This document shows, piece after piece, positions 1 through 64,000 of a stretch of 64,000 nucleotides of DNA. The position numbers and the translations under genes are program-made. The DNA lies in NCBI GenBank assembly GCA_000802095.1, contig JUEB01000023.1, positions 1 through 64,000 on the forward strand, written 5' to 3'. This DNA comes from Peptococcaceae bacterium BICA1-7. GTDB lineage: Bacteria > Bacillota > Desulfotomaculia > Desulfotomaculales > Desulfocucumaceae. Within the stretch, counting starts at the first letter, position 1; each line of letters begins with the position of its first letter. Below the pieces are notes generated by a model. The model saw only the letters and a program-made list of their open reading frames with translations. It ran no database searches and was not told where the DNA came from.

Positions 1-699
1 CAGGGCGGTGACGGCCTTCACCAGGGCGGCGTCGGTTACCTCGGGCCTCAGGGGAACCTCCCTGACCTTGCCGCCCTTGCCGGTTACCGTCAGGCTTCCG
101 GTGAGGAGGTCGAGGTTCCTCAGGCGTATGCCGCAAAGCTCGCTGACCCGGACGCCGGTGTACAGCAGCGCCATGACGATGGCCCTGTCCCTGGGGCTGA
201 CCCCGCCGCCCCGGACGAAGTGGAGCAGCCTCTCGATCTGCCCCTCGGTGTACACCTCCACCTGCCTTTCGCTCCCCGAGGCCACCCTGACCCTGTCCCT
301 GCGGGGGTCCACCACGGTCTCCTCCATGAGGCCAGTGGCTACGAGGTGCCTGTTGAAGCTGGCCAGGCTGTTGACCTTCTTGTTGACTGTGGCGGCCTCG
401 TAGCCCCTCTCCAGCAGGTGGTTCCTGAAGCCGGTGATGTGGGACCTTTTGATCTGTCCGGTGAATCCCTCGCCCACGTCACTGAGGTGGGCCAGAAATC
501 CGGCAACGTCTCCGGCGTAGCTTTCGATGGTCTTTGGGCTTTTGCCGTCCTCGGCCAGGTGGCGGCGGAAGGCGTCGACGTATTCCTCCGGTGTTAACGG
601 ATTCTCCGCTGTAGTCCCTGTGGGCAATCTTTTGGGAGGGGGGATTACGAGGGTATGGACAGTCCCGCTCCGGTGCCCCTGCGGGCAAATTTTTTGCAC
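1..699 (-). CDS. tyrosine recombinase, copy A (partial, runs off window)
   Basis: The reading frame is open from a GTG at 699 to the window edge, about 233 codons. GTG is preferred over the in-frame ATG at 723 because an AAAGGAGG ribosome binding site lies between the two. The protein has a SAM-like N-terminal core-binding domain (KTIESYAGDVAGFLAHL region) and the start of the catalytic domain with the GVRVSEL arginine motif and the GKGGK beta-hairpin lysine, as in XerC/XerD-type recombinases. The HxxR and tyrosine motifs would lie beyond the edge. It matches copy B (2660-3358) almost base for base, apart from a diverged patch at about 557-680. It follows an immunity-like gene, as copy B does. 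Whether it continues as a normal recombinase or as the IS110 chimera cannot be seen. Confidence 0.8.
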   Translation of the reverse strand, partial: MQKICPQGHRSGTVHTLVIPPPKRLPTGTTAENPLTPEEYVDAFRRHLAEDGKSPKTIESYAGDVAGFLAHLSDVGEGFTGQIKRSHITGFRNHLLERGYEAATVNKKVNSLASFNRHLVATGLMEETVVDPRRDRVRVASGSERQVEVYTEGQIERLLHFVRGGGVSPRDRAIVMALLYTGVRVSELCGIRLRNLDLLTGSLTVTGKGGKVREVPLRPEVTDAALVKAVTAL

Positions 700-723
700 T
701 GTGGTTTCCTCCTTTCCGGGCAT

Positions 724-756
724 GGAAAAAGGCCAACGGTTTGGTTTCCGTTGGCC
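724..756 (-). terminator. terminator-like hairpin in recombinase A leader
   Basis: Positions 731-739 and 748-756 form a perfect 9-bp stem (GGCCAACGG / CCGTTGGCC) with an 8-nt loop. On the minus strand it is followed by TTTTT, and the ribosome binding site and GTG of the recombinase come just after. The position suggests an intrinsic terminator ending the upstream immunity transcript, or an attenuator of the recombinase. The same structure is present at copy B. Confidence 0.6.
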
Positions 757-912
757 TTGGTTTTTGGCTTGCTGCATTATTGAAATTATGCGGTCAGTTT
801 CGTGTTTTAGAAATATTGTGATTCTTGGAATCTTACGGTTCCATCAACAACCGTAGTAATTTTGCAGCCATTAATATGTATTTTTGCAGTGATTTCAGTG
901 ATATTCTTTATC

Positions 913-1512
913 TTATCTTTTCTTGCTAAAGCTTTTGGCATATTCTAATTTTTTTATCTGTGTTGTGTTTAAATGCTGTTTAATAGGCTCGTAAAGCTCT
1001 ATGACTTTACTGAAATCCTTTCTTTTCCAAGCATCATTTGCTCTATTCTCCGTTATCTTTAACATTTCTTCTGTATAAGCAGTCTGTTGTCTCTGCAATT
1101 TCATTTCTGAAATTTTTTTGTAATACTGGTATTGTCCCGCGAGCGCTTCTTTTCCGTGTATCCTTAATAGTTTGGCTAGCTCCCCAACAGCCTTAGATAT
1201 ACTTCTTGGGTTACTTGCTTGATAAAAGGGCAAAACCTTCTCACTACTTGCAGAATTCTCTATGATGTCTTTGATCCCAATTCTCAGTTTGTTTTGGTAA
1301 TCCTCCGGTATTAGCCCAATTTCCACATAAACCTCATAAGAGATTTTCTCATGATAGATATTTAAATAAACTTTATCGGTTTGGAATTTTACACAATATG
1401 GGTCTGAAAAGACGCAACGATATCCGTAGTCACTTATGAGATATTCAAAGTGCCTCTTTACTTCTTCTTGAAAGCCAAGTAAATTCCTTTCTGTAACATC
1501 AATAGTACCCAT
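913..1512 (-). CDS. probable immunity protein (second RHS cassette)
   Basis: This is a 199-residue soluble protein that I cannot place in a named family. It has an N-terminal alpha/beta part (a segment around FEYLISDYGYRCVF and VYLNIYHEKISYEV that resembles small immunity-type folds) and a lysine-rich helical C-terminus with TPR-like character. It starts 11 bases after the orphan RHS toxin tip ends at 1524, which is the usual place for the immunity gene of a polymorphic toxin. It is AT-richer than the recombinase and IS110 sequences around it, as transferred toxin-immunity cassettes often are. The immunity role is inferred from position only. Confidence 0.55.
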   Translation of the reverse strand: MGTIDVTERNLLGFQEEVKRHFEYLISDYGYRCVFSDPYCVKFQTDKVYLNIYHEKISYEVYVEIGLIPEDYQNKLRIGIKDIIENSASSEKVLPFYQASNPRSISKAVGELAKLLRIHGKEALAGQYQYYKKISEMKLQRQQTAYTEEMLKITENRANDAWKRKDFSKVIELYEPIKQHLNTTQIKKLEYAKSFSKKR

Positions 1513-1523
1513 TATCTCTCTCC

Positions 1524-1882
1524 TTATCTACCAGGTGGATACCAATAACCATCTGAGTATTTCCAGCCATGATTTTTTAGTAGATTTCGTTCTGCCCCCA
1601 AAAAACCAACATTATCCATGGGATATGGTGAAACATCTTTAATTGGGTTTCCTCTTTTGATAATCTCACGCAGCACACCTGAATTCTGCTTCCAATTGGC
1701 CTTTGGGCTTCCTAGATCTGGTAATAAGTCTGCAACTCTAAATTCCCCTGAACTTATGGCTCCCGGTTTATTTAGGTCACTCATTTTTCCTATTACCGCT
1801 GTCTCAGCTTTACTCGCCCCCTTAGGTGAGAAACTGTCGTCACCTTTTGGGGTGGCAACCGTTTCCAGTTGCCACCACCATT
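1524..1882 (-). pseudogene. orphan C-terminal toxin tip of an RHS/WapA-type protein
   Basis: The last roughly 110 codons read as a domain common at the C-terminus of RHS proteins, with recognisable blocks ANWKQNSGVLREII, GNPIKDVS and FLGAERNLLKNHGW. No ribosome binding site or sensible start is visible: the frame simply emerges from the end of the IS110 transposase gene just upstream, with a W-W-W stretch across the junction. I read it as a displaced toxin tip that has lost its RHS carrier. Its presumed immunity gene (913-1512) follows directly. The biochemical activity of this tip family is not something I can name. Confidence 0.6.
1851..1876. repeat. 9-bp inverted repeat at the IS110 right end
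   Basis: GGTGGCAAC (1851-1859) and GTTGCCACC (1868-1876) form a perfect 9-bp stem with an 8-nt loop, starting about ten bases beyond the stop codon of the transposase half. It has no T-run, so it is more likely an element-end structure than a terminator. It also marks the approximate junction between the mobile sequence and the orphan toxin tip. Confidence 0.5.
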
Positions 1883-1885
1883 TTA

Positions 1886-3358
1886 TCACACCGCCTTCTG
1901 TTCTGGTAGGGTGGGCATGACGTACGCCGTCTTGTGCTTCATCATCCCGTAGATGATGTTGACCAGCCTTCTCATGACGCACACCAGGGCCTGGACCTTG
2001 GTCTTGCCCTCCCTGATTTTCCGCTGGTAGTAGTCGAGAAACACCGGGTTGCGGGGTATCCCCGACCCCTTGGACACCTGCACCTGCTGGATGGCCAGGA
2101 AGTAGAAGATGCCGTGGAGCTCCCTGTTGCCCTGCTTGCTTTTCTGATCCTTCCCCTTGCCTGCGGAGCTGAACTTTATGGGAGCGATGCCCGCGAACCT
2201 GGCCAGCTTGTCGGCACTGGAGAATCTCGATATGTCGCCAATCTGGGAGACCAGGGCGCAGGCCGTGACGGTGTCAATCCCCGGCATTGTGTCGAGCCTG
2301 TACCCCAGCAGGTCCACGGTCCTCTTCAGCTCTTTTTCCACCTCTCCGATTTCCTTTTTCTTGAACCTGACGTCCCTGACGATGCTCCTGACGATGAAGT
2401 CCCTGGCCTCCTGGTACTCCCTTTTCGTCTCTCCGTCCTTTTCAACGAGGGCCAGTATCTTTTTGGCCTTGTTGGTGGAGCAGGCGTTGTGGCTGTGGCT
2501 TCTGAGTAGCACCGCCAGATCCTCAACCAATGTGTCGGACAGCAGGTGGGGGGAGGGGTACTCCTCCCAGAAGGCCAGGGCGGTGTTGCCGTCCACGTCG
2601 GAGAAGAACTTGCGGTAGCTGGGGTAGTGGTGGGCCAGTTGGTTGTGCAGTTGGTTAACCAGGGCGGTGACGGCCTTCACCAGGGCGGCGTCGGTTACCT
2701 CGGGCCTCAGGGGAACCTCCCTGACCTTGCCGCCCTTGCCGGTTACCGTCAGGCTTCCGGTGAGGAGGTCGAGGTTCCTCAGGCGTATGCCGCAAAGCTC
2801 GCTGACCCGGACGCCGGTGTACAGCAGCGCCATGACGATGGCCCTGTCCCTGGGGCTGACCCCGCCGCCCCGGACGAAGTGGAGCAGCCTCTCGATCTGC
2901 CCCTCGGTGTACACCTCCACCTGCCTTTCGCTCCCCGAGGCCACCCTGACCCTGTCCCTGCGGGGGTCCACCACGGTCTCCTCCATGAGGCCAGTGGCTA
3001 CGAGGTGCCTGTTGAAGCTGGCCAGGCTGTTGACCTTCTTGTTGACTGTGGCGGCCTCGTAGCCCCTCTCCAGCAGGTGGTTCCTGAAGCCGGTGATGTG
3101 GGACCTTTTGATCTGTCCGGTGAATCCCTCGCCCACGTCACTGAGGTGGGCCAGAAATCCGGCAACGTCTCCGGCGTAGCTTTCGATGGTCTTTGGGCTT
3201 TTGCCGTCCTCGGCAAGGCGGCGGCGGAAGCTCTCCACGTATTCCTCCGGGGCTGCCGGAGTCTCCGCTGTTGTTCCTGTGGGCAGTCTTTTTGGAGGGG
3301 GGATTACGAGGGTATGGACAGCCCCGCTCCGGTGCCCCTGCGGGCAAATTTTTTGCAC
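1886..3358 (-). CDS. in-frame chimera: tyrosine recombinase N-half / IS110 transposase C-half
   Basis: This is one uninterrupted frame. GTG at 3358 is chosen because AAAGGAGG lies 8 bases upstream; an ATG at 3382 would put that site inside the gene. Counting from the ATG frame, residues to about 235 are a tyrosine recombinase, with a core-binding domain, the GVRVSEL arginine and the GKGGK lysine. The HxxR and tyrosine motifs are missing. From about residue 241 the sequence is the second half of an IS110 transposase: LHNQLAHHYPSYRKFF, the MPGIDTVTACALVSQIG helix-hairpin-helix, and the GIAPIKFSSAGKGKD to KQGNRELH block that holds the catalytic serine of this family. The RuvC-like DEDD domain of IS110 is absent. 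Neither half keeps a complete active site, so it is probably a deletion fusion. A new function is possible but not shown. Confidence 0.8.
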   Translation of the reverse strand: MQKICPQGHRSGAVHTLVIPPPKRLPTGTTAETPAAPEEYVESFRRRLAEDGKSPKTIESYAGDVAGFLAHLSDVGEGFTGQIKRSHITGFRNHLLERGYEAATVNKKVNSLASFNRHLVATGLMEETVVDPRRDRVRVASGSERQVEVYTEGQIERLLHFVRGGGVSPRDRAIVMALLYTGVRVSELCGIRLRNLDLLTGSLTVTGKGGKVREVPLRPEVTDAALVKAVTALVNQLHNQLAHHYPSYRKFFSDVDGNTALAFWEEYPSPHLLSDTLVEDLAVLLRSHSHNACSTNKAKKILALVEKDGETKREYQEARDFIVRSIVRDVRFKKKEIGEVEKELKRTVDLLGYRLDTMPGIDTVTACALVSQIGDISRFSSADKLARFAGIAPIKFSSAGKGKDQKSKQGNRELHGIFYFLAIQQVQVSKGSGIPRNPVFLDYYQRKIREGKTKVQALVCVMRRLVNIIYGMMKHKTAYVMPTLPEQKAV

Positions 3359-3419
3359 TGTGGTTTCCTCCTTTCCGGGCATGGAAAAAGGCCAACGGTT
3401 TGGTTTCCGTTGGCCCTGG
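2660..3419. repeat. direct repeat, recombinase copy B versus copy A
   Basis: This stretch repeats 1-760 at a constant offset of 2659 bases. The first 556 bases are essentially identical, about 120 bases around 3216-3340 are diverged, and the leader with its hairpin is again nearly identical. Upstream of the hairpin similarity fades, with short shared blocks near 3440 and 3510. The patchy pattern suggests gene conversion between two copies. Confidence 0.8.
3383..3415 (-). terminator. terminator-like hairpin in recombinase B leader
   Basis: The same 9-bp stem as at copy A: GGCCAACGG (3390-3398) and CCGTTGGCC (3407-3415), followed on the minus strand by TTTTT and then the ribosome binding site. 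It would stop read-through from the RHS/immunity operon into the chimera unless relieved. Confidence 0.6.
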
Positions 3420-3555
3420 TTATTGCTTGCTGCAGAATTGTCATTATGCTGTCAGTTTTGAAGTTCCGAGTTAGACAGCTGAAGAATTCTTGCGCATCTG
3501 CCACCTCCCTCGGTAGTTTTGCAGTCAGTTTAATTTAGTTTTGAAGTAAGTTTTA

Positions 3556-3939
3556 CTAATCTGCAACATTGACCTCTATCATCTTACATGCTACTCTAAT
3601 GAATACCCCATCAATTAATTTTAGATTAACCTGACGCCATTCATCATCAATATTTTTTCGTCCTCCTCCAGGCAGAGGCTGTTTTCCGTACAATGTTTTT
3701 ACAGTTTGAAGAGATTCATTTATTAAATCTCCTTTTTCATCTATCTTAATACTTTCAATAGTAGCCTCATCCCAATGACCAATAATATTTAGACCAATAT
3801 AATCTTTACAGCATATATAAAGAGAATTTTTATCCTCACTGTCGATAATCTTAATGCAAACCTTACCAAAATCCATTTCAATTTTTTCTAGTTGCCAATC
3901 TGCCCAACTACTATTGTTAATTTTCTCAACAAATCTCAT
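3556..3939 (-). CDS. probable immunity protein for the RHS toxin
   Basis: This 127-residue soluble protein has a clear ribosome binding site (AAGGAGGG, 6 bases before ATG). It begins 18 bases after the RHS gene stops, so the two are co-transcribed. It is rich in beta-strand-like segments (IEMDFGKVCIKIID, LNIIGHWDEATIESIKI), as seen in many small immunity proteins, but I do not recognise a named family. It has no signal peptide, which fits a cytoplasmic protein that neutralises the cognate toxin in the producer and its siblings. The role is inferred from position. Confidence 0.6.
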   Translation of the reverse strand: MRFVEKINNSSWADWQLEKIEMDFGKVCIKIIDSEDKNSLYICCKDYIGLNIIGHWDEATIESIKIDEKGDLINESLQTVKTLYGKQPLPGGGRKNIDDEWRQVNLKLIDGVFIRVACKMIEVNVAD

Positions 3940-3957
3940 ATATTCCCTCCTTGTTTA

Positions 3958-6900
3958 TTATGGCAACCACAATTCGTCATCGAAGAATGACTGAGGTATA
4001 GTTGTTTTGTCACTACCCCATGGTCCTGAGGTAACATTTTTTCTTCTTTCAATATGAATGTGGTCAACCGAATGATCAGGATTTTTGGGTCCAATATAAT
4101 TAGGATCTTCAGGATGAGCTTTTTCCATTCTTACCCTTAGAGGACCTTTACTGTCATTTCCATAGTATTTTCCACCTTGCTGCGTCATTTTCTTTAAATT
4201 CTCTTGCAATGCGCCCTTTGTTGCTGGCAAGACCTCTCCATGTGGAGTTACAATGAAATCAGCTTTACCCGCCCCCTCTTTACCCACAATAAATTCAAGA
4301 GCATCTAAAGTTACTTTTTTACCTAATATTCGCTGGCCCAAATAACCACTGACTCCTGCTGGCGGTCCTGCAGATATGTATATTTGAGCATCTAATTCAT
4401 TTGGCGATACAAAGTTTATTACTGGCCCAATTACTGGTGCATTTTTCGCTTCTTCCACGAAGTTCTTTGTTGCACCCGGCGCTTCATTAATAAAAATTAC
4501 AACACCGTACTTAGCTTCATTCACCGCTTGATTCCAGTCGATATTGTTCAAACCTCTACGAGCACTGTCGACACCTTCATTAAGACCATCCCAGAAATTG
4601 ATTGCTACCAATACTCCGGGAGGTCTCTCAGACTTAGGACAATCCTCTACCCAACGTAGCCCCAGCGGATCCACATACCTCAACGGGTTATTCAGCACAT
4701 ACGGATACGGGTTCAGCGTTCCCGGCTGAGTCAGGTTTCCGGCCCAGGGGTCCTGGGAGATGAACCTGCCTACCTCAGGCTGGTAGTACCTGGCCTGGGC
4801 GTAGTACAGCTCGGCGAAGTGGTCGTAGGTGTAGCCGGTGTAAGCTATGGCGTTGTCGGGGCCGGACCAGTTGGGGTCCAGCTTTACCGCTCCCAGAGGA
4901 CGGCCGAATTCGTCGTAGTTGTAGTGGGCCGAGGTCTTGCCGCTGCTGCCGATGACCTTGTTTACTGTACCCAGGTCGTCGTGCTGGTAGTACAGGGTGT
5001 CCCACTGATCCACGTAGGCCGTTTCGGTCCCGGAGGGTATCCAGCCGTTGTCGTGGTCATCCAGGGCTATGAAGTCCGTGCTAATCAGTTCCAGGCCGTA
5101 GGTGTAGCGCTGGATCTGGCTGTGCTCTCCGTAGCTCATGAGCAGGTTGTCGTAAGCTTTTGTGTAGTCCACCACGTTGTGCTGGGCCATATAGTGCCGG
5201 TTGAACTGCTGGCCCCAGCCGGGCTTCGGGTTGCCTGCGTGTGACGGCGGCCCGGGATTTTTGTTCTTCAATTCCTGCACGAACTCCGGCGGGCCGCCGG
5301 GTCCCGGCGGGAACTCCGGACGGTTGTTGTTTTCGGCCCCGTGGTTGAGGTCGGTAATTACCTGTATCCTCCTGCCCAGGCCGTCATAGGTGTAGGATGT
5401 TTTGTCCCCGAATTTGTTTATGGCCTCAATCAGCCGGTTGGCGGCATCAAAGGAATAGGTGTTGAATACCCTGTCACCGCTTCTTATTTCGGTAAGGTTG
5501 CCCCTGTTGTCGTAGCTGAGGTCTTTTACGTCCCCGTCGTGGTCCTTTATTCCGGTGAGCCTGTTCAGCGAGTCATACCTGTAATACTTTGCCCCGGTTT
5601 TATCCTGCTCACGCTCAACCATGGCCACCCGGTTGCCCAGGGTGTCGTAGTAATAGCTCCTGCCGCCGCCGTTAGCCTCGCTGACACTGACAAGCTGATT
5701 CAGGGCGTCGTAGGCAAATGTTTTTTCCTCGTTTTCCTCCAGTTCGTACTCATCGGTCTTACATTTCTGTACAGCGGTTTTATTTCCTGCCGGATCGTAT
5801 TCATACCGGAAAGAATCGGTTGTATTTCCCCCGGGGTCCCTTTGGGTGAGGGAGATAATGCGGTAAATATCATCATAGTCACGCACCGTTTTGGACCCGT
5901 TGGGCAGCTGCGTTTCCACCAGTCTGCCGGCGGGGTTGTAGAGGTAAGACGTTGTCCTGTTAAAAGCATCTGTAACACCGGTCAAACGGTCCAGCTGGTC
6001 AAATTGATAGGTTACCCTACTGTCGTCCGGGTAGGTTATGCTCTCTTTCTGCCCAGTGGCGGTCCAGGTGAACTGCTGCACCCGCCCGGCAAAGTCGGTG
6101 ACCTTCTTTATTCTTCCCAGGGGGTCCAGCTCAAAGCTGTTTGTGCCCAGCCAGTCGGTCATGCCGGTGACATAGCCCTGGGCGTTGTAATCCAGGCTGA
6201 CCTGCCTGCCATCGCCATATTGTATGCCGGTCAGCTGGTTGTTTAAATCATAATTAAGGGCTGTTGAGTAGCCGTCCCTGTCTTTTATCTCTACCAGGTT
6301 GCCGGCGGGGTCATAGCCGTATCCGGTAACGTGTCCTGCTGCGTCCTCCACCGCCACCAGCAGGTTGCGCCTGTCGTAGCGGTAGTAGGTGGGCTGGAGG
6401 ATAGTGCCCCCGTCCAGAAAATCTCCCGGGCCGTAAACGCCTTCACTCACGCTCTCGCCGGCATTTTCCGCTTCCTCCGGCACGTCTCTCTCTTCCGTAT
6501 CACCGCTGTCCTGCCCGCTTTCAGGTCCATAAACGTCATCCGTGACGGTTTCCCCTTCTTCCTCCCCGGGCAGGCCGTAAACTGCTCCGGTGACACTGGC
6601 CGTGTCGACCTCAATGGCTGCAAGGACTTCCGGGGTGATGGAACGGTACCGGCTCACGGCGGAAAGATTGCCTACCGCATCGTATTGGTATTCAGTATTG
6701 TTGCCCAAGGCGTCTATTACTTCCGTCAGCCGCTTCAGAGGGTCGTAGTGGTAAGAGGTGGTATTGCCGTTGAAGTCGGTTACGGATGCCACCTGTCCCC
6801 GGGGAGTGTACTCAAAGCTGCGGCTTTGGCCCAGGGCGTCGGTTATTCTATCTATTTGGCCCAGAGGGCTATAGTTATACGAGGTTCTGCTGCCCAGGGG

Positions 6901-9900
6901 ATCAACTGCTTCGGTCACCCTGCGGTTGCTATCGTAGCTCCAGCCATAGCGGTTCCCCTCGGGGTCCTCCCGGCCGGTAAGGTTGCCCACCGGGTCATAC
7001 TCCATCTGCCAGACCGCCCCGTTGGCCCGGGTGTGTGCCACAACCCTGTCCATCAGGTCGTAGGAATACTCCTCGGTGTTACCCAGTTCGTCGGTGACGC
7101 TAACCACCCTGCCGGCGTCATCGTAGCTGAATTTTTTACCAAAGCCCAGCGGGTCGGCTATCTCGGTAATCCTGCCCAGGATGTCGTAAGTATAGGCGGT
7201 TGTGTTCCCCAAAGGCTCTTTAACCGAAACCAGCCGGTTTAGCTCATCATAGCCGTATTCTGTAACCGCGCCCCGGGGGTTTGTCTCCCTTAGCAGGTTG
7301 TTGTTGGGGTCGTACTCATAACTTGTATCATTGCCCTCGGGGTCGGTGACGGTGGTGAGACGGTTCAGCTCATCGTAGCCGTAAACCGTCCGGCTGCCGT
7401 TGGCGTCGACAAAGGCGGTAACATTACCGCATTTATCATACTCATAGCGGGATACATTATTATTCGGGTCCACTACTTTTACTATCTGGTCCGCCCCGTT
7501 GTAATGATAGGTGGTGACATACCCCTCCTCGTCGGTGACCGTTTCTATCTTGCCATTGTCATCGTAGGTGTAGGTTTTACTATTATTCTCCGCATCGGTC
7601 ACCCGGGTGGCCATATTGTTGCCATCGTACCCCACTGCTGTGACGCTGCCCTCCGGATCGGTTACCCGCCTTACCCGGTTGGCGGCGTCGTAGTCGAAGT
7701 TGGTGGCGCTGTTCAGGGCATCCACCATTTCCCTGAGGTTGCCGGCCGTATCATATTCAAAGGAGGTTACGGCGCCGTCGGGCACGGTGATGGATTTAAC
7801 CATTCCCCTTTCGTCGTAGGAAATTTCCGTAGCCCTGCCCAGGGGGTCGGTGGTTTTCAGCAGGTTGCCGGCCTGGTCATATTCGTAAAGGTGCTGTTTG
7901 CCGTCCGGAAGTGTCATGGAAACAGGCTTATTCAAATCATTATAGGCAAATGCGGTGGCCCTGCCCGCCGGGTCGGTAGCCAGAGTGACATTTCCGCGCC
8001 CGTCGTACTGATAATTGTAGGTGTACCCCTTCTTATCCGTGCGGGACGTCACGTTATCATCGTCGTCATAGGTAAAGCTCTCTTCCTGTCCCAGGGCGTC
8101 AATACTCTTTACCATCCGGAATTTATCGTCGTAATGGTAAACAGTGGCCCTCCCCAACTGGTCGGTCAGGGTGGTTGTTTTGCCTCTGTCGTCGTAGTCA
8201 AACAGGGTCACTCCGCCCCGGGGGTCCGTTTGCTCAACCACTCTGCCCTTTTCGTCATATTTATTTATATAGCTGCCGTCTCCCCTGGGACTGCGGATAC
8301 GGGTCAGGTGGAATTTATCGTCATATTCGTAGGTTATTGTTTCCCCCTCGGGCCCGATGAAGGATGTCAGGTTTAAACTGCTGTCATAGCCATACTGAAC
8401 AGAACGGCCGCTCTGATCGGAAATACCGGTAATGTTACCCGCCTGGTTATAGTCAAGCGTCAGGCTTCCGCTTGCTGTTTTTATTTCTACCAGCTTCAGC
8501 CTGTCGTAAGTAAGCCCGGTACTGTTGCCGTTGGGGTCGGTGATTTCAACCAGAAAACCAGCCCGGTTGAAGGTGTAAACGGTATTATCAGGCATGGTCA
8601 GGGTGTATGTATCATTGGCGTGGCTCTCCAGCCTGTTATAAACGCCTGCGGGCGCCTGATAGTTGGTGGTGCCCCCTTCACGGGTATAATTCTCCCGGTG
8701 GCCATCGGCAAAGATTGCTTCAATTTCACCGCTGCGGTGTATAAGCAGCCGGTGCTCGAAATTGTGGTGCCAGTTCATTCCCAGCCGGCCCAGGTAACTG
8801 TCCCTGCTGTTATAGAAGCGGGCGAATTTTATGGGAAAGACTCCGGCCACTTCCAGGTCGGTGTGTTTGTGGATGTAGTTGCCGGTGGCAAGGTTTACCG
8901 GGTCTGCGCCAGCACCGTTGCAGCTGATATGTTCTGATCCCAGGAAAAACGCCTCTATCAGCGAGATCAGCCACTGGGGTATTTCCCTTAACACATTGGT
9001 TTGTGGATCGTGAATCAGCAGCCGCCAGTATTCCGTCAGAGCATATTCGTCGGTTTTGCTGTTGACCCCGGGCTGAATGCCGTTATCCCCGGCTATGTCA
9101 TGCAGCCTGTCGTAATCACCGCAAAACTGCTCGGCAATTGTCCCCAGGGTATCCCCTGGTTGGACGATATATTTTAGGAAGTCCAGCCTGCCTGATATTC
9201 TCTTTTCAACTAAAACCTTTATTTTTTTAGGCTTGCCATCCGAGCCTGTAACTGTTTTTTCTACCCAGATAAACCTGACAGCGGTTATTTCATAATAGGT
9301 TAATTCCGGTATCTGCACATCCAGGGTCCAAGTGGTGCCGCTTATGCTTGCCCGGCTTGTTTCTCCATTTACGGTAACCTCAACCCTGTCTACGTCCTCA
9401 TCAGAGTCCAGGGGCCCGTACACCACAAAGGTATCCCGGGTTTCATCACCGTTTGGCCCCTCAGCCTCCAGGTTGGGGGCTATGTTGATATCGCTGGTGG
9501 GGTGGCTGCTGACTATTACAGTGATGCTGGAGGGATATACTGACCAGTCCGGCTCGCCGGGGGTGGAAGGGGGCAGGGGCCTGGCTTCTATTTTATAGAG
9601 GCCGTCCTCCACCATGTTCCCGCCGTCGTCCTTTCCGTCCCACGTCTCGCTGTTTTCCACAAAGCCGCCGGGATATGTTTTGGCTGCTACCAGGGTCCTG
9701 ATTAGCTCATTCTTCTGGTTAAATATTTTTACCCAGGCGGTCTGCTGGTGTTCAAAATTCCACATTATCTCGATGGTTCCGCCTTCAGTGGGGTTGTAAA
9801 CAGACGGGTCTAATTTTATATATTTTACCGGGGGGCTGCCGCCCGCCTGATCCTGCGCCCAGACACTTGCGGCAATAAAGGTAGCAGTGACAAGCACTAC

Positions 9901-9945
9901 CAGTACAGACGCCAGTATAGTTAATTTGGATTTGATTTTTACCAT
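3958..9945 (-). CDS. secreted LysM/RHS-repeat polymorphic toxin
   Basis: The 1995-residue protein starts at ATG after GAGAGGGGGAG. Domains in order: signal peptide (about 1-30, ending AASVWAQ); a FlgD-like Ig region; a second Ig-like region; a LysM peptidoglycan-binding domain (about 257-302, IVQPGDTLGTIAEQF); a DUF6531-type entry (about 340-420, NLATGNYIHKHTDLEV); tens of YD repeats to about 1690; the RHS core motif (YYQPEVGRFISQDPW, then YVLNNPLRYVDPLGLRW, ending near 1763); and a variable C-terminal domain of about 230 residues. RHS proteins form a shell that releases the C-terminal toxin. This tip ends in a His/Asp-rich block (HPEDPNYIGPKNPDHSVDHIH) that looks like a metal-dependent nuclease centre, but I cannot name its family. 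The Sec signal plus LysM points to a Gram-positive WapA-like, wall-associated toxin. A 23-base gap links it to the upstream SLH gene. Confidence 0.88.
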   Translation of the reverse strand: MVKIKSKLTILASVLVVLVTATFIAASVWAQDQAGGSPPVKYIKLDPSVYNPTEGGTIEIMWNFEHQQTAWVKIFNQKNELIRTLVAAKTYPGGFVENSETWDGKDDGGNMVEDGLYKIEARPLPPSTPGEPDWSVYPSSITVIVSSHPTSDINIAPNLEAEGPNGDETRDTFVVYGPLDSDEDVDRVEVTVNGETSRASISGTTWTLDVQIPELTYYEITAVRFIWVEKTVTGSDGKPKKIKVLVEKRISGRLDFLKYIVQPGDTLGTIAEQFCGDYDRLHDIAGDNGIQPGVNSKTDEYALTEYWRLLIHDPQTNVLREIPQWLISLIEAFFLGSEHISCNGAGADPVNLATGNYIHKHTDLEVAGVFPIKFARFYNSRDSYLGRLGMNWHHNFEHRLLIHRSGEIEAIFADGHRENYTREGGTTNYQAPAGVYNRLESHANDTYTLTMPDNTVYTFNRAGFLVEITDPNGNSTGLTYDRLKLVEIKTASGSLTLDYNQAGNITGISDQSGRSVQYGYDSSLNLTSFIGPEGETITYEYDDKFHLTRIRSPRGDGSYINKYDEKGRVVEQTDPRGGVTLFDYDDRGKTTTLTDQLGRATVYHYDDKFRMVKSIDALGQEESFTYDDDDNVTSRTDKKGYTYNYQYDGRGNVTLATDPAGRATAFAYNDLNKPVSMTLPDGKQHLYEYDQAGNLLKTTDPLGRATEISYDERGMVKSITVPDGAVTSFEYDTAGNLREMVDALNSATNFDYDAANRVRRVTDPEGSVTAVGYDGNNMATRVTDAENNSKTYTYDDNGKIETVTDEEGYVTTYHYNGADQIVKVVDPNNNVSRYEYDKCGNVTAFVDANGSRTVYGYDELNRLTTVTDPEGNDTSYEYDPNNNLLRETNPRGAVTEYGYDELNRLVSVKEPLGNTTAYTYDILGRITEIADPLGFGKKFSYDDAGRVVSVTDELGNTEEYSYDLMDRVVAHTRANGAVWQMEYDPVGNLTGREDPEGNRYGWSYDSNRRVTEAVDPLGSRTSYNYSPLGQIDRITDALGQSRSFEYTPRGQVASVTDFNGNTTSYHYDPLKRLTEVIDALGNNTEYQYDAVGNLSAVSRYRSITPEVLAAIEVDTASVTGAVYGLPGEEEGETVTDDVYGPESGQDSGDTEERDVPEEAENAGESVSEGVYGPGDFLDGGTILQPTYYRYDRRNLLVAVEDAAGHVTGYGYDPAGNLVEIKDRDGYSTALNYDLNNQLTGIQYGDGRQVSLDYNAQGYVTGMTDWLGTNSFELDPLGRIKKVTDFAGRVQQFTWTATGQKESITYPDDSRVTYQFDQLDRLTGVTDAFNRTTSYLYNPAGRLVETQLPNGSKTVRDYDDIYRIISLTQRDPGGNTTDSFRYEYDPAGNKTAVQKCKTDEYELEENEEKTFAYDALNQLVSVSEANGGGRSYYYDTLGNRVAMVEREQDKTGAKYYRYDSLNRLTGIKDHDGDVKDLSYDNRGNLTEIRSGDRVFNTYSFDAANRLIEAINKFGDKTSYTYDGLGRRIQVITDLNHGAENNNRPEFPPGPGGPPEFVQELKNKNPGPPSHAGNPKPGWGQQFNRHYMAQHNVVDYTKAYDNLLMSYGEHSQIQRYTYGLELISTDFIALDDHDNGWIPSGTETAYVDQWDTLYYQHDDLGTVNKVIGSSGKTSAHYNYDEFGRPLGAVKLDPNWSGPDNAIAYTGYTYDHFAELYYAQARYYQPEVGRFISQDPWAGNLTQPGTLNPYPYVLNNPLRYVDPLGLRWVEDCPKSERPPGVLVAINFWDGLNEGVDSARRGLNNIDWNQAVNEAKYGVVIFINEAPGATKNFVEEAKNAPVIGPVINFVSPNELDAQIYISAGPPAGVSGYLGQRILGKKVTLDALEFIVGKEGAGKADFIVTPHGEVLPATKGALQENLKKMTQQGGKYYGNDSKGPLRVRMEKAHPEDPNYIGPKNPDHSVDHIHIERRKNVTSGPWGSDKTTIPQSFFDDELWLP
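6410..6620 (-). other. acidic VYG-repeat insertion in the RHS shell
   Basis: Residues about 1110-1180 of the RHS protein break the YD-repeat pattern. They form a strongly acidic, Pro/Gly-rich linker with three VYG repeats (AVYGLPGEEEG, DVYGPESGQDS, GVYGPGDFLDG). YD repeats resume directly after it (YYRYDRRNLL). It may be a flexible loop or cleavage site in the shell; this is inference. Confidence 0.6.
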
Positions 9946-9968
9946 GCCGGTACTCCCCCTCTCATTCT

Positions 9969-11849
9969 TTACAGGCTGTTACGCTGATCCAGGAACTGAT
10001 AAAGCATTACCGCGGCTTCTGCCCTGGTGGTGTTGTCCTGGGGCCGCAGGTTCTTCCCGTCGCCCTTTATTACTCCTCCGGCCACGGCCGTGTTCAGGGC
10101 CTCCCGGGCCCAGCCGCTGATGCTGCCGCTGTCTTCAAAATTCCCCAGGCAGTCCCGCCTCACCGTTTCAATACCGCCATACCTTATAATCATCGCGGCC
10201 ATTTCCTCCCTGGTGATGGGCTGGTCAGGATAAAAGAGGTTGCCCGGGTAGCCGCCCACCCAGCCGTGCTGCCTGGCTGCTTGAATGGCACTGCAGGCCC
10301 AGTGGCCCTCCGGCACGTCCAGGAAGCTTTCGCCGCCCTTCTTCTCCAAGCTCGGACCGCTGCAGCTCGCCAGTATGGCCGTAAACTCCGCCCTGGTTAT
10401 CTGCCGGTCGGGCCGGAAGGTATTGTCGGTGTAGCCGTTGATTATTCCGTGAGAGGCCATTACCTCCAGGTACCGTTTACCCCAGTGATTTAACGTATCG
10501 GTAAAAGCCGCCTGCTTTATCAGCACAGCCACAGGCGACATACTATCCACTACCGAAAGGATTACTTCACCCTTCCTGACCAGGGGCAGGCACATCCATT
10601 TTCCATTCCTGTTCTGAAAAACAGCCGCTTTTTTGGGATCATCGCCTGCCAGCCTGCAGGTTATGGCTATACTCAAGGGCTTTTGTAAAGTGGAATCTCC
10701 CCCATCCAGCCAGTACACCGGTGAAACCCGAGTAAACCCGGGTATTTCATATGCGTCTTGCCAGGGAATAATATTTACATCCTTTCCGAAAGTACCCGGC
10801 TCAAAGGTAAATACAGCCAGTCCGTCCGGGGAGCTTACGGTACACTGCTGGTCCGACTTTATCAGTACGGGTTCCGCATTTACAGCTGTTTTATCCGGGA
10901 CTGCACCGGCAGCGGAGTCTGCCGCCGGAATCACCTGGGAGTTCATTTTGCCCCCCTCCAGCCATACCACTTCATTTCCCTGCAATTGCACGCTGCGGGG
11001 GTCGGCTGCACCAATTTGCAAAGGGGTTTCCACCCCGGTATTTATATTAAGAGCTGAAAATCCGCCATTCTCACTGATAATGATGTACCCGCCGGATAAG
11101 GCCACCGGCATGGCGCTGCCGCTTCCCGTGGCAATTGTGCTGGCGCTGTTGGTGGCGGTGTCCAGCAGCTTCACCTGATAGCTCCCCTGGTCGTTTTCCG
11201 CCCAGGCTACCCTGCCGTTATCCGCCACCAGATACAGGTTCACAGCTTTTCCCGAGGTAACCCGGGTTTCTGTTTGTGTGCTCACGTTGTATGCGTATAA
11301 GTCGTTGCCTCCGTTTCTGAAGTCCACCCAGGCCGCCGCCTCCCCGTCAAAGACAAGTCCGAAGGCCTGGGAGCCGTCTGAAGAGATCTTTTTTTGAGTT
11401 CCGGAGGTTATATCGTACTGGTATACATCCTTTTTACCCCAGTCATGGTCGGTCCAGATCACCCTGCCGTCCCTGATCAACGGCTCCCGGTGATCACCTG
11501 GTGTTTGTGATATTTTTTTTTCAGTCTGGTCTTCGGTATTGTACAGATAAATGTCAAAGCTGCCGGTAGCCGGGTTTTCCCGGCTGTCCTGCCAGACAAT
11601 ATATTTTCCCTGTATGTCAGGAAAACCCTGAACACCGGGATTATCAGTTATTCTGGTAACAGTGCCGGATCCGGCGTCCTTCATGAATACATCCCAGTTA
11701 CCCTGATACCAGCCCATGTAGACCAGCCTGCCGCCGTCCATCCCGGCACCGTCCCCCGGCTGGGGGTAATCGGCACCCGCCGCTGATATGCCGGCAAAAG
11801 ATACATTGATCAGCAAAGCGACACTTAACAGAAAGAATAATTTTTTCAT
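9969..11849 (-). CDS. TolB-like beta-propeller protein with C-terminal SLH domains
   Basis: ATG at 11849 is preferred over 11870 because AGGGGAG sits just upstream of it and inside the longer frame. The 626-residue product has a signal peptide (KKLFFLLSVALLINVSFA), then about six propeller-like repeats of the TolB/DPP type (YMGWYQGNWDVFMKD, IVWQDSRENPATGSFD, VIWTDHDWGKKDVYQY). A ZU5-like region follows (SPDGLAVFTFEPGTFG), then three SLH domains from about residue 450 (HWGKRYLEVMASHGIINGY and two more). SLH domains bind pyruvylated wall polymer, so this is a cell-surface protein. It is the first gene after the c-di-GMP riboswitch and lies 23 bases before the RHS toxin gene, so the two surface proteins are made together. 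It could display or dock the toxin; that is inference. Confidence 0.85.
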   Translation of the reverse strand: MKKLFFLLSVALLINVSFAGISAAGADYPQPGDGAGMDGGRLVYMGWYQGNWDVFMKDAGSGTVTRITDNPGVQGFPDIQGKYIVWQDSRENPATGSFDIYLYNTEDQTEKKISQTPGDHREPLIRDGRVIWTDHDWGKKDVYQYDITSGTQKKISSDGSQAFGLVFDGEAAAWVDFRNGGNDLYAYNVSTQTETRVTSGKAVNLYLVADNGRVAWAENDQGSYQVKLLDTATNSASTIATGSGSAMPVALSGGYIIISENGGFSALNINTGVETPLQIGAADPRSVQLQGNEVVWLEGGKMNSQVIPAADSAAGAVPDKTAVNAEPVLIKSDQQCTVSSPDGLAVFTFEPGTFGKDVNIIPWQDAYEIPGFTRVSPVYWLDGGDSTLQKPLSIAITCRLAGDDPKKAAVFQNRNGKWMCLPLVRKGEVILSVVDSMSPVAVLIKQAAFTDTLNHWGKRYLEVMASHGIINGYTDNTFRPDRQITRAEFTAILASCSGPSLEKKGGESFLDVPEGHWACSAIQAARQHGWVGGYPGNLFYPDQPITREEMAAMIIRYGGIETVRRDCLGNFEDSGSISGWAREALNTAVAGGVIKGDGKNLRPQDNTTRAEAAVMLYQFLDQRNSL

Positions 11850-11867
11850 CCCGCTGTCTCCCCTTTT

Positions 11868-11912
11868 CAAAAAATAAAAAACCTGTCCCAGATAACCGGT
11901 CAGGTTTTTTTA
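11868..11912 (-). terminator. riboswitch expression-platform terminator
   Basis: On the minus strand AACCTG and CAGGTT flank an inner CC/GG pairing, and T runs follow (TTTTTTATTTTTT). It sits between the c-di-GMP aptamer and the ribosome binding site of the SLH gene. The 3' end of the aptamer (CCGG...GGTTTT) can pair with the left arm (AAAACCTGACCGG), so aptamer folding and termination compete or cooperate. Confidence 0.8.
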
Positions 11913-11943
11913 ACAATTATGATATATTTACGCTGCAGGAAAA

Positions 11944-12071
11944 CCAACCCGGCAACCCAGCTGTCATAGTCATACCGGTACCCGAATTTAGAACTCTGGA
12001 GTCGGAAAGTACCTGTGACCTTAGACCTGTGGCTTTGCGTACCCGCCTTTAGGTCGGGTTTGCCTTTTTCG
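11944..12071 (-). ncRNA. cyclic-di-GMP-I (GEMM-I) riboswitch
   Basis: The minus strand carries the class hallmarks: GGCAAACC at the 5' side of P1; a first hairpin CCCGACC-TAAA-GGCGGG; then the highly conserved ACGCAAAGCCACAGGTCTAA block; a long second arm; and TGGGTTGCC closing P1 (GGCAA pairs with TTGCC). An intrinsic terminator follows about 30 bases on. Pairing of the 3' P1 strand with the terminator's left arm suggests that ligand binding favours termination (an OFF switch), but the direction is inferred by eye. Confidence 0.88.
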
Positions 12072-12192
12072 GTATTTTGTGTAAAATTTCCTATATTTTT
12101 ATCATACTTTGCAACTATTTGGTATAGGGCTATTTTCCCATTGCTGTAAATTTACTTCATTGGCACAGTACGGCCAGGCTATAAAAGGGAAG

Positions 12193-12230
12193 AAAAAACA
12201 CCTGCGCACGACATCCGGCGCAGGTGTTTT
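12193..12230 (-). terminator. terminator after the DsrE-like gene
   Basis: A near-perfect stem AAAACACCTGCGC / GCGCAGGTGTTTT with a 10-nt loop ends 16 bases past the DsrE-like stop codon and gives a T-run on the minus strand. It closes the sulfur/Hdr operon. Confidence 0.85.
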
Positions 12231-12245
12231 GTAGTGGGGATTGGG

Positions 12246-12713
12246 TTATATAAAGAGGTTCACATTGGCCTCATCGGCCTCGCCCAGGTAGGTGGCCACA
12301 CCGGCGAAGTCCACCCCGTCGATGAGCTCTTCCCTGGTTATGCCCATGACATCCATGGACATGGTGCAGGCTATCATTTTTATCCCCTGCTCCTGGGCTG
12401 TTTTGATCATATCCGGCAGCGGGTCCACCCTGGCGTGCTTCATCACTATCTTCATCATGGAGGCGCCCATGCCGCCGAAATTCATTTTGGAAAGCCCCAG
12501 CTTACCTGCCCCCCTGGGCATCATCCAGCCAAACATGGCCTGCAGAAAGGTCTTCTTGGCGCTGACCTTTTCCGGCCTGCGTATGGAATTAAGCCCCCAG
12601 AAGGTGAAGAACAGCACCACATCGTCCCCCATGGCGGCAGCGCCGTTGGCTATCACAAAGGCGGCCAGCACCTTGTCGAGGTCGCCGCTAAACACTATAA
12701 TAGTCTTTTTCAC
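12246..12713 (-). CDS. DsrE/DsrF/DrsH-like sulfur carrier protein (DsrE2 type)
   Basis: The product is about 155 residues. GTG at 12713 is preferred over the GTG at 12722 because GAGGGAG lies 8 bases upstream of it. The fold signature is that of the DsrE2 family (COG2210): a beta-alpha start KKTIIVFSGDLDKVLAAFVIANG, then FFTFWGLN, an MxMPRGxGKLGLSKMNFGGMG block and the ITREELIDGVDFAGVATYL end. A cysteine in IACTMSMDVMG is the likely persulfide carrier. These proteins pass sulfane sulfur to or from TusA and Hdr-like enzymes. Here it ends the tusA-hdr run, separated from hdrB by a 250-bp repeat-containing gap. Confidence 0.85.
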   Translation of the reverse strand: MKKTIIVFSGDLDKVLAAFVIANGAAAMGDDVVLFFTFWGLNSIRRPEKVSAKKTFLQAMFGWMMPRGAGKLGLSKMNFGGMGASMMKIVMKHARVDPLPDMIKTAQEQGIKMIACTMSMDVMGITREELIDGVDFAGVATYLGEADEANVNLFI

Positions 12714-12757
12714 AATATTCACTCCCTCAAAAAACTAATTCTGAAAGAAAACATGGT

Positions 12758-12961
12758 CGGAATTCAGAACCCAGAACCCAGAATCCAGAATGGTTTGGGC
12801 ATTCATATGATGTAGTAATAATTATTGTCCGCCTTTGTAGACATAAGAGACAAGGCATACCCGAAATGTTGCTTTATCTGCTAATACATGAAGTACGTGT
12901 CTATTCTTTGGCCTGGCCCTCAAAGCCAGCTCAAAAACTTCTGAATTCTGGATTCCGACAA
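12758..12961. repeat. inverted-repeat element (AGAATCCAGAA type)
   Basis: The left end has short tandem units (AGAACCC AGAACCC AGAATCC AGAATGG) and the right end carries the inverse (TTCTGAATTCTGGATTCC), about 150 bases apart. No frame is convincing between them. It looks like a small non-coding mobile or recombination-derived repeat in the gap between hdrB and dsrE2. Confidence 0.4.
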
Positions 12962-12976
12962 CATGAAAAGCTGCTG

Positions 12977-13936
12977 CTACGGTAAATACGCCCTTACCAG
13001 ATAGCTGGATATGTCGTCAAATTTAATTTTTCCCCCGGCCGCCTTACCAAGGTTTACATAGCAGATGGGGCACATGGTCACCACATTGCCGCAGGCCTCC
13101 TTTAGCTGCTCCACCCTTTTGGACGCCTGCTGGACGGCCTTTTTGGGGAAAAGAGACTCGGCCGGGCCTCCGCAGCACAGGGTAAACCTGCCGCTGTCCC
13201 GGGGTTCCCTTACCGTTACCCCGGCCCCGGCAAGGAGTGCCCTCTGCTCATTCAGCATGTTTTCATACCTGGCGTAGACGCAGGAGTCATGGATTACAGC
13301 CTCTCCGCCTATATCCCTTAACGGCTGGATATTTTTTTCAAAAAGCACTTCCAGGTAGCTTTTTACATTTAGGTCATAGCCCTTTATTATTTTGGGGTAT
13401 ACCGACCGCAGCATGTTGGTGGTGTGCGGGTCCACCGTGATAACATTTTTAACTCCATTCTTTTTGAAGGACCGGTACACTTTCCGGGCGTGATCCTCAA
13501 AGATATGGTCGGCCCCCAGGTCGTAGATAAGCGCTCCTGAATAGAGCTCTTCCCCGTAAAGATACCCCATCTCCACCCCGGCCTTTTTAAGCAGCCGGGC
13601 TATATTGGCCAGCATGGTGTTGAAGGTCTCCTTCATGCTCCCCGAGGGCAGCGCCATGAAGGCCGATATGTTAACCACCTTGTTGACGTACCGCCCTATA
13701 CCGACCAAATCGGCCAGCCACGAGTCCTCCACCTTTCCCTGGGCCTTGCTCATGGCGGCTATATAGGGGATCAGCTGGTACATCAGCCCCGTGTAAATTA
13801 CCGTTTCCCCACCCCGGGGCAGGTTGAGCCCCCTGGCCCACCTGGTGGCCCCGCCGGTGGAAATGGGCAGGACTGAATTTCTCTTTTTCAAATTGTCGGC
13901 AAGAATGCCGATTGTGGCGCCGGTAGGCATTGGCAT
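12977..13936 (-). CDS. HdrB-like CCG-domain iron-sulfur protein
   Basis: The 319-residue protein resembles HdrB/GlpC/LutA-type proteins with cysteine-rich CCG domains. The C-terminal CCG domain is intact: HDSCVYARYENM, LCCGGPAESLFPK, MCPICYVNLGK. The matching N-terminal domain has lost its cysteines (the family's G-C position reads YTGLMYQLIPYIAAM). It can therefore bind one non-cubane or 4Fe-4S cluster rather than two. In Hdr complexes this subunit carries the catalytic disulfide or sulfur-reducing site, fed by HdrC. It starts 13 bases after the HdrC gene and is certainly part of the same operon. Confidence 0.82.
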   Translation of the reverse strand: MPMPTGATIGILADNLKKRNSVLPISTGGATRWARGLNLPRGGETVIYTGLMYQLIPYIAAMSKAQGKVEDSWLADLVGIGRYVNKVVNISAFMALPSGSMKETFNTMLANIARLLKKAGVEMGYLYGEELYSGALIYDLGADHIFEDHARKVYRSFKKNGVKNVITVDPHTTNMLRSVYPKIIKGYDLNVKSYLEVLFEKNIQPLRDIGGEAVIHDSCVYARYENMLNEQRALLAGAGVTVREPRDSGRFTLCCGGPAESLFPKKAVQQASKRVEQLKEACGNVVTMCPICYVNLGKAAGGKIKFDDISSYLVRAYLP

Positions 13937-13949
13937 AATTCTCTACCCC

Positions 13950-14252
13950 TTAAATACTGAATACATTTTTATTAATATAGTTCCTGAGAGTCCTTACATT
14001 TTCCGCTATATGAACTTCGGCAGGGCAATTGGCCTCGCACATCCTGCACAGCAGGCAGGAGTATATAGTTTCGGAGTTGGCCAGCACCCTGTCTTCAAAG
14101 CCCAGCAATACATACCTGAAAAGCTTCCTGGGCAGAAGGTCGATGCCCATGGGGCAAACCGCGCTGCAGACCCCGCAGTTCATACAGGCCTCTGCGTTAA
14201 ATCCCTCGGTTTTTTTCACCCTGTCTTTAAATTCCGGGTTGACCAGTCCCAC
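13950..14252 (-). CDS. HdrC-like 4Fe-4S ferredoxin subunit
   Basis: A 100-residue soluble protein with two 4Fe-4S motifs, CMNCGVCSAVCPMG and CLLCRMCEANCP, as in HdrC/QmoC N-domains. It links HdrA to the HdrB-like subunit. It starts at GTG directly against the preceding stop codon (TAG-GTG), with GGGAGGG upstream, which implies translational coupling. Confidence 0.88.
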   Translation of the reverse strand: MGLVNPEFKDRVKKTEGFNAEACMNCGVCSAVCPMGIDLLPRKLFRYVLLGFEDRVLANSETIYSCLLCRMCEANCPAEVHIAENVRTLRNYINKNVFSI

Positions 14253-14498
14253 CTAGCTTCCCTCCCCCGCCGACACGCCGTACCTGTAGTACCCCTCATC
14301 GACTTCTTCGGTTTCGGCCAGGTGTCCGTACCTGCGCAGCCCCATCACCCAGATCAGCACCTCGTGAGCAGGGCGTCCGATAGCCCCGGCTATTTCCGGA
14401 ACAGTCCTGGGGCCATCCTTTACAGCGCCCAGAATAACATCCTTCATAAGCAACTCTTCCCTGATAATTTCCCTCAGGTCCCTTGTCCCACCGTTCAT
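14253..14498 (-). CDS. small winged-helix-like protein of the Hdr operon
   Basis: ATG at 14498 sits 10 bases from GGAG; the TTG at 14504 is too close to it. The 81-residue product has a helix-turn-helix arrangement (ILGAVKDGPRTVPEIAGAIG then EVLIWVMGLRRYGHLAE) and a short tyrosine-rich wing. Small proteins like this lie between hdrA and hdrC in other anaerobes. It may be a structural adaptor rather than a DNA-binding regulator. It contains no cysteines. Confidence 0.65.
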   Translation of the reverse strand: MNGGTRDLREIIREELLMKDVILGAVKDGPRTVPEIAGAIGRPAHEVLIWVMGLRRYGHLAETEEVDEGYYRYGVSAGEGS

Positions 14499-14553
14499 CT
14501 TCAACAGTCTCCTTTACAATGGGGATATTCCCCGGCCCATAAGAAATTTCCGA

Positions 14554-16278
14554 TCATTCCGCCAGCGCCTCAATCATGGCCTTAACCTGAGCATCGGTGT
14601 AGCCCTTGAGGTCAATTGCATTTTTTGGGCAGACCGGGGTGCACCCGCTGCAGCCCTTGCAGACAGCCTCATTTACCGAGGCAACCTCTGTACCCTGGAT
14701 CTCTTCACTGGATATGGCCCCGTAGGGGCAGGCCCTGGCACACTCCCCGCACCACCGGCAGATGTCCCTGTCCACTACCGCCATCAGCGGCTCCAACTCC
14801 ACATAGCCTTTTTTTAAGAGGGATGCCGCCTGGGTAACGGCGGCCAGGGCCGAGGCCACACTTTCCGAGGAATTTTTGGGCCCCTGGCAGGAGCCGCAGA
14901 TAAAGACCCCGTCCACCACTGTCTCCACCGGGCGCAGCTTGGGGTGTATTTCATTGAAAAAACCGTCTTTGCCCAGGGGAAGTTTCAGCACATCCACCAG
15001 GCCCCCGTTCTGCCGGGGCTTCATGGGAGTTACCAGCACCACCAGGTCAACCTCCATCTCCACCTCCTCACCAAAGGTGAGCAGGTCCTTTACCGAAACC
15101 CTGAGCCCTCCGCCGGCAGACTGGGAGACCACCGGGGGAGCATCTTCCCCAAATCTCAGGAAGATGGACCCGGCCTCCCTGGCCTGGTCGAACATCAGCT
15201 CATACCTGCCGTAGGTCCTCATGTCCCGGTAAAGGTGGTACTGGTGTATCCGGGAATTCTTTTCCACTGCCAGCAGCGAGGCGTGCACCGCAGCATTGCA
15301 GCAGTACCTGGAGCAGTATGCCTTTGCCTCCTCCACCCCGGGGTCCCGCCTGCTGCCCACACAGTAGATGTAGGCTACACTCTTTATTTCCTTACCATTG
15401 TAGGCGGGCACACCCCCCGATCGGTCCAGCAGCTCTCTAAACTGGTCCAGAGTGACCACCCCACCGGTTCCAAAGCCATATTCACTATTCCCGGGCTGGA
15501 AGGTATCAAAGCCGGTGGCCACTACAATGGAGCCCACATTGAGGTCCACAAACTGAGGTTTATCGCCCCCCACTCTGACCTTTACATTGAAATTCCCCAC
15601 ACTACCTGATTTTTCAACCACCTCGGCCCCGGTATAGGCCACAATATTCTCCCTTTTGCCTATCTCGGACACCAGCTGGCTGATTATACTGTTTCCATTC
15701 CTGCCATGGGGGTACATGCTGCCCAGGCCGGCCACCCGGCCGCCCACTGCATTCTCCCTCTCCACCAGGTAAACAGAAATGCCTATGTCGGACAGGCCCA
15801 GCGCCGCCCGAAGACCTGCAATGCCGGCCCCTACCACCAGGGCCCGGGGAACGGTGTCAATAATCACCGGCTCCAGTGAGTCAGTTAATGAGGTCCTGGC
15901 TATGCCGGCCCTGACAAGCCTGACCGCCTTTTCGGTAGCGCCCTTTTTATCATCGGTGTGGGCCCAGGAGCACTGCTCCCTGACATTGACCTGGGTATAG
16001 CGGTAGGGGTTGAGCCCGGCCCTTTTAGCCACGTCACGGAAGGTGTAGAGGTGCAGCTTGGGGGAGCAGGAGGCCACCACCAGGCCGTCTAAGGAGTTCT
16101 CCCTGATGTCTTCCACCATCTCCTGCTGGGTGGCGTCGGAGCAGGTGAACATGGCGGTTTTAGCCACCACTACCCCGGCCTCCCGGCCAGCGGCCTCCCT
16201 GACAGCCTCTACATCCACGTAGTCCGAAATATTTCCGCCGCAGTGGCAGATATATACACCAATTCTCCTGTCGCTCAT
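14554..16278 (-). CDS. HdrA-like FAD/iron-sulfur protein
   Basis: The 574-residue protein starts with the HdrA cysteine region (RIGVYICHCGGNISDYVD and ASCSPKLH). An FAD Rossmann motif VVGAGIAGLRAALGL lies near residue 150 and further cysteine motifs CVGSRRDP and CSRYCCNAA in the middle. A C-terminal two-cluster ferredoxin domain reads CRWCGECARACP and CKGCSGCTPVCP. HdrA is the flavin hub of heterodisulfide reductase complexes and can bifurcate electrons. It overlaps the upstream HdrA-GltD hybrid gene by four bases (ATGA), showing tight coupling. The physiological partner is probably the MvhD protein and a sulfur substrate rather than CoM-S-S-CoB. Confidence 0.88.
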   Translation of the reverse strand: MSDRRIGVYICHCGGNISDYVDVEAVREAAGREAGVVVAKTAMFTCSDATQQEMVEDIRENSLDGLVVASCSPKLHLYTFRDVAKRAGLNPYRYTQVNVREQCSWAHTDDKKGATEKAVRLVRAGIARTSLTDSLEPVIIDTVPRALVVGAGIAGLRAALGLSDIGISVYLVERENAVGGRVAGLGSMYPHGRNGNSIISQLVSEIGKRENIVAYTGAEVVEKSGSVGNFNVKVRVGGDKPQFVDLNVGSIVVATGFDTFQPGNSEYGFGTGGVVTLDQFRELLDRSGGVPAYNGKEIKSVAYIYCVGSRRDPGVEEAKAYCSRYCCNAAVHASLLAVEKNSRIHQYHLYRDMRTYGRYELMFDQAREAGSIFLRFGEDAPPVVSQSAGGGLRVSVKDLLTFGEEVEMEVDLVVLVTPMKPRQNGGLVDVLKLPLGKDGFFNEIHPKLRPVETVVDGVFICGSCQGPKNSSESVASALAAVTQAASLLKKGYVELEPLMAVVDRDICRWCGECARACPYGAISSEEIQGTEVASVNEAVCKGCSGCTPVCPKNAIDLKGYTDAQVKAMIEALAE

Positions 16279-18986
16279 TTGCCTCTCCTTATCCTTTCCA
16301 CATAGGCGGCAGCCTGAGCCACGGCAGCCCCCGCGTGTAAAATGGTATCCGGTATATCCTTTGCCCCGGAGGCCGTTCCGGCCACAAACACTCCGTCAAT
16401 GCTGGTCTTTCCTGGATTTACGTCCTCATCGGCTTCCTTTACGTAGGCAAAGTCATCCTGCTCCAGCTCTACTCCGGTGAAGAGTCCGAAGGGGTCGGTA
16501 TTGGGGAGAATGCCCACAGAAAGCACCACCAGGTCGTGCTCGGCCTTCTGTATAACCCCGCCCCCGTCTATATCCTCGTAGGTCAGCACCAGATTGCCGT
16601 TTTCCTGCTCATCTATACCGGCCACTCTTCCCTTTACAAAGTTGGCCCCCATACCCCCGGCCTGGTTGTAAAACTCTTCGTAGCCCTTGCTGAAGGCCCT
16701 TATATCTATATAATAAACAGTAACGTCGGCCAGGGGCAGCGACCCCATGATAAGCTGGTTCTGCTTGATCGAGTACATGCAGCATACCCTTGAGCAGAGC
16801 GGGTTCCCCACCGTTTTATCCCTGGACCCGGTGCAGAGTATATACGCTATGCTGTCGGGCACCTTGCCGTCCCCGGGCCGTAATATGGCATTGAAGGGTC
16901 TGGTGGGCGCCAAAAGTCTATCCATCTGCATGCCTGTGATCACATTTTTATATTTGCCATAACCATACTGGGGCTTGGCGTCGGCCGGGAAAAGCTTGAA
17001 TCCCGTGGATACTATAACCGACCCCACCTCCAGATCTCTTTTCTCTTCCCTCATGCCCAGGTCCACAGCAATGGCCGGGCAGGAGGCGGCACACTGGCTG
17101 CATTCGGAGCACACTCCGCAGTCAAGGCACCTGCCAGAGCTGTACCTGGCCTCCTCTTCGGTGAGGGACATCTCCACCTCATTAAAGCCTCCCTTACTCC
17201 CGGCCAGTGGAATTTCCTTTTCAGCCACCGGCTCCAGCCTGCTAAGACTCTCCTGCCTGCCCAGCACCGCCTTTTGGTCCACCGGGCCAAGCCTGCGGTC
17301 ATAATCAGCCCCCTCCAGGCTCTCACCGGATAAAAACTGATCAATGAAGTAGGCCGCTCTCTTACCCTGGCCCACCGCCTTTACTATCATGGAGGGCCCG
17401 GTAACTGCGTCTCCCCCGGCAAAAACATAGGGTACAGAAGTCTGAAGTGTTTCGGGATTCACCTTAAAGGTTCCATTGCCGTTTAGCTTCAGATCTTTCT
17501 CAAAGTCCCCGGTGGAGGGAGACAGACCCACGGCGGTAATAACCAGGTCCGCCGGGGTGGTGAACTCCGACCCTTTTACCGGCACAGGCTTCTTTCTCCC
17601 GCTGGAGTCAGGCTCCCCGGGCTGCATCCGGACACTTTGCACACCGGCCAGCCGGCCATTTTCTCCGTTGAACTCCACCGGGGAGCAGAAGGCCTGGAGA
17701 TCCACTCCCTCAGACAGGGCTGCCTCCACTTCCCACCGGTGGGCAGGCATATCCTCCCGTCCCCTCCGGTACTGGATAATGACCTTTTTAGCCCCCAGTC
17801 TTACGGCAGCCCTGGCCGAGTCCACCGCCACATTCCCGCCACCGGCCACCAGCACTGTTTTCCCCTCAAGGGAGGGCTCTGCGCCAAGATTAACCGAACC
17901 GAGAAAGTCCAGCGCCCCTCTCACTCCCTCAAGTTTTTCTCCCTTTACTCCCAGGGTGGCGTCTTTATTGGTGCCGGTGGCCATAAACACCGCGTCAAAG
18001 CCCTCTTCCTTCAGACGGCCTATTTTCTCCACCCTTACCCCGGTCTCAATGACAACCCCCAGGGCGGTGACATTTTCTATATCCCTGTCCACAACAGCCT
18101 TGGGAAGCCTGAAGGAGGGCAGGGCAGTCCTCAGCATCCCCCCGGGAAGCGGTTCAGCCTCGAAAACTTTTACCTCATAGCCCTTTAAGGCCAGCTGATA
18201 GGCAGCTGTAAGCCCCGCCGGCCCCGATCCCACCACCGCCACCTTATGGCCCCTTGTTTTCTCCACAGAGGAGTATACCGGCTGCCGGTGTCCCTGGTAG
18301 TACCTGTCGGCAATGAAGCGCTTGATCCTTCTTACCGGCACCGCCCCCTCGGCCAGCCCCCTGGTGCACTCACCCTCACAGGGGGCGTAGCAGGCCCTTC
18401 CCAGGCTGCCCACCAGTGGTGTCTCCCCCAATACCAGGTTAAAAGCCTCGTCGTATTTACCAGACCTTGTCAGGGCCACATAGCCGTGGGCCTTTATTCC
18501 CGCCGGGCAGGTAAAGGTGCAGGGGGAGGACCCCTCCTTCTCAATCACTGCCTTTTTTGGAACTGCCTGGGGAAAGGCTATATAAGCCGCTCTCCTTGCG
18601 GCCAGGCTGGCGTTGAACTGGTCGGGAACGGCCACATTGCAGGCGGTCTCACACTGGCGGCAGCCTGTGCACAGAGAGGGATTTACATAGGTGGGCTTTT
18701 TGCGCACCCTTACATTGAAGGTCCCCCTGCTGCTCCTTTCAATCTCCTCAACCTCGGAGTAAACCATTAAGTCAACATTGGGATGGTGGGCAGCGGCAGC
18801 CATTTTGGGCGTGGAAATACAGCTGGCGCAGTCCAGGGTGGGAAAAACCTTGCTGAGAAGTATCATCTTCCCACCGATACTGGCCTCCTTCTCCACCAGC
18901 AGCACCTTATAGCCCATGTCCCCCAGCTTGAGGGAGGACTCCATGCCCCCTATGCCGCTGCCTACAACTAATACATCGTAATTCAT
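16275..18986 (-). CDS. HdrA-like protein with inserted GltD-type NAD(P)H oxidoreductase domain
   Basis: ATG at 18986 is chosen because AGGAAGGGAAAC precedes it; the upstream TTG at 19016 overlaps the MvhD gene. About 903 residues. The N-terminus is HdrA-like: VVGSGIGGMESSLKLGDMG, LDCASCISTPKM, CTGCRQCETAC. A GltD/PreA-like module follows: cysteine cluster CTFTCPAG, CYAPCEGECTRG, then FAD motif VVGSGPAGLTAAYQLAL and NAD(P) motif VAGGGNVAVDSARAA. A ferredoxin-like CGVCSECSQCAASCP and the rest of the HdrA body (CTGSRDK, CSRVCCMYS) come after. The insertion gives HdrA its own NAD(P)H site, so the complex could couple NAD(P)H to ferredoxin and a sulfur acceptor. That coupling is inference. Confidence 0.85.
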   Translation of the reverse strand: MNYDVLVVGSGIGGMESSLKLGDMGYKVLLVEKEASIGGKMILLSKVFPTLDCASCISTPKMAAAAHHPNVDLMVYSEVEEIERSSRGTFNVRVRKKPTYVNPSLCTGCRQCETACNVAVPDQFNASLAARRAAYIAFPQAVPKKAVIEKEGSSPCTFTCPAGIKAHGYVALTRSGKYDEAFNLVLGETPLVGSLGRACYAPCEGECTRGLAEGAVPVRRIKRFIADRYYQGHRQPVYSSVEKTRGHKVAVVGSGPAGLTAAYQLALKGYEVKVFEAEPLPGGMLRTALPSFRLPKAVVDRDIENVTALGVVIETGVRVEKIGRLKEEGFDAVFMATGTNKDATLGVKGEKLEGVRGALDFLGSVNLGAEPSLEGKTVLVAGGGNVAVDSARAAVRLGAKKVIIQYRRGREDMPAHRWEVEAALSEGVDLQAFCSPVEFNGENGRLAGVQSVRMQPGEPDSSGRKKPVPVKGSEFTTPADLVITAVGLSPSTGDFEKDLKLNGNGTFKVNPETLQTSVPYVFAGGDAVTGPSMIVKAVGQGKRAAYFIDQFLSGESLEGADYDRRLGPVDQKAVLGRQESLSRLEPVAEKEIPLAGSKGGFNEVEMSLTEEEARYSSGRCLDCGVCSECSQCAASCPAIAVDLGMREEKRDLEVGSVIVSTGFKLFPADAKPQYGYGKYKNVITGMQMDRLLAPTRPFNAILRPGDGKVPDSIAYILCTGSRDKTVGNPLCSRVCCMYSIKQNQLIMGSLPLADVTVYYIDIRAFSKGYEEFYNQAGGMGANFVKGRVAGIDEQENGNLVLTYEDIDGGGVIQKAEHDLVVLSVGILPNTDPFGLFTGVELEQDDFAYVKEADEDVNPGKTSIDGVFVAGTASGAKDIPDTILHAGAAVAQAAAYVERIRRGK

Positions 18987-18990
18987 GCTA

Positions 18991-19422
18991 TCAGTTTCCC
19001 TTCCTGGCAGGTCCAAGTTTTTTCAATACCTCAAAGAACTCCTTCATCTGGCTGGTAAAGGGCTCCGAGCACACCGAGCAGATGGCGCCCATCTTCAGTC
19101 TCTGGGGCTCATAGCCCTTCTCCTTAATCAGCTCCTGGGCCTGGCCCGATATACTGGAGGTTCTCTCCACACAGTCGTTAAGGTAGGCGCAGTCAGTCCC
19201 GTCAGCGGCAATGAATACCCCGTCAAAACCCTTTTCCAGAGCGTGCAGCACCCACCCGGGCCTTATTCCGCTGGAGCAGGGAACACTTATAACCACCACC
19301 GACGGAGGATAGTGCATATGGGAGCTGCCCGCCAGGTCTATGCCCGGGTCCGAAATGTTGTTTGTAGAAAAGGCAAGGATTTTGGGTATAAAATCCTTGC
19401 CTCCTTTTGCTGCCCCATCCAT
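18991..19422 (-). CDS. MvhD/FlpD-like 2Fe-2S electron-transfer subunit
   Basis: A 143-residue protein of the MvhD family, which hands electrons from a hydrogenase or dehydrogenase to HdrA. The cysteines are in family positions: VVISVPCSSGIRPGWVL, FIAADGTDCAYLNDC and GAICSVC. It lies one base after TusA and a few bases before the HdrA-GltD hybrid. No hydrogenase genes are in the window, so the electron donor is probably NAD(P)H through the hybrid subunit. Confidence 0.85.
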   Translation of the reverse strand: MDGAAKGGKDFIPKILAFSTNNISDPGIDLAGSSHMHYPPSVVVISVPCSSGIRPGWVLHALEKGFDGVFIAADGTDCAYLNDCVERTSSISGQAQELIKEKGYEPQRLKMGAICSVCSEPFTSQMKEFFEVLKKLGPARKGN

Positions 19423-19423
19423 G

Positions 19424-19678
19424 CTACTTCATCCTTTTTACAAATAATTTCCAGTAACCGGCATCCTCCACCAGCCCCAGGAAGTCATGTCCCATCTTTT
19501 TGGCCCAAACCGGAATATCCCTGTTGGTGCCGGAGTCAGATGAAAGCACCTCCATTATTTCCCCCCTGGCAATCTCGGCAATAGCCCTTTTTGCCGCCAG
19601 AATGGGTCCGGGACAGGAAGTCCCCCTGGCATCCACCACTTTGTTGGCCTTGATGTTTTTAAGCTCTTCCGGTGACAT
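19424..19678 (-). CDS. tusA: TusA-family sulfur carrier
   Basis: An 84-residue protein with the TusA signature DARGTSCPGPILAAKRAI; the cysteine of CPGP carries the persulfide. It is the first gene of the hdr operon, after AAGGGGGAAGG. In sulfur-oxidising and sulfur-reducing bacteria TusA delivers sulfane sulfur to Hdr-like complexes and exchanges it with DsrE proteins. Its presence with DsrE2 here assigns the operon to sulfur traffic. Confidence 0.88.
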   Translation of the reverse strand: MSPEELKNIKANKVVDARGTSCPGPILAAKRAIAEIARGEIMEVLSSDSGTNRDIPVWAKKMGHDFLGLVEDAGYWKLFVKRMK

Positions 19679-19730
19679 TAACCTTCCCCCTTATAATCTC
19701 ATATTATTCCAGTTGACTGTTTAGCTGACG

Positions 19731-19748
19731 GATACCGAGTATGGGTAT
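19731..19748. promoter_or_regulatory. candidate CsoR/CstR operator upstream of tusA
   Basis: ATACC and GGTAT arms about 7 bases apart (ATACCgagtatgGGTAT) lie 53-70 bases upstream of the tusA start. The same ATACC/GGTAT pair occurs at 19921-19936 at the repressor gene. Assignment as operator is inference from the shared motif and divergent layout. Confidence 0.45.
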
Positions 19749-19886
19749 AACTACCTCTGATTTTGCAACTATATTTAATGGTATAATTTGTTTTCGTATT
19801 TATACCCTTACCCGTATAGGTTTATTTGTAATTAAATTATCACGCCCCCGGCAGTGTTGTCAACCTTTAATTTTAGGGACAAGCTG

Positions 19887-19936
19887 TTGACACCTGGGCA
19901 ACGTGGATTATAATATGATCATACCGTGCCTGGTAT
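19887..19936 (+). promoter_or_regulatory. sigma-A promoter with overlapping operator for the CsoR/CstR-like gene
   Basis: TTGACA (19887-19892) and TATAAT (19909-19914) are 16 bases apart. Transcription would start close to 19921, exactly where ATACC-N6-GGTAT (19921-19936) begins, followed by a G-rich TACCGGGGGGGTA block to about 19951. That position fits autorepression. Confidence 0.65.
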
Positions 19937-19973
19937 TGTACCGGGGGGGTATCCTTAAAAAGGAGTGATCCAA

Positions 19974-20327
19974 ATGAAGCCCAAGAAAGGCGAAAAGGAG
20001 CAGAGCAGCGGCTGCTCCGCCTTAAACAGCGACGATTCCGGCTCCGGGGATGTTTCCGCCAACAAGAAGCATTTTCAGGGCGAGATGCTCAACAGGCTGA
20101 AAAAAATAGAGGGACAGGTTCGCGGGGTTCACAAAATGATCCAGGAAGGGCGCAGCTGCGGGGATATAGTCATCCAACTGGCCGCCATAAAAGCCGCCGT
20201 AAACAGGGTGGGCACCACGGTGCTGGCCTGCCACCTGGCCGACCAGATAGAGGGGGCGCTGCAGGAGGAAAGGGACGTCAGGGAGTCCCTGGAGGAATTT
20301 ATGAGCATTTTTAAAAAGTTCTCATAA
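19974..20327 (+). CDS. CsoR/CstR-family repressor with atypical cysteine set
   Basis: ATG at 19974 is preferred because AAAAAGGAG is 8 bases upstream; an in-frame GTG at 19965 overlaps that site. About 117 residues. After a Ser/Gly-rich N-terminus comes the all-helical DUF156 core (HFQGEMLNRLKKIEGQVRG, then GRSCGDIVIQLAAIKAAVN). In CsoR numbering the Cys36 equivalent is present and His61 is present, but the Cys65 position is glutamine. An extra cysteine stands at position 60 (VLACHLADQ). Copper binding is therefore unlikely, and a persulfide-sensing (CstR) or other role is more likely. It is divergent from tusA-hdr, which supports sulfide or persulfide control of that operon. Confidence 0.8.
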   Translation: MKPKKGEKEQSSGCSALNSDDSGSGDVSANKKHFQGEMLNRLKKIEGQVRGVHKMIQEGRSCGDIVIQLAAIKAAVNRVGTTVLACHLADQIEGALQEERDVRESLEEFMSIFKKFS

Positions 20328-20376
20328 AAACCGCCCTGTGGCATTACCTGAAAGCCTGAACCTTTTGTCCTTTTTA

Positions 20377-20525
20377 GCCACAGAGGACACAGAGAGCACA
20401 GAGATAATAAAAACCCATTTAGTCTATAAAAGAACGCCCTCTGCCAGGGGGCGTTCTTTTGTAGTTAAAATTAGATTGTATTCTTAAAGTATAAGCTAAA
20501 CTCTGTGTCCTTAAGTGTGCTCTAC
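20377..20525. repeat. CACAGAG-type inverted-repeat element, copy 1
   Basis: The left end GCCACAGAGGACACAGAG continues as agcacagag, and the right end (from 20499) carries the inverse CTCTGTGTCC...GTGTGCTC. The element encloses a strong hairpin terminator. The same pair of ends bounds 27080-27260. No coding frame is supported inside. Confidence 0.55.
20428..20460. terminator. bidirectional terminator between the CsoR-like gene and NIPSNAP gene
   Basis: AAAAGAACGCCC and GGGCGTTCTTTT form a 12-bp stem with A/T runs on both sides. It can stop transcription from the plus-strand repressor gene and from the minus-strand NIPSNAP gene. Confidence 0.85.
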
Positions 20526-20552
20526 TAAACAAGACATGCATAATAGCTGTTT

Positions 20553-20858
20553 TCACTCAAACACAGGTCTCATGAAGCTTCTTTCGTAGCTTATTATACA
20601 CCTGGATTTTTCGGCCAGGGCAAAGGCCTCCCGGCACTCCGGGTCGATGAGTATTTTTTTGCGGTATTCTTCGTAGGCGGCCAGGCTGGGAAAGCTGAAA
20701 AGGGCCAGGGCTATGTTGCTGGCCCCCTCGTGGGGCATGAAGTACCCGTGGTGGGTCCCGCCCAGCCGGTTTACCAGCCTTATCCACATCCTTCCGTACT
20801 CTTCGAAATAGTCAAGCTTGTATGGGTCCACCACATACCTTAAATAGCAGGTTACCAT
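20553..20858 (-). CDS. NIPSNAP-family protein
   Basis: A 101-residue protein with a ferredoxin-like dimeric alpha/beta-barrel pattern typical of NIPSNAP: RYVVDPYKLDYFEEYGRMW, a GGTHHGYFMP turn, LALFSFPSLAAYEEYRKKI and a final FMRPV. The family's biochemical role is not settled. It follows pxpC by 15 bases and is probably the last gene of the pxp operon. Confidence is high for the family and low for function. Confidence 0.8.
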   Translation of the reverse strand: MVTCYLRYVVDPYKLDYFEEYGRMWIRLVNRLGGTHHGYFMPHEGASNIALALFSFPSLAAYEEYRKKILIDPECREAFALAEKSRCIISYERSFMRPVFE

Positions 20859-20872
20859 TACCAGTACCTCCT

Positions 20873-21847
20873 TTAGAATGAAGCCTTCCAGAAATGGAGG
20901 GCTTTTTCTTTAAACTGCCTCATGGCTAAAATCTTTTGCCGCCACATTTCCTGCGCTGCGTCAAGGGTGACAGCGTTAAAGCGGATCCTGTCTCCAGGCT
21001 TCAGCTGGGCGAACAGATCCATATCGGCGCTTATCACTACGGCAATCTGGGGGTAGCCCCCCACAGTCTGCCTGTCACTGAGGGCTACAATGGGAAGGCC
21101 CTGCCCATCTATTTGGATACCCCCCAAGGGGATACCCCTGGAGTAGCCCGCCTGAAGGCCTTCAGCCGGCACCGGCGGGCCTGAAAGGAGATAACCCATC
21201 CTGTCCGCCCGGCTGGTAACGGTGTATTCCGACGCCAGAAAGGTCTCCCTGGCCCCAGGGCCAAAAATATTATCCTGGGGTCCCGGCAGCACCCTTACCT
21301 CTGTGCAGCCCTCAATAACAGAGGTCCGCAGGTGGGCGGGAATCTCCCGGTCAGCCTCCCGGGGCAGACTCCCGGACTGGCCTCCGGTCAAGAACACATC
21401 CCCGGCCCTCAGCTCCCGGCCTTCTATTCCCCCCAGCGAGGCCACCAGCAATGTTGAAGAGCTTCCCAGTACTGCAGGGCAGCGTATTCCCCCTTTAAAG
21501 CAGATATAGGAGCGCAGTCCCTTTTTTGGACCTGAAAAGCTCAGCACAGAATTCTTCCGGACGGGCACAGGCCGCCACATGGGGCAGGGATATCCATCCA
21601 GGGTCACCCCCAGCTCACCACCGGTGATGCACAAAAGCTCATCACTATCCAGCTGAAGCACCGGCCCGCTCAAGGTGCACTCCAGGCCCGGGGACCCTTC
21701 GGGGCTGCCCAGGGCCGCATTTGCCAGATAAAGGGCAGATCTGTCCATGGGACCGGAAACCGGAATCCCGCTTCCCTGGTACCCGAACCTGCCCAGGTCC
21801 TGTACGGTAGTTAGCGCCCCACCCTCAATCACTCTCACCAGGCCCAT
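20873..21847 (-). CDS. pxpC: 5-oxoprolinase subunit C (biotin-dependent carboxyltransferase-like, KipA type)
   Basis: ATG at 21847 with GGAG 9 bases upstream is preferred over longer forms that run into pxpB. About 324 residues, normal for the family. It opens with VIEGGALTTVQDLGRFGYQG and contains SGPMDRSALYLANAALG and the YSRGIPLGGIQIDGQGLPI block of the AHS2 domain. With PxpA and PxpB it makes the prokaryotic 5-oxoprolinase, which hydrolyses the spontaneously formed damage product 5-oxoproline to glutamate with ATP. The start overlaps the end of pxpB by 23 bases. Confidence 0.9.
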   Translation of the reverse strand: MGLVRVIEGGALTTVQDLGRFGYQGSGIPVSGPMDRSALYLANAALGSPEGSPGLECTLSGPVLQLDSDELLCITGGELGVTLDGYPCPMWRPVPVRKNSVLSFSGPKKGLRSYICFKGGIRCPAVLGSSSTLLVASLGGIEGRELRAGDVFLTGGQSGSLPREADREIPAHLRTSVIEGCTEVRVLPGPQDNIFGPGARETFLASEYTVTSRADRMGYLLSGPPVPAEGLQAGYSRGIPLGGIQIDGQGLPIVALSDRQTVGGYPQIAVVISADMDLFAQLKPGDRIRFNAVTLDAAQEMWRQKILAMRQFKEKALHFWKASF

Positions 21848-22544
21848 AAAGATCACTCCAGTTATCAGGATCAAAGTCATTAAATGCAGCTTCTTCTCCC
21901 ACCGGCAGGAATATAACTCTGTCACCGGCGGCAAAGAGAAACTGTCCGCTCTCAGGCCTCACCAGCCTGACGGGAGTCCTGCCGATGATCTGCCAGCCCC
22001 CGGGGCTGGTCAGGCTGTATATGCCGGTCTGCCTGCCGGCTATGCCCACCGACCCCGCCGGAACCGACAGCCTCGGCCCGGACCTCCTGGGGACCGCTAT
22101 ACTTTCATCAACAAAGCCCATATAAGGAAACCCCGGTAAAAAGCCCAGGGCGTATACCCGGTATACCGCCCCGCTGTGCTTTTTTACCGCCAGCTCCTCG
22201 GAAATACCCCGGGCCGAGGCTATATAGCCCAGATCAGGGCCATAATGGCCCCCGTAAAAAACAGGTATTCGGACAGTCCTGCCCCGGCGGGCCCTGGCAT
22301 TCTCCACACCGGGCAGCAGCCTTTTAATTTCACATACCAGGTGGGGGTATTCAATAACCAGCGGGTCATAGTAGATTAAAAGAGTGTCATAGGCGGGCAC
22401 AGCCTCGGCCACACCTGGCAAGTCCGCCTGCTCCAGCTGCTCTTTCAGACTGATGATATGGCTGTTTAGCCGGGGGCTTACCGGCCAGTCCCACTCCAGC
22501 ACCACCGCCGAATCCCCGGCGGGCCTGAATAGGGGCAGCTTCAT
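21825..22544 (-). CDS. pxpB: 5-oxoprolinase subunit B (KipI/AHS1 type)
   Basis: A 239-residue AHS1-domain protein. Family markers are FRPAGDSAVVLEWDWPVSP at the N-terminus, then PVFYGGHYGPDLGYIA, VYALGFLPGFPYMGFVD, and VGIAGRQTGIYSLTSPGGWQ at the cyclophilin-like C-terminal domain. It begins 3 bases after pxpA ends and overlaps pxpC, so the three subunits are translated as a unit. Confidence 0.92.
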   Translation of the reverse strand: MKLPLFRPAGDSAVVLEWDWPVSPRLNSHIISLKEQLEQADLPGVAEAVPAYDTLLIYYDPLVIEYPHLVCEIKRLLPGVENARARRGRTVRIPVFYGGHYGPDLGYIASARGISEELAVKKHSGAVYRVYALGFLPGFPYMGFVDESIAVPRRSGPRLSVPAGSVGIAGRQTGIYSLTSPGGWQIIGRTPVRLVRPESGQFLFAAGDRVIFLPVGEEAAFNDFDPDNWSDLYGPGESD

Positions 22545-22547
22545 CGA

Positions 22548-23345
22548 TTACCCCTCCTTCGGCGCGCTAACCAGGTTTTCCATGCTCCTGACCGGGATAG
22601 CTGATTCCTGCAGCGCCCTTCTGATCCCCTGGGCCAGTTCCACTGCCCCCGGGGTGTCCCCGTGCAGACATACGGTATCGGCCTTCAGCTTTAATACCGA
22701 TCCGTCCACCGAGACTATCTCTCCCCGGGCTATACCGACAACCCTGTCAATAACCTCAGCTGGGTCGGTGATAACAGCCCCGGGCTCACTCCTGGGCACA
22801 ATGTTCCCCTTCCTGTCATAAGCCCTGTCGGCAAAGGCCTCGGCCGCCACCCTGGCCCCCAGGTCTAGAGCCGTCCGGTGCATTACAGATCCGCAGGGGG
22901 CCACCAGTATAATATTCTTGTCCACCCTTTCCAGAAGGCCGATAATCCTTCTGGAAAGCTCCTGATCCGAAGAGGTCATGTTGTAGAGGTACCCGTGCAG
23001 CTTTACATGTTTCAGCTGAACCCCCAGAGATCCGGCCATATACTTAAGCGCCCCCAGTTGGTATAGAAGGTAGCTGTCCAGCTCTTCCGGCGAAATATCC
23101 AGGCGGCGCCTGCCAAAGCCCAGGGGGTCCGGAAGCCCTGGGTGGGCCCCGGCCTGAACACCGGACTCACTGCACAGCCTAAGTGTTCTGATCATCTGGA
23201 CAGGGTCCCCGGCATGGAACCCGCAGGCTATATTGGCCGAGGTTATACTTTCGAAAAGCCGCTCAGGCCTGTAATTTTTCTGAAAGCTGAAGGCTTCCCC
23301 GGTATCACAGTTTAAATCTATTCCCCCTGGCTTTTCCACTGTCAT
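22548..23345 (-). CDS. pxpA: 5-oxoprolinase subunit A (LamB/YcsF family)
   Basis: A 265-residue protein with the LamB/YcsF signature: IDLNCDTGEAFSF, TSANIACGFHAGDP, GAHPGLPDPLGFGRR, VKLHGYLYNM, EAFADRAYDRKGN and VCLHGDTPGAVELA. It is the first gene of the pxpABC operon, divergent from the EVE gene. Length and motifs are normal. Confidence 0.92.
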   Translation of the reverse strand: MTVEKPGGIDLNCDTGEAFSFQKNYRPERLFESITSANIACGFHAGDPVQMIRTLRLCSESGVQAGAHPGLPDPLGFGRRRLDISPEELDSYLLYQLGALKYMAGSLGVQLKHVKLHGYLYNMTSSDQELSRRIIGLLERVDKNIILVAPCGSVMHRTALDLGARVAAEAFADRAYDRKGNIVPRSEPGAVITDPAEVIDRVVGIARGEIVSVDGSVLKLKADTVCLHGDTPGAVELAQGIRRALQESAIPVRSMENLVSAPKEG

Positions 23346-23493
23346 GCTAAAACATTCCTTTACGGGAATTTTATGCGGCAGAGCCGCCTACCATATTATA
23401 ACATGATTTATAATTAGTAAAATGAATGTGCTACCCTGGAATAAAGGGCCGCCGTGACTGGCATCCTAAGCAGGAATATGGGGAGGGAATGAC

Positions 23494-23898
23494 ATGGCGT
23501 ACTGGCTTTTAAAAACCGAGCCCGGGGAATACAGCTACTTTGACCTGGAAAATAGCGGCCATGATGTTTGGGACGGGGTAAGAAACTTCACCGCCCAGAG
23601 GAATATCAGAAAGATGCTCCCTAAAGACCTGGCCTTCGTTTATCACACCGGAAAGGAAAGGGCAATTGTGGGCGTGGCGGAAATAGTGTCCACCCCTTAC
23701 CCCGACCCCGGCGAAGAAAAGTTTTCGGCGGTGGATGTCTCCCCCCAATACAGGCTGGGCCGCAGTGTTTCCCTCTCTGAAATAAAAAAAGACCCCTACT
23801 TTGCCGCCTGGGAACTGGTCCGTCTGCCCCGCCTCTCAGTCATGCCGGTGACTGAAGAACAATGGGAAAAAGTTCATCATATGGCAGCGGACAGTTAA
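23494..23898 (+). CDS. EVE-domain protein
   Basis: A 134-residue single-domain protein starting at ATG after GGGGAGGG. The EVE fold is shown by YWLLKTEPGEYSYFDLE, WDGVRNFTAQRNIRKM and VYHTGKERAIVGVAEI. EVE domains relate to PUA/YTH folds and bind modified bases in nucleic acids. Bacterial stand-alone copies are often linked with modified DNA or RNA but have no fixed pathway. It stands alone on the plus strand. Confidence 0.85.
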   Translation: MAYWLLKTEPGEYSYFDLENSGHDVWDGVRNFTAQRNIRKMLPKDLAFVYHTGKERAIVGVAEIVSTPYPDPGEEKFSAVDVSPQYRLGRSVSLSEIKKDPYFAAWELVRLPRLSVMPVTEEQWEKVHHMAADS

Positions 23899-24296
23899 AG
23901 AACCCCATCCTGTATGTAATGCCTGAAACCTTCTTTCTTTAGCCATCAAGGAATACTCCCGGGCTACTCACACCAATCGGGAATACATCTTCGACTTCTA
24001 CGGCCAAACGGAACATTCCTGGCCCCTCCGACGTCATAAGATTAATATAAGAGTTACAGGACAGAGATCATTTTCAATAATTTGAAGGAATTACACCCTA
24101 AAGAAAGAAATATAAAGGGAGCCGCCCTGTTTTTTCATGACCGTAAAGCGGCATTTATAAATGGTATTATTCCAAGCCTGCCTGGGCAGGCCCCATAAAC
24201 CAGGAGATACCTGCCTATCCTGACCTCTGTCTCCTGCAGTTCCAAATTGGCCCGGCTTATTTCCCTGGCTGAAAAGCCAAATATCCACATAACCGG
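23899..24296. other. non-coding stretch between the EVE gene and the small membrane protein gene
   Basis: About 400 bases without a supported gene. The first 50 bases (CCTGAAACCTTCTTTCTTTAG) resemble the leader side of the CACAGAG element at 20340-20376, suggesting a decayed copy. A short plus-strand open stretch near 23945-24050 (EYSRATHTNREYIFDFYGQ) looks protein-like but has no start or partner. A minus-strand 79-codon frame here is judged spurious. Confidence 0.4.
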
Positions 24297-24313
24297 CAAA
24301 GGAGTAGTCCTCT

Positions 24314-24682
24314 TTGAAGCTTAGTAACATACTGGCAATGTTAATAGGCCTTATACTTTTAGTGGCGCTTTTGGGATCGAACTACACAGTGCCGCTTACC
24401 GCCCCTGACTATGTATTTGTTTACGTGGACGCGGAAAAGAATACCTATTACGCCCCCTCTTATGTAGACATAGCCAAGCCCCCTGACGTCGACGTCAAAA
24501 AACTGGAGAAAATGACCCTCCAGGAAGCCCGGGAAAAGGGTCTTACCGCTGATGAGGCCAGCGTGGAAAAGGGGTACTTCAGACAGGAGTACCGGCCCCT
24601 GAGCACCTACCTGCTGGAAAAGCTAGGACTGGCCAAGCCCCTGCCGGTAAGATGGAACAAAGACGGGGCCTGGAACTGGTAA
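24314..24682 (+). CDS. hypothetical membrane-anchored small protein
   Basis: TTG at 24314 has AAAGGAG 9 bases upstream. The 122-residue product has one N-terminal membrane segment (ILAMLIGLILLVALLGSNY) that may act as an uncleaved anchor. An extracytoplasmic domain of about 95 residues follows, rich in Tyr, Lys and Glu (YVFVYVDAEKNTYYAPSYVD, then KGYFRQEYRPLSTYLL). It has no cysteines and no motif I recognise. It stands alone, with its own terminator downstream. Confidence 0.7.
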   Translation: MKLSNILAMLIGLILLVALLGSNYTVPLTAPDYVFVYVDAEKNTYYAPSYVDIAKPPDVDVKKLEKMTLQEAREKGLTADEASVEKGYFRQEYRPLSTYLLEKLGLAKPLPVRWNKDGAWNW

Positions 24683-24727
24683 AAAGCTCCCCTGAATGGC
24701 ATAAAGACAGCATGGCTCTATACATTT

Positions 24728-24749
24728 AAGCCCGGGTCACCCGGGCTTT
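24728..24749 (+). terminator. terminator of the small membrane protein gene
   Basis: AAGCCCGGGT and ACCCGGGCTT form a 10-bp palindromic stem with a T-rich tail (TTTGCTGCTTTC). It lies 45 bases past the stop codon. Confidence 0.65.
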
Positions 24750-24785
24750 GCTGCTTTCTATGAAGGACTAACAGGTAAAGATTAA

Positions 24786-25679
24786 TTACCCGTGAAATAG
24801 GCTTGGCTGAAAACAGTCTCCCCCGCCATTGCCATTGTATTTTCTCACATTTTTCATGTCGCAGGTCATTCCTCTGTCCTCACAGAGCTTCCCGAAAAAG
24901 GAGTATAATTCCCCGGCGCTTTTCACAGCACAGCTGTACAGTGAAGAGTATTCCTTTTCATATTTTCGGCGCAGGCCGGGAAAATGCAGGTCCAGCTTGC
25001 TGAAATAGTATTCCCTCTGCCTATCACGCAGCGACATGCCCAGCCATGGGATAATAAAACTGGCCCCTGAACTGTGAGACTGCCTGACAACTGCCTCGAT
25101 ATTTTCCTTTGTGTCCTCTATATACGGCAGTACCGGCATCATTAAAATGCCGGTATATACTCCCGCATCGGCCAGCTGCCTTAGAGCGTCAAGCCTTGCG
25201 GAAGGCCGGGGCGCACCCGGCTCTATTATGGCCGCAAGGCTGTCATCGGCTGTGGTCAAAGTAAAGGCCACCGATGCAAATACCCTGCTGATTGACCTTA
25301 TTAACTCAGCATCCCTTAAAATAAGGTCGCTCTTGGTAACTATATGGGCCGGGAAGCCGTAGTTTTCTATAACCTCCAGGGCTCTGCCGGTAAAATTGAG
25401 ATGCTTTTCCACTGGAGTGTACGGGTCGCTCATGGACCCGGTACCTATGGTGGCCACCTTCCTTTTTCCGGAAAGCTCTTTTTTCAGCAGAGCTATGGAG
25501 TTGACCTTGACCAATACATCTTCAAAATTCTCTATTCCGTAGCACTGACTCCTGGAGTCGCAATAAATGCAGCCATGCTGACAGCCTCTGTATATATTCA
25601 TGTTATATGTCACCCCAAACCAGCTGGCTGGGCTTTTCATCCTGGTCAGCAATGTCTTGGCGCTGATCTCCCTGATCAT
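24786..25679 (-). CDS. SPL-family radical SAM protein
   Basis: A 297-residue protein with the radical SAM cluster motif CQHGCIYCDSR preceded by NIYRGC, and VATIGTGSMSDPYTPVEK, HIVTKSDLILRDAELI and PGAPRPSARLDAL. This pattern is typical of the stand-alone radical SAM proteins related to spore photoproduct lyase (Rv2578c-like). The substrate is unknown. Its start overlaps the end of the DUF3795 gene by four bases, so the two are coupled and probably act together. Confidence 0.82.
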   Translation of the reverse strand: MIREISAKTLLTRMKSPASWFGVTYNMNIYRGCQHGCIYCDSRSQCYGIENFEDVLVKVNSIALLKKELSGKRKVATIGTGSMSDPYTPVEKHLNFTGRALEVIENYGFPAHIVTKSDLILRDAELIRSISRVFASVAFTLTTADDSLAAIIEPGAPRPSARLDALRQLADAGVYTGILMMPVLPYIEDTKENIEAVVRQSHSSGASFIIPWLGMSLRDRQREYYFSKLDLHFPGLRRKYEKEYSSLYSCAVKSAGELYSFFGKLCEDRGMTCDMKNVRKYNGNGGGDCFQPSLFHG

Positions 25680-26008
25680 TTCCTCATCTTTTCAAGCCTT
25701 TCCCTGGCCTCCGGGACATGCTTTAAAATTTCCTCCAATTTATCACAGACGAAAGAATCGCACTGCGCGCAGCTGTCATATTTCCTCTCGGTGCTGCAGG
25801 CCCTTATCTGACACATACCGCAATACCCGAATCTTACTTCCGACTTACAGCCGAGACAGTTTATTTGATTAACTTCTATATCCGCCCCAAACATCTTGCT
25901 CCACTCTCCGGCGGTCTCTTTCCTTAGTGCCTCGTCATTGTTGACAGTAGCCTTGTAGGCGTTGCAGTCACTGCACACCAGGCCGCAATAGGCCATCATT
26001 TTTTCCAT
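25676..26008 (-). CDS. DUF3795 cysteine-rich protein
   Basis: ATG at 26008 has AAGGAGG 9 bases upstream; a longer TTG start would contain that site. About 110 residues with the DUF3795 cysteine pattern: AYCGLVCSDCNAYKAT, INCLGCKSE, YCGMCQIRACS and SCAQCDSFVCDKLEEIL. It probably binds zinc or an iron-sulfur cluster. Function unknown. Confidence 0.82.
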   Translation of the reverse strand: MEKMMAYCGLVCSDCNAYKATVNNDEALRKETAGEWSKMFGADIEVNQINCLGCKSEVRFGYCGMCQIRACSTERKYDSCAQCDSFVCDKLEEILKHVPEARERLEKMRK

Positions 26009-26049
26009 TATTGAATCCTCCTTCAAAAACTATTTTAACTAATTATAAA

Positions 26050-26078
26050 CAAAAAACATGACACCTGTATGTCATGTT
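26050..26078 (-). terminator. terminator of the WYL regulator gene
   Basis: AACATGACA (26055-26063) and TGTCATGTT (26070-26078) form a 9-bp stem with a 6-nt loop. The minus strand continues TTTTTTGTTT, giving an intrinsic terminator just after the regulator's stop. Confidence 0.75.
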
Positions 26079-26085
26079 TATAGGG

Positions 26086-27024
26086 CTACTTATTATATAT
26101 TTCATTCATATATCTTACCTTTTCCCTTATTATCTCTCTCAAGTGTTGCGGCTCAAGCACCTCAACATATTCGCCGTAGCTTAAAATAATACCGTAAAGC
26201 CACTGATCTTCCGGGCAGCTGAAGCTTACCAGCAGATTCCCGCCACTATCCGTAAATATTTTTCCGGTGTCAAATCTTTCTTCCACAACAGCCTTCAACT
26301 CCGGAGGGAACCGTAATGTCACCCGGACAACACTGCTGTTGCCCATCCAGTCGCCTTCCCACGGGAAATCTTCAACACCGGTATCCCGCCTGACAAAGCT
26401 TATTTCTGTAACAGACAGGCCCTTCATGCGCGAAAGCCTGAAAAGCCTGTATCCGTTCCTTATCCGGCAAAAGCCGTAAAGATACCAGGTCTGCATCTTC
26501 AGCACCAGCGAAACAGGCTCAACTTCCCGTGTTGATTCCAGGCCCTTTGAGCAGGTGTATTCAAAAGAGACCAATATACTGTTCTCTATGGCACCCTTTA
26601 AAAGGGTTACTTTTTGCTTTTGTTCCTCACTGCCTCCCCAGGGTGTCAGGTCTATAATTATTTGACTGCTTTTCTCCCTGTATTCATTTATTTTAATGTC
26701 GGGTATCAGTCCCTTTATCTTTTCAATGGTGGCTGACAGCCTATGGTCGTCCAGGGTGGTACTGAGGCCCTTTAAGGCGCTCAGTATGGATACTATGTCA
26801 TGCTGGCAGAGCACATTTTTATCGATCCTGTAATTCTCGGCAATGCCCAGTCCCCCATTGGCCCCCTGGTAAGAGACAACAGGAATGCCCGCCTGGTTGA
26901 TGGCATCAATATCCCTGTAAATGGTCCTTGCAGACACATCAAATATTTTAGCCAGCTCCCCGGCCTGAATTCTCTTGCGGTTAACCAGCAGCATAACTAT
27001 TGACAAGAGTCTGTCCAACCTCAT
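26086..27024 (-). CDS. YafY-type transcriptional regulator (HTH_11 and WYL domains)
   Basis: A 312-residue protein. An N-terminal winged helix (AGELAKIFDVSARTIYRDI) is followed by NQAGIPVVSYQGANGGLGI. The WYL domain has its family motif as TWYLYGFCRIRNGYRLFRL, then a WCX-like C-terminal part (ALKAVVEERF, GIILSYGEYVEVLEP). WYL regulators sense small ligands, often nucleotides. It lies upstream of the DUF3795/radical SAM pair but is separated from it by a terminator. Confidence 0.88.
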   Translation of the reverse strand: MRLDRLLSIVMLLVNRKRIQAGELAKIFDVSARTIYRDIDAINQAGIPVVSYQGANGGLGIAENYRIDKNVLCQHDIVSILSALKGLSTTLDDHRLSATIEKIKGLIPDIKINEYREKSSQIIIDLTPWGGSEEQKQKVTLLKGAIENSILVSFEYTCSKGLESTREVEPVSLVLKMQTWYLYGFCRIRNGYRLFRLSRMKGLSVTEISFVRRDTGVEDFPWEGDWMGNSSVVRVTLRFPPELKAVVEERFDTGKIFTDSGGNLLVSFSCPEDQWLYGIILSYGEYVEVLEPQHLREIIREKVRYMNEIYNK

Positions 27025-27079
27025 GAAATCACACTTTCCACTGAAGACTGCCCTGAAAGTGATGCATGCCTTTTTTATA

Positions 27080-27260
27080 AACCACAGAGGCCACAGAGAT
27101 CACAGAGAAATTGCTCACAGGCACTACACACAGGTCTAAAGGTTAAAGTTAGGTTCGGCAATCCAGATTTCTGCCAGCCATTCTCTCTTTACTTAATAGC
27201 CCTTAGTATGCATTTAAGCAGGGCTAACACCTCTGTGTCCTCTGTGTGCTCTGTGGTTTA
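27080..27260. repeat. CACAGAG-type inverted-repeat element, copy 2
   Basis: The left end ACCACAGAGGCCACAGAG and the right end CTCTGTGCTCTGTGGTTTA region (27228-27260) are inverse copies, with about 120 bases between. The ends match those of copy 1 at 20377-20525. This is the only recognisable content of the 329-base gap between the WYL gene and proA. Confidence 0.6.
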
Positions 27261-27353
27261 AATATGACGTGCAAGGATGACTTGCCAAGAGTTATTTGAT
27301 CTCCTCTGTGGCGTTTACTATAAAGCACGGATGTCTTCTGTTCATTTATCGTA

Positions 27354-28643
27354 TTATAGAGGAAAGTCACTGTCTAATTTTTTATGCCTGAAGGTCCGTG
27401 AGCGGCTGGCATAGTCCTCCACCACCTGGCCGCTGCCGATCAGCTTGTATTTATAGATTAAAAGCCCCTCCAGACCCACCGGGCCTCTGGCGTGTAGTTT
27501 GCCGGTGCTTACCCCCACCTCTGCCCCGAAGCCGTAGCGAAAGCCGTCACTGAAGCGGGTGGAGCAGTTCCAGAAGACATTGCCCGAGTCCACATACTCC
27601 ATAAAGCGGGCCGCCTTTTCCCTGCTGGCGGTGACAATGCTGTCGGTATGGCCTGAGCCGTACTTATTGATATGGTCAATGGCCTCATCAACGCCGGAAA
27701 CCACCTTCACAGACAGCTTATAGTCCAGGTACTCGGTCTTCCAGTCTTCCTCCGAGGCCGGAGAGGAAGGTATGACCTCCCTTGTTTTGGAACAGCCTAT
27801 AATTTCCACCTGCTTTGTATCCAGCGCCTTTTTCAGCTCCGGCAGAAATTTAGGGGCTGCCTTTTCATTTACCAAAAGAGTCTCGGTGGCGTTGCACACC
27901 GCCACGTACTGCGTTTTGGAGTCCACAGCAATCTTCACAGCCATGGGGATGTCGGCATCCTCCTCCACATAGCAGTGGCATATCCCGTCGGCATGGCCCA
28001 TCACCGGGATCCTGGAATTGTCCATTATATAGCGCACAAAATCATTGGACCCCCGGGGGATAACCAGGTCTATATACTGGTCCATCTTTAGCATCTCGCT
28101 GACATCCGACCGGGTTTCCAGCAATGCTGCCCAATTGGGGGGAATACCCGCCTCCTCCGCCGCCCTGATGATGATCTCGGCCAGTATGCGGTTGGTCTGC
28201 CTGGCCTCGGACCCGCCTTTGAGCAATACCCCGTTGCCGCTTTTAAGGCAGAGGGTGGAAATCTGCACCAGGGCATCGGGGCGGGACTCAAAAATAACAC
28301 CTATTACCCCAATAGGGCAGGTTACCCTGTATAATTCCAGTCCCTCATCCAGCTCAGTGGCCAGCAGCGTTTTCCCCACCGGCTCGGGAAGCCCCATAAG
28401 GCTCTTTATGCCGTCAACCACATCGGCTATCCTGGCCTCGTCAAATTTAAGCCTTTTTAAGAGGGGAGCAGGAAGGTTCTCCTTTTCACTCCTAATTAAA
28501 TCCTCCCGGTTAGCCTCTATGATCTGTTCTTTTCTTTTCATTAAAGCTTCGGCAATTTCGGCCAGGGCCTTATTCTTCAGCTCTCCCCCGGCCCCGGCCA
28601 GCTTTATTGAGGCCTCCTTCACCCGGCGCGCCAGTTCATTCAT
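27354..28643 (-). CDS. proA: glutamate-5-semialdehyde dehydrogenase (gamma-glutamyl phosphate reductase)
   Basis: A 429-residue protein of normal length. Family motifs are CPIGVIGVIFESRPDALVQI, LKSGNGVLLKGGSEA, IPRGSNDFVRYIMDNSRIP, the catalytic-cysteine segment TQYVAVCNATETLL and the end FGAEVGVSTGKLHARGPVGL. It reduces gamma-glutamyl phosphate with NADPH in proline synthesis. The usual partner proB is not next to it; upstream is a HAD phosphatase gene. Confidence 0.95.
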   Translation of the reverse strand: MNELARRVKEASIKLAGAGGELKNKALAEIAEALMKRKEQIIEANREDLIRSEKENLPAPLLKRLKFDEARIADVVDGIKSLMGLPEPVGKTLLATELDEGLELYRVTCPIGVIGVIFESRPDALVQISTLCLKSGNGVLLKGGSEARQTNRILAEIIIRAAEEAGIPPNWAALLETRSDVSEMLKMDQYIDLVIPRGSNDFVRYIMDNSRIPVMGHADGICHCYVEEDADIPMAVKIAVDSKTQYVAVCNATETLLVNEKAAPKFLPELKKALDTKQVEIIGCSKTREVIPSSPASEEDWKTEYLDYKLSVKVVSGVDEAIDHINKYGSGHTDSIVTASREKAARFMEYVDSGNVFWNCSTRFSDGFRYGFGAEVGVSTGKLHARGPVGLEGLLIYKYKLIGSGQVVEDYASRSRTFRHKKLDSDFPL

Positions 28644-28740
28644 CGTATGATCACCCGCCTAAAAACTTTTTATAATATTCAAGTATACCTTGAAAAGCTT
28701 TTACTTTCCACCGGACGCCAAATCTTAAAAATAATGCTTC

Positions 28741-29379
28741 TTATATAGTTCCTGACAGCTCGTCAAAACAATGTATATATTTATCTGCTATACATTCTAT
28801 ATCCTTCTTTTCATGGGCTGAAAAGTAATCATATACCGCACACACCCTCATGCCCGCCCTCTTGGCCCCCTTTACCGCATGCAGGCAGTCCTCAAACACC
28901 ACACAGTCTTCTGGGCGGACCTTCATCTTATGGGCTGTCAGCAAAAAAATGTCAGGATATTGCTTGCCCCGGCCAACCTCTTCCACGGTTTCAACAGACT
29001 GAAACAGTGAGAGCAGCCTGTGCCTCTCCAATACCGCCAGGGCCAGCCGGCGGTAGGTTGCCGTGGCCAGCCCCAGCTTTATGCCCCTGCCGCTAAGGTT
29101 TAATATATATTCCCGGGCGCCTTTTTTTAAATCTATATTCTCAGAGTACTCTTTAAGGGCCATTTCATTCCACATGGCCACCAGTTGCTCCCGGGTGTCC
29201 TTGAAAGAAAACCTTTCAATGTAATACCCGGCCGCCTCCATAAAGCTCATGTTCTTTATTTCAAGGCTTATTTCCGGGCAGTGTATTCCCCTGGCGGCCA
29301 GAAAGTCACTGCCCAGCCTGTCCCAGACCCCCATGGAGTCTATTAAAGTGCCATCCAGGTCAAATATAGCCGCCTTCAT
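28741..29379 (-). CDS. HAD-superfamily phosphatase (beta-phosphoglucomutase-like)
   Basis: A 212-residue protein with all HAD motifs: nucleophile FDLDGTLIDSMGVW, motif II GLATATYRR, and motif III/IV PEDCVVFEDCLHAVKGAKRAGM. A helical cap sits between motifs I and II, as in the beta-phosphoglucomutase and phosphoglycolate phosphatase subfamily. The substrate cannot be told. It lies about 40 bases after thiD and may share its TPP-controlled transcript. Confidence 0.85.
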   Translation of the reverse strand: MKAAIFDLDGTLIDSMGVWDRLGSDFLAARGIHCPEISLEIKNMSFMEAAGYYIERFSFKDTREQLVAMWNEMALKEYSENIDLKKGAREYILNLSGRGIKLGLATATYRRLALAVLERHRLLSLFQSVETVEEVGRGKQYPDIFLLTAHKMKVRPEDCVVFEDCLHAVKGAKRAGMRVCAVYDYFSAHEKKDIECIADKYIHCFDELSGTI

Positions 29380-29420
29380 GATTTATCAGCATCCTTTACA
29401 TTAAATGATTATCGCAATAC

Positions 29421-30212
29421 CTATATTGTTTTGTCCCAGGTATCAAAAAAGTGGTTTACCGGGCCGGGCCCCTGCCCCACCTTAAAGGAGTGCCTGATGG
29501 CCCCGGTGATATACTCCTTGGCTTTGGTTACCGCCGGCAGCATGCCCAAACCCCTGGCCAGGTACGCCGCTATGGCCGAGGAAAGGGTACAGCCGGTGCC
29601 GTGGGTATTGTCGGTATCAATTCTTTCAGCCTCCAGCAGATGATAGCTGCCGTCATAAAAGACATCCACAGCCCTGCCGGAAAGGTGGCCTCCCTTAACC
29701 AGCACATTTTTTACTCCCATTTCAAAAAGAGCCCGGGCCGCCCTTTTCATAGCCTCAATATCCTTAATAGTAGTTTTAGTAAGAATCTCTGCCTCGGGTA
29801 TATTGGGCGTCACAATACCGGCCAGGGGTAGGAGTTTTTGGGTCAGCGCGCCTATAGCCCCGCTGCTGATCAGCATAAAGCCGGTGGAGGTGGTGATCAC
29901 CGGGTCCAGCACAACCTTTTCCACCCTGTACCGCCGCAGTATCTCCGCAACAAAGCCGATGCTCTCAGCCGATGACAGCATGCCTATTTTTACAGCATCG
30001 GCGCCAATATCAGACAGCACAGCCTCAAGCTGGCCTTTTACCATTTCCGGGTTTATGTCCTGCACCCCAAAAACCCCCAGTGAATTCTGGGCTGTTACAG
30101 CCGTTATAACAGTAGAGGCATACACCCCCAGCGCCGAGAAAGTCTTTAAGTCGGCCTGTATACCCGCCCCCGCCCCGGAATCAGACCCCGCAATAGTCAG
30201 TGCCCTGATCAA
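29421..30212 (-). CDS. thiD: hydroxymethylpyrimidine / phosphomethylpyrimidine kinase
   Basis: A 263-residue ribokinase-fold protein with ThiD markers: IAGSDSGAGAGIQADLKTF at the N-terminus, AVKIGMLSSAE, LDPVITTSTG, TPNIPEAEIL, LVKGGHLSGR and DTDNTHGTGCTLSSAIAAYLA with the catalytic GTGC anion hole. It makes HMP-pyrophosphate for thiamin synthesis. A TPP riboswitch precedes it, consistent with feedback by thiamin pyrophosphate. Confidence 0.95.
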   Translation of the reverse strand: MIRALTIAGSDSGAGAGIQADLKTFSALGVYASTVITAVTAQNSLGVFGVQDINPEMVKGQLEAVLSDIGADAVKIGMLSSAESIGFVAEILRRYRVEKVVLDPVITTSTGFMLISSGAIGALTQKLLPLAGIVTPNIPEAEILTKTTIKDIEAMKRAARALFEMGVKNVLVKGGHLSGRAVDVFYDGSYHLLEAERIDTDNTHGTGCTLSSAIAAYLARGLGMLPAVTKAKEYITGAIRHSFKVGQGPGPVNHFFDTWDKTI

Positions 30213-30232
30213 ATAATACTCCCCCTCATAAA

Positions 30233-30262
30233 ATAAAAAAGCCCACCTGACCAGTAAGCTTG
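30233..30262 (-). terminator. TPP riboswitch terminator
   Basis: On the minus strand AGCTTAC pairs (with G-U pairs) to GTGGGCT, followed by TTTTTTATTTT, just downstream of the aptamer and just upstream of thiD. It is the expression platform. Confidence 0.65.
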
Positions 30263-30272
30263 TATATGCACA

Positions 30273-30350
30273 TAGCTTCCCTACGGCGGTGCTAACCGCT
30301 TCAGGTTCAAAGGGTCGGGATAAAATCCCTCTCAGCCGTTACAGCCCCCC
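30273..30350 (-). ncRNA. TPP riboswitch (THI element)
   Basis: The minus strand contains the conserved CTGAGAGGGA (pyrimidine-sensor helix), then CCCTTTGAACCTGA and GCGGTTAGCACCGCCGTAGGGAAG. This is the standard TPP aptamer order. It controls thiD. Confidence 0.93.
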
Positions 30351-30452
30351 CAGCTTTTTCTATTAAATTTTACAGCTAAATTCTATCATTTTGCAGTGGC
30401 TATGTAAATGAATATTGATGGACAGCGCAATTATCATGCTCCCCATCTGGCA

Positions 30453-30881
30453 CTATGATCCGAAGACTATTTCCTTCAATTGCATAAGTTGTTTCACATT
30501 TTTTAAAGCTATATCACTATTTACTCTAATCATCAGCCACAATGTATCTTTTAACGGTATTGCAGTCTTTATCATGTTAAGTATTCCTGTCTCTATTTCA
30601 TCAGACATAGCTTCAAGCAGGGGGACCATGCTCAGTGGAATTACCACCATAATACTAAAACCTTCGGCCTCAGGGTACATTGTGCAAATCACCTGGCCGG
30701 ATTTCTGGTATTTCACATTCCAACCGGGTTTGGCGAAGTGTTTACCATATGTTATCTTTGGAGAAACTTTGAATTCTTGCTGGATAAAAGAATCCATATC
30801 CCGCCAAAGAATATCCTGGGTAAAATCCTGGTTATCAGTTGCTGCTATGCCCACATCAAGACTCATAAATATTTTCATCAC
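30453..30881 (-). CDS. DUF3788-like protein
   Basis: A soluble protein of up to 142 residues. The arrangement ILWRDMDSFIQQEF, KPGWNVKYQKSGQVICTMYP, FSIMVVIPLSMVPLLEAM and DTLWLMIRVNSD resembles DUF3788 proteins, a small family of unknown function. The start is uncertain: GTG at 30881, ATG at 30878 and ATG at 30866 are all near AAGGG. It stands alone, transcribed toward thiD. Confidence 0.65.
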   Translation of the reverse strand: MMKIFMSLDVGIAATDNQDFTQDILWRDMDSFIQQEFKVSPKITYGKHFAKPGWNVKYQKSGQVICTMYPEAEGFSIMVVIPLSMVPLLEAMSDEIETGILNMIKTAIPLKDTLWLMIRVNSDIALKNVKQLMQLKEIVFGS

Positions 30882-30942
30882 CCTTCTAATAATATCCAGG
30901 CGCCCGGCACCTTAGTTTTTTTAATATCTTTGAAGATAAGAT

Positions 30943-31296
30943 CTAAGCTATTATTCTGTTAATAAGACTATTGAACTTATTTCTATCCAACGGGCAGAGA
31001 AGATACCCATAAGCTCCGACCTCGTAAGCATCCAGTGCTAAATCCCGCTCACTGGAGACAAATACAATACTGACATCCTGATCCATTGCTTTTACCATCC
31101 GCCCAATATTAAGTCCTGGAATATCGCTGTTCCCAAGACGGATAAACATAATCTCCGGCCTTTCTCTTTCAACCCTTTCCAGAAAGCTGTCCGGATTTTT
31201 GATGACCGACACTTCCTTGATACTGGTGTTTTCGGACAGCCATGTCAGCATTTTGTCAAGCTCCGGGCCTCCTGTATCAAGTATGTAAACCTTTAT
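30943..31296 (-). CDS. degenerate response-regulator receiver (pseudo-receiver)
   Basis: From an ATG at 31251 the frame gives 102 residues, but the receiver-like homology runs further upstream (KVYILDTGGPELDKMLTWLS). That longer form lies right after GGAGGTGAGGTC and would need an ATA start at 31296. The fold follows CheY, but the phospho-acceptor aspartate position reads MFIRLGN and the conserved lysine of K-P reads LLCPLDR. It therefore cannot be phosphorylated in the usual way. It lies between the REC-SARP gene and the DUF3788-like gene. It may be a pseudogene or a phosphorylation-independent partner. Confidence 0.55.
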   Translation of the reverse strand: MKVYILDTGGPELDKMLTWLSENTSIKEVSVIKNPDSFLERVERERPEIMFIRLGNSDIPGLNIGRMVKAMDQDVSIVFVSSERDLALDAYEVGAYGYLLCPLDRNKFNSLINRIIA

Positions 31297-31390
31297 GACC
31301 TCACCTCCAGTAAAGTAAATCTATACAAGCCTTTTGCGTTATTATTATCTTACACATCACTTCTCCCAGAATTCTCCCATACCGGCAAAC

Positions 31391-31429
31391 AAAAAACCGT
31401 CCATCCAGCAATCGACAGATGTACGGTTT
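31391..31429 (-). terminator. terminator of the REC-SARP gene
   Basis: AAACCGT...CATC and GATG...ACGGTTT arms give a stem with one internal mismatch. The minus strand continues TTTTTTGTTTG. It lies 24 bases after the regulator's stop. Confidence 0.75.
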
Positions 31430-31452
31430 ATAAGTTCTGAAAGATTTCTATT

Positions 31453-32553
31453 CTATTTTATGGCACTGCAGATTCTTTGTATTTTTTCCTGAGGTTTTAT
31501 TCCAAGCTCTTCTTTCAATACTTTTTCGTATTCCATGAAATGCCTCACTGCTTTATTCTTATCGCCTGTAGTTCTGTATATATTCAACAGTAATTCGGTA
31601 ATACTTTCTTCATAAGGATCTCTTTTAAAGGCCTTGAGCAAGTGCTCCTCTGCCCTGTCAAATTGTTTCTTCTCAATATATGCTTTGGCAAGGCTTAATA
31701 TAGCTTCACTGTGTTGTTTTGAAAGTTGCTCCCGCTCAAGGTCTGCCCATGGCCAGTCGCTTCCTTCAAGGTATTCGCCTGTGTACAGCTCAGCTACAGC
31801 CTCAAAACCTTTTATTTGGGGATTATTTTTAACCACTGTAATATGCTCCCGGAAAAGCCATATATCCAAAGCCACCGCACCCAGTCTCAGGCAATAGTTA
31901 CCGCTGATACCGGCCAGTGACCTTTCGATACCGTATTCTTCAAGGGTCTTACGGATATAGTAAATACCGTTGTGAAGCTGGTGCACCGCTTTTTCTACCT
32001 CTATTTCAGGCCAGATATGATCAAGTATTTCATCCCTGGAAACCTCCTGTCCCTGATGATGGAGTAAAAAGGCGAAAAGCTCCTTTGTTTTTTCAGTGCG
32101 CCACTTTATAGGCTCCTCCCCTGCCCAGCCCACCTGAAACCTTCCAAAGCACTTTATGGCAAGATTTTTTTCCAAGCTCTGCCGGATAATGCCGTTCTTT
32201 TTGGTCACTCTCTGAAGGGTTTTTTCAAACCGATCTTTTGAGATGGGCTTTAATACATAGTCCAGCGCATGCAGCTCAAAAGCCTCTATGGCATATTGAT
32301 CATGGGCCGTGATAAAAATAATGTCTGTGTCGGGACAAAGGTCAAGTATTTTCGATGCTGCGTCAATTCCCTGTAACTGCGGCATATTAATATCAAGGAA
32401 AACCATTTGCGGGTTGATGCCCGCAATTTTTTTAATAGCCTCCAGGGGATTTGTAAACATGCCGGCTATTTCAATCATTGGGTAATCTTTAAGAAGGTGT
32501 TCAAGCCCTCTTAATGCCGGCCTTTCATCATCAATCAGCACCGCCCTGAGCAT
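31453..32553 (-). CDS. response regulator with SARP-type output (REC, winged helix, BTAD)
   Basis: The 366-residue protein has three parts. A normal receiver (1-120) carries the acidic pair in VLIDDERPAL, the acceptor aspartate in FLDINMPQLQG and the lysine in LKPISKDRF. An OmpR-like winged helix (about 135-230, CFGRFQVGWAGEEPIKWRTE) follows. The last part is a bacterial transcriptional activator TPR domain (to 366, with LYTGEYLEGSDWPWADLERE). This is the SARP arrangement with an N-terminal receiver. The kinase gene lies directly upstream with a six-base gap, so the two form a two-component system. Confidence 0.88.
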   Translation of the reverse strand: MLRAVLIDDERPALRGLEHLLKDYPMIEIAGMFTNPLEAIKKIAGINPQMVFLDINMPQLQGIDAASKILDLCPDTDIIFITAHDQYAIEAFELHALDYVLKPISKDRFEKTLQRVTKKNGIIRQSLEKNLAIKCFGRFQVGWAGEEPIKWRTEKTKELFAFLLHHQGQEVSRDEILDHIWPEIEVEKAVHQLHNGIYYIRKTLEEYGIERSLAGISGNYCLRLGAVALDIWLFREHITVVKNNPQIKGFEAVAELYTGEYLEGSDWPWADLEREQLSKQHSEAILSLAKAYIEKKQFDRAEEHLLKAFKRDPYEESITELLLNIYRTTGDKNKAVRHFMEYEKVLKEELGIKPQEKIQRICSAIK

Positions 32554-32559
32554 GAATAA

Positions 32560-34413
32560 TCAGTCTCCCCTGCTGTTTATTGTAATATACCAGGTTATCT
32601 CGGTTCCCGTTTCAGGACTGCTTATTATTTGAAGACCTTTGCCATAGAGCTTTCTAAGTCTTGTGTCAATATTTGCAAGCCCTACACCTTTTCCATTTTC
32701 AGACTTAAGAACACTGAGCAGCTTTTTTTCATCCATGCCGATGCCGTTGTCTTTTACCTTAAAAATTAGCAGTCTTAATTCTTTTTTGACAGAAATATCA
32801 ATTCTGCCCCCTTCGGGCCTGGCCAATATACCGTGTATTACAGCATTTTCAATCAATGGCTGGAGCATGATCACGGGGACCCTTATCTCCAGATCCTCCG
32901 GAACCTCAAAGGTTACTTCAAGGCGCTCCTCAAAGCGTGCCTTTTCTATCTCAACATATGCCTTGGCAAGCTCTATTTCATTTTTAAGAGGCACAAACTG
33001 GCTTAAGTCTTTAAAATCGAAGGTTCTTCTGAGATAATGACTAAAATCCGTCAGGAGGCTTCTTGCTTTCTCCATATCGTAATGTGAGATGGAAATGAAG
33101 GTATTCAGGGCATTATATAAGAAATGAGGCTTTATCTGGGCCTGCAAAAAAGCCAGCTCGGCAGCGGTTTTACGGTCATGGAACAGCTTTACCCGATGAG
33201 CCTGTATGACCATCTGGAGGAGCATAAAAAGAAACAGCCCTCCATAAAAAATCTCGCCAAAATCACTTTGTATAATATTAGTCCGGTATAGGATATCATG
33301 TACATCTGTAATCAGTAGAATAATCATGCCGATTACATTCAGCCAGCCATCTTTATTCCCTTTTTTTATTCCTATGGAAACAATCATAACCGTACAAAAA
33401 ACGCCAAGAACAGCAAGAAGATTGCTTATACTGCCGAGCCTTGTATAGAAGGCCGGAGGCGTAAAAATATACAGTGACTGGCCAATAACAGAAAGTATGA
33501 GTAAGACCTTTAATACAATGCCCGAAACTTTTGAGGGGAAAAGCTCATGTACATACAGCACGAGAAAAAACAGAACCCAGGTTGTTGATGAATACCATAA
33601 AAAAATAACGGAACTGAGGCTTAAAAAAGGAAGAAGCCTTGGAATGATATACTGCCCCACCATATCCACCATAAGTATTGTAAATATACAAAGCCCGGCA
33701 AAGTACAGAGAATATTTTTGCTCTCTATTCAAAATGAAAAGAGCAAAGTAAAAAAGTGCAATAATTAGCAGTGCTCCTATAAGAACAGTTTCTTTTCCCA
33801 TGGCGCTGTCATGAAGGTCCAGAATTTCCCCGGCGCTCCCCATTGACATACTGTACCAGAAGCCGCCTCCCCTGGCATAGTGAAAATTAGACACCTGAAT
33901 GATGATGTCAAACTGGCTGGCGGGAGTACTAAATATTACTGCCTGTGGCCTGTATTCACCCACTTCCTCTGCGGCTGCTGAGGCTACTCTGCCATTTGAG
34001 GCCACCAGCTTTTCGTCGATAAATATGTTATAAGCACTGGAAAAGGTATAAATATTGAGCCCCAGCATGGTTCCTGCCGGAAGGCCTGTATCAACACGAA
34101 GTCTGTAGGTGGCAAAGCCTTCCCCGGGAAGCTTTTCGCCAGTTAGTGAATATTCATTCCATACACCGGGCACATAGGCAATCAAGTCCGGCTTTTCTTC
34201 CTGTAAATCCCCATGGGTTAAAAGCCTGTTCCAATAAAACTCCCACTCACCATCAAGCTTTATGTTTCCATCTGTATTAAAGTCCCACTGTGCTAGATCT
34301 AATACTCCATTATGTATTCTGGTATTATCGGCAGCTGAAACATGGTAACAGCCTGCCAGGAATAAAATTATCAATATTAGAAAGGCGTAAGGGGTCAGGC
34401 TTGAATTTTTCAC
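32560..34413 (-). CDS. 7TMR-DISM sensor histidine kinase (LytS-type kinase core)
   Basis: A 617-residue membrane protein starting at GTG. It has a signal peptide with a lipobox-like LFLAGC, an extracytoplasmic 7TMR-DISM carbohydrate-binding-like domain (about 40-190, NGVLDLAQWDFNTDG to FDIIIQVSNFHYARGG) and seven membrane segments (about 200-400). A His_kinase domain with the phospho-acceptor motif KPHFLYNALNTF and an HATPase_c domain (VIMLQPLIENAVIHG, GIGMDEK, GVGLANIDTRL) follow. The partner is the REC-SARP regulator just downstream. The first codons are part of a REP-like repeat (34391-34476), so the N-terminus may have been remodelled. A fragment similar to its sensor start occurs near 52.7 kb. 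Confidence 0.9.
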   Translation of the reverse strand: MKNSSLTPYAFLILIILFLAGCYHVSAADNTRIHNGVLDLAQWDFNTDGNIKLDGEWEFYWNRLLTHGDLQEEKPDLIAYVPGVWNEYSLTGEKLPGEGFATYRLRVDTGLPAGTMLGLNIYTFSSAYNIFIDEKLVASNGRVASAAAEEVGEYRPQAVIFSTPASQFDIIIQVSNFHYARGGGFWYSMSMGSAGEILDLHDSAMGKETVLIGALLIIALFYFALFILNREQKYSLYFAGLCIFTILMVDMVGQYIIPRLLPFLSLSSVIFLWYSSTTWVLFFLVLYVHELFPSKVSGIVLKVLLILSVIGQSLYIFTPPAFYTRLGSISNLLAVLGVFCTVMIVSIGIKKGNKDGWLNVIGMIILLITDVHDILYRTNIIQSDFGEIFYGGLFLFMLLQMVIQAHRVKLFHDRKTAAELAFLQAQIKPHFLYNALNTFISISHYDMEKARSLLTDFSHYLRRTFDFKDLSQFVPLKNEIELAKAYVEIEKARFEERLEVTFEVPEDLEIRVPVIMLQPLIENAVIHGILARPEGGRIDISVKKELRLLIFKVKDNGIGMDEKKLLSVLKSENGKGVGLANIDTRLRKLYGKGLQIISSPETGTEITWYITINSRGD

Positions 34414-34476
34414 TTACTGCTTCCCACCTTTTAAACACATGCCACAAAAGGGAATATTTCAGGCCTGACCCTTTCT
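34389..34476. repeat. REP-like inverted repeat overlapping the kinase start
   Basis: GGGGTCAGGCTTGAATTTTT (from 34391) and AATATTTCAGGCCTGACCC (to 34476) are inverse copies of one palindromic unit about 40 bases apart. The left copy is also the first codons of the histidine kinase gene. The type resembles the REP sequences of REP-associated tyrosine transposases. Confidence 0.6.
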
Positions 34477-34602
34477 TGTTGGCATAATATCCTTTATTTG
34501 CCAATTATACCGTAGATGGAATATTAGTGCTTGTATTGTTATAACTTTTCAACGTCTACCTAACTTTTCCTGCGTTCTTACACTGCATGTATAAGCTACT
34601 GT

Positions 34603-35823
34603 TTAATTTTTTGAGCCTGGCTTTCCTGCCTCAAGCAGCACACTGCTTCCCAACATGAAAAAGCTCTGAGCAAACAGCAGAAAACCGGTTCCTATTAGTA
34701 ACCATTCAATTTTCACGAAGTCTGATACCGGCCCAAACACAAGCATTCCCAGCGGCATCATACTGCTGGATATCATCCCGAAAACACCAAATACTCTGCC
34801 AAGAAAATCTCCCTCTATTTTCTGCTGTAATAAAACAGTAAACGGTGTATTAAAGACCGGCATCACAATTCCTATTAGCCCCATGAAAAAAAGATATATC
34901 CAAAAAACAGGGACAATTCCAAGCGCAAAGGTACAGCAGCCAATAACAAGGTTTGACAGCACCATTGTGTGAATCTTGTTATTGAAACCACCCCAGGCAG
35001 CCATTATTATCCCCCCCACCATCATTCCGGCAGAAAAGGTGATTTCAATAGCCGTTAGTCGCCAAACATCGCTGCCAAAACTGCGTGTGACCTGTAGGGG
35101 TGTTAGAAATGCAACGGGTGCAACTAATATAAAGAATATTGCACAGAATAAGAAGAGCTTCTTGACAAACTCATGGTTTTTGATATAGGTGATGCCTTCA
35201 CGCATATCACTTAAATAGCTGATAGATTGGTTTTTCAAAGCTTTTGCATGGACAGGCACATGCAAAAACAAAAGTAAAATCAAAACCGCTATAACTGCCG
35301 TAATAACATCAATAAAGAATATCTTTTCTATGTTAGTCACAGTCAGAAGCAAGCCGCTTAGCATCGGGGCTACAAGCATAATCAGTGATTGTACACTCCC
35401 GTAAGTTGCGTTCACCTTGGTAAGCTTATCCTCCGGCACAAGCTGTGGAAGGAAAGCACCTACCGTCGGTATTTGAATTGCTGTTCCAAGAGCCCGCACA
35501 GCAGAAACGACGAATAACAACCATATAGCATCGTATCCTAACAAAAAAAGTATGGCTAAAATAAAAGTTGATAAGGCTATCATAGAATCCGACAAAACAA
35601 TGAGTATCTTTCGATTATAGCGGTCAGCCCACACTCCTGCGAAAGGAGAAAGGAAAAAGGTGGGTAAAAACCCGCAAATAATTGCTATTGTCATCATTAC
35701 ACCAGATTGTGTCTTTAAAGTAATATGCCACCCGATTGCATACTGGACCAGCAACGATCCAAAAAGAGATATGGTCTGGCTGGACAAAAAGAGTATTACG
35801 TTCTTCTTCCATTCTTTATTCAT
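34603..35823 (-). CDS. MFS exporter (MFS_3, macrolide-efflux/EntS-like)
   Basis: A 406-residue protein with twelve predicted membrane segments. MFS signatures are the loop 2-3 motif FAGVWADRYNRKILIVLSD and VRALGTAIQIPTVGAFLPQLV. The last is typical of the Mef/EntS branch that exports macrolides or siderophores. The 5' leader carries a terminator and a short open reading frame, as drug-inducible transporters often do. The substrate is unknown. Confidence 0.87.
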   Translation of the reverse strand: MNKEWKKNVILFLSSQTISLFGSLLVQYAIGWHITLKTQSGVMMTIAIICGFLPTFFLSPFAGVWADRYNRKILIVLSDSMIALSTFILAILFLLGYDAIWLLFVVSAVRALGTAIQIPTVGAFLPQLVPEDKLTKVNATYGSVQSLIMLVAPMLSGLLLTVTNIEKIFFIDVITAVIAVLILLLFLHVPVHAKALKNQSISYLSDMREGITYIKNHEFVKKLFLFCAIFFILVAPVAFLTPLQVTRSFGSDVWRLTAIEITFSAGMMVGGIIMAAWGGFNNKIHTMVLSNLVIGCCTFALGIVPVFWIYLFFMGLIGIVMPVFNTPFTVLLQQKIEGDFLGRVFGVFGMISSSMMPLGMLVFGPVSDFVKIEWLLIGTGFLLFAQSFFMLGSSVLLEAGKPGSKN

Positions 35824-35921
35824 ATATTTATAACCTCTCCAATCATTGTCATCATGATTATTTTACGCTGTCCGGTCTATTATCCTGCATTGTAGCCAAA
35901 TGAAACAATTCCTCCATTTCG

Positions 35922-35993
35922 TTAAAACAAAAAGCACAGGCTGGCTACCTGTGCTTTGAGTAAACGGGAGTTGTATAACAAACGCATGGTCAT
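35922..35993 (-). CDS. putative leader peptide of the MFS gene
   Basis: A short frame from ATG 35993 (or 35987) to TAA 35922 reads M-T-M-R-L-L-Y-N-S-R-L-L-K-A-Q-V-A-S and ends in the T-run of the leader terminator at 35931-35957. It recalls the small peptides before mef/msr-type efflux genes. No ribosome binding site is visible, which is the main weakness. Confidence 0.35.
   Translation of the reverse strand: MTMRLLYNSRLLKAQVASLCFLF
35925..35957 (-). terminator. leader terminator / attenuator of the MFS gene
   Basis: AAAGCACAGG (35931-35940) and CCTGTGCTTT (35948-35957) form a 10-bp stem with a 7-nt loop. The minus strand follows with TTTTTGTTTTAACG. It lies 108 bases before the MFS start codon, on the same strand, so transcripts starting further upstream would stop here unless relieved. 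Confidence 0.7.
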
Positions 35994-36029
35994 GTGGAAG
36001 AAGAGTATTGTGATTCTATTTTAAGACAC

Positions 36030-36065
36030 AAAAAAGAGGGTAGATTTGTCCCACCACCCTCTTTA
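36030..36065 (-). terminator. second hairpin with T-run upstream of the MFS gene
   Basis: AAAGAGGGT and ACCCTCTTT arms enclose about 15 bases; the minus strand continues TTTTTTG. It is either a terminator for an upstream unit or a first stage of the MFS leader. Confidence 0.6.
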
Positions 36066-36100
36066 ACGTTTTCATATACATAGATATATTATCGTTAATT

Positions 36101-36232
36101 AGGTTGTCTTAAAAATAGGCAGACCAATCCCGATTACTCTACACATAGGTAGAGCCTTTAAGCACTATTAAATTAGTTGCATAAAGTATTGAATCGGAAT
36201 CTAAAGATGCCTACCATCCTAAAACAACCCTC
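36101..36232. repeat. imperfect palindromic element in the 614-base gene-free gap
   Basis: The left end TAGGTTGTCTTAAAAATAGG and the right end, read inversely (GGGTTGTTTTAGGATGGTAGG), are similar. ATCCCGATT and ATTCCGATT sit inside them, and a small CTCTAC/GTAGAG hairpin lies in the middle. No coding frame is seen. The remainder of the gap (36233-36437) holds a CACAGG/CCTGTG hairpin near 36385-36430, a possible terminator for the flavoprotein gene. Confidence 0.4.
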
Positions 36233-36437
36233 CCATCCAAGTCAACAAAATGATATCATACATATTTATTATTTACAATATCCTGTTAACTAACATTAAA
36301 TGGCCATCAAGGCAATAGTATTATCATTTTATTCCATAACCTTTACCCACACGGCACACCCACGCGTGTGTCCATAGCGAAAAGCCACAGGAACCGGGGG
36401 TAGGATTATCCAACCTGGGCTCCCCCTGTGAATAAAT

Positions 36438-37073
36438 TTAACGAATAAAATTGGTATACATTTTTCTTTCTCTTTCAGGTTCTTTAACCGATCCTTTTCC
36501 GTTTTCGACCAGTTTCATAAGCCATGCCATGTTTTTACCCAGGACTCTCATGATTTGTACCCCTTCTTCGTCCTGCAGCGCTTCACCCGGCCTGGTGCCA
36601 TGAATAACATTCCAATAATTTGAAGTTGGTATCAACATTTCTGAATAACTGATATAGTGGTTTAGCTGGTCCAAGGTTGGGACTCCACCAGAACGTCTTA
36701 CGGCAACAACAGCAGCACCAACCTTGTGTCTTAACATTCCATTATTATTACTGGTCACATAGAAAGCTCTATCTAAAAAAGCTTTCAAAGTTGCCCCTAT
36801 TGATGAATAATGAACCGGTGATCCTATAATTATTCCATCTGCTTCTTTCATTTTTTGAATCCATTCATTAACCTCATCACCCGGATACATGCACTTTTCG
36901 TCTCTGTTTTTGGCGCATTTATTGCATGCAATACATCCTCTAATTGATTTATTTCCCACATGAATAACTTCTGTATTTATTCCTTCTTTCTCCAGTTCAT
37001 CCAGCACTATTTTTATTGCATGATAAGTATTACCCTCTTTATTAGGACTTCCGTTAAAAGCTACGACTTTCAT
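36438..37073 (-). CDS. iron-sulfur flavoprotein / NADPH-dependent FMN reductase-like protein
   Basis: ATG at 37073 has AGGAGG 8 bases upstream and is preferred over the longer frame. About 211 residues: flavodoxin-like FMN site FNGSPNKEGNTYHAI, a compact cysteine motif CIACNKCAKNRDEKC (4Fe-4S type of the Isf family), SPVHYSSIGATLKAFLDR and a C-terminal helical end. Such proteins move electrons between ferredoxin and small acceptors in anaerobes. It is a single gene between two surface and transport regions. Confidence 0.85.
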   Translation of the reverse strand: MKVVAFNGSPNKEGNTYHAIKIVLDELEKEGINTEVIHVGNKSIRGCIACNKCAKNRDEKCMYPGDEVNEWIQKMKEADGIIIGSPVHYSSIGATLKAFLDRAFYVTSNNNGMLRHKVGAAVVAVRRSGGVPTLDQLNHYISYSEMLIPTSNYWNVIHGTRPGEALQDEEGVQIMRVLGKNMAWLMKLVENGKGSVKEPERERKMYTNFIR

Positions 37074-37198
37074 TTTATTAACCTCCTCATGCCGGTTGTA
37101 TTTAATTTTGCCCATACCATGATTAAGTATATACAATTTTAAAGTATTGGACAAGCACAGACTTTTTGGTTAGTTATATGCTCAGCAAAATTATAAAT

Positions 37199-37251
37199 AA
37201 AAAGCAGACAAACAGTTTTTTTTATTTCTTCTTAACCTGCTATCTGCTTTA
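37199..37251 (-). terminator. terminator of the GLUG/SLH gene
   Basis: AAAGCAGA and TCTGCTTT are outer arms, with an inner ACAG/CTG pairing and a T-run on the minus strand (CTGCTTTTTATTT). It lies about 30 bases after the stop codon. Confidence 0.6.
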
Positions 37252-37279
37252 GTTATTCTTTTTCCATATCTTACTTGCC

Positions 37280-40200
37280 TTATTCTTGCCTGGCCCACGT
37301 TTGGAATTCACCTCTTCTATTATATATTCTATACAGGAGCACAGATGCTTCCGCTCTGGTGGTATTGCCCATGGGATCAACCTGACCACCACTGCCGGCT
37401 ATCAAACCTTCCTTTACTAAAGAGGCGACGCTGTTCAATGCATAGGATGCTATAAGGGATTTGTCGGCAAATTTATCCAGATCGGAAACCGTGCCCTGCT
37501 GTTCCACTTTACCCAGCAGCCTTAGTGCCCTCTCGGTCAGTACCATCATGTCCTGTCTGGTAATGCCTGCGTCAGGGTTAAATTTGTTGTCTCCGATACC
37601 ACCGGAGATACCAAGTTTTTTCGCTATGGCTATCTCCTTATAGTAATAGGCATCACTACTTATATCATCAAAGTTACCATCGAACCTTGCATTGACACCA
37701 AGGGTTCTGAACAGAAAGTAAAGGAAATCTGCCCTTGTGATGTTACTTTGAGGGGCGAATTCTTTTTCCGATGTGCCCTTCAATATCCCTTTGGACGTAA
37801 GCGCCTCGATTTGCTCCCTCGCCCATTCCGCACCGCCCAGGTCGACGAAGGTTTTATGCACATAGGCTACGGCATAATGGCTGAAATGGGTGCAGATAAA
37901 AGTCACGGCGCCGGTGACAGGGCCGTAGCGGCCGCTGGGCACCGGGACCGGGCTGCTGCTGCCGTCGATATACCACACTACAATATGATCGGGGTCGGCC
38001 TGTTCTTCCGCTATCGGAGTATATGGGATGGATACTGTCACCGGTGCATCGGGGTTGTTCCACTCCGTCCGTTCTCCGTCCACCATAAGAGTAAGCTGCA
38101 CCAGTGGCCTGTCGCCTATGGCTGCCTTCACTTGGTCAGTCAGACCCGTTTTGTCGCCCTGACCAATGGTGATGCCGGCTTTTTCTCCATTGAATCCCGA
38201 AAACATGTTGCCCGGTATGGCAATGCTGCCCATTTCAGTGGAAAAAGTCAGTGTGCCTTCCCCCCGGGAGCCTGACAGGGTGGACGCAGGAATTTCCATG
38301 GTATAGGCCTTCACTCCCGGGATGGCGGGAACGTTTAAGACAGCAGATCCTTGGCCGTTAAAAATACTCCCGGCTACACTTCCCAGGTCCACCGTTGCGC
38401 TGCCCGCTTCAGCATTGACCTTGACCGCCAGGGTTGTTTCGTTTGCATCTGTTCCGGTAAAAACCGCAGTGTAAGTTGGCGAAGCGGCTCGGGTTCCGCC
38501 GCCGCTATGGTGGCTATGGGGCGTTAACCACTGGGCATAGACTGTTATGTCGGCGTTGACGATGGTATCTTCCGTGAATTGGTCACCGCTGCCGTCACCC
38601 GCCTTGTTCCATCCGGTAAATGTTTTACCCGGACAGGTGGGAGATACCGGCAGACTTCCTGCCCTATTGCCTCTTACTATTGCCTTCTGGCCGGGATTTG
38701 CCCCGGTATCCCCGCCATTTTCATCAAAGGTTACCCACACCAAATCTGCAGGAATAAGAACAGGATAACCGTCGTTGGAACCGGCAACTATGCTCCATAC
38801 TGAAAATATACCCTGCTTGTTTGCTTCAAGCAGATCGCCAAACTCCTGGCTTTTCATCTGAACGGAGGTTTTTGCCGGAGCCCGTTCCGCCGCCAGGGGA
38901 ATGGCAGTGCCGCCTATACCAGTCAGGTTGGCGTCACTGTTCCAATAGCCATAGGATATGTAATGACTGACGTCTCCCTCTTCCTTACCCGCGAAACCTC
39001 CAACTAAAGCCCCGGTTCCTCCCGTCACCCCGCCTGTGGAATAACAGTTTGCAGTCAGAGAGTAGTGATTATATCCTGCGATACCTCCGGCATTTGAACC
39101 GTCCCCGCCTTCCACGTCGCCCCTGGCATAGCTGTTATTAACATAGCTGTTGACACCGCTTATGTATCCAATGAGCCCGCCGGCGGATGAAAAATCCCCG
39201 CCTGTCACCTTTCCTTGGGCGTAGCTTTCGTATACCTCGCCGGAACTGCTGCCTATCAGTCCCCCTGTATATGCATCTGCACCGGCTCCGCCTGTCACGT
39301 CTCCTTCCGCGTGGCTTTGGTTTACCTCTCCCGCATTGTTTCCGATCAAACCGCCGGAATAGGAACCATCCCCGCCTGTTGTAATTCCTTTGGCATAGCT
39401 TTCGGAGACAATGCTGTCAGCATCATTGTCTCCGATAAGTCCTCCGATATATGAAAGTGGACCGGCACCGCCTGTTACAGCGCCGTCTGCATAGCTTTCA
39501 GATATCAGGCCGGAATTATTCCGTCCAATCAGTCCGCCGGTATCTGAGCCATCCCCGCCTTCCACATCTCCTTCCGCATAGCTTCCTGAAACATTGCCGG
39601 AATTATTCCACCCAATCAGCCCGCCGATACTTGAATTATCCCCGCCTGTAACGTCCCCTCCTGCATGGCCGTCCAATATCTGGGATAATTCATTATAGCC
39701 AATCAGTCCGCCGATATATGAAGAACCCCCGCCTGATACATCTACTTCCGCGCTGCAGTCGGAAATATTACAACCTGACATTGACCCTATCAAGCCGCCC
39801 AGATAGCCGTCACTTACTCCCGTAACTCCCTGTGTATGGCAGCCTGTAATAGTGGCGCCCGCAACTTTACCCGCCAGGCAGCCCGCATATGATACCGGGG
39901 ATAAATACATTTCAGTATCCTGTATTATGACATCCCGGATGGTTGAATTAACAACATATCCGAAAAGGCCGGCGTAATCCAGGCTTGTTTCGGGGGTGCC
40001 GGGGCTGCCGATGGTCATATTTGATATCTCCCAGCCGTTGCCGTTAAATCTTCCAAAAAAGTGGTGCGCCGCATCCCCTATGGGAACCCAGTAATAGCCG
40101 GAAAGGTCTATGTTCTGGCCCAGTTCGATTACAGCACCGGAAAGGTCTGCGCCGCTGTTCACCTGCTCCGCTATCCAGGCCAGTTCCGAAGCATTTTGGA

Positions 40201-40351
40201 TGCTGTAGACATTACCAATAACGGTTGCCGGTACAGTGGCATGGCCAGTCCAGTAGTCGGCAGGGTCGGCCTGCGCCGGCCCCGCCAAAACCAGCGCCGA
40301 CACCGCCAGGAAAAAGGCCATAAAAAAGCCCAAAAATCTTATTTTTTTCAC
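37280..40351 (-). CDS. SLH surface protein with GLUG repeats
   Basis: The 1023-residue protein starts with a signal peptide (FLGFFMAFFLAVSALVLA). Residues about 30-500 hold about a dozen GLUG-type repeats (YIGGLIGYNELS, IGGLIGWNNSGNVSGSYAEG, SYIGGLIGDND), a beta-solenoid found in secreted adhesins. An InlB-type B repeat follows (FDENGGDTGANPGQ to ITVYAQW), then a beta-sandwich region ending FTHFSHYAV-like. Near-complete SLH domains form the C-terminus (GGAEWAREQIEALTSKGILKG, then KKLGISGGIGDNKFNPDAGI, then LNSVASLVKEGLIAG). It is anchored on the wall polymer and is probably an adhesin. It lies downstream of the other giant SLH genes but has its own terminator-bounded unit. Confidence 0.87.
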   Translation of the reverse strand: MKKIRFLGFFMAFFLAVSALVLAGPAQADPADYWTGHATVPATVIGNVYSIQNASELAWIAEQVNSGADLSGAVIELGQNIDLSGYYWVPIGDAAHHFFGRFNGNGWEISNMTIGSPGTPETSLDYAGLFGYVVNSTIRDVIIQDTEMYLSPVSYAGCLAGKVAGATITGCHTQGVTGVSDGYLGGLIGSMSGCNISDCSAEVDVSGGGSSYIGGLIGYNELSQILDGHAGGDVTGGDNSSIGGLIGWNNSGNVSGSYAEGDVEGGDGSDTGGLIGRNNSGLISESYADGAVTGGAGPLSYIGGLIGDNDADSIVSESYAKGITTGGDGSYSGGLIGNNAGEVNQSHAEGDVTGGAGADAYTGGLIGSSSGEVYESYAQGKVTGGDFSSAGGLIGYISGVNSYVNNSYARGDVEGGDGSNAGGIAGYNHYSLTANCYSTGGVTGGTGALVGGFAGKEEGDVSHYISYGYWNSDANLTGIGGTAIPLAAERAPAKTSVQMKSQEFGDLLEANKQGIFSVWSIVAGSNDGYPVLIPADLVWVTFDENGGDTGANPGQKAIVRGNRAGSLPVSPTCPGKTFTGWNKAGDGSGDQFTEDTIVNADITVYAQWLTPHSHHSGGGTRAASPTYTAVFTGTDANETTLAVKVNAEAGSATVDLGSVAGSIFNGQGSAVLNVPAIPGVKAYTMEIPASTLSGSRGEGTLTFSTEMGSIAIPGNMFSGFNGEKAGITIGQGDKTGLTDQVKAAIGDRPLVQLTLMVDGERTEWNNPDAPVTVSIPYTPIAEEQADPDHIVVWYIDGSSSPVPVPSGRYGPVTGAVTFICTHFSHYAVAYVHKTFVDLGGAEWAREQIEALTSKGILKGTSEKEFAPQSNITRADFLYFLFRTLGVNARFDGNFDDISSDAYYYKEIAIAKKLGISGGIGDNKFNPDAGITRQDMMVLTERALRLLGKVEQQGTVSDLDKFADKSLIASYALNSVASLVKEGLIAGSGGQVDPMGNTTRAEASVLLYRIYNRRGEFQTWARQE

Positions 40352-40609
40352 GCCATTAACCCCCTTAAGCCGGTTCCTCCCAACATCTCTTCCATCCTCC
40401 GCATCAATTCATCCAGTTGTGCTATGTAACAACACAATTCTGTTCCCCCTGGTAATATTTTATAGATTTTCACTTAACCATGACTTAACGGATTCTCAGG
40501 GTAAAAATGAAGAAAGCCTTTTCAATTGCAGACTTTCTTACCTATATGGAAATAAATTGTAATATAAATAATTCTTTTAAAAGAGTCGATTCTTAAAAGA
40601 GTCGACCTT

Positions 40610-40653
40610 AATAAGAACCCCCCGGCAATTCAATTTTCCGGGGGGTTCTTATT
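40610..40653 (-). terminator. terminator of the DUF6273/SLH gene
   Basis: AATAAGAACCCCCCGG and CCGGGGGGTTCTTATT form a perfect 16-bp stem with a 12-nt loop, 13 bases past the stop codon. The rest of the 314-base gap to 40351 holds a direct repeat of AAAAGAGTCGA at 40578-40604 and otherwise nothing I can assign. Confidence 0.9.
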
Positions 40654-40665
40654 ATAAATTTAAAT

Positions 40666-43600
40666 CTATTCAAGCGCGTTGACTATCATAGTAACGGCTT
40701 CAGCCCTGGTGGCCTTACCCCCGGGCCGGAAGGTGTTGTCCTGGTATCCTTTGATGATCCCGTCTTTCACCGCCATAACTATTGAATCATAGGCCCAGGC
40801 TGATATTTCCTTATTATCGTCAAAGGCAAGCTCTCCTGTTGCTCGGCTTATCTTTGCCGCCTTCACTGTCATCACGGCCATCTGCTCCCTGGTCACCGGG
40901 TCGTCGGGGCCGAAGCTGTTTTGGTCATAGCCGCCGATTATGCCGCTGGACGCCGCCGTGGCAATGACCTCCCGGGCCCAGTGGCCGGCGATGTCGGCAA
41001 ACGTTTTTTCACCCTTTCCCTGCAGCTTGAAGGCCTTGACCAGCATGGCGGTGAACTCGGCCCTGGTGATGCCGGCATCGGGTTTGAAGGTACCGTCGGG
41101 GTAGCCGCTGACCGCTCCCATTTCAATCAGTTTTTCAATATTCTTTTCCGCCCAGTGGCCAGCAATGTCTGTAAGGGAAGTGGCCGGCTTTGGCTCCGGA
41201 AGAGGGGCGTCTTCTTTGGCCAGTACGGCAAACCGGGTGAAGTGGTCCACGATGACGGTGACGGTGTTGCCGGAAACAGTGCCGCCTATGTCCACCCACC
41301 GTCCTTCGTTCTCATCGTAGTAATACACCGCAGGGGTTTCACCCGGGGCCAGTTTGGCGGGGTCGAAGGTGAAGGTCAGGGTCACCGGTTTATCGAAGCT
41401 GTAGTGGTCCTGCCCGTTGACGGTAAACTGGTAGGCAGTCCCCACTACCATGAGGCCTGAAGGCGCGGACGGGGGCGTGTCCACCTTCTGCACCGCCACC
41501 TGTACACGGTTATTGCCCTGCAGGGCGTTGGCAGGTATATTCAGAGTCACATCGCTGCCAAGGCTCACCGAGCCACCCGCCGCCGGATTAACTGAGGCCG
41601 CTCCGCTGGTGCTGCTGACCGGCTGGTTAGTATGCGTTGGGCCGCCGCCCCCGCCGCCGGAGGAACCGCCGCCGTTGACGCCTGTAGCACTAAAGGTCGC
41701 GCTTATGATATGGCTGGCGGTCACATTGTTGAAGGTGAAGGAGGATATGTCTCCCTGGTTGACCCCGTCAACAGTGACCGACGCAATACGGTAGCCGTCG
41801 GCAGGTGTTATGGTAAAGGTCTTGCTTCCTCCCTCAGTAACGGATACCGCTCCACTGGGACTGATACTGCCGCCGCTGCCGGCCGACGCAGTAATGGTGT
41901 ATGTCGGCACCGCAGAAGCGGCGTTCACTGTTACGCTGAGAGTGACTGTCAGGTCGACATCATTCGTGTTTACCACACCGTTTGGCAAGGTTATTGTTCC
42001 GTCCACCGTGAAGGTCTGCTCGGTGGTGACGGACGGATCGTAGGAGCAACCATATACAGCCCATGTCACGCTTGCGCTGACGTTTCCGACGTCGGTGACC
42101 AGCGTTACGTTATAGGGCAGGCCCAGTGCAATGGCTGTTTTCGCCGTGCCGTTCGCTACGCCGGTGATATCATTCGGTGCGGTAATACTCACCAGGGTTT
42201 TATCTGTAGTGGTGGCCGCGAGGACTGTCACGCTGATAGCCACCTCCAATGAAACACTGTCCGGGTTAATCACACCGCCTGGCAGGGCCGCTGTTCCGTC
42301 CACTGTGAAGGTCTGCTCGGTAGTGAAGGACGGATCGTAAGAGCAGCCATACACATCCCATGTCACGCTTGACTGTACACTTCCGTCATCGGTAACCAGT
42401 GTTACCGTGGAGGGCAGGCCGAGCGCAACGGCAGTTTTTGCCTTACCGTTGGCCACGCCAGCGATGTCCGTGGGAGCAGTTACACTTACCAGGATTTTAC
42501 CTGTAGGAGCTGCCGCATCCACCGTCAGGGATATATTCTCCGGCGTACTGGCAAAATCGGTTTGGTTATCTCCCTTTATTTCCTCGTTGAACAGCCGCAG
42601 GGTATAGGTTCCTTCCGGCATATCCGCCGGAAGCGTGATGCTGGCGGCGCCGTCCGGCGTTGCCGATCCGCCGGTCAAATCCACAAGTTTGCCATAGTAT
42701 TTTATGGTGTTGTTGGCACCCGTAATAACGCAGGAAACATATTTGTCCGTTCCCGTCACCGCGCCTGTATAGCCTATTGAAAGCGCGGCCCCAGGCCTGA
42801 CGGTTTTGGGGTTTTTGTTGCTTACGCTCAGGTTGAGGTTGCCGGTGTCCGTATCCTTCATGGTAAATTTCATCGCGCCGGTGGGCTGTGAAAACACCGA
42901 CAGGGCGGAGCCTGCTACACCGGGCTTGCCGCCTGCGGCGGGAGATGTGAAGAAGACGGGTTGCAGATTCATCCTAAAAGCGGGACGAAGGGCGTGGTAG
43001 TTAAAGACGCGGTTGGACGGGCTATCCCAATCAATATTGCCAGTTGAGTCGACAGAAAACGCTGCATAGTCGATATTGGCCGGAGAACGCAGCCACCAGC
43101 CGTCCGTTCCGCTGAATACACGTAGGTTTGACGGAAGCTGCCCGTACTCATATTCACTCAGCGGCCAAAATTTGGCGTCGTCAACCTGATCTCCGGCAAT
43201 CTTGTCGGGATCGTAGGGGAGGTTTTCGTCAACAACGTTGCCGCTGCCGCCCGCCAGGGTACGTCCCTGAACCAAATCCTTTTCCCTCGCTTCGGGAAGT
43301 CCGTTAAACGCGGATTCCATCGCGGTTTTCAGATCAGATATGCTGTAAAAGTTGCTGTGCGGGGCGCTTGCGTCAAATCTCAAACTACCGCCAAAGCTCT
43401 GACCATTTTGTAACAGCAGCGTCATGGTGTTGGCGGCGCTGTAGACACCCTGCCCGTTACTCCCGATAACCGCCCATTGCTTGCCCCCAAAGCCGATGAT
43501 AGCGTTGAGAGGTATGGAAGATGTCGTGCCGCCCGTGGTGAATTTATGATTGTTGACTGTCCTCATCACATTGTTCGCCTGGTCCTTGAAGCCCGAGATG

Positions 43601-46269
43601 CTGACGGTGTACTCCGTATCGTTGTCAAGGCCGGTATAGTCGACAGTATAGGTTTTATCGCCATTGCTCCAGACGCCGCCGCTAAGGGCTATGGTGTCGC
43701 CCCCGCCGCTTAGCGACACTGCGCCGACGCCCGCCGAGGTATTCATCGGGTCGCTGAAGATGATCACCATTTGGCAGCTGGTGGACACATCAACCGCGCC
43801 ATTGGCGGGCGTTATGGCGGCCACGGCAGGCAGCGCATCCACCGTCAGGGCTATATCCTCCGGCGTACCGGCGAAGTCGGTGAAGTTATCACCATTGATT
43901 TCCTCGTTGAACAGCCGCAGGGTATAGGCTCCCGCCGGCAGGTCGGCGGGAAGCGTTATGTCCGCGACGCCGGCCGGTGACGCCGATCCGCCGGTCAGAT
44001 CCTTCAGCTTGCCGTAGTATTTTACACTGCCGTCCGCTCCCGCGAGCACACAGGAGACATATTTGTCCGTTCCTGTCACCGCGCCGGTATAGGCCACGGA
44101 AAATGTTTCGCCCGCCGAGACGGTGCGGGGGGTTTTGTCGCTGACGTCCAGATTGAGGACGGCGGGATTTGTATATTTCAGGGAAAATTTCATCGCGACT
44201 GCCGGCTGGGTGGCCGCCGACAGGGTGCTGCCGGCGGCGCCTGATTTGCCGCCTACGGCGGGAGATATAAAGAAAAAGGTCCCCGTATTCAAACGAAAAG
44301 CGGGACGTAGGCCGCGACTTGGGGAGGCGGGGGACACGTCAGTGCCTAGGTCATAGAGGATGGAATTTTTGACCATAGCCTCGGCAGAATCAGCATAGCC
44401 CGGAGAACGCAGCCACCAGCCGTCGGAGTCTCCGAACGCGCGGGCGTCTGACGGAAGCTGATTGTACTCATAGACGCTCAGCGGCCAAAATTTAGCTTCT
44501 TCAGCCGGGTCTCCGGCAATTTTGTTCGGGTCGTAGCTGCCTGTGCCCTGGTTGCCGCTGCCGCCCTCCAGGGTACGCCCCTGAATCAGATCCTTTTCCC
44601 TGCCCATAGGCGACCAGCCGCTGCTAAAGGCGTTGTCCATCGCGGCTTTCAGATCGGACGCGCCGTAAATGTTGCTCAATGGATCAAACGCATCAAACAC
44701 AGTTTTATCGCCAATACTCTGCCCGCTTTTCAGCAGCAAAGTCATCGTGTTTGGAGCACTGTACACTCCTTGCCCGTGGTTCCCGATGACCACCCATTGC
44801 TTGCCCCCAAAGCCGACAGTCGCGGCGAGAGGTATGGAAGCTGTGGAGCCGCCCGTGGTGAATGTGTTAGCGCTGTTTGCCGTCATCATGTTGCCTGTCA
44901 GGTCCTTGAAACCGGAGACACTGACGGTATATTGCGTATCAGTGTCAAGGCCGGAATAATTGACGGTATAGGTTTTATCGCTGTTGCTCCAGACGCCGCC
45001 GGTAAGGACTTTCGTGTCGCCCCCGCCGCTTAGCGACACGGAGCCCACCACTGCCGTATTTATTGGCTCGCTGAAGGTGATCACTATTTGGCCGTTGATA
45101 TCCTTACCCGCCGCGCCGTTCGCTGGTGTAATGGCAGAAACGGCGGGCGGCGCGTCCACCGTTAGAGATATATTCTCCGGCTGGCTGGCGAAGTCGGTTT
45201 GGTTATTCCCTTTTATTTCCTCGTTGAACAGCCGCAGGGTATAGGTCCCTTGCGGCATGTCCGCGGGAAGCGTTATGCCGGCGGTGCCGTCAGGCGCTGC
45301 CGAGCCGCCGGTCAAATCCACAAGCTTGCCGTAGTATTTAATACTGCCGTCCGCTCCCGCGATCACGCAGGAGACGTATTTGCCCGCACCCGTTACCGCG
45401 CCGGCATAGGACACGGAAAGCGTGTCTCCCGATTTGGCGGCGCGGGCGCTTTTGTCCGTCACGGTCAGGTTGAGGTTGGCGGTATTGGCATCCTTTACCG
45501 TCAGCTTGATCACGCCTGTCGGCGCTGCCGCGGACGACAGGGTGCCTGTGGCACCGGCTTTACCGCCTGCGGCGTCGGAGGTAAAGAGTACGTCCGCCGC
45601 ATTGAGCCGGAAAGCAGGGCGACAGGCCGCTTCGGTTCCCACATAGAAGCCCTCGGGCCAAACGCTGCCCGCCCCGGCGGCATACGCCTCGCAGGTATCC
45701 ATGCTGCCCGGCGTCCGCAGCCACCAGTAGGTACTGCTGAATTTGAGAACCTCGTTGTTCAGCTGATTGGCTTCAGCCACGCTCAGCGGCCAGAAATTTA
45801 CGTCGCTTAAGCTCGGACCGCCGATGCCGTCGGCATTATAGCCGGTCTGGCCATAGTTGGGGGTCCACCCCAAGCTGCGCGGCAGGACCAATCCCTTTTC
45901 CCTTGCATCGGAGATGGCGGTAAAGGCGTCGTTCATCTTTTCTTGCAGTGTGGAGCCGTTGTATTGGTTGTTGACTGTATTTTTGTGAAACTGCCCGTCA
46001 GCGCCCACGCTCTGCCCGTTTTTTAACAGCAGGGTCATGGTGTTTGCGGCGCTGTACACGCCGGTTCCGTTATACCCGATCACGTCCCACTGCTTGCCGC
46101 CAAAGCCAATGGCGGTAAAAGGGGGAGCGCTGCTGCTCAGTCCGCTCTTTACCGTCCCAAGCCCTGACTTGATATTTACCGCTCCCTGTGCCTGCATTGG
46201 CATGCCAGCGAAGGTCAGCGCCACGGCGAGCACCAGGGATAAAAGTCTATGCGCCGGCTTTTTTTTCAT
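40666..46269 (-). CDS. giant SLH surface protein with three DUF6273 domains and Ig-like repeats
   Basis: ATG at 46269 has GGAGG 7 bases upstream; the frame open to 46479 is ignored. About 1867 residues. After a signal peptide (HRLLSLVLAVALTFAGMPMQA) come three copies of a DUF6273-type domain (FGGKQW-VIG, GVYSAANTMTLLL, a WWLRSPG-like motif, RPAFRLN). Each is followed by a short Ig-like domain (TYTLRLFNEEI) and, between copies, an SbsA-type Ig (AITPANGA...FSEPIN). Two Big_4-like repeats (TAPNDITGVANGTAKTAI) come next, then a ZU5-like domain (GGSVSLGSDVTLNIPANALQG) and three SLH domains (HWAEKNIEKLIEMGAVSGY and two more). A dedicated promoter lies upstream. Function is probably adhesion or wall architecture. 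Confidence 0.88.
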   Translation of the reverse strand: MKKKPAHRLLSLVLAVALTFAGMPMQAQGAVNIKSGLGTVKSGLSSSAPPFTAIGFGGKQWDVIGYNGTGVYSAANTMTLLLKNGQSVGADGQFHKNTVNNQYNGSTLQEKMNDAFTAISDAREKGLVLPRSLGWTPNYGQTGYNADGIGGPSLSDVNFWPLSVAEANQLNNEVLKFSSTYWWLRTPGSMDTCEAYAAGAGSVWPEGFYVGTEAACRPAFRLNAADVLFTSDAAGGKAGATGTLSSAAAPTGVIKLTVKDANTANLNLTVTDKSARAAKSGDTLSVSYAGAVTGAGKYVSCVIAGADGSIKYYGKLVDLTGGSAAPDGTAGITLPADMPQGTYTLRLFNEEIKGNNQTDFASQPENISLTVDAPPAVSAITPANGAAGKDINGQIVITFSEPINTAVVGSVSLSGGGDTKVLTGGVWSNSDKTYTVNYSGLDTDTQYTVSVSGFKDLTGNMMTANSANTFTTGGSTASIPLAATVGFGGKQWVVIGNHGQGVYSAPNTMTLLLKSGQSIGDKTVFDAFDPLSNIYGASDLKAAMDNAFSSGWSPMGREKDLIQGRTLEGGSGNQGTGSYDPNKIAGDPAEEAKFWPLSVYEYNQLPSDARAFGDSDGWWLRSPGYADSAEAMVKNSILYDLGTDVSPASPSRGLRPAFRLNTGTFFFISPAVGGKSGAAGSTLSAATQPAVAMKFSLKYTNPAVLNLDVSDKTPRTVSAGETFSVAYTGAVTGTDKYVSCVLAGADGSVKYYGKLKDLTGGSASPAGVADITLPADLPAGAYTLRLFNEEINGDNFTDFAGTPEDIALTVDALPAVAAITPANGAVDVSTSCQMVIIFSDPMNTSAGVGAVSLSGGGDTIALSGGVWSNGDKTYTVDYTGLDNDTEYTVSISGFKDQANNVMRTVNNHKFTTGGTTSSIPLNAIIGFGGKQWAVIGSNGQGVYSAANTMTLLLQNGQSFGGSLRFDASAPHSNFYSISDLKTAMESAFNGLPEAREKDLVQGRTLAGGSGNVVDENLPYDPDKIAGDQVDDAKFWPLSEYEYGQLPSNLRVFSGTDGWWLRSPANIDYAAFSVDSTGNIDWDSPSNRVFNYHALRPAFRMNLQPVFFTSPAAGGKPGVAGSALSVFSQPTGAMKFTMKDTDTGNLNLSVSNKNPKTVRPGAALSIGYTGAVTGTDKYVSCVITGANNTIKYYGKLVDLTGGSATPDGAASITLPADMPEGTYTLRLFNEEIKGDNQTDFASTPENISLTVDAAAPTGKILVSVTAPTDIAGVANGKAKTAVALGLPSTVTLVTDDGSVQSSVTWDVYGCSYDPSFTTEQTFTVDGTAALPGGVINPDSVSLEVAISVTVLAATTTDKTLVSITAPNDITGVANGTAKTAIALGLPYNVTLVTDVGNVSASVTWAVYGCSYDPSVTTEQTFTVDGTITLPNGVVNTNDVDLTVTLSVTVNAASAVPTYTITASAGSGGSISPSGAVSVTEGGSKTFTITPADGYRIASVTVDGVNQGDISSFTFNNVTASHIISATFSATGVNGGGSSGGGGGGPTHTNQPVSSTSGAASVNPAAGGSVSLGSDVTLNIPANALQGNNRVQVAVQKVDTPPSAPSGLMVVGTAYQFTVNGQDHYSFDKPVTLTFTFDPAKLAPGETPAVYYYDENEGRWVDIGGTVSGNTVTVIVDHFTRFAVLAKEDAPLPEPKPATSLTDIAGHWAEKNIEKLIEMGAVSGYPDGTFKPDAGITRAEFTAMLVKAFKLQGKGEKTFADIAGHWAREVIATAASSGIIGGYDQNSFGPDDPVTREQMAVMTVKAAKISRATGELAFDDNKEISAWAYDSIVMAVKDGIIKGYQDNTFRPGGKATRAEAVTMIVNALE

Positions 46270-46370
46270 GTCCATTCCTCCTCTATTCTGCGTAAAATAG
46301 CGTTTTGCCGTACAGCTTTGCCCGCTTATCACACATTTAACTGTCGATAAGCAATCCATTTTTGCATAAA

Positions 46371-46414
46371 ATAGTAGCATAAATGGGATTTTTGCGCATC
46401 GTACCAAAGTACGA
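46371..46414 (-). promoter_or_regulatory. promoter with palindromic box, DUF6273/SLH gene
   Basis: A palindrome TCGTACCAAAGTACGA (46399-46414) lies exactly 17 bases upstream, on the minus strand, of TATGCTACTAT (46381-46371), which looks like a -10 region. The same two blocks with the same spacing precede the LRR/SLH gene. The palindrome would sit at the -35 position, as expected for a LuxR-type activator. Confidence 0.65.
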
Positions 46415-46525
46415 CAAAAAAGCAAAACAGCGGCTATTTCCCTTGTTGAAAGAGCTGAATTATCCTTTAAATACCGCACTAATTCATCCCTTGCGCTTTT
46501 ATTACGCCATGCTGGGCGTACGATA

Positions 46526-46566
46526 AATAAGAACCCCTCAACAATAACTTATGAGGGGTTCTTATT
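46526..46566 (-). terminator. terminator of the LRR/SLH gene
   Basis: AATAAGAACCCCTCA and TGAGGGGTTCTTATT form a perfect 15-bp stem with an 11-nt loop, 12 bases past the stop codon. Its arms resemble those of the terminator at 40610, showing recent common origin. Confidence 0.9.
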
Positions 46567-46577
46567 ATAAACCAGAT

Positions 46578-49484
46578 TTAGTTAAGGGCCTTTGCTATCA
46601 TGGTAACGGCCTCGGCCCTGGCGGCCTCACCTCCGGGCCGGAAGGTATTATCGGAATAACCCGTTATAATCCCTGCCTTTACCGCTGTATTCACAGACTC
46701 CCGGGCCCATGACGATATTTTTTCCCTGTCGGTGAAGGCAAGCTCTCCGGAGGCCGGGCTGAGCTTTGCCGCCTTCACTGTCATCACGGCCATCTGCTCC
46801 CTGGTCACCGGGTCGGCGGGACCGAAGGTGTTCTGGTCATAGCCGCCGATTATTCCATTGGACGCCGCCGTGACAATGACCTCCCGGGCCCAGTGGCCGG
46901 CAGTGTCGGCAAATACCCTGTCACCCTTCCCCTGCAGCTTGAAGGCCTTTACCAGCATGGCGGTGAACTCGGCCCTGGTGATGCTGCCGTCCGGCCTGAA
47001 GGTGCCGTCCGGATAACCGCTGACGGCTCCCATTTCAATCAGTTTTTCTATGTTCTTCTCCGCCCAGTGGCCGGACAGGTCGGTGAGCACAACCGCAGTT
47101 TTCTGTTCCGGCGGCTGCGCCGGCTGGCCGGCCGCCTTTGCCGCCAGCACTGCAAAATGAGTGAAGTGGTCCACGGTGACGGTGATGGTGCTGCCGGAAA
47201 CCGTGCCGCCCAGGTTCACCCAACGTCCCTCTTCCTCGTCGTAGTAGTGGACCGCCGGTGTTTCACCCGGGGCCAGCGTGGATGGGTCGAAGGTGAAGGT
47301 CAGGGTCACCGGTTTATCGAAGCTGTAATGGTCCTGGCCGTTGACGGTAAACTGGTAGGCACTCCCCACTACCATGAAGCCCGAAGGAGCGGACGGGGGA
47401 GTGTCCACCTTTTGCACTGCCACCTGTACACTGTTATTTCCCTGCAGGGCGTTGGCCGGTATATTCAGGGTCACATCGCTGCCAAGGCTCACCGAGCCTC
47501 CCGCCGCCGGGGCAACCGCAGCCGATCCGTTATTGCTGCTGACCGGCTGGGCAGTATTTTGGGGACCGCCGCCACCTCCACCGCCGCTATACGTCCATTT
47601 AGCGTAGATGGTCATTGCGGCGTTTACAGGCGTCGCGGAGGTAAACTGTGTACCTGCGCCGTTTGCACCTGTATACCAGCCGCCGAAGGTATAGCTGCTT
47701 CTCGCAGGATCAGCCGGCCAATTGGCGCTTCCGATGCTTGCTCCCGCATTAACGGTTTTGGTTGTATATACTGTGCCATTATTGTTAAAGGTGACGATAT
47801 AGGTGGTCACAGGCGCTGCCGGGTTGATGACGATACTCAGAGCTTGGGTGTCGTTACCTGAGGCGTTTGTCGCCGTGACACTGAAGTTGAACGTTCCCGA
47901 CACAGAGGGCGTGCCGGAAAGGTCGCCGTCGCTCTCGAGGTCAATACCGTCCGGCAGGCTGCCGCCGGAAAGAATCCATGTGATGGGGGTGTCGCCATCA
48001 GCATGGATCGTCTGGATATACTCCGTATTAACCGTACCGTCCGGCAGGGTGGTTGTGGTAATGGCGGGTGAGCTATAGGCTACAATATTTATGGTATCGT
48101 CACCGCTATATGTATACGCATTCCAGGTTGAGTTGCCTTGAGGATAATAGAGAGTGAAGCCTGGACCGTTAATATCAAAAACGTTGCTCCCAAAGGTACC
48201 AGGTTTGTCACCTAAAAACAATGCGCTATCCCTATAACAATAAGAGAACGCACTGTCTCCAATAGTTTGCACATTGTTTCCAAGTATTAGTCTGCCTGTA
48301 AGGCCGGAGCACCAGCAAAACGCACTGCTGCCGATGGTTTGAACGCTGTCGGGGATGGTAAGGCTGCCTGTAAAACCAGAACATTCATAAAACGCATTTT
48401 CGCCGATAAAGGTAACATTGCCGGGGATAATCAGTTCTCCGGAAAGCAGGGAACAGGCACTAAAGGCATTGGCGCCGATGGTTTGGACGCTGTCTCCAAG
48501 GGTCAGGCGGCCATTGAAGTGGTTGCACAAGGCAAAGGCCGAGTTGCCTATGGATGTGACGCTGTTCGGGATTGTCAGGTCCCCTGTAAAGCCGCTGCAG
48601 CCGCAAAAGGCTCCGTATCCTATGGTTTGAACGCCGTTCGGGATAGCCAGGCCGCCTGTGAAGCCACACATATAAAAGGCATTATTACCTATGGTTTCGA
48701 CGCTGTCTCCGATGGTCAGGCCACCCAGAAAGTTGCTGCATTCACCAAACGCATAGTCGCCAATGGATGTGACGCTGTCCGGGATAATCAGGTCGCCTGT
48801 AAAGCCGCCGCAGTTGGTAAAGGCCGCATCACCTATGGTTTGGACGCTGTTTCCTATGGTCAGGCCGCCATTAAAGCCGCTGCAGTAACTAAATGCAGAA
48901 TCGCCTATGGATGTGACGCTGTCCGGAATGTTCAGAGAGCCTGTAAAGCCCGTGCAGTAACTAAATGCAGCCAAGCCTATGGATGTGACGCCGTCCGGGA
49001 TAGTCAGGCCGCCTGTAAAGCCGCTGCAGCCCATAAACGCAGCGTCGCCAATGGTTACAACGCCGTCCGGGATAGTCAGGCCGCCTATAAAGCTGCAGTC
49101 ATAAAAGGCACAGCCGCCGATGGAGGTAACAGTATCCGGGATGGACAGGCCGCCCGTAAAGCCGCTGCATTCATTAAAGGCATAGTGGCCGATGGATGTG
49201 ACGGTGTATGCAATATCCGCATTATACACCACTTGGGGAATGGTGAGGCTGCCCGAACCTGTGCCGCTGATGGCCGGATTATTCCACTCACCTATGCCCA
49301 CCTGCACGGTGCCAGTGTTTGTTTCACTGTCCTCGGTCAGCACTAAGTAGGTCAGTGTGTGCCCCTCCGTTGTGAAGGCCGTAAAAATTTCCCCTTCGTA
49401 AGCCCATGCCGTGGTTGCGGGCATCACATTCAACAGCAGCAGGATAGCTGATATAATTGCGATTACTTGGTTTTTTAACCTCAT
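46578..49484 (-). CDS. SLH surface protein with BspA-type leucine-rich repeats
   Basis: The 968-residue protein starts at ATG after GGGAGG. A signal peptide (VIAIISAILLLLNVMPATTA) is followed by about 14 regular 23-24-residue LRR_5 repeats (GFTGSLTIPDSVTSIGDSAF type) in which IPDSVTSIG and IGDSVQTIG units alternate. A putative Ig domain (ITTTTLPDGTVNTEYIQTI), an InlB-type B repeat (YIVTFNNNGTVYTTKTV), a ZU5-like domain almost identical to that of the neighbouring gene, and three SLH domains complete it. BspA-type repeats bind host or matrix proteins in other bacteria. It lies directly downstream of a MalT-type regulator and carries the same promoter box as the DUF6273/SLH gene. Confidence 0.9.
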   Translation of the reverse strand: MRLKNQVIAIISAILLLLNVMPATTAWAYEGEIFTAFTTEGHTLTYLVLTEDSETNTGTVQVGIGEWNNPAISGTGSGSLTIPQVVYNADIAYTVTSIGHYAFNECSGFTGGLSIPDTVTSIGGCAFYDCSFIGGLTIPDGVVTIGDAAFMGCSGFTGGLTIPDGVTSIGLAAFSYCTGFTGSLNIPDSVTSIGDSAFSYCSGFNGGLTIGNSVQTIGDAAFTNCGGFTGDLIIPDSVTSIGDYAFGECSNFLGGLTIGDSVETIGNNAFYMCGFTGGLAIPNGVQTIGYGAFCGCSGFTGDLTIPNSVTSIGNSAFALCNHFNGRLTLGDSVQTIGANAFSACSLLSGELIIPGNVTFIGENAFYECSGFTGSLTIPDSVQTIGSSAFCWCSGLTGRLILGNNVQTIGDSAFSYCYRDSALFLGDKPGTFGSNVFDINGPGFTLYYPQGNSTWNAYTYSGDDTINIVAYSSPAITTTTLPDGTVNTEYIQTIHADGDTPITWILSGGSLPDGIDLESDGDLSGTPSVSGTFNFSVTATNASGNDTQALSIVINPAAPVTTYIVTFNNNGTVYTTKTVNAGASIGSANWPADPARSSYTFGGWYTGANGAGTQFTSATPVNAAMTIYAKWTYSGGGGGGGPQNTAQPVSSNNGSAAVAPAAGGSVSLGSDVTLNIPANALQGNNSVQVAVQKVDTPPSAPSGFMVVGSAYQFTVNGQDHYSFDKPVTLTFTFDPSTLAPGETPAVHYYDEEEGRWVNLGGTVSGSTITVTVDHFTHFAVLAAKAAGQPAQPPEQKTAVVLTDLSGHWAEKNIEKLIEMGAVSGYPDGTFRPDGSITRAEFTAMLVKAFKLQGKGDRVFADTAGHWAREVIVTAASNGIIGGYDQNTFGPADPVTREQMAVMTVKAAKLSPASGELAFTDREKISSWARESVNTAVKAGIITGYSDNTFRPGGEAARAEAVTMIAKALN

Positions 49485-49553
49485 TGTTTATTACCTCCCA
49501 TATTATTCAGTCTTCAATGTTAACGGCATATTCATTAGATCCTAAATATATTT

Positions 49554-49597
49554 ATGGTAGCATAGAACAGGAAACCACACATCGTACCAAAGTACGT
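49554..49597 (-). promoter_or_regulatory. promoter with palindromic box, LRR/SLH gene
   Basis: TCGTACCAAAGTACGT (49582-49597) lies 17 bases upstream of TATGCTACCAT (49564-49554) on the minus strand. This repeats the layout at 46371-46414 in box, spacing and -10-like block, although the sequence between differs. The start codon is 70 bases further on. Confidence 0.65.
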
Positions 49598-49632
49598 CAA
49601 AAAAAGACACGTGTAGGTTGTACACGTGTCTT
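49597..49632 (-). terminator. terminator of the first MalT-type regulator gene
   Basis: GACACGTGTA and TACACGTGTC form a 10-bp stem with a 5-nt loop, and the minus strand continues TTTTTTTGACG. The T-run abuts the palindromic box of the next promoter, so regulator and target units are separated by only a few bases. Confidence 0.85.
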
Positions 49633-49664
49633 CACCGTGGTGGTCGGCTGGAATGCCTGTCAGA

Positions 49665-52271
49665 TCATTGCAGCAGACCTGCTTCCCGGGCTAACTCCAC
49701 ACACTGGGCGCGGTTTTTCACTCCCAGCTTGCTGTATATATTGCCTGTATGAGTCTTGACGGTTCGTAAAGCAATACCAAGTTTTGCACTGATTTCCTCG
49801 TTGGTATTGGCCCTGACCAACAGCTCCAGTACTTTTTTCTCCTGTTCCGTCAGGAGCTCTTTCATTCCGGCGGCGGCCTCGCCATATGCCTCCAGGGCTG
49901 CCGGAAGATTTTCGTGCATCTGCCTTAACAGGCTTTTTGCATAGTATGTCAATAACCTGGCAGCAGGTTGATTTGCACTCTTTCTTCTTAATGTGGTGTA
50001 ATATTTTAACAGGTGGGCCATGGGGGTGAATTCATCCATATAGCTCCTGACGTAGCCCTCTTCCATCCCGATAACAAGGGATTTTTTCATAAAGCTCACG
50101 GCGCCGCGCATGTCATTGTTCCGGCAGGACAGCAACGCCAAAAGGTTTAAAACCTCCACCTGGCTGTGGAGCCTTCCGTTATCCACTGCAAAGGAAAGGA
50201 GTCTTTGCAGCAGCAGCTCCGCATCCTGCAGGCGGCCCCTGGCCATCAGCGCCCTTGCATACACCAGCAGCTCAAACTCCCTTATTCGGTTAATTTCCGT
50301 GAAGATATCAAGTTTGCGGGAGACCAGCCATTCCTCGACCTTGTCTTCCTCTCCAATATCCATATACAACCGGCACCGGAAGGCCTGAAGCAAAGACATC
50401 CAGTGAGCCTTGCCGCAGCTCTGAAGCCTTTTATCACATTCCTCCATAATTTCAAAAGCACCGGACATATCTCCCCGGGCCCTTTTTATCCGTGACATGT
50501 CCACCATGGCCGGAACCAGGGCGCCCGGACAATTGGCATCCCGCGCCTCTTCCTGGGCCTTCAGCAGATAGGGCAGGGCTTCCTCCAGCCGGTTGCTTTC
50601 ATATAAGCATTCACCGATTCCCAAGGGCGCGTAACCAGGATTTTTGGATATCAGCCCCCTGTAGCTTTCAGCCATCTTTCCATACTTTTCGGGAGCTTCT
50701 CTGAACAATACTGCCAGCATGTTGATGGGACAGCGGTGGAAGTAGATATCTGCCGTGTTGAAATCATTGTACTCAGGCATTTTATAATACCTGCTGTCAT
50801 TTGTCTCAGCCGCTGAGAAAAGTAGTGACAGGTATTCAATATCGCCTTCTCTGATAAGCAGGTTGGCCTCCACCAGGGTGCATGTCGTGCGGCTATAGCT
50901 GTTCCACTCAGGGCTGGAGGCATTTTGACAGTTATCCTTCAGTGCTTTCATCCTGCCAATCCACTGCCGTGACAGGTCATGCCGGCCTGTTTCCGCATAA
51001 TACAGGGCATAAATTACAGCTATCTTAAAGCTATTATCCCTGTACTCTCCAGGTAAACGCTCTATCCACGACAGCAGTGTGCCAAAATTGTTTTTGTGAA
51101 TTATATGATCAATCTGGTGTTCTATCATTTCAAGGGCTTCCCGGTATGAGCCCCCGCACAGCAGGTGCTCAACGGCCTCCGGTATGCGGCCGAGCCCTCG
51201 GAACCATTGGGCGGCTCTTGCATGCAGGCCCGGAATTTCCGCCGGCGCAATTTCCGAAAGGAGCTTGTATAGAGAGTTCTTAAACAGGTAGTGGTACCTG
51301 TACTCCCGCTTCTGCCCGTCCAGGGCCGCCAGGAAGCCGTTACCTTCACTGATTTCCTTAAGCATCTGCAGTCCGTTGTTGTCTCCTGTGACTGCATCAC
51401 ACAGGTCTTCCGAAAGGGTATCCAGAATGGAGGTTTTCATGGCGAAGGCCTGTTTTTCCGGGCGCCAGGAGGTGATTACCTCATCCTTTAGATACTGATC
51501 AATATCCCGGCTGGACCAGGCCAGAGCAGCAATGGCGTCATTGCTGCCGCCGGCATCCTCTATGGACAAGGCCACCGCCACCAGCGCCGCAGCCCAGCCT
51601 TCGGTATAAGTCTCCACCCTCTTCAGATCATGGTTTTCCAGTATACAGCCCCTTGCCTGGTAAAACCGGAAAATTTCTTCCTCACCAAAGCGCAGGTCTT
51701 TTTCCTTCAGCCGTTGTACCTGCCATTTGATCCTGTGCCTGGCCAGTTCTATTTCAGGCTCCGTCCGGCTGATGATAACCAGGTGCATTTTGGCTGGCAG
51801 ATAGTCGATCAGGTAGGATAATCCCTCCAGAACAGATGGTTCACTGATTAAATGAAGGTCGTCCAGCACCAGCAGGAAGTCTGATGGAGCCTCCGACAGC
51901 CGGTCGATGAGGATGTTGATATGTATGTTGGCCTGCAGAAGCTCACGGGAGGAAAAAACATATTCCGCCTCTCTGCTGATGCCCTCGGCAACACCGTCCA
52001 GGGCGGCGCAGACATAACGCCAGAACGACACAGGGTTATTATCGTGGGCATCCACCGACAGCCAGGCTGCAGAAAAACCGCAGTTCCCCAGCCAATCAAG
52101 CACCGCGGTGGTCTTGCCATAGCCGGCGGGAGCTGTAACCATGGTAAGCTTGCTCTGCAGGGCTTTATCCAATTTATGATGAAGGCGCCGGCGGGAAATC
52201 AGGTATTGATTTATTCCCGGCCTGCTGTATTTGGTCCCTATTAACCCGGTTTTGAATGTTATTTCCGCCAT
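49665..52271 (-). CDS. MalT-type LuxR-family transcriptional regulator 1
   Basis: The 868-residue protein has a P-loop near the N-terminus (VTAPAGYGKTTAVLDWL) and a Walker B-like LLVLDDLHLI. Long helical repeats follow (MalT winged helix and TPR, about 280-790). A C-terminal LuxR helix-turn-helix reads LTEQEKKVLELLVRANTNEEISAKLGI, then RTVKTHTGNIYSKLGVKNR (the motif continues to LAREAGLLQ). These large regulators (LAL/STAND type) are ATP-dependent activators that respond to small ligands. It is the gene before the LRR/SLH gene and a likely controller of the palindromic promoters. That link is inference. Confidence 0.9.
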   Translation of the reverse strand: MAEITFKTGLIGTKYSRPGINQYLISRRRLHHKLDKALQSKLTMVTAPAGYGKTTAVLDWLGNCGFSAAWLSVDAHDNNPVSFWRYVCAALDGVAEGISREAEYVFSSRELLQANIHINILIDRLSEAPSDFLLVLDDLHLISEPSVLEGLSYLIDYLPAKMHLVIISRTEPEIELARHRIKWQVQRLKEKDLRFGEEEIFRFYQARGCILENHDLKRVETYTEGWAAALVAVALSIEDAGGSNDAIAALAWSSRDIDQYLKDEVITSWRPEKQAFAMKTSILDTLSEDLCDAVTGDNNGLQMLKEISEGNGFLAALDGQKREYRYHYLFKNSLYKLLSEIAPAEIPGLHARAAQWFRGLGRIPEAVEHLLCGGSYREALEMIEHQIDHIIHKNNFGTLLSWIERLPGEYRDNSFKIAVIYALYYAETGRHDLSRQWIGRMKALKDNCQNASSPEWNSYSRTTCTLVEANLLIREGDIEYLSLLFSAAETNDSRYYKMPEYNDFNTADIYFHRCPINMLAVLFREAPEKYGKMAESYRGLISKNPGYAPLGIGECLYESNRLEEALPYLLKAQEEARDANCPGALVPAMVDMSRIKRARGDMSGAFEIMEECDKRLQSCGKAHWMSLLQAFRCRLYMDIGEEDKVEEWLVSRKLDIFTEINRIREFELLVYARALMARGRLQDAELLLQRLLSFAVDNGRLHSQVEVLNLLALLSCRNNDMRGAVSFMKKSLVIGMEEGYVRSYMDEFTPMAHLLKYYTTLRRKSANQPAARLLTYYAKSLLRQMHENLPAALEAYGEAAAGMKELLTEQEKKVLELLVRANTNEEISAKLGIALRTVKTHTGNIYSKLGVKNRAQCVELAREAGLLQ

Positions 52272-52383
52272 TTTTGAAGATCTACCTCACACCTTGCTTT
52301 CTCTATCCATTATATATCGGTTTATATAGTTATTTTTTGGGTCTTTTTTCCCAAAAAGAAATATTTAAGTTGTTAGGGCAATG

Positions 52384-52425
52384 GAAAAAAAGACACCTGC
52401 TGTTTTATTTTACCAGGAGGTGTCG
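52384..52425 (-). terminator. terminator of the SLH remnant
   Basis: AGACACCT and AGGTGTC arms around an A/T-rich loop, with TTTTTTTCC following on the minus strand. It lies downstream of the SLH remnant at 52467 and was probably its terminator. Confidence 0.6.
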
Positions 52426-52466
52426 CTAAATTCCATTTAGTTAAGTCCGGTACCTGAAAATCTGAA

Positions 52467-52715
52467 TTATATCAAATTTGATTTCTGCAGCAGCTTTTTG
52501 ATAATCACCACTACCTCCGCCCTGGTGATATTGTCTTCCGGCGCCAGCAGGTGGCCGCTTTTCCCGGAAACGATACCGGCCCTGACACAGGCGGCCATGC
52601 ACGGAGTCCTTTTCAGCGCCGGGCCATATCAGGCGCTGCCGTCCTTCCCCACGTCCCACCCGGTTAAATCCAGCACCCCGTTTTTCACCCTCGGCGCTTC
52701 ATGGCCCGAGCCATA
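52467..52715 (-). pseudogene. remnant of SLH gene next to a kinase sensor fragment
   Basis: Read on the minus strand, 52605-52467 gives an SLH end with a stop codon ([20 protein letters not shown], then [15 protein letters not shown]). Just upstream, about 52715-52650 in another frame gives PRVKNGVLDLTGWDVGKDGSA followed by a stop. That is very like the start of the 7TMR-DISM sensor domain of the kinase at 32.6-34.4 kb (NGVLDLAQWDFNTDG). The two pieces lie in different frames and have no common start. This explains most of the 625-base gap between the two MalT-type genes. Confidence 0.65.
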
Positions 52716-52780
52716 CTTAGCTCCATGTAAAATCCTTTAAAGCCGTCAACTATGTCAACAATTCCGCATATATCGACAAT

Positions 52781-52830
52781 AAAAAGCAGATAGGCGGGTT
52801 TTAGTGTATATAAAACGCTATCTGCTTTAA
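52781..52830 (-). terminator. terminator of the second MalT-type regulator gene
   Basis: AAAAAGCAGATAG and CTATCTGCTTTAA arms (11-bp core stem) with a T-run on the minus strand, 67 bases past the regulator's stop codon. Confidence 0.75.
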
Positions 52831-52896
52831 TTTGCTATTCTATTTTCTATTTTTCCTATTTGCGAAACTTTAGCTGTCTCCCAAGGTCCGGATTCT

Positions 52897-55368
52897 TTAT
52901 TCAAGAATCCCCGCCAGCTTGCTCCTGCGGTCGATGCCCAGCTTGGAAAACACGGAGCGCAGGTGGAATCTGACGGTGGCCTCCGAGATAAACAGCGCCG
53001 AGGCGATTTCCCTGTTGCTCAAGCCCTTTGCGGCAAGGGTGGCCACCTCCATTTCCCGCTCGGTCAGGCCGTAAGGCAGCGTCCCGCTTTCCGAGCTGAG
53101 CCGTATCAGAAGCTTCCAGTTATCACCGATTAACTGTCCACTGGCGGCAATTTCCTCCGGCATCCTCTCACCCAGCTCGGAGAAAGCATTCTCCACCAAA
53201 CCGCCCAGCATACATTTGAATTCTATGAAAGGAAGATAGATACCGTCCGGTAAGGCTCTGGCAAGAGCTTCCCGAACATAAGAAAAGGCCTCCTGGCGCC
53301 GTCCGGTATTTAAATAGCCCATTGCCGCTATGATGTACATGTATATTTCCACCATCAGATAGCCCAGCTCACGGCATTCCACGATAGCAGCCTCCGCCGC
53401 CCCCAGCAGCCGGATATACTCTTCCTCCTGCAAAAGGATGCCCAGCCGGTAGTACCCGAAATAAATCTTAACCCAGGAGGGTGCTTCGGGGAAGGTTGTC
53501 CTGCCCTCCCGAACCTCTCTGGGTATCATTTGGGTCAGTCCCAGCCACATGTAAAAATCAGTCTGCAGCATCTGTGTTACAAAAGGACACATGGCGTCCG
53601 TGCCGACCGTTTCCTCCAATTCCTTGATGTATTGCGACAGGTCGTTGTTGCTGCCCCTCTTGACGGCCAGTTGCGCCATAAGATTGACAGTTCCCGTCCG
53701 CACCGTCCACTGACCGCTTCCTTCAGCCAGGTAGGCTGCCTGATAGGAAAGTGGCCCGGCCTCCGAAAGATACCCGCGATAGAGGGCCGCTTCGGCCTTA
53801 AACAGCACATCGGCGCCGCTTTTCACTCCGGTGAGCACGGAAAGCAGGCGCACCACACCGGAAAGCGCCTGTATTTCCTTCTCCAGTCCCCCTGGCGTCC
53901 GGTGGAAGAAGATCATCAGGGGCAGCCCGAAGGCGAAGGGCTCATCAGAGGTCAATGTCAGGCACCTGCCGCCGATCATCCCGGCCGCCTCCCGAAGGAT
54001 TGGCTCCATTTTTACTATGTCGGGGAATTCCATGTATGCGGAAACCAGTGTCCACTCACCCATTAAAGCCTTTCGTTCTTTTTTGTCCGCCACTTCCCCG
54101 ATGATAGTCTTGATCTCCTCCAGCAGCGCCCCCGCCCGTTCCCGCTTGTCCGCGCCAATGAAGGCATAGGCGATGCGCAGCAGCGAGATGGGGTATTGGC
54201 GCTTGATTTCAATGGGACAATTGGCCAATAATCCGGCGGCCAGCTCAGTAAAGGGCACAGCGTCGATCCGCGCCAGGGTCAGCCCTTTTAGAGGCAGGGA
54301 GAGGATGGCCTCATAGTCCTGCACCTTGAAAAAACAGGAAAGAGCTTGCACAGTATCACCCGCCCGGGCGTACCACTGGCCGGCCCGGCTGTAGCAGCTG
54401 ATTCTCGTCCGGGCATCCGCCGCCTTGAGCCTTCTAAGCAGCATTTCCCGCAGGATGGCATGGGGCACATAGCGCCGTTCCTCGGCCTCGTAGCGGACAA
54501 AGGGCGTTTCTTCCAGCAGGGCAAACACGTTTTCCGGCAGGGAATCGGCCTGGAGCAAAAAACAGATCTGATCGATAGTCACGCCGGGAAAAAGAGCGAT
54601 GTGAAAAAACAGATTTTTCCCCTGGCTGCTAATGTTTTCCCATACGATACTTTCCATGAGCTGGAGGAGGCTCAGGCCCGGAGAAAGCCCTTCCCCTCTT
54701 TGCATCTGCAGCACGGTGAGATAGAGCGCCACGATCCAGCCCTCGGTATAGTCGTAAAGCCGGCCGGCCTCGGCCTCTGAAAGGGCAACACCGCAAAGGC
54801 GGCAATAGCGCCGCACATCTTCGGCGCTCAAACGGAGGTCTTCTATATGTATATAGTGGGCGCCCGACTGTTCAAAAAAGGAGAGGGCAAAAGGGCGCGC
54901 TGTCTGGGTGATGATGACCAGGCGCAGCTTCGTTCCGGAGTAGGAGAGCAGCGCCGACATGACGGTCCGGGGCAGCTCCTTTTGCAAAAGATGAAAATCG
55001 TCCAGTACCAGCAACGATTGTGTATCGCAGCGAAGGCCGCTGATTGCCTCCCCGATCTCCCAGGCCGACATCAGCCTGGGGAAACCGGCGGAGAGCAACT
55101 GCTTCCCCGCCGCCGGGTCGATATGTTCAAGCTCCCGGCACAGCCTCGTCCAGGAGATTCCCGGAGCGTCCTCTGCCGCGCTCCACCAGTACACAGGCGT
55201 GCCTTTGGGAAGGTTGTCCATTAGATAATCCCGCACCGCCGTGGTCTTGCCGTAGCCCGAGGGGGCTTCTATCACCGTCACCGGCGCGCTCAGAATATCT
55301 CCCAGCTTTTTGAGCAGCCGTGGAGAATAATAATGTATATTGGATTTAAAAACCTTATTTTCAGCCAT
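52897..55368 (-). CDS. MalT-type LuxR-family transcriptional regulator 2
   Basis: ATG at 55368 is chosen with a GGGGG site upstream; the frame open to 55410 is longer. About 823 residues: P-loop VIEAPSGYGKTTAVRDYL, Walker B-like LLVLDDFHLLQ, helical and TPR-like middle, and a C-terminal LuxR helix-turn-helix (LTEREMEVATLAAKGLSNREI then FHLRSVFSKLGIDRRS). It is a distant paralog of the 49665-52271 gene. It lies upstream of the first regulator and downstream of the small SLH gene, so it may control either neighbouring unit. Its ligand is unknown. Confidence 0.88.
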   Translation of the reverse strand: MAENKVFKSNIHYYSPRLLKKLGDILSAPVTVIEAPSGYGKTTAVRDYLMDNLPKGTPVYWWSAAEDAPGISWTRLCRELEHIDPAAGKQLLSAGFPRLMSAWEIGEAISGLRCDTQSLLVLDDFHLLQKELPRTVMSALLSYSGTKLRLVIITQTARPFALSFFEQSGAHYIHIEDLRLSAEDVRRYCRLCGVALSEAEAGRLYDYTEGWIVALYLTVLQMQRGEGLSPGLSLLQLMESIVWENISSQGKNLFFHIALFPGVTIDQICFLLQADSLPENVFALLEETPFVRYEAEERRYVPHAILREMLLRRLKAADARTRISCYSRAGQWYARAGDTVQALSCFFKVQDYEAILSLPLKGLTLARIDAVPFTELAAGLLANCPIEIKRQYPISLLRIAYAFIGADKRERAGALLEEIKTIIGEVADKKERKALMGEWTLVSAYMEFPDIVKMEPILREAAGMIGGRCLTLTSDEPFAFGLPLMIFFHRTPGGLEKEIQALSGVVRLLSVLTGVKSGADVLFKAEAALYRGYLSEAGPLSYQAAYLAEGSGQWTVRTGTVNLMAQLAVKRGSNNDLSQYIKELEETVGTDAMCPFVTQMLQTDFYMWLGLTQMIPREVREGRTTFPEAPSWVKIYFGYYRLGILLQEEEYIRLLGAAEAAIVECRELGYLMVEIYMYIIAAMGYLNTGRRQEAFSYVREALARALPDGIYLPFIEFKCMLGGLVENAFSELGERMPEEIAASGQLIGDNWKLLIRLSSESGTLPYGLTEREMEVATLAAKGLSNREIASALFISEATVRFHLRSVFSKLGIDRRSKLAGILE

Positions 55369-55500
55369 AGCGTCATCCCCCGGTTTTTGGGCTTTACGCA
55401 GTAAAAACACAACGACTTATTATACCATAATTAGCTAAATAAAATTAAGCGGCCAATAGTTTCCTCTAGCCTTCTGTCTCTGCGAGCCCCTAGGCGCTCG

Positions 55501-55538
55501 CAGAAAAGAACCTCCCGGATTAACTGGAGGTTCTTCTG
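55501..55538 (-). terminator. terminator of the small SLH gene
   Basis: CAGAAAAGAACCTCC and GGAGGTTCTTCTG form a stem of about 12 bp with a 10-nt loop, starting 17 bases past the stop codon. Confidence 0.8.
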
Positions 55539-55554
55539 CCTGCCACAAAAGCAG

Positions 55555-56910
55555 CTATTTACTACTCAGGGCGTTCAATATTACCGTTACGGCCTCGGCC
55601 CTGGTGGCGCTGCCCCCGGGTCTTACCGTATTGTCGGGATAGCCCTTCATTATTCCACTGTCGGTGGAGACGGCCACCGCCTCCAAGGCCCAGTCGGAAA
55701 TGTCCCTGGTATCCGTAAAGGTCAACTCAGGGGCTGTTCCGGCAAGCCCTGCGGCCTTAACCGTCATTACCGCCATCTGCTCCCGGGTAATAAATTCATC
55801 GGGTCCGAAATTACCATCCGGATAGCCGCTAACTATCCCCAGGGAGGCAACGGCAGCGATGAAGTCTTTAGCCCAGTGATTGGCGGTGTCGGAAAACACC
55901 TTGCCGCCTTTGGCCTCCAGGTGGAAGGCTTTCACCAGCACGGCGGCGAACTCGGCCCGGGTGATGGTGCTGTCGGGAATGAAGGTGCCGTCGGGGTAAC
56001 CGCTTATGGCTCCCAGGGCCACCAGTTTTTTAATGTTGGCCTCGGCCCAGTGACCGGATATGTCTTTAAGTGTCACCGACAGCTTCTCTTCCGGGGCGGG
56101 AAGCGACTCTTGCGCAGTCATTACGGCATATTGGGTGAAGTGGTCCACCGTCACCGTGATGGTGTTGCCGGACACCGCACCGCCTATGTTCACCCACTGC
56201 CCAGACCCTTCGTCGTAATAGAACACCGCCGGCTCTTCACCGGGGGCCAGGGACGACGGGTCAAAGGTGAAGGTCAGGGTTACCGGCCTGTTGAAATTAT
56301 AGTGGTCCTGCCCGTCCACGGTAAGCCGGTAGGCCGTTCCCTGCACCATGAATCCGGCAGGGGCCGCCGGGGGCGAATCCACCTCCTGAACAGCCACCCG
56401 TACGGCGGAACTGCCCTGCAGCGCCCCGGCCGGTATGACTACTCCGGCCCTACCGCCCAGGCTGACCGTGCCGCCGGCCGAGGGGTACACATAGGCCTTC
56501 CCGGTGGTGTCGTGAACAGCACCGGGAGACGATGAGCCGCCACTGCCCCCGCTGCTATGTCCTCCTCCGCCAGACTGGGTAGCCGTCAAGGTGCCGCTGG
56601 CCACGTCGCTGCCGCTGCCGGCCACCACGGTCAAAGCGCCCGGGTTAACCTCCGGCATAGCAAAGCTGCAGCTGTAGCCGCCGCCGGCATCGGCGGCCGC
56701 CTCGGCGTAAAAAACTATGTGGCCGTCCCCGTCCACCACCTTTACCGGCACCAACGCCCCCGGGGCGGCAGTGCCGGACACGGTGACGGCGTCTCCCGCA
56801 GCCGCGCTGCCGGCGCTGAGGGATAAGTCAGCTCCGGCGGCCATGGCCAACCAGGACGGGCAAAGGACAAAAAGCAGTGCTGCCGCTATAGTAACAATTT
56901 TTCTATACAT
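55555..56910 (-). CDS. SLH protein with ZU5-like domain (short form)
   Basis: The 451-residue protein has a signal peptide (IVTIAAALLFVLCPSWLAMA), an Ig-like region (about 28-115) and a Gly/Ser linker (QSGGGGHSSGGSGGSSSPG). A ZU5-like domain follows (GGTVSLGGRAGVVIPAGALQG to VTVDHFTQYAVM), and three SLH domains (HWAEANIKKLVALGAISGY and two more). Its second half is a paralog of the tails of the DUF6273 and LRR proteins. It starts 36 bases after the RCC1 gene, which lacks SLH domains. The two are probably co-transcribed, and this protein may anchor the other. Confidence 0.87.
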   Translation of the reverse strand: MYRKIVTIAAALLFVLCPSWLAMAAGADLSLSAGSAAAGDAVTVSGTAAPGALVPVKVVDGDGHIVFYAEAAADAGGGYSCSFAMPEVNPGALTVVAGSGSDVASGTLTATQSGGGGHSSGGSGGSSSPGAVHDTTGKAYVYPSAGGTVSLGGRAGVVIPAGALQGSSAVRVAVQEVDSPPAAPAGFMVQGTAYRLTVDGQDHYNFNRPVTLTFTFDPSSLAPGEEPAVFYYDEGSGQWVNIGGAVSGNTITVTVDHFTQYAVMTAQESLPAPEEKLSVTLKDISGHWAEANIKKLVALGAISGYPDGTFIPDSTITRAEFAAVLVKAFHLEAKGGKVFSDTANHWAKDFIAAVASLGIVSGYPDGNFGPDEFITREQMAVMTVKAAGLAGTAPELTFTDTRDISDWALEAVAVSTDSGIMKGYPDNTVRPGGSATRAEAVTVILNALSSK

Positions 56911-56945
56911 GGCTTCACCTCATCACTGTGCGTATTTTTGCCGCC

Positions 56946-59672
56946 TCATAGAGGGTTGGGATTGGAGTTTTGATCACCGGTTAAATTATCAACCACATAG
57001 ACATTAATCACATCGCCGGGCTGTACATTAAAACCCGCACTGGCCCCGCCGGCGCTGTCAAAATCAGCTCTGGTGGCGTTAATGTCCAGCTGGGCGCCGT
57101 TGCGCAAATGGACGAAGACCGCCGCCTCGTTTCCGTTATGGGTTTCCGTGGGGGCGATATCGACGGTAAAGTATTTAAAGCCCGCTACCCCGCTGTTCAC
57201 CGTCATGGTGGCGGTGCCGTCCGGAGACGTTACGGCGGTATAGCTGCCGTCGGCTGCCGGGGTGACGGTGTAATTGCCGGACCCGGAGGGCGAATTAACC
57301 ACCAGGGTCAGCATTTTATTGACACTGTCACCATTGCCGTCCGTTACGGTAAAAGTGACCTGGCTGCTGCCCGCTGCGGCGGGAGTGCCGTATACCTCGC
57401 CGGTTACCGTGTTCTGGCTTAGCCCCGCAGGCAGGCCGGCAGCGCTCCAGGCATAAGGCGCTGTGCCGCCGCCGGCCTGGACTGTCTGGCTGTATGCCGC
57501 TCCCACGGTGGCCGCCGGAAGGCTGGCGGTGGTGATTGAAAGGGCCTGGGGCTGGGCGGTGATGGTCAGGCTGCTGCCGGTTATATCCCCGCCGCTGACT
57601 AATTCGGCGCCTCCTATGGTAACGCTGAAATCGTTTATATCGTTGCTGAAGGGGGCGCCGTCATAGGACAGGGTTACCACGCAGTGGGTGGAATCATTGT
57701 AGAACACACTGCCGACGCCCAGGCCTGCCGGGGCATTGTTTAGGATAAAATTGGCTTTATCCAGCAAATTGTCCCTGAAAGTATCATTTTGCAATATTAC
57801 CGATAAAAGGCTTCCGTTCAGGCTGTTTTCCTCCAGCGGCCGGCTGGGCGTTACGGCAGCCGATTCCTGAACCGCGGTGAGGGTGAATTTATCGGTTGTC
57901 TGTGGATTCCCGTCGTTTAGCTCGCCTCCGGCAATGGTGATGCTGCAATCGGTAATATCGCTGTCAAAATCCGACCCGTCGGAGGCTAAAATAATATTGC
58001 ATTGGGTCGCGCCGGTATAGTTAACCCCTGCTACGCTCAATCCGGGAGGCGCATTGTTTAAAGTAAAACTGCCTGCGTCCAGAGTAACGTCTGAGAAAGT
58101 TCCGGTCTGCAAATCCACTGTCAGGGTGCGCCCGTCCAGATCTTTCTCGGTAAGCGCCTGGTCCGGGGTGACATGGGGCTCGACAACGGCGCTTATGGCC
58201 AGGCTGTTGGAAGTCATCCCTTGCGAGCCGTTTACCGCCGCCCCGGCAACGGTAACGCTTAAATTGTTAATATCGGTATCAAAATCGGTGCCGTCATAGG
58301 CCAATGTCAGTATGCACTTGCCTTCCGACAAAGCCGCACCGGCTATGGAGGTTCCGGCCGGGGCGTTATTTAAGGTAAATTGAGAAGCATCCACACTGCC
58401 GGCGAAGGAATCCAGAACTGCCTCCAGGGTTAACTGGGCCCCATCCAGGCTGGTTTCGGTGAGATTGCCGGCACTTAAGACCACAGCTCCGATAACCTGC
58501 CCCGGCGTATAAGGGTTTCCGTCACGGCCAATATAGATGTTATCCCCCCAGAACCATATGGTGCCGTCATTCTTATATACAAAAAACCGAGCCCTAAAAC
58601 CCCCCCCCCCTATGCCTATGTCGGCTGCATTATCAATACCGCCTACCTGAACAGGTTCAGTTTGAGTTACAGATACACCATCACTTGTTCTCAGTGATCC
58701 CCAGTTATATACGGTCCCATCGGCCCGCATGGCCATGGAGGCCAAAGATCCTACCTTTAATCCGGTTACCCCGCTTAGCCCGTTAACCTGTACCGGGCTG
58801 TGTTGATCGGCAGTTCCGCCATCCCCCAACTGGCCCTTGCTGTCCGCCCCCCAGGCCCATACTGTTCCGTCAGTCGCCGCGGCCAGGGAATGTTGCCTTC
58901 CTGCGGCTATTACGGCTATGCTTCTATCTCCCGGCATGGTTACCTGCACCGGGGAGGTACGATCGGCTGTGTCATTAAGACCCAACTGACCAAGCAAATT
59001 ATTGCCCCAGGCCCATACCGTACCATCACTGGCCAGGGCCAGTGTATGTTCGTATCCCGCGGCTATGGCTGTTATGGTCTTGCCGCCAGGGACGGTAACC
59101 TGAGTCGGAACTGTAACCAGAACTGAATTATTATACCCCAGCCCCAACTCACCGTCGTCATTAGCTCCCCAGGTCCATACCCCGCCGCTGCTGTCCAGGG
59201 CTGCTGAATGCATACCCCCTGCCGCCAGGGCAACTATTTCAACCCCTGCCGGTATACTTACCTGTACCGGAGACGTTCTATTGTTGTTAGAACTACCGTC
59301 TCCAAGCTCTCCAGAAATATTATCACCCCAGGCCCATACCGTACCATCACTGTCCAGAGCCAGTGTATGTTTGCATCCCGCGGCTATGGCGGTTATGGTC
59401 TTGCCGCCAAGGGCGGTAACCTGAACCGGAACAGCACTGTCGCTGGTAGACCCGATTCCCAGCTGGCCAGAGCTACCATCTCCCCATACCCATACCCGGC
59501 CATGGCTGTCCAGAACCACCGTGTGATACTCTCCGGCCTCAACATCCGGTGTAACCCCTTCGGCACAGGCCGGTCCCGGCAGGACCAGGGGCAGCAATGC
59601 CAGCGCCGCCATTATCGTCCCCATGATCAAACGGCTGAAATACCTCTTCCTTTTGTCTCGCCTGCTTTGCAC
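56946..59672 (-). CDS. secreted RCC1-repeat protein
   Basis: The 908-residue protein starts at GTG with AAGGAG upstream. After a signal peptide (MGTIMAALALLPLVLPGPACA) come about seven RCC1 blades (HTLALDSDGTVWAWGDNISG, HSAALDSSGGVWTWGANDD). Three to four repeats of an unnamed domain follow (TFSDVTLDAGSFTLNNAPPG, DSDITDCSITIAGGEL). A putative Ig domain (LPAATVGAAYSQTVQAGG) and a C-terminal beta domain (GFKYFTVDIAPTETHNGN) come last, ending without SLH. An 11-G tract on the coding strand (58600-58610) encodes consecutive glycines and may allow phase variation. Partner of the SLH gene just downstream. Confidence 0.87.
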   Translation of the reverse strand: MQSRRDKRKRYFSRLIMGTIMAALALLPLVLPGPACAEGVTPDVEAGEYHTVVLDSHGRVWVWGDGSSGQLGIGSTSDSAVPVQVTALGGKTITAIAAGCKHTLALDSDGTVWAWGDNISGELGDGSSNNNRTSPVQVSIPAGVEIVALAAGGMHSAALDSSGGVWTWGANDDGELGLGYNNSVLVTVPTQVTVPGGKTITAIAAGYEHTLALASDGTVWAWGNNLLGQLGLNDTADRTSPVQVTMPGDRSIAVIAAGRQHSLAAATDGTVWAWGADSKGQLGDGGTADQHSPVQVNGLSGVTGLKVGSLASMAMRADGTVYNWGSLRTSDGVSVTQTEPVQVGGIDNAADIGIGGGGFRARFFVYKNDGTIWFWGDNIYIGRDGNPYTPGQVIGAVVLSAGNLTETSLDGAQLTLEAVLDSFAGSVDASQFTLNNAPAGTSIAGAALSEGKCILTLAYDGTDFDTDINNLSVTVAGAAVNGSQGMTSNSLAISAVVEPHVTPDQALTEKDLDGRTLTVDLQTGTFSDVTLDAGSFTLNNAPPGLSVAGVNYTGATQCNIILASDGSDFDSDITDCSITIAGGELNDGNPQTTDKFTLTAVQESAAVTPSRPLEENSLNGSLLSVILQNDTFRDNLLDKANFILNNAPAGLGVGSVFYNDSTHCVVTLSYDGAPFSNDINDFSVTIGGAELVSGGDITGSSLTITAQPQALSITTASLPAATVGAAYSQTVQAGGGTAPYAWSAAGLPAGLSQNTVTGEVYGTPAAAGSSQVTFTVTDGNGDSVNKMLTLVVNSPSGSGNYTVTPAADGSYTAVTSPDGTATMTVNSGVAGFKYFTVDIAPTETHNGNEAAVFVHLRNGAQLDINATRADFDSAGGASAGFNVQPGDVINVYVVDNLTGDQNSNPNPL
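58600..58610 (-). repeat. poly-G tract of 11 in the RCC1 gene
   Basis: Eleven consecutive C on the plus strand, hence G on the coding strand, encode the Gly run in ADIGIGGGGFRARF at about residue 355. A slip of one base would stop the protein within the RCC1 region. Such G tracts in surface genes are the classic form of slipped-strand phase variation. Confidence 0.7.
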
Positions 59673-59746
59673 CTGAACTCACTCCTTAATTTAATTATTT
59701 TTCAGCATTAAACAATGTTGCGAAAAAAAAGAATGTTTTTGTTGCT

Positions 59747-62404
59747 TTACCCTCTTTTTTTGCCTGGCCCCCTTGAGCTGAATATCTCATCATCCACCAC
59801 CAGCACCTTTTCCCTGGCGCCTCCCCGTGCTATGAGCACCGCTATCTCATTTAGCAGCTCCACGGCATTGAGTGGCTTTGTAAAATAGCTGTCCACGCCT
59901 ATGCGGCAGCCCCTCTCCTTATCCTCAACTATGGAAAGAATTATAATGGGTATTTGCAGGGTGGCCGGGTCGTTTTTAAGCACTGCGGCCACGTCGAAGC
60001 CATTGATACCGGGCATCATAACGTCCAGTATAATCAGGTCCGCCTTTTCCTGCTTGACCATGCCGATGGCCTCCATGCCGCCGGCCGCCTCCCTTACTGA
60101 ATAGCCCGCCTCCTCCAGTTCCTGCCTCAGCAGCATCCTTATATTTGTGTCGTCATCCACCACCAGAATGCTCTTCTGCCCTTTGGCGCGCTCAGGCTCT
60201 GTTGACACCTGCTCCGCCCTTTTAACGGGCAGGGCGACCCTGCCTTCCGGGGAGCTGTCAACGGCGCCGAATACGGGAAGGGAAAAGGAAAAGGTGCTGC
60301 CCCGGCCCAATTGGCTTTCCACCCATATACTGCCGCCGTGCTGCTCCACAATCTGCCTGCATATGGGCAGCCCCAGGCCGGTCCCCTTGGGCTTGTCGGT
60401 AAGGGTGTCCCCCACCTGCCTGAATTTTTCAAAAACCTTTTCCAAATCCTGGCCGGCAATCCCGATGCCGGTGTCCGTGACGCTTATAATGACGCTGCCC
60501 CGGTCCGCCCTGGCCCCACAGGTCACCGTTCCCCCCTGCCCGGTAAACTTCACCGCATTGGAAAAAAGGTTTATTGCCGTTTGTATCAGCCGGTCCAGGT
60601 CCCCCTCCACCAGGGGCAGGCCGTCTTCAATGTCCAGCACCAATTCAATTCCCTTTTGATCAAAAAGAGCGGCTGTGGCCGAGGCGGCCCTGCCGATAAC
60701 CTCCGCCGGGGAAAGAGGCTCCATTTTCCACTCAATTCTTCCGGCCTCCAGCTTGGAAAGGTCCAGCACATCATTGATCATGGAGGTCAGCCTCTGGCTC
60801 TCCGATATGATGATATTCAAATTGTCGCTTACCTGCCCGACAGCCCTGTTGACCTTCTTCTCATCACTTTTTACCAGGGGAAATATCAAATCTTCCAGCC
60901 TGTTTTTGATAATCTTGGAAAAGCCCAGCACCGAGGTCAGCGGTGTTCTCAGCTCGTGCGACACGGTGGACAAGAAGTCCGACTTCATACGGTCCAGTTC
61001 CTGCAGCCTCTTGTTCTCCTCCAGGTTTATCTTGGCCTCATACTTTATGTGCACTATGCAGCCGCCGGCCTCGTTTTCACCGTTAAATACCGCCACGGCC
61101 CTGTCCCGGCAGGTTTCGTAGCCGCAGGCGCCGCAGTTGAGCTCATCCGAGGCCGAATACTTGCCGTCATGTTCCAGTATGGCTTTTATTTGGTCTTCAT
61201 CCGGCACCTTCTTGTCATAGTGCCGGTTGTTCCACCTCCTGGCAAAGCTGTTTTCCCGCAGCAGCTGCTCCACGGTGTCCAGCCAGGCCGCAAACTCCGG
61301 AGCCTGGACGGTATTTTTGACCACTACCGAATAGCCTTTGTATTTGCCCGCCAGTTCTTTTGAGGAAGACATTTGGAATCTACTTTGGGCATACTGGGCG
61401 ATAATGCGCCGGTTTTCCCGGAAGTCGCTCTCAACTCCCATGGCCTTGCCCATTATGCAGCCCTCGCAGTAAAGAATATCGACAAGCAGGGGATACCCTG
61501 CCAGATCTCCGTCCTTTAGCTTGTCCCGGGCCATTTTTCCCAGATATTTAACCGCGCGGCCCTCTCCCTCCAGAATGAGATAGTCGCTGCCGACAGGGTT
61601 AAAGCCGGACTCCCCGGTAAACATCTCCATGGTCTTGGTCAGCCCGCCTGATATGGGAAAGGCTGCGCCGTAGAAGGCCTGAATGCCGTCGAATTCCGAC
61701 TCCTCCAGGACCGGGGGATCTATTTTTCGGCTGTCCAGCATTTGAATCAGCTCTTCAAAGGTGAGCGCCTCATCAAAAAGGCCGAGATTCTTATCCAGCA
61801 ATTCAGATTTTTTGGCTATGCAGGGGCTGGCGCCCACAACGGCAGTGTTGCAGTCGTTCCAGCGCTTTACCAGCAGGGCCTGAGCGGCCATGGGGCTTAA
61901 AACGGGGGCAAATTGCTCCAGCAGCGCCGGAACGTGTTTTTCCACGTAATTCATCAGCGCCGCGCACGGGCTGGTGATCACATGGGTATCCTCCCGGCCC
62001 TTTTGTTCTATATGGTCATTTAGATAATCGGTGTATACCCTGGTGACCACATCGGCCCCAAAGCTGGACTCGTAGATGTAGGCGAAGCCCAGTTCCTTCA
62101 GAGCGGCGCAAAACTGCCCGGTAGAGCAGCGGTATTTTTTAGCGGCCACAATTACATAGGAGGGGGCCAGCACCAGTGCGGCTGCCCCGGTTTCTAGCAG
62201 TCGCCAGGTATTTTCAATGCTGCTTATGTACCTTTTGGCGCCCTTGCTGCAGGCCTTAATGCAGGCCCCGCAATTGAGACAGCTTTCCCTGATTATTTCC
62301 GACTTTCCGTCCTTTATTTTTATGGACTTGGTCCTGCACATCCTGAGACAGGCCGAACAGGCCTCGCACTTATCTTTATCGGTATACACAATTCCGTTTA
62401 GCAC
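59747..62404 (-). CDS. sensor kinase with [FeFe]-hydrogenase-like input domain
   Basis: GTG start with AAAGGAG upstream, 885 residues. In order: two 4Fe-4S motifs (CEACSACLRMCRTKSIK and CLNCGACIKACSKGAK); an [FeFe]-hydrogenase large-subunit C-terminal domain (about 75-370) keeping the H-cluster-type cysteines in ITSPCAALMN, VVGASPCIAKKSE and ILYCEGCIMGKAM; a CGACGYETC Fe-S domain; HisKA with SHELRTPLTS; HATPase_c with NAVKFTG and GTGLGLPI; and a receiver (LVVDDDTNIRMLL, LDVMMPGINGF, KPLNAVE). The end shows only the first residues of a second receiver (KVLVVDDE) and then a run unlike a receiver, so it is truncated. It likely senses hydrogen or redox state. A single-domain response regulator gene lies upstream. 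Confidence 0.87.
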   Translation of the reverse strand: MLNGIVYTDKDKCEACSACLRMCRTKSIKIKDGKSEIIRESCLNCGACIKACSKGAKRYISSIENTWRLLETGAAALVLAPSYVIVAAKKYRCSTGQFCAALKELGFAYIYESSFGADVVTRVYTDYLNDHIEQKGREDTHVITSPCAALMNYVEKHVPALLEQFAPVLSPMAAQALLVKRWNDCNTAVVGASPCIAKKSELLDKNLGLFDEALTFEELIQMLDSRKIDPPVLEESEFDGIQAFYGAAFPISGGLTKTMEMFTGESGFNPVGSDYLILEGEGRAVKYLGKMARDKLKDGDLAGYPLLVDILYCEGCIMGKAMGVESDFRENRRIIAQYAQSRFQMSSSKELAGKYKGYSVVVKNTVQAPEFAAWLDTVEQLLRENSFARRWNNRHYDKKVPDEDQIKAILEHDGKYSASDELNCGACGYETCRDRAVAVFNGENEAGGCIVHIKYEAKINLEENKRLQELDRMKSDFLSTVSHELRTPLTSVLGFSKIIKNRLEDLIFPLVKSDEKKVNRAVGQVSDNLNIIISESQRLTSMINDVLDLSKLEAGRIEWKMEPLSPAEVIGRAASATAALFDQKGIELVLDIEDGLPLVEGDLDRLIQTAINLFSNAVKFTGQGGTVTCGARADRGSVIISVTDTGIGIAGQDLEKVFEKFRQVGDTLTDKPKGTGLGLPICRQIVEQHGGSIWVESQLGRGSTFSFSLPVFGAVDSSPEGRVALPVKRAEQVSTEPERAKGQKSILVVDDDTNIRMLLRQELEEAGYSVREAAGGMEAIGMVKQEKADLIILDVMMPGINGFDVAAVLKNDPATLQIPIIILSIVEDKERGCRIGVDSYFTKPLNAVELLNEIAVLIARGGAREKVLVVDDEIFSSRGPGKKRG

Positions 62405-62662
62405 CCGGATCTGCTCCTTTCTTATTGGGAAAGGGGCTGCCGCCCCTCGGGACTACAGCGTCCCTCACCCCGCAATCAGGGGGAGATCCCCCCCTTCTTA
62501 ACCCCCCTGTGCAGAAAATTATCGAACAAGGCGAAATTTTCTGAGCCGAAATTCCGGTCCTTTTTCTGCATCGATCGGGGACATTCCTCCGACATCCAGA
62601 GCCAGTCATATCGGGGAGGTGTGTCCCCATTCCTTTAACGGGGCTGAAGGTAGACATTGCCC
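62405..62662. repeat. leader with nested GC-rich and REP-like palindromes
   Basis: The gap between the response regulator and the kinase holds GC-rich hairpins near 62422-62515 (GGGGCTGCCGCCCC, GGGGGAGATCCCCCC). A palindromic pair at about 62576-62637 (GGGGACATTCCTCC and GGGGAGGTGTGTCCCC) has REP-like character. No gene is supported. Confidence 0.45.
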
Positions 62663-63046
62663 TTAAGCCTCAGACAGCCCCAGCACTTCCCTGGCTTTCT
62701 CCACCACCTCATCGGGATCAAAGGGCTTGGTCATATAAATATCGGCCCCGGCCTCCAGGCCTTTCTGCCTGTCAAACTCCTGGCCCTTGGCCGTGAGCAT
62801 GACAATATAGACATCCTTCAGGCCCAGGTCATTCTTGACGGCGCTGCAGACTTCAAAGCCGTTCATCCTGGGCATCATTACATCCAAAAAGACCAGGTCG
62901 GGCTTTTCCGCCTTTATGCTGTCCAGGGCGTCCTGCCCGTTATCGGCGGTGTCCAGCTCGACACCCTCATCCTCAAGCTCCTCCAGGGTTTGCTCCAAAA
63001 GAATTCTAATATGCGGCTCATCATCAACAATCAGTATTTTGGCCAT
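62663..63046 (-). CDS. single-domain (CheY-like) response regulator
   Basis: A 127-residue stand-alone receiver: acidic pocket ILIVDDEPHIRILLEQ, acceptor FLDVMMPRMNGFEV, threonine LTAKG and lysine MTKPFDPDEVV all present. It has no output domain. It likely works with the hydrogenase-type kinase just downstream, either as phosphate sink or as mediator to another protein. Confidence 0.9.
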   Translation of the reverse strand: MAKILIVDDEPHIRILLEQTLEELEDEGVELDTADNGQDALDSIKAEKPDLVFLDVMMPRMNGFEVCSAVKNDLGLKDVYIVMLTAKGQEFDRQKGLEAGADIYMTKPFDPDEVVEKAREVLGLSEA

Positions 63047-63076
63047 ATTGCACTCCTTCCAGGCCGGCCGATGGTT

Positions 63077-63631
63077 TTAGGTATACAGCATGTCCTCTTT
63101 CCGGCCCACCGGGCTTTGCCCCGGCATATTTTCTCTCATTTCCCACTTGGGACACTCATAGTAGTCAATCTGCTTCCGTGACACCGGGAACCTGCCGCAG
63201 GAAAAATATCTCCAGTAAACAGAGTTGTAAACAAGACACTTCTTACCCTCATCATCCATTAAGGGGCACTTAATCTTGATGCAGCAGTTTACACACCTGG
63301 CACAGTCATTCTTGCTGCTTGTCCACCCGACCGACAGCTTTACCCTGGCCTGGTCGGGGCCGGAGGAGGGCGGAGCCGCCAGCGGCTGGGAGTACATTGC
63401 CCGGTACCGGGGATCAACTATGCAAAAATAGATTATGCGATATAGCTGACCGATTAATTTGGGATAGTGCTTTCCGTGTTTCCAGAAGGCCAGGTCGTTA
63501 AAAAAGATATAGGAAAAATACGGGATTGTAATATATGCGTACAGCCCTCCGGTTAAAGCCGTCAGGGCAATGCTCAGATAATACCAGATGCGGATGGAAG
63601 ACCATTTTATTTTTTGACCAAAAGTGTACAT
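63077..63631 (-). CDS. membrane protein with Cys-rich cytoplasmic domain
   Basis: A 184-residue protein with one or two N-terminal membrane segments (IWYYLSIALTALTGGLYAY). A C-terminal region contains a cluster-like motif DCARCVNCCIKIKCP, then KKCLVYNSVYWRYFSCGRFP and YYECPKW. The nine cysteines could bind an iron-sulfur cluster or zinc. I do not recognise the family. It lies between the CPBP-like gene and the response regulator and is probably in the same transcript. Confidence 0.7.
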   Translation of the reverse strand: MYTFGQKIKWSSIRIWYYLSIALTALTGGLYAYITIPYFSYIFFNDLAFWKHGKHYPKLIGQLYRIIYFCIVDPRYRAMYSQPLAAPPSSGPDQARVKLSVGWTSSKNDCARCVNCCIKIKCPLMDDEGKKCLVYNSVYWRYFSCGRFPVSRKQIDYYECPKWEMRENMPGQSPVGRKEDMLYT

Positions 63632-63635
63632 TAAA

Positions 63636-64000
63636 TCAACCCCCTATGCTGCTGTGTGTTATAACATCCCAAAGGCCCAGAACCCCGAGCCAGTTGCCTA
63701 TTAAAAAGTGATTTATGCTGACCCCGATCAGGTTTTTATGCCTGACATACATCCACCCCCAGAGAATACCGCCAATAATGGCCATGATCCCAAGTTCCAT
63801 GGACTCGTGTATATGAAAAACGCCAAACAGAGAAGAAGTGAGAATAACCGCCCACAGCCAGCTCAGCCGGCCCACCAGGAATCTTTGAATGGAGCCCTGC
63901 AGCACTCCCCGGCACAGAAATTCCTGCAGCGGCGCCACCAGTATATAGGTGGCGTAATCCCAGTCGACGTACTTCCAGTCCAGGACAGGCTCTCCGTGGA
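63636..64000 (-). CDS. CPBP-family intramembrane metalloprotease (partial)
   Basis: The frame is open to the window edge. The visible 120 residues are the C-terminal half of a CPBP (Abi/CAAX-type) protease: PLQEFLCRGVLQG (E-x-x-x-R motif), LFGVFHIH (F-x-x-x-H) and VSINHFLIGNWLG, with membrane segments between. Function may be protein maturation or a self-protection role; the substrate is unknown. Confidence 0.75.
   Translation of the reverse strand, partial: HGEPVLDWKYVDWDYATYILVAPLQEFLCRGVLQGSIQRFLVGRLSWLWAVILTSSLFGVFHIHESMELGIMAIIGGILWGWMYVRHKNLIGVSINHFLIGNWLGVLGLWDVITHSSIGG

What the first reader, a model, noticed from the sequence alone, without database searches (positions are those of the whole stretch)
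1886..3358. In-frame fusion of a tyrosine recombinase to half an IS110 transposase
One frame of about 490 codons joins the N-terminal two thirds of a XerC/D-like recombinase to the C-terminal half of an IS110 (DEDD/serine) transposase. The junction is near residue 235-241. The recombinase lacks its tyrosine, the transposase lacks its RuvC-like domain, and the frame is nevertheless intact. IS110 enzymes use bridge RNAs, so a fused DNA-binding domain would be of interest if expressed.
Basis: seen in the sequence. Interest (0 to 1): 0.75.

Follow-up and report, generated by a model that had tools for sequence, protein, structure and literature searches.

The report
Deletion-born recombinase–IS110 fusion among toxin cassettes
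The fused gene is real and occurs twice in this genome, but it is most likely a catalytically dead leftover of a mobile element whose relatives carry a guide RNA matching the joint where bacterial toxin genes change their toxic tips, and that wider system is the more interesting find.

Summary
One open frame on the minus strand (window 3358–1886, 490 codons from a GTG with a Shine–Dalgarno) joins residues ~1–230 of a XerC/D-like recombinase to the coiled-coil and Tnp half of an IS110 transposase. The same fusion occurs a second time in the genome, 4 mismatches in 1,403 bp. I found it nowhere else. It keeps the IS110 serine but has no DEDD residues, no recombinase tyrosine and no bridge RNA, so it should be catalytically dead.

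The surroundings explain it. Both copies sit in an Rhs array, between an immunity gene and a displaced toxin tip, ending exactly at the core/tip boundary motif AAGGGGGCGGGTAAAGCTG. Intact relatives of this IS110 in Bacillota sit at the same kind of boundary, mostly behind a same-strand companion recombinase. They carry a conserved bridge-RNA-like element whose loop is complementary to the boundary, and guide and boundary co-vary across seven classes (2 of 5,040 permutations as good). Best reading: an internal deletion in a recombinase–bridge RNA–IS110 element fused its two genes, and recombination copied the result. An RNA-guided IS110 group that targets polymorphic-toxin core/tip junctions was not mentioned in any paper I found. 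It is inferred from sequence, not shown.

The parts
1886..3358 (-). Fusion gene, copy B (490 aa from GTG; longest ATG frame starts at 3382)
2693..3358 (-). Tyrosine recombinase part: SAM-like core-binding domain plus the first half of the catalytic domain
   Evidence: Pfam; alignment to five intact 308-371 aa relatives
1889..2692 (-). IS110 coiled-coil plus Tnp part, catalytic-serine loop kept, RuvC domain absent
2684..2695 (-). Fusion junction (residues ~230-233, VTDA|ALVKA)
3367..3373 (-). Shine-Dalgarno AAGGAGG, 8 nt before GTG 3358
   Evidence: read
3390..3415 (-). Hairpin GGCCAACGG...CCGTTGGCC followed on the minus strand by TTTTT; conserved at copies A, B and C1
1824..1885 (-). Remaining right end of the IS110 (stop, TGATAAAATGG, hairpin 1851-1876)
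   Evidence: compared with the right ends of L106 and L109
1805..1823 (-). Core/tip boundary motif AAGGGGGCGAGTAAAGCTG at the start of orphan tip 2
4260..4278 (-). Same motif (GAGGGGGCGGGTAAAGCTG) inside the Rhs gene, at the start of its current tip
1524..1823 (-). Displaced (orphan) toxin tip 2, no Pfam match; reads on from the motif
913..1512 (-). Presumed immunity gene of tip 2 (by position only)
1..723 (-). Fusion copy A, recombinase half; its IS110 half lies at contig C31 5397-6718, which overlaps window 1-548
3556..3939 (-). Presumed immunity gene of the current Rhs tip (by position only)
3958..9945 (-). Rhs polymorphic toxin, core plus current tip
   Evidence: RHS_repeat and Rhs_assc_core

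Best explanation
An ancestral element with the order [recombinase gene]-[bridge RNA/left end]-[IS110 transposase]-[right end] sat at the core/tip boundary of this Rhs toxin locus, as its intact relatives do in other Bacillota. One deletion removed the last third of the recombinase gene, the bridge-RNA region and the IS110 RuvC domain. It happened to join the two neighbouring same-strand genes in frame. The fused block was then copied within the array by homologous recombination, so it now separates successive toxin-immunity cassettes. The protein cannot cut DNA by either parent's chemistry. At most it is an expressed non-catalytic DNA- or RNA-binding protein, and the repeat itself offers homology for further cassette exchange. 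Shown here: the anatomy, two copies, the right end lying exactly at the boundary motif, absence of the bridge RNA, and relatives with the intact order and a guide matching their boundary. Inferred: the deletion, its timing, the presence of a bridge RNA in the parent, and lack of function.
For: Both fusion copies end at the core/tip motif, which also marks the tip in the Rhs genes of this contig and of C1. Displaced tips follow each copy; the one behind copy A is a TNT domain. 29 of 35 fetched relatives of the IS110 half have a same-strand companion recombinase, usually ending ~130-165 bp upstream, so one deletion suffices for a fusion. 36 of 43 3' ends in L061-L094 reach the motif GGGTACGG/GGGGACGG 45-80 nt downstream, read in frame as GTGN/GTGK before unrelated tips. 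One tip cassette is fused to its toxin core in one genome and lies behind the IS110 right end in another (L064 vs L070). The closest IS110 relative (L060, 69%) has guide TCGCCCCC, an 8-nt match to the boundary beside copy B. The order Rhs - TNT tip - immunity - truncated tyrosine recombinase recurs in another genus (L124). No intact parent and no bridge RNA remain in the genome. A second aberrant join occurs on C1: recombinase N-terminus next to a partial RecA.
Against: No intact tyrosine-recombinase-IS110 pair was found in any genome, so the parent element is inferred from the serine-recombinase version and from L124. The IS110 half is not decayed: it keeps 101 of 105 residues invariant in 12 intact relatives. 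All three coding differences between the copies after codon 56 are synonymous (P about 0.04). The cut falls at the IS110 RuvC/coiled-coil border. These fit a recent event, but weak selection on the protein is not excluded.
Confidence: 0.72

Rival explanations
1. Domesticated protein: the fusion is expressed and selected as a non-catalytic DNA/RNA-binding factor, for example repressing or bridging recombination in the toxin array.
For: Intact 490-codon frame with Shine-Dalgarno; two copies with an identical junction and only synonymous changes after codon 56; cut at a domain border (PMC11208158); 101/105 invariant residues kept.
Against: Not found in any other genome, including two congeners; recombinase catalytic domain cut mid-fold; no bridge RNA in the genome; no promoter-like match (weak); other recombinase fragments here are plain debris.
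Confidence: 0.12
2. Assembly chimera: reads from an intact recombinase and an intact IS110 were joined.
For: Contig ends fall in this repeat: C31 ends 8 bp before copies A and B diverge, and this contig starts 3 bp after the nearest difference.
Against: The junction is in two copies distinguishable by base differences on both sides; this contig's first bases already include ~23 bp of IS110 sequence in copy A; no other contig carries the missing parts of this IS110 or of this recombinase.
Confidence: 0.06
3. Target capture: a 5'-truncated IS110 landed inside the recombinase gene and the frame is chance.
For: Recombinase remnants stand at Rhs loci without IS110 (C1, L124), so the recombinase may have been there first.
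Against: IS110 elements move as whole circles with both ends, so a half element arriving by transposition is not expected; a later deletion is needed anyway.
Confidence: 0.1

Closest known systems
IS110 family recombinases with bridge RNA/seekRNA (IS621, ISCro4; PMC11208160, PMC11208158, PMC11187229)
   Same: The fusion's C-terminal half is the coiled-coil and Tnp part with the serine loop. Intact relatives have all parts, including an upstream structured RNA with an internal-loop guide.
   Different: The fusion has no RuvC domain, left end or bridge RNA. In relatives the guide matches polymorphic-toxin core/tip boundaries; PMC11208160 and PMC11187229 contain neither 'toxin' nor 'Rhs' (word searches). 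The 5' side of the loop is antisense to the top strand, whereas in IS621 the left guide pairs with the bottom strand, so which loop this is remains open.
XerC/XerD-type tyrosine recombinases
   Same: SAM-like domain and the first half of the catalytic domain, with the first Arg and the beta-hairpin Lys.
   Different: His/Arg box and Tyr missing; intact relatives are 308-371 aa and several lie by S-layer or flagellin genes.
Displaced Rhs/CDI toxin tips with linked IS elements (from general knowledge)
   Same: Orphan tip plus immunity arrays separated by mobile-element genes.
   Different: Here the element ends exactly at the tip boundary and its relatives' guide RNA co-varies with that boundary.
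TIGR-Tas RNA-guided proteins (PMC12045711)
   Same: Weak similarity to the IS110 coiled-coil/Tnp part (NCBIfam 26 bits against a cut-off of 100; Foldseek).
   Different: Below the family cut-off; TIGR array not looked for.

Membership tests
IS110 transposase | N-terminal RuvC-like DEDD domain | tested here: not met
   No PF01548 match in P0001; the match starts at profile 131 of NF033542
IS110 transposase | C-terminal Tnp domain with conserved serine | tested here: met
   PF02371 E 1.5e-19; serine loop aligned to IS621; 101/105 invariant residues kept
IS110 transposase | Bridge RNA in the element | tested here: not met
   Model R1 gives no match in the genome up to E 10 but finds L060, which was not in its training set
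IS110 transposase | Specific ends at a defined target | tested here: inconclusive
   Right end at the boundary motif retained; left end deleted
Tyrosine recombinase | Catalytic R-K-H-R-H-Y set | tested here: not met
   Only the first Arg and Lys region present
Tyrosine recombinase | SAM-like core-binding domain | tested here: met
   PF02899 residues 50-129
Polymorphic toxin (Rhs) array with orphan tips | Rhs core with variable tip, displaced tips behind | tested here: met
   Rhs_assc_core, TNT tip, shared boundary motif
Intact relatives as bridge-RNA-guided elements at toxin boundaries | RNA structure and guide-target covariation | tested here: met
   14 pairs, 10 with compensatory change; 2 of 5040 permutations reach the observed match
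Intact relatives as bridge-RNA-guided elements at toxin boundaries | RNA-directed insertion observed | not testable with these tools
   needs an experiment

The most novel reading that the evidence does not exclude
A widespread group of bridge-RNA-guided IS110 elements in Bacillota, usually paired with a short companion recombinase, has guides tuned to the core/tip junction of polymorphic toxins. It inserts there and so displaces and swaps toxin-immunity cassettes, much as an integron inserts gene cassettes. The window's fusion is a member in which the companion and the transposase have become one protein.
Probability: 0.45. Interest if true: 0.9.

Novelty: new variant of a known kind. Interest (0 to 1): 0.62.

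Why it matters
How polymorphic toxins change their tips is usually put down to homologous recombination. An RNA-guided element whose guide co-varies with the core/tip joint would be a directed mechanism, testable with existing bridge-RNA reporter assays. The fusion also shows how such an element can lose its RNA and catalysis yet stay behind as a repeat between cassettes.

Tried and rejected
Assembly chimera: considered and judged unlikely from base differences between the copies and the absence of other halves. C31's own IS110 N-terminal half as the missing half: only 24% identical to the right subgroup, so a different IS110. Fusion elsewhere: about 500 genomes in four searches, the 85k-species scan (limited to six peptides; all 35 relatives were IS110 only), viral contigs, plasmids and phages, none. 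A first DNA-pattern scan of the genome collection with a guessed sequence found nothing and was uninformative. Literal copies of the target in the SER-IS110 gap: none for the patterns tried; the match found later is to the shorter reverse complement. First permutation test with a regex that missed several elements gave P about 0.008; the seven-class version is, with hand-chosen guide windows and one representative per class. AlphaFold model: recombinase half uninformative (pLDDT below 50, no alignment for it), Tnp half confident. Left end of the intact elements: not resolved. Rfam: no known family at gathering threshold.

Full report
THE OBJECT. The frame lies on the minus strand, 3382–1886, with the best start at GTG 3358 behind AAGGAGG. 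Residues 50–237 are a XerC/D-like recombinase cut in the middle of its catalytic domain; residues ~233–498 are the IS110 coiled-coil and Tnp part. IS621 has RuvC 1–122, coiled coil 123–188, Tnp 189–326 (PMC11208158); the NCBIfam IS110 match begins at profile position 131, so the cut lies near the RuvC/coiled-coil border. Against five intact recombinase relatives the sequence departs after '...VPLRPEVTDA', and IS110 homology starts at 'ALVKA'. The first catalytic Arg and the hairpin Lys remain; His, Arg, His and Tyr are gone; the IS110 serine loop 'KFSSAGKG' remains and D, E, D, D are gone. Mutation of any of the DEDD residues or of the serine abolishes IS621 recombination (PMC11208158), so loss of catalysis is a safe inference.

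COPIES. A DNA search of the genome gives copy B (this window), an identical-looking stretch ending contig C31, the recombinase half at window 1–741, and recombinase-only remnants on C1 and C31. Window 1805–3207 and C31 5316–6718 differ at 4 of 1,403 bases, and C31's last 548 bases equal window 1–548. The simplest reading is that C31 and this contig are neighbours and copy A spans the break; this adjacency is inferred. Between A and B, codons 21–56 carry most of the differences, while codons 57–241 are identical, a mosaic that points to recent recombination or gene conversion. The three coding differences downstream are synonymous; the chance expectation for that is about 0.04, too little to claim selection. 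No other copy of this IS110 half, no N-terminal half of its subgroup and no intact recombinase of this type exist in the genome. On C1 the recombinase N-terminus runs into a partial RecA gene, so broken joins at these remnants are not unusual here.

CONTEXT. The neighbouring gene is an Rhs toxin. The 19-base motif AAGGGGGCGGGTAAAGCTG (KGAGKA) stands, with at most one change, at four places: at the tip of the Rhs gene here, at the tip of the Rhs gene on C1, and directly after the right end of both fusions, where an orphan tip begins. The tip behind copy A is a TNT domain; the others have no Pfam match. The array reads: Rhs core, tip 1, immunity 1, fusion B, tip 2, immunity 2, fusion A, TNT tip 3. 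Immunity genes are named by position only.

RELATIVES. A scan of 84,980 species found 35 loci, all matching the IS110 half only. 29 of the 35 carry a serine recombinase or its remnant upstream on the same strand; where intact it is about 258 aa, usually ends ~130–165 bp before the IS110, and has dN/dS mostly 0.05–0.12 among eight equal-length copies. 36 of 43 IS110 3' ends in L061–L094 reach GGGTACGG or GGGGACGG (one mismatch allowed) after 45–80 nt, and reading continues as GTGN/GTGK into unrelated toxin tips (this count excludes one spurious match at 167 nt). Further relatives use other boundary alleles: GGGCGCG (L110, L111, L117), GGGGGCG (L107), GGGAACGA (L112), GGGACGA (L106), GATACGT inside the Rhs core (L108, L109). 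More distant IS110s (41–47% identity) and one at ~30% lacked the pattern. A tip joined to its core in L064 follows the IS110 right end in L070, with homology starting at the motif; L062 and L061 show another cassette in two positions.

GUIDE RNA. Upstream of these IS110s lies a conserved element with an outer stem, an internal loop and an inner stem; 10 of 14 pairs show compensatory change. The 5' side of the loop is complementary to the boundary: CGTACC/GGTACG, CGTCCC/GGGACG, CGCGCCCT/AGGGCGCG, CGCCCCCT/AGGGGGCG, TCGTTCCCT/AGGGAACGA, ACGTATC/GATACGT. With one representative per class, the summed match is reached by 2 of 5,040 permutations. Exceptions exist: L072 and L082 carry a guide one base off their present flank, and several degraded copies do not match. 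The closest relative of the fusion's IS110 half, L060, has guide TCGCCCCC; this fits the boundary beside copy B by 8 nt and the other three copies by 7 nt, although L060's own nearest orphan tip is 0.8 kb away and reads GGGAGCG. Three related RNAs in genomes of the window's order lie beside Rhs genes with broken IS110s. No such RNA was found in the window's genome.

HOW IT WORKS. For the fusion: most likely it does nothing enzymatic. It is the remnant of an element at the tip boundary, formed by a deletion between two adjacent same-strand genes, and its repeats may now serve homologous recombination between cassettes. For intact relatives: most likely the RNA directs the IS110 recombinase to the core/tip joint. 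Whether the moving unit is the IS alone or tip–immunity–recombinase–IS, and whether the loop found is the target or the donor loop, is not settled here.

LIMITS. The relatives were found through six peptides, so frequencies are not unbiased. The genome is in 33 contigs and its reads were not seen. 'No paper' means none in the open library searched with a few word searches.

Noticed in passing
L061-L093, e.g. L062:2628-3404: Short (about 258 aa) Ccr-like serine recombinase lacking the usual large C-terminus, mostly 130-165 bp upstream of the IS110, with a TATAAT-like -10 and a CGTTAC...GTAACG palindrome upstream; dN/dS mostly 0.05-0.12.
   Followed up: partly
L007:4673-5730 (contig C1): Recombinase N-terminus and upstream region next to an Rhs gene run into a RecA C-terminal fragment.
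   Followed up: partly
L006:1104-2579 (contig C31): Radical-SAM/SPASM-like maturase ORF near the toxin cassettes (by eye, not searched).
   Followed up: no
L006:3767-4616 (contig C31): Split REP-type transposase-like ORF between cassettes (by eye; no Pfam match for the part searched).
   Followed up: no
L114:6578-6959 and L137:8573-8674: Bridge-RNA-like matches beside flagellin genes; L114 holds a more distant IS110 (41%). Possibly the same trick at flagellin genes.
   Followed up: no
L121, L123, L125, L126, L127: Tyrosine recombinase relatives near flagellin or S-layer genes (the L123 one is broken), several followed by a ~150 aa partner beginning like MRIIKTLADISLL.
   Followed up: no
L136:~6800-6900: Boundary motif CTAAGGGTGCGGGTAAAG just left of a broken IS110 left end, a possible handle on the left junction.
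   Followed up: partly

Follow-up and report, generated by a model that had tools for sequence, protein, structure and literature searches.

A c-di-GMP-I riboswitch upstream of an SLH-propeller gene and an RHS gene in Peptococcaceae bacterium BICA1-7: a candidate OFF switch for a polymorphic-toxin operon

The window analyzed here is a 64,000-nucleotide stretch of contig JUEB01000023.1 from Peptococcaceae bacterium BICA1-7. Its minus strand carries a c-di-GMP-I (GEMM-I) riboswitch aptamer at 12074-11948, which the Rfam covariance model RF01051 matches over its full length (1-87/87) with 69.2 bits (E 1.8e-11), against a curated gathering cutoff of 35 bits. This search bears out the minus-strand GEMM-I aptamer named in a preliminary description of the same DNA. 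The equivalents of G20, A47 (in CGCAAA) and C92 (in GCCG), the ligand-contacting positions in Vc2 numbering, are all retained. In GEMM-I aptamers, G20 goes with a preference for c-di-GMP over cGAMP. One hairpin arm is longer by 42 nt, shown by Rfam as an insert. The GNRA tetraloop of P2, which docks into a receptor and is a consensus feature rather than a strict requirement for membership, is absent from the window aptamer: UAAA replaces GAAA, with the model score still well above threshold. The same UAAA loop is found at G002:C45, and the remaining nine RHS-linked aptamers, a G002 remnant included, have GAAA. The non-GNRA loop and a bulge in P2 could lower the affinity of the window aptamer. 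By score and binding residues, the element is assigned to the c-di-GMP-I class; its chance placement was ruled out by the 69.2-bit score and by the presence of GEMM-I at orthologs of the downstream gene. The genome contains 27 GGDEF matches, which makes a c-di-GMP signal and its turnover plausible.

An intrinsic terminator hairpin of 35 nt (11910-11876, minus strand; -15.4 kcal/mol) with a U-rich tail lies 37 nt past the aptamer, close to the 11868-11912 given for it at first reading. It is followed by a gene (9969..11849, minus strand) with an annotated ATG at 11849, an alternative TTG at 11870 and a stop at 9969. The 626-aa product is predicted to be an SLH-anchored secreted beta-propeller protein, as had been proposed, on the basis of three SLH repeats (1.2e-40), TolB-type propeller repeats (TIGR04275) and its orthologs. 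An RHS gene begins 23 nt further on, exactly the gap reported before, and a small ORF follows the RHS gene after another 18 nt. The preliminary description had held that a transcription start between the terminator and the SLH gene would uncouple the operon. The SLH start lies only ~20 nt beyond the terminator tail, a gap too short to accommodate such a promoter. The SLH gene, the RHS gene and the small ORF are predicted to be co-transcribed as an operon, 11849-3556 on the minus strand.

The RHS gene (3958..9945, minus strand) encodes a 1995-aa RHS/YD-repeat protein laid out as a signal peptide, an FlgD-Ig domain (~9583-9741; FlgD_ig, 3.4e-8), a weak LysM match (~9046-9171; 0.0027), DUF6531 (1.1e-20), an RHS shell and a C-terminal tip. 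The 24 RHS repeats (RHS_repeat, 3.5e-178), the Rhs-associated core near the C-terminus (Rhs_assc_core, 6.8e-19) and the N-terminal hydrophobic signal identify it as an RHS/YD shell protein. The LysM anchor earlier attributed to it is below cutoff in the window but clear in the ortholog of genome G226 (3e-9). The variable tip of ~211 aa (3961..4593, minus strand) is a putative toxin domain of no known family, and the 127-aa product of the small ORF (3556..3939, minus strand) is a putative immunity protein by its position. Neither had a match in Pfam, NCBIfam, PADLOC or PDB sequences, and plasmid tblastn, genome searches and single-sequence AF2 found nothing that identifies the tip or the immunity candidate (pLDDT 42.5 for the tip; 52.8, mostly beta, for the ORF). 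The last 118 aa of the tip had no other occurrence among 398 genomes of the phylum, and the ORF had no relative among 113 genomes of the order. Of the immunity gene originally placed after the RHS gene, the ORF itself stands where it was expected; its label is positional and comes with no family match.

Other features of the window were recorded. Positions 1-777 and 1886-3398 hold near-identical copies of a XerD-type integrase N-terminus; at least 300 nt of them form an exact direct repeat with a spacing of 2659. The frame of the second copy continues into the C-terminus of an IS110-family transposase, giving a 498-aa hybrid ORF. Between the integrase repeats, 913-1982 on the minus strand contains two ORFs: 1524-1982, which is short and resembles a toxin tip lacking an RHS shell, and 913-1512, which encodes 199 aa. 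Neither had a significant family match, and the segment looks like an orphan toxin/immunity cassette adjoining the RHS operon. A TPP riboswitch (30361-30261, minus strand; 81 bits) upstream of a ThiD-type-kinase-like ORF (29421-30212) represents ordinary thiamine regulation. Large secreted proteins are encoded at 37280-56910 on the minus strand, several apparently with terminal SLH repeats (37280-40351, 40666-46479, 46578-49484 and 55555-56910), and two large LuxR/MalT-like regulators adjoin this cluster.

The arrangement at the operon has been retained in distant relatives. The SLH-propeller protein was searched for in 113 genomes of the order, and its propeller profile was then run over the 398 phylum genomes. 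Within the order, full-length relatives were found only in G112 and G017 (~46% identity), which belong to two other families, and full-length matches to the RHS N-terminal profile occurred only at the window, G112 and G017 loci. The phylum search added one full-length homolog, in G226, from another class that was sampled with three genomes only. In all four genomes with a full-length SLH-propeller gene, representing four families and two classes, the gene belongs to a unit of GEMM-I, terminator, SLH-propeller and RHS. The ortholog aptamers score 90.2 (G112), 90.7 (G017) and 83.1 bits (G226), and the SLH-RHS gaps are 17 nt, 50 nt and ~13 nt, respectively. G226 carries the unit on a single contig, with a 1941-aa RHS protein and a small ORF, followed by an orphan RHS core with a different tip and a second small ORF. 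The G017 RHS ortholog extends into a second contig (861 nt of identical overlap). The tip encoded there is a bacterial EndoU nuclease, at 32.7 bits with the cutoff at 25.3, and a frameshift appears in the assembled shell sequence immediately ahead of it. At least three orphan core/tip modules lie beyond this tip, with small ORFs between some of them. In this array (L239, G017:C43, 8338-15880, minus strand), which lies downstream of the riboswitch-controlled RHS gene, the tandem orphan RHS-core/tip modules have cores that are ~90-94% identical and tips that differ. A G112 contig gave a weak GIY-YIG match. In the sister species G002, beside the same redox genes, a decayed copy of the locus still has a transposase, part of the RHS tip region and a GEMM-I aptamer whose arm is lengthened in a similar way. 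Because orthologs in two classes retain the riboswitch-operon linkage, an origin by recent insertion was ruled out. Given the conserved pairing, the SLH-propeller protein may work together with the RHS shell as its anchor, display or docking partner, and in the window it would anchor or display the RHS protein.

Identity to the orthologs is 58-62% over the RHS shell, and the window tip is shared with no searched genome. A conserved shell, an unshared tip and nuclease tips in relatives together place the RHS set, by sequence pattern, in a polymorphic-toxin family. By extension, the window copy would be a toxin and the product of 3556-3939 would confer immunity to it. The RHS protein could instead be a structural, adhesive or wall-associated component, with c-di-GMP tuning surface architecture. 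Its SLH, FlgD-Ig and LysM-like surroundings are surface modules, neither the window tip nor the ORF after it could be assigned to a known toxin or immunity family, and a GEMM-I-linked RHS locus in G001:C36 has a weak wall-hydrolase-like domain (25.9 bits against a cutoff of 27). We consider this unlikely in view of the EndoU tip in the G017 ortholog, the orphan core/tip modules after the G017 and G226 RHS genes, the Tox-REase-7 tip of a GEMM-I-linked RHS protein in G096, and the pattern of the window protein itself, in which the tip is unshared while the shell is ~60% conserved.

GEMM-I aptamers also recur at RHS genes of other designs. Seven genomes of the window's family have 40 listed GEMM-I sites, six of which lie 5' of RHS/YD genes of several architectures: the window site, three in G001, one in G002 and one in G004. 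A seventh RHS-associated site in the family is the decayed G002 copy. About 0.1 RHS-linked sites would be expected by chance (Poisson ~2e-9 for six or more, or ~1e-7 for five independent sites with orthologs merged), an estimate that assumes a roughly guessed ~60 RHS genes among ~22,000 genes of the window's family (f1). The G096 site, before the RHS gene with the Tox-REase-7 tip, belongs to another family. When 44 RHS regions were fetched irrespective of riboswitches, GEMM-I was found upstream on the same strand in one (G096); control of this kind therefore does not extend to most RHS genes of the order. The GEMM-I-controlled RHS protein of G001:C22 (L158:647-6823) has an N-terminal subtilisin (Peptidase_S8, 1.3e-65), HEAT-like repeats and an RHS shell; this fusion is possibly a self-processing design. 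Two RHS-linked aptamers, L160:115-200 (G001:C36) and L168:5372-5466 (G096), have A in place of G at position 20. This residue is the signature of cGAMP-responsive (GEMM-Ib) aptamers, and these two might respond to cGAMP or to both ligands.

The recurrence bears on which genes the riboswitch governs. Control could stop at the SLH-propeller gene if the RHS gene and its partner were driven mainly by an internal promoter; GEMM-I often regulates surface or adhesion genes, the 1.9-kb SLH gene is large enough to contain a promoter, and a separate promoter may lie within the SLH or RHS gene. Against this, the SLH-RHS gap is 23 nt and the pair is retained in 4/4 orthologs, while GEMM-I stands immediately 5' of RHS, without an SLH gene, in G001:C22, G001:C36, G002:C45 and G004:C17. 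Sigma-70-like matches within the operon are also at chance level, with nine found against 8.2 expected. We give control of the SLH gene alone little chance of being the correct account. The claim of the preliminary description that a c-di-GMP riboswitch controls a polymorphic RHS toxin operon is well supported by the synteny in 4/4 genomes and by the recurrence at other RHS genes.

The direction of the switch was assessed from the leader. In minimum-free-energy (MFE) folds of window transcripts ending inside the terminator loop, 11953-11940 (the aptamer 3' strand, GCCGG-GUU-GGUUUU) pairs with 11908-11895 (the terminator 5' arm and loop, AAAACC-UGA-CCGGU), which disrupts the base of the aptamer; these strands constitute the predicted antiterminator. 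The full-length leader transcript folds with the terminator formed. In a first test, the antiterminator pairing was equalled by 3/150 shuffles, with the maximum over transcript ends taken for the real leader but not for the shuffles. A stricter null, using dinucleotide shuffles of the downstream segment with the same maximization applied to the shuffles, weakened the statistic to 5/100. Under this null, shuffles paired as well in 6/100 cases for G112, 2/100 for G002:C45, 1/100 for G001:C22 and 4/100 for G004, and the statistic was weak or absent in G017, G001:C77, G001:C36, G226 and G096 (22-49/100 shuffles pairing equally). Fisher combination of all ten leaders, done by hand, gave ~6e-4. In 10/10 leaders, the terminator lies 12-55 nt beyond the aptamer, without overlap.

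In the OFF switch Cd1 of Clostridioides difficile, terminator and aptamer coexist and both compete with the antiterminator (PMC9262584), and the class-I switches of C. difficile are reported to act as OFF switches (PMC6200980). The window leader has the same components: its terminator stands apart, downstream of the aptamer, and its predicted antiterminator recruits the 3' strand of the aptamer. From this Cd1-type layout and the C. difficile precedent, c-di-GMP is predicted to shut the operon off. At low c-di-GMP, the aptamer 3' strand would pair with the terminator 5' arm and allow read-through into the SLH, RHS and immunity genes. At high c-di-GMP, the bound aptamer would retain its own 3' strand, the terminator would form and the operon would be off. 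Toxin production would then fall in the low-c-di-GMP state, in which cells are motile and non-aggregated. An ON switch, in which c-di-GMP blocks termination and the toxin is made by attached cells, would be biologically natural as a coupling of attachment to contact-dependent killing. Some GEMM aptamers are ON switches, such as the cGAMP-sensing one of pilM, and roughly half of the leaders give the antiterminator no statistical support. In the pilM design, however, aptamer and terminator are mutually exclusive (PMC9262584), whereas the leaders analyzed here keep the terminator apart from the aptamer and beyond it in 10/10 cases, and truncated window transcripts fold with the 5' arm of the terminator paired to the 3' strand of the aptamer. 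The ON direction is therefore judged improbable. The preliminary description had implied that attachment favors competition; its link between riboswitch and operon is supported, but the direction is probably the reverse, as the leader geometry is that of an operon turned off at high c-di-GMP.

Taken together, we regard as likely a riboswitch-controlled operon for an SLH-propeller protein, an RHS polymorphic toxin and its immunity protein that is turned off at high c-di-GMP. Computed directly were the aptamer and terminator, the order of the genes and its conservation, and the known nuclease tips in relatives. The other parts of this reading, namely that the aptamer binds c-di-GMP, that the switch is an OFF switch, that the genes are co-transcribed, toxicity, immunity and the anchoring or display of the RHS protein by the SLH protein, we infer. 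The operon (11849-3556, minus strand) would then provide an S-layer-attached propeller, an exported RHS toxin with a replaceable tip and the cognate immunity protein, all behind a class-I riboswitch. On balance, the conserved four-part unit of aptamer-terminator, SLH-propeller, RHS toxin and immunity gene appears to belong to a previously unreported regulon, in which c-di-GMP-I riboswitches act directly on operons for surface RHS polymorphic toxins, with c-di-GMP as the off signal. The literature that could be searched yielded no link between c-di-GMP riboswitches and RHS or polymorphic toxins; the supplements of the two founding GEMM papers may contain an earlier listing. If the regulon reading is true, RHS warfare in these bacteria would belong to the motile state and not to the biofilm state. 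The predicted sign, off at high levels of the "settle down" signal, is the reverse of the intuitive expectation. A global lifestyle signal would be tied in cis by RNA to an interbacterial weapon, without a protein regulator. With a unit conserved across two classes and a repeated GEMM-I-RHS association, the timing of RHS toxin deployment becomes directly testable.

Several known systems share parts of this design. WapA/WapI of Bacillus subtilis is a Gram-positive RHS/YD toxin with a small downstream partner gene, and it resembles the window operon in its secreted RHS shell, variable C-terminal tip and small partner. The window protein differs in its FlgD-Ig/LysM N-terminus and GEMM-I leader, and WapA is not known to have riboswitch control or an SLH-propeller partner. 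Type VI secretion, as in Pseudomonas, also links this second messenger to the delivery of antibacterial effectors. Its control by c-di-GMP is indirect or runs through proteins, whereas in the window a riboswitch lies in cis on the toxin operon. The closest likeness at the RNA level is to Cd1 and other class-I OFF switches, with which the window leader shares the aptamer class, the separate downstream terminator, the antiterminator drawn from the aptamer 3' strand and the predicted OFF direction (PMC9262584; PMC6200980). Some C. difficile class-I targets are likewise surface proteins, such as the calcium-binding adhesion protein CD630_27970. The window differs from Cd1 in its extended hairpin arm, in the UAAA rather than GAAA loop of P2, and in its target, which is an RHS polymorphic-toxin operon.
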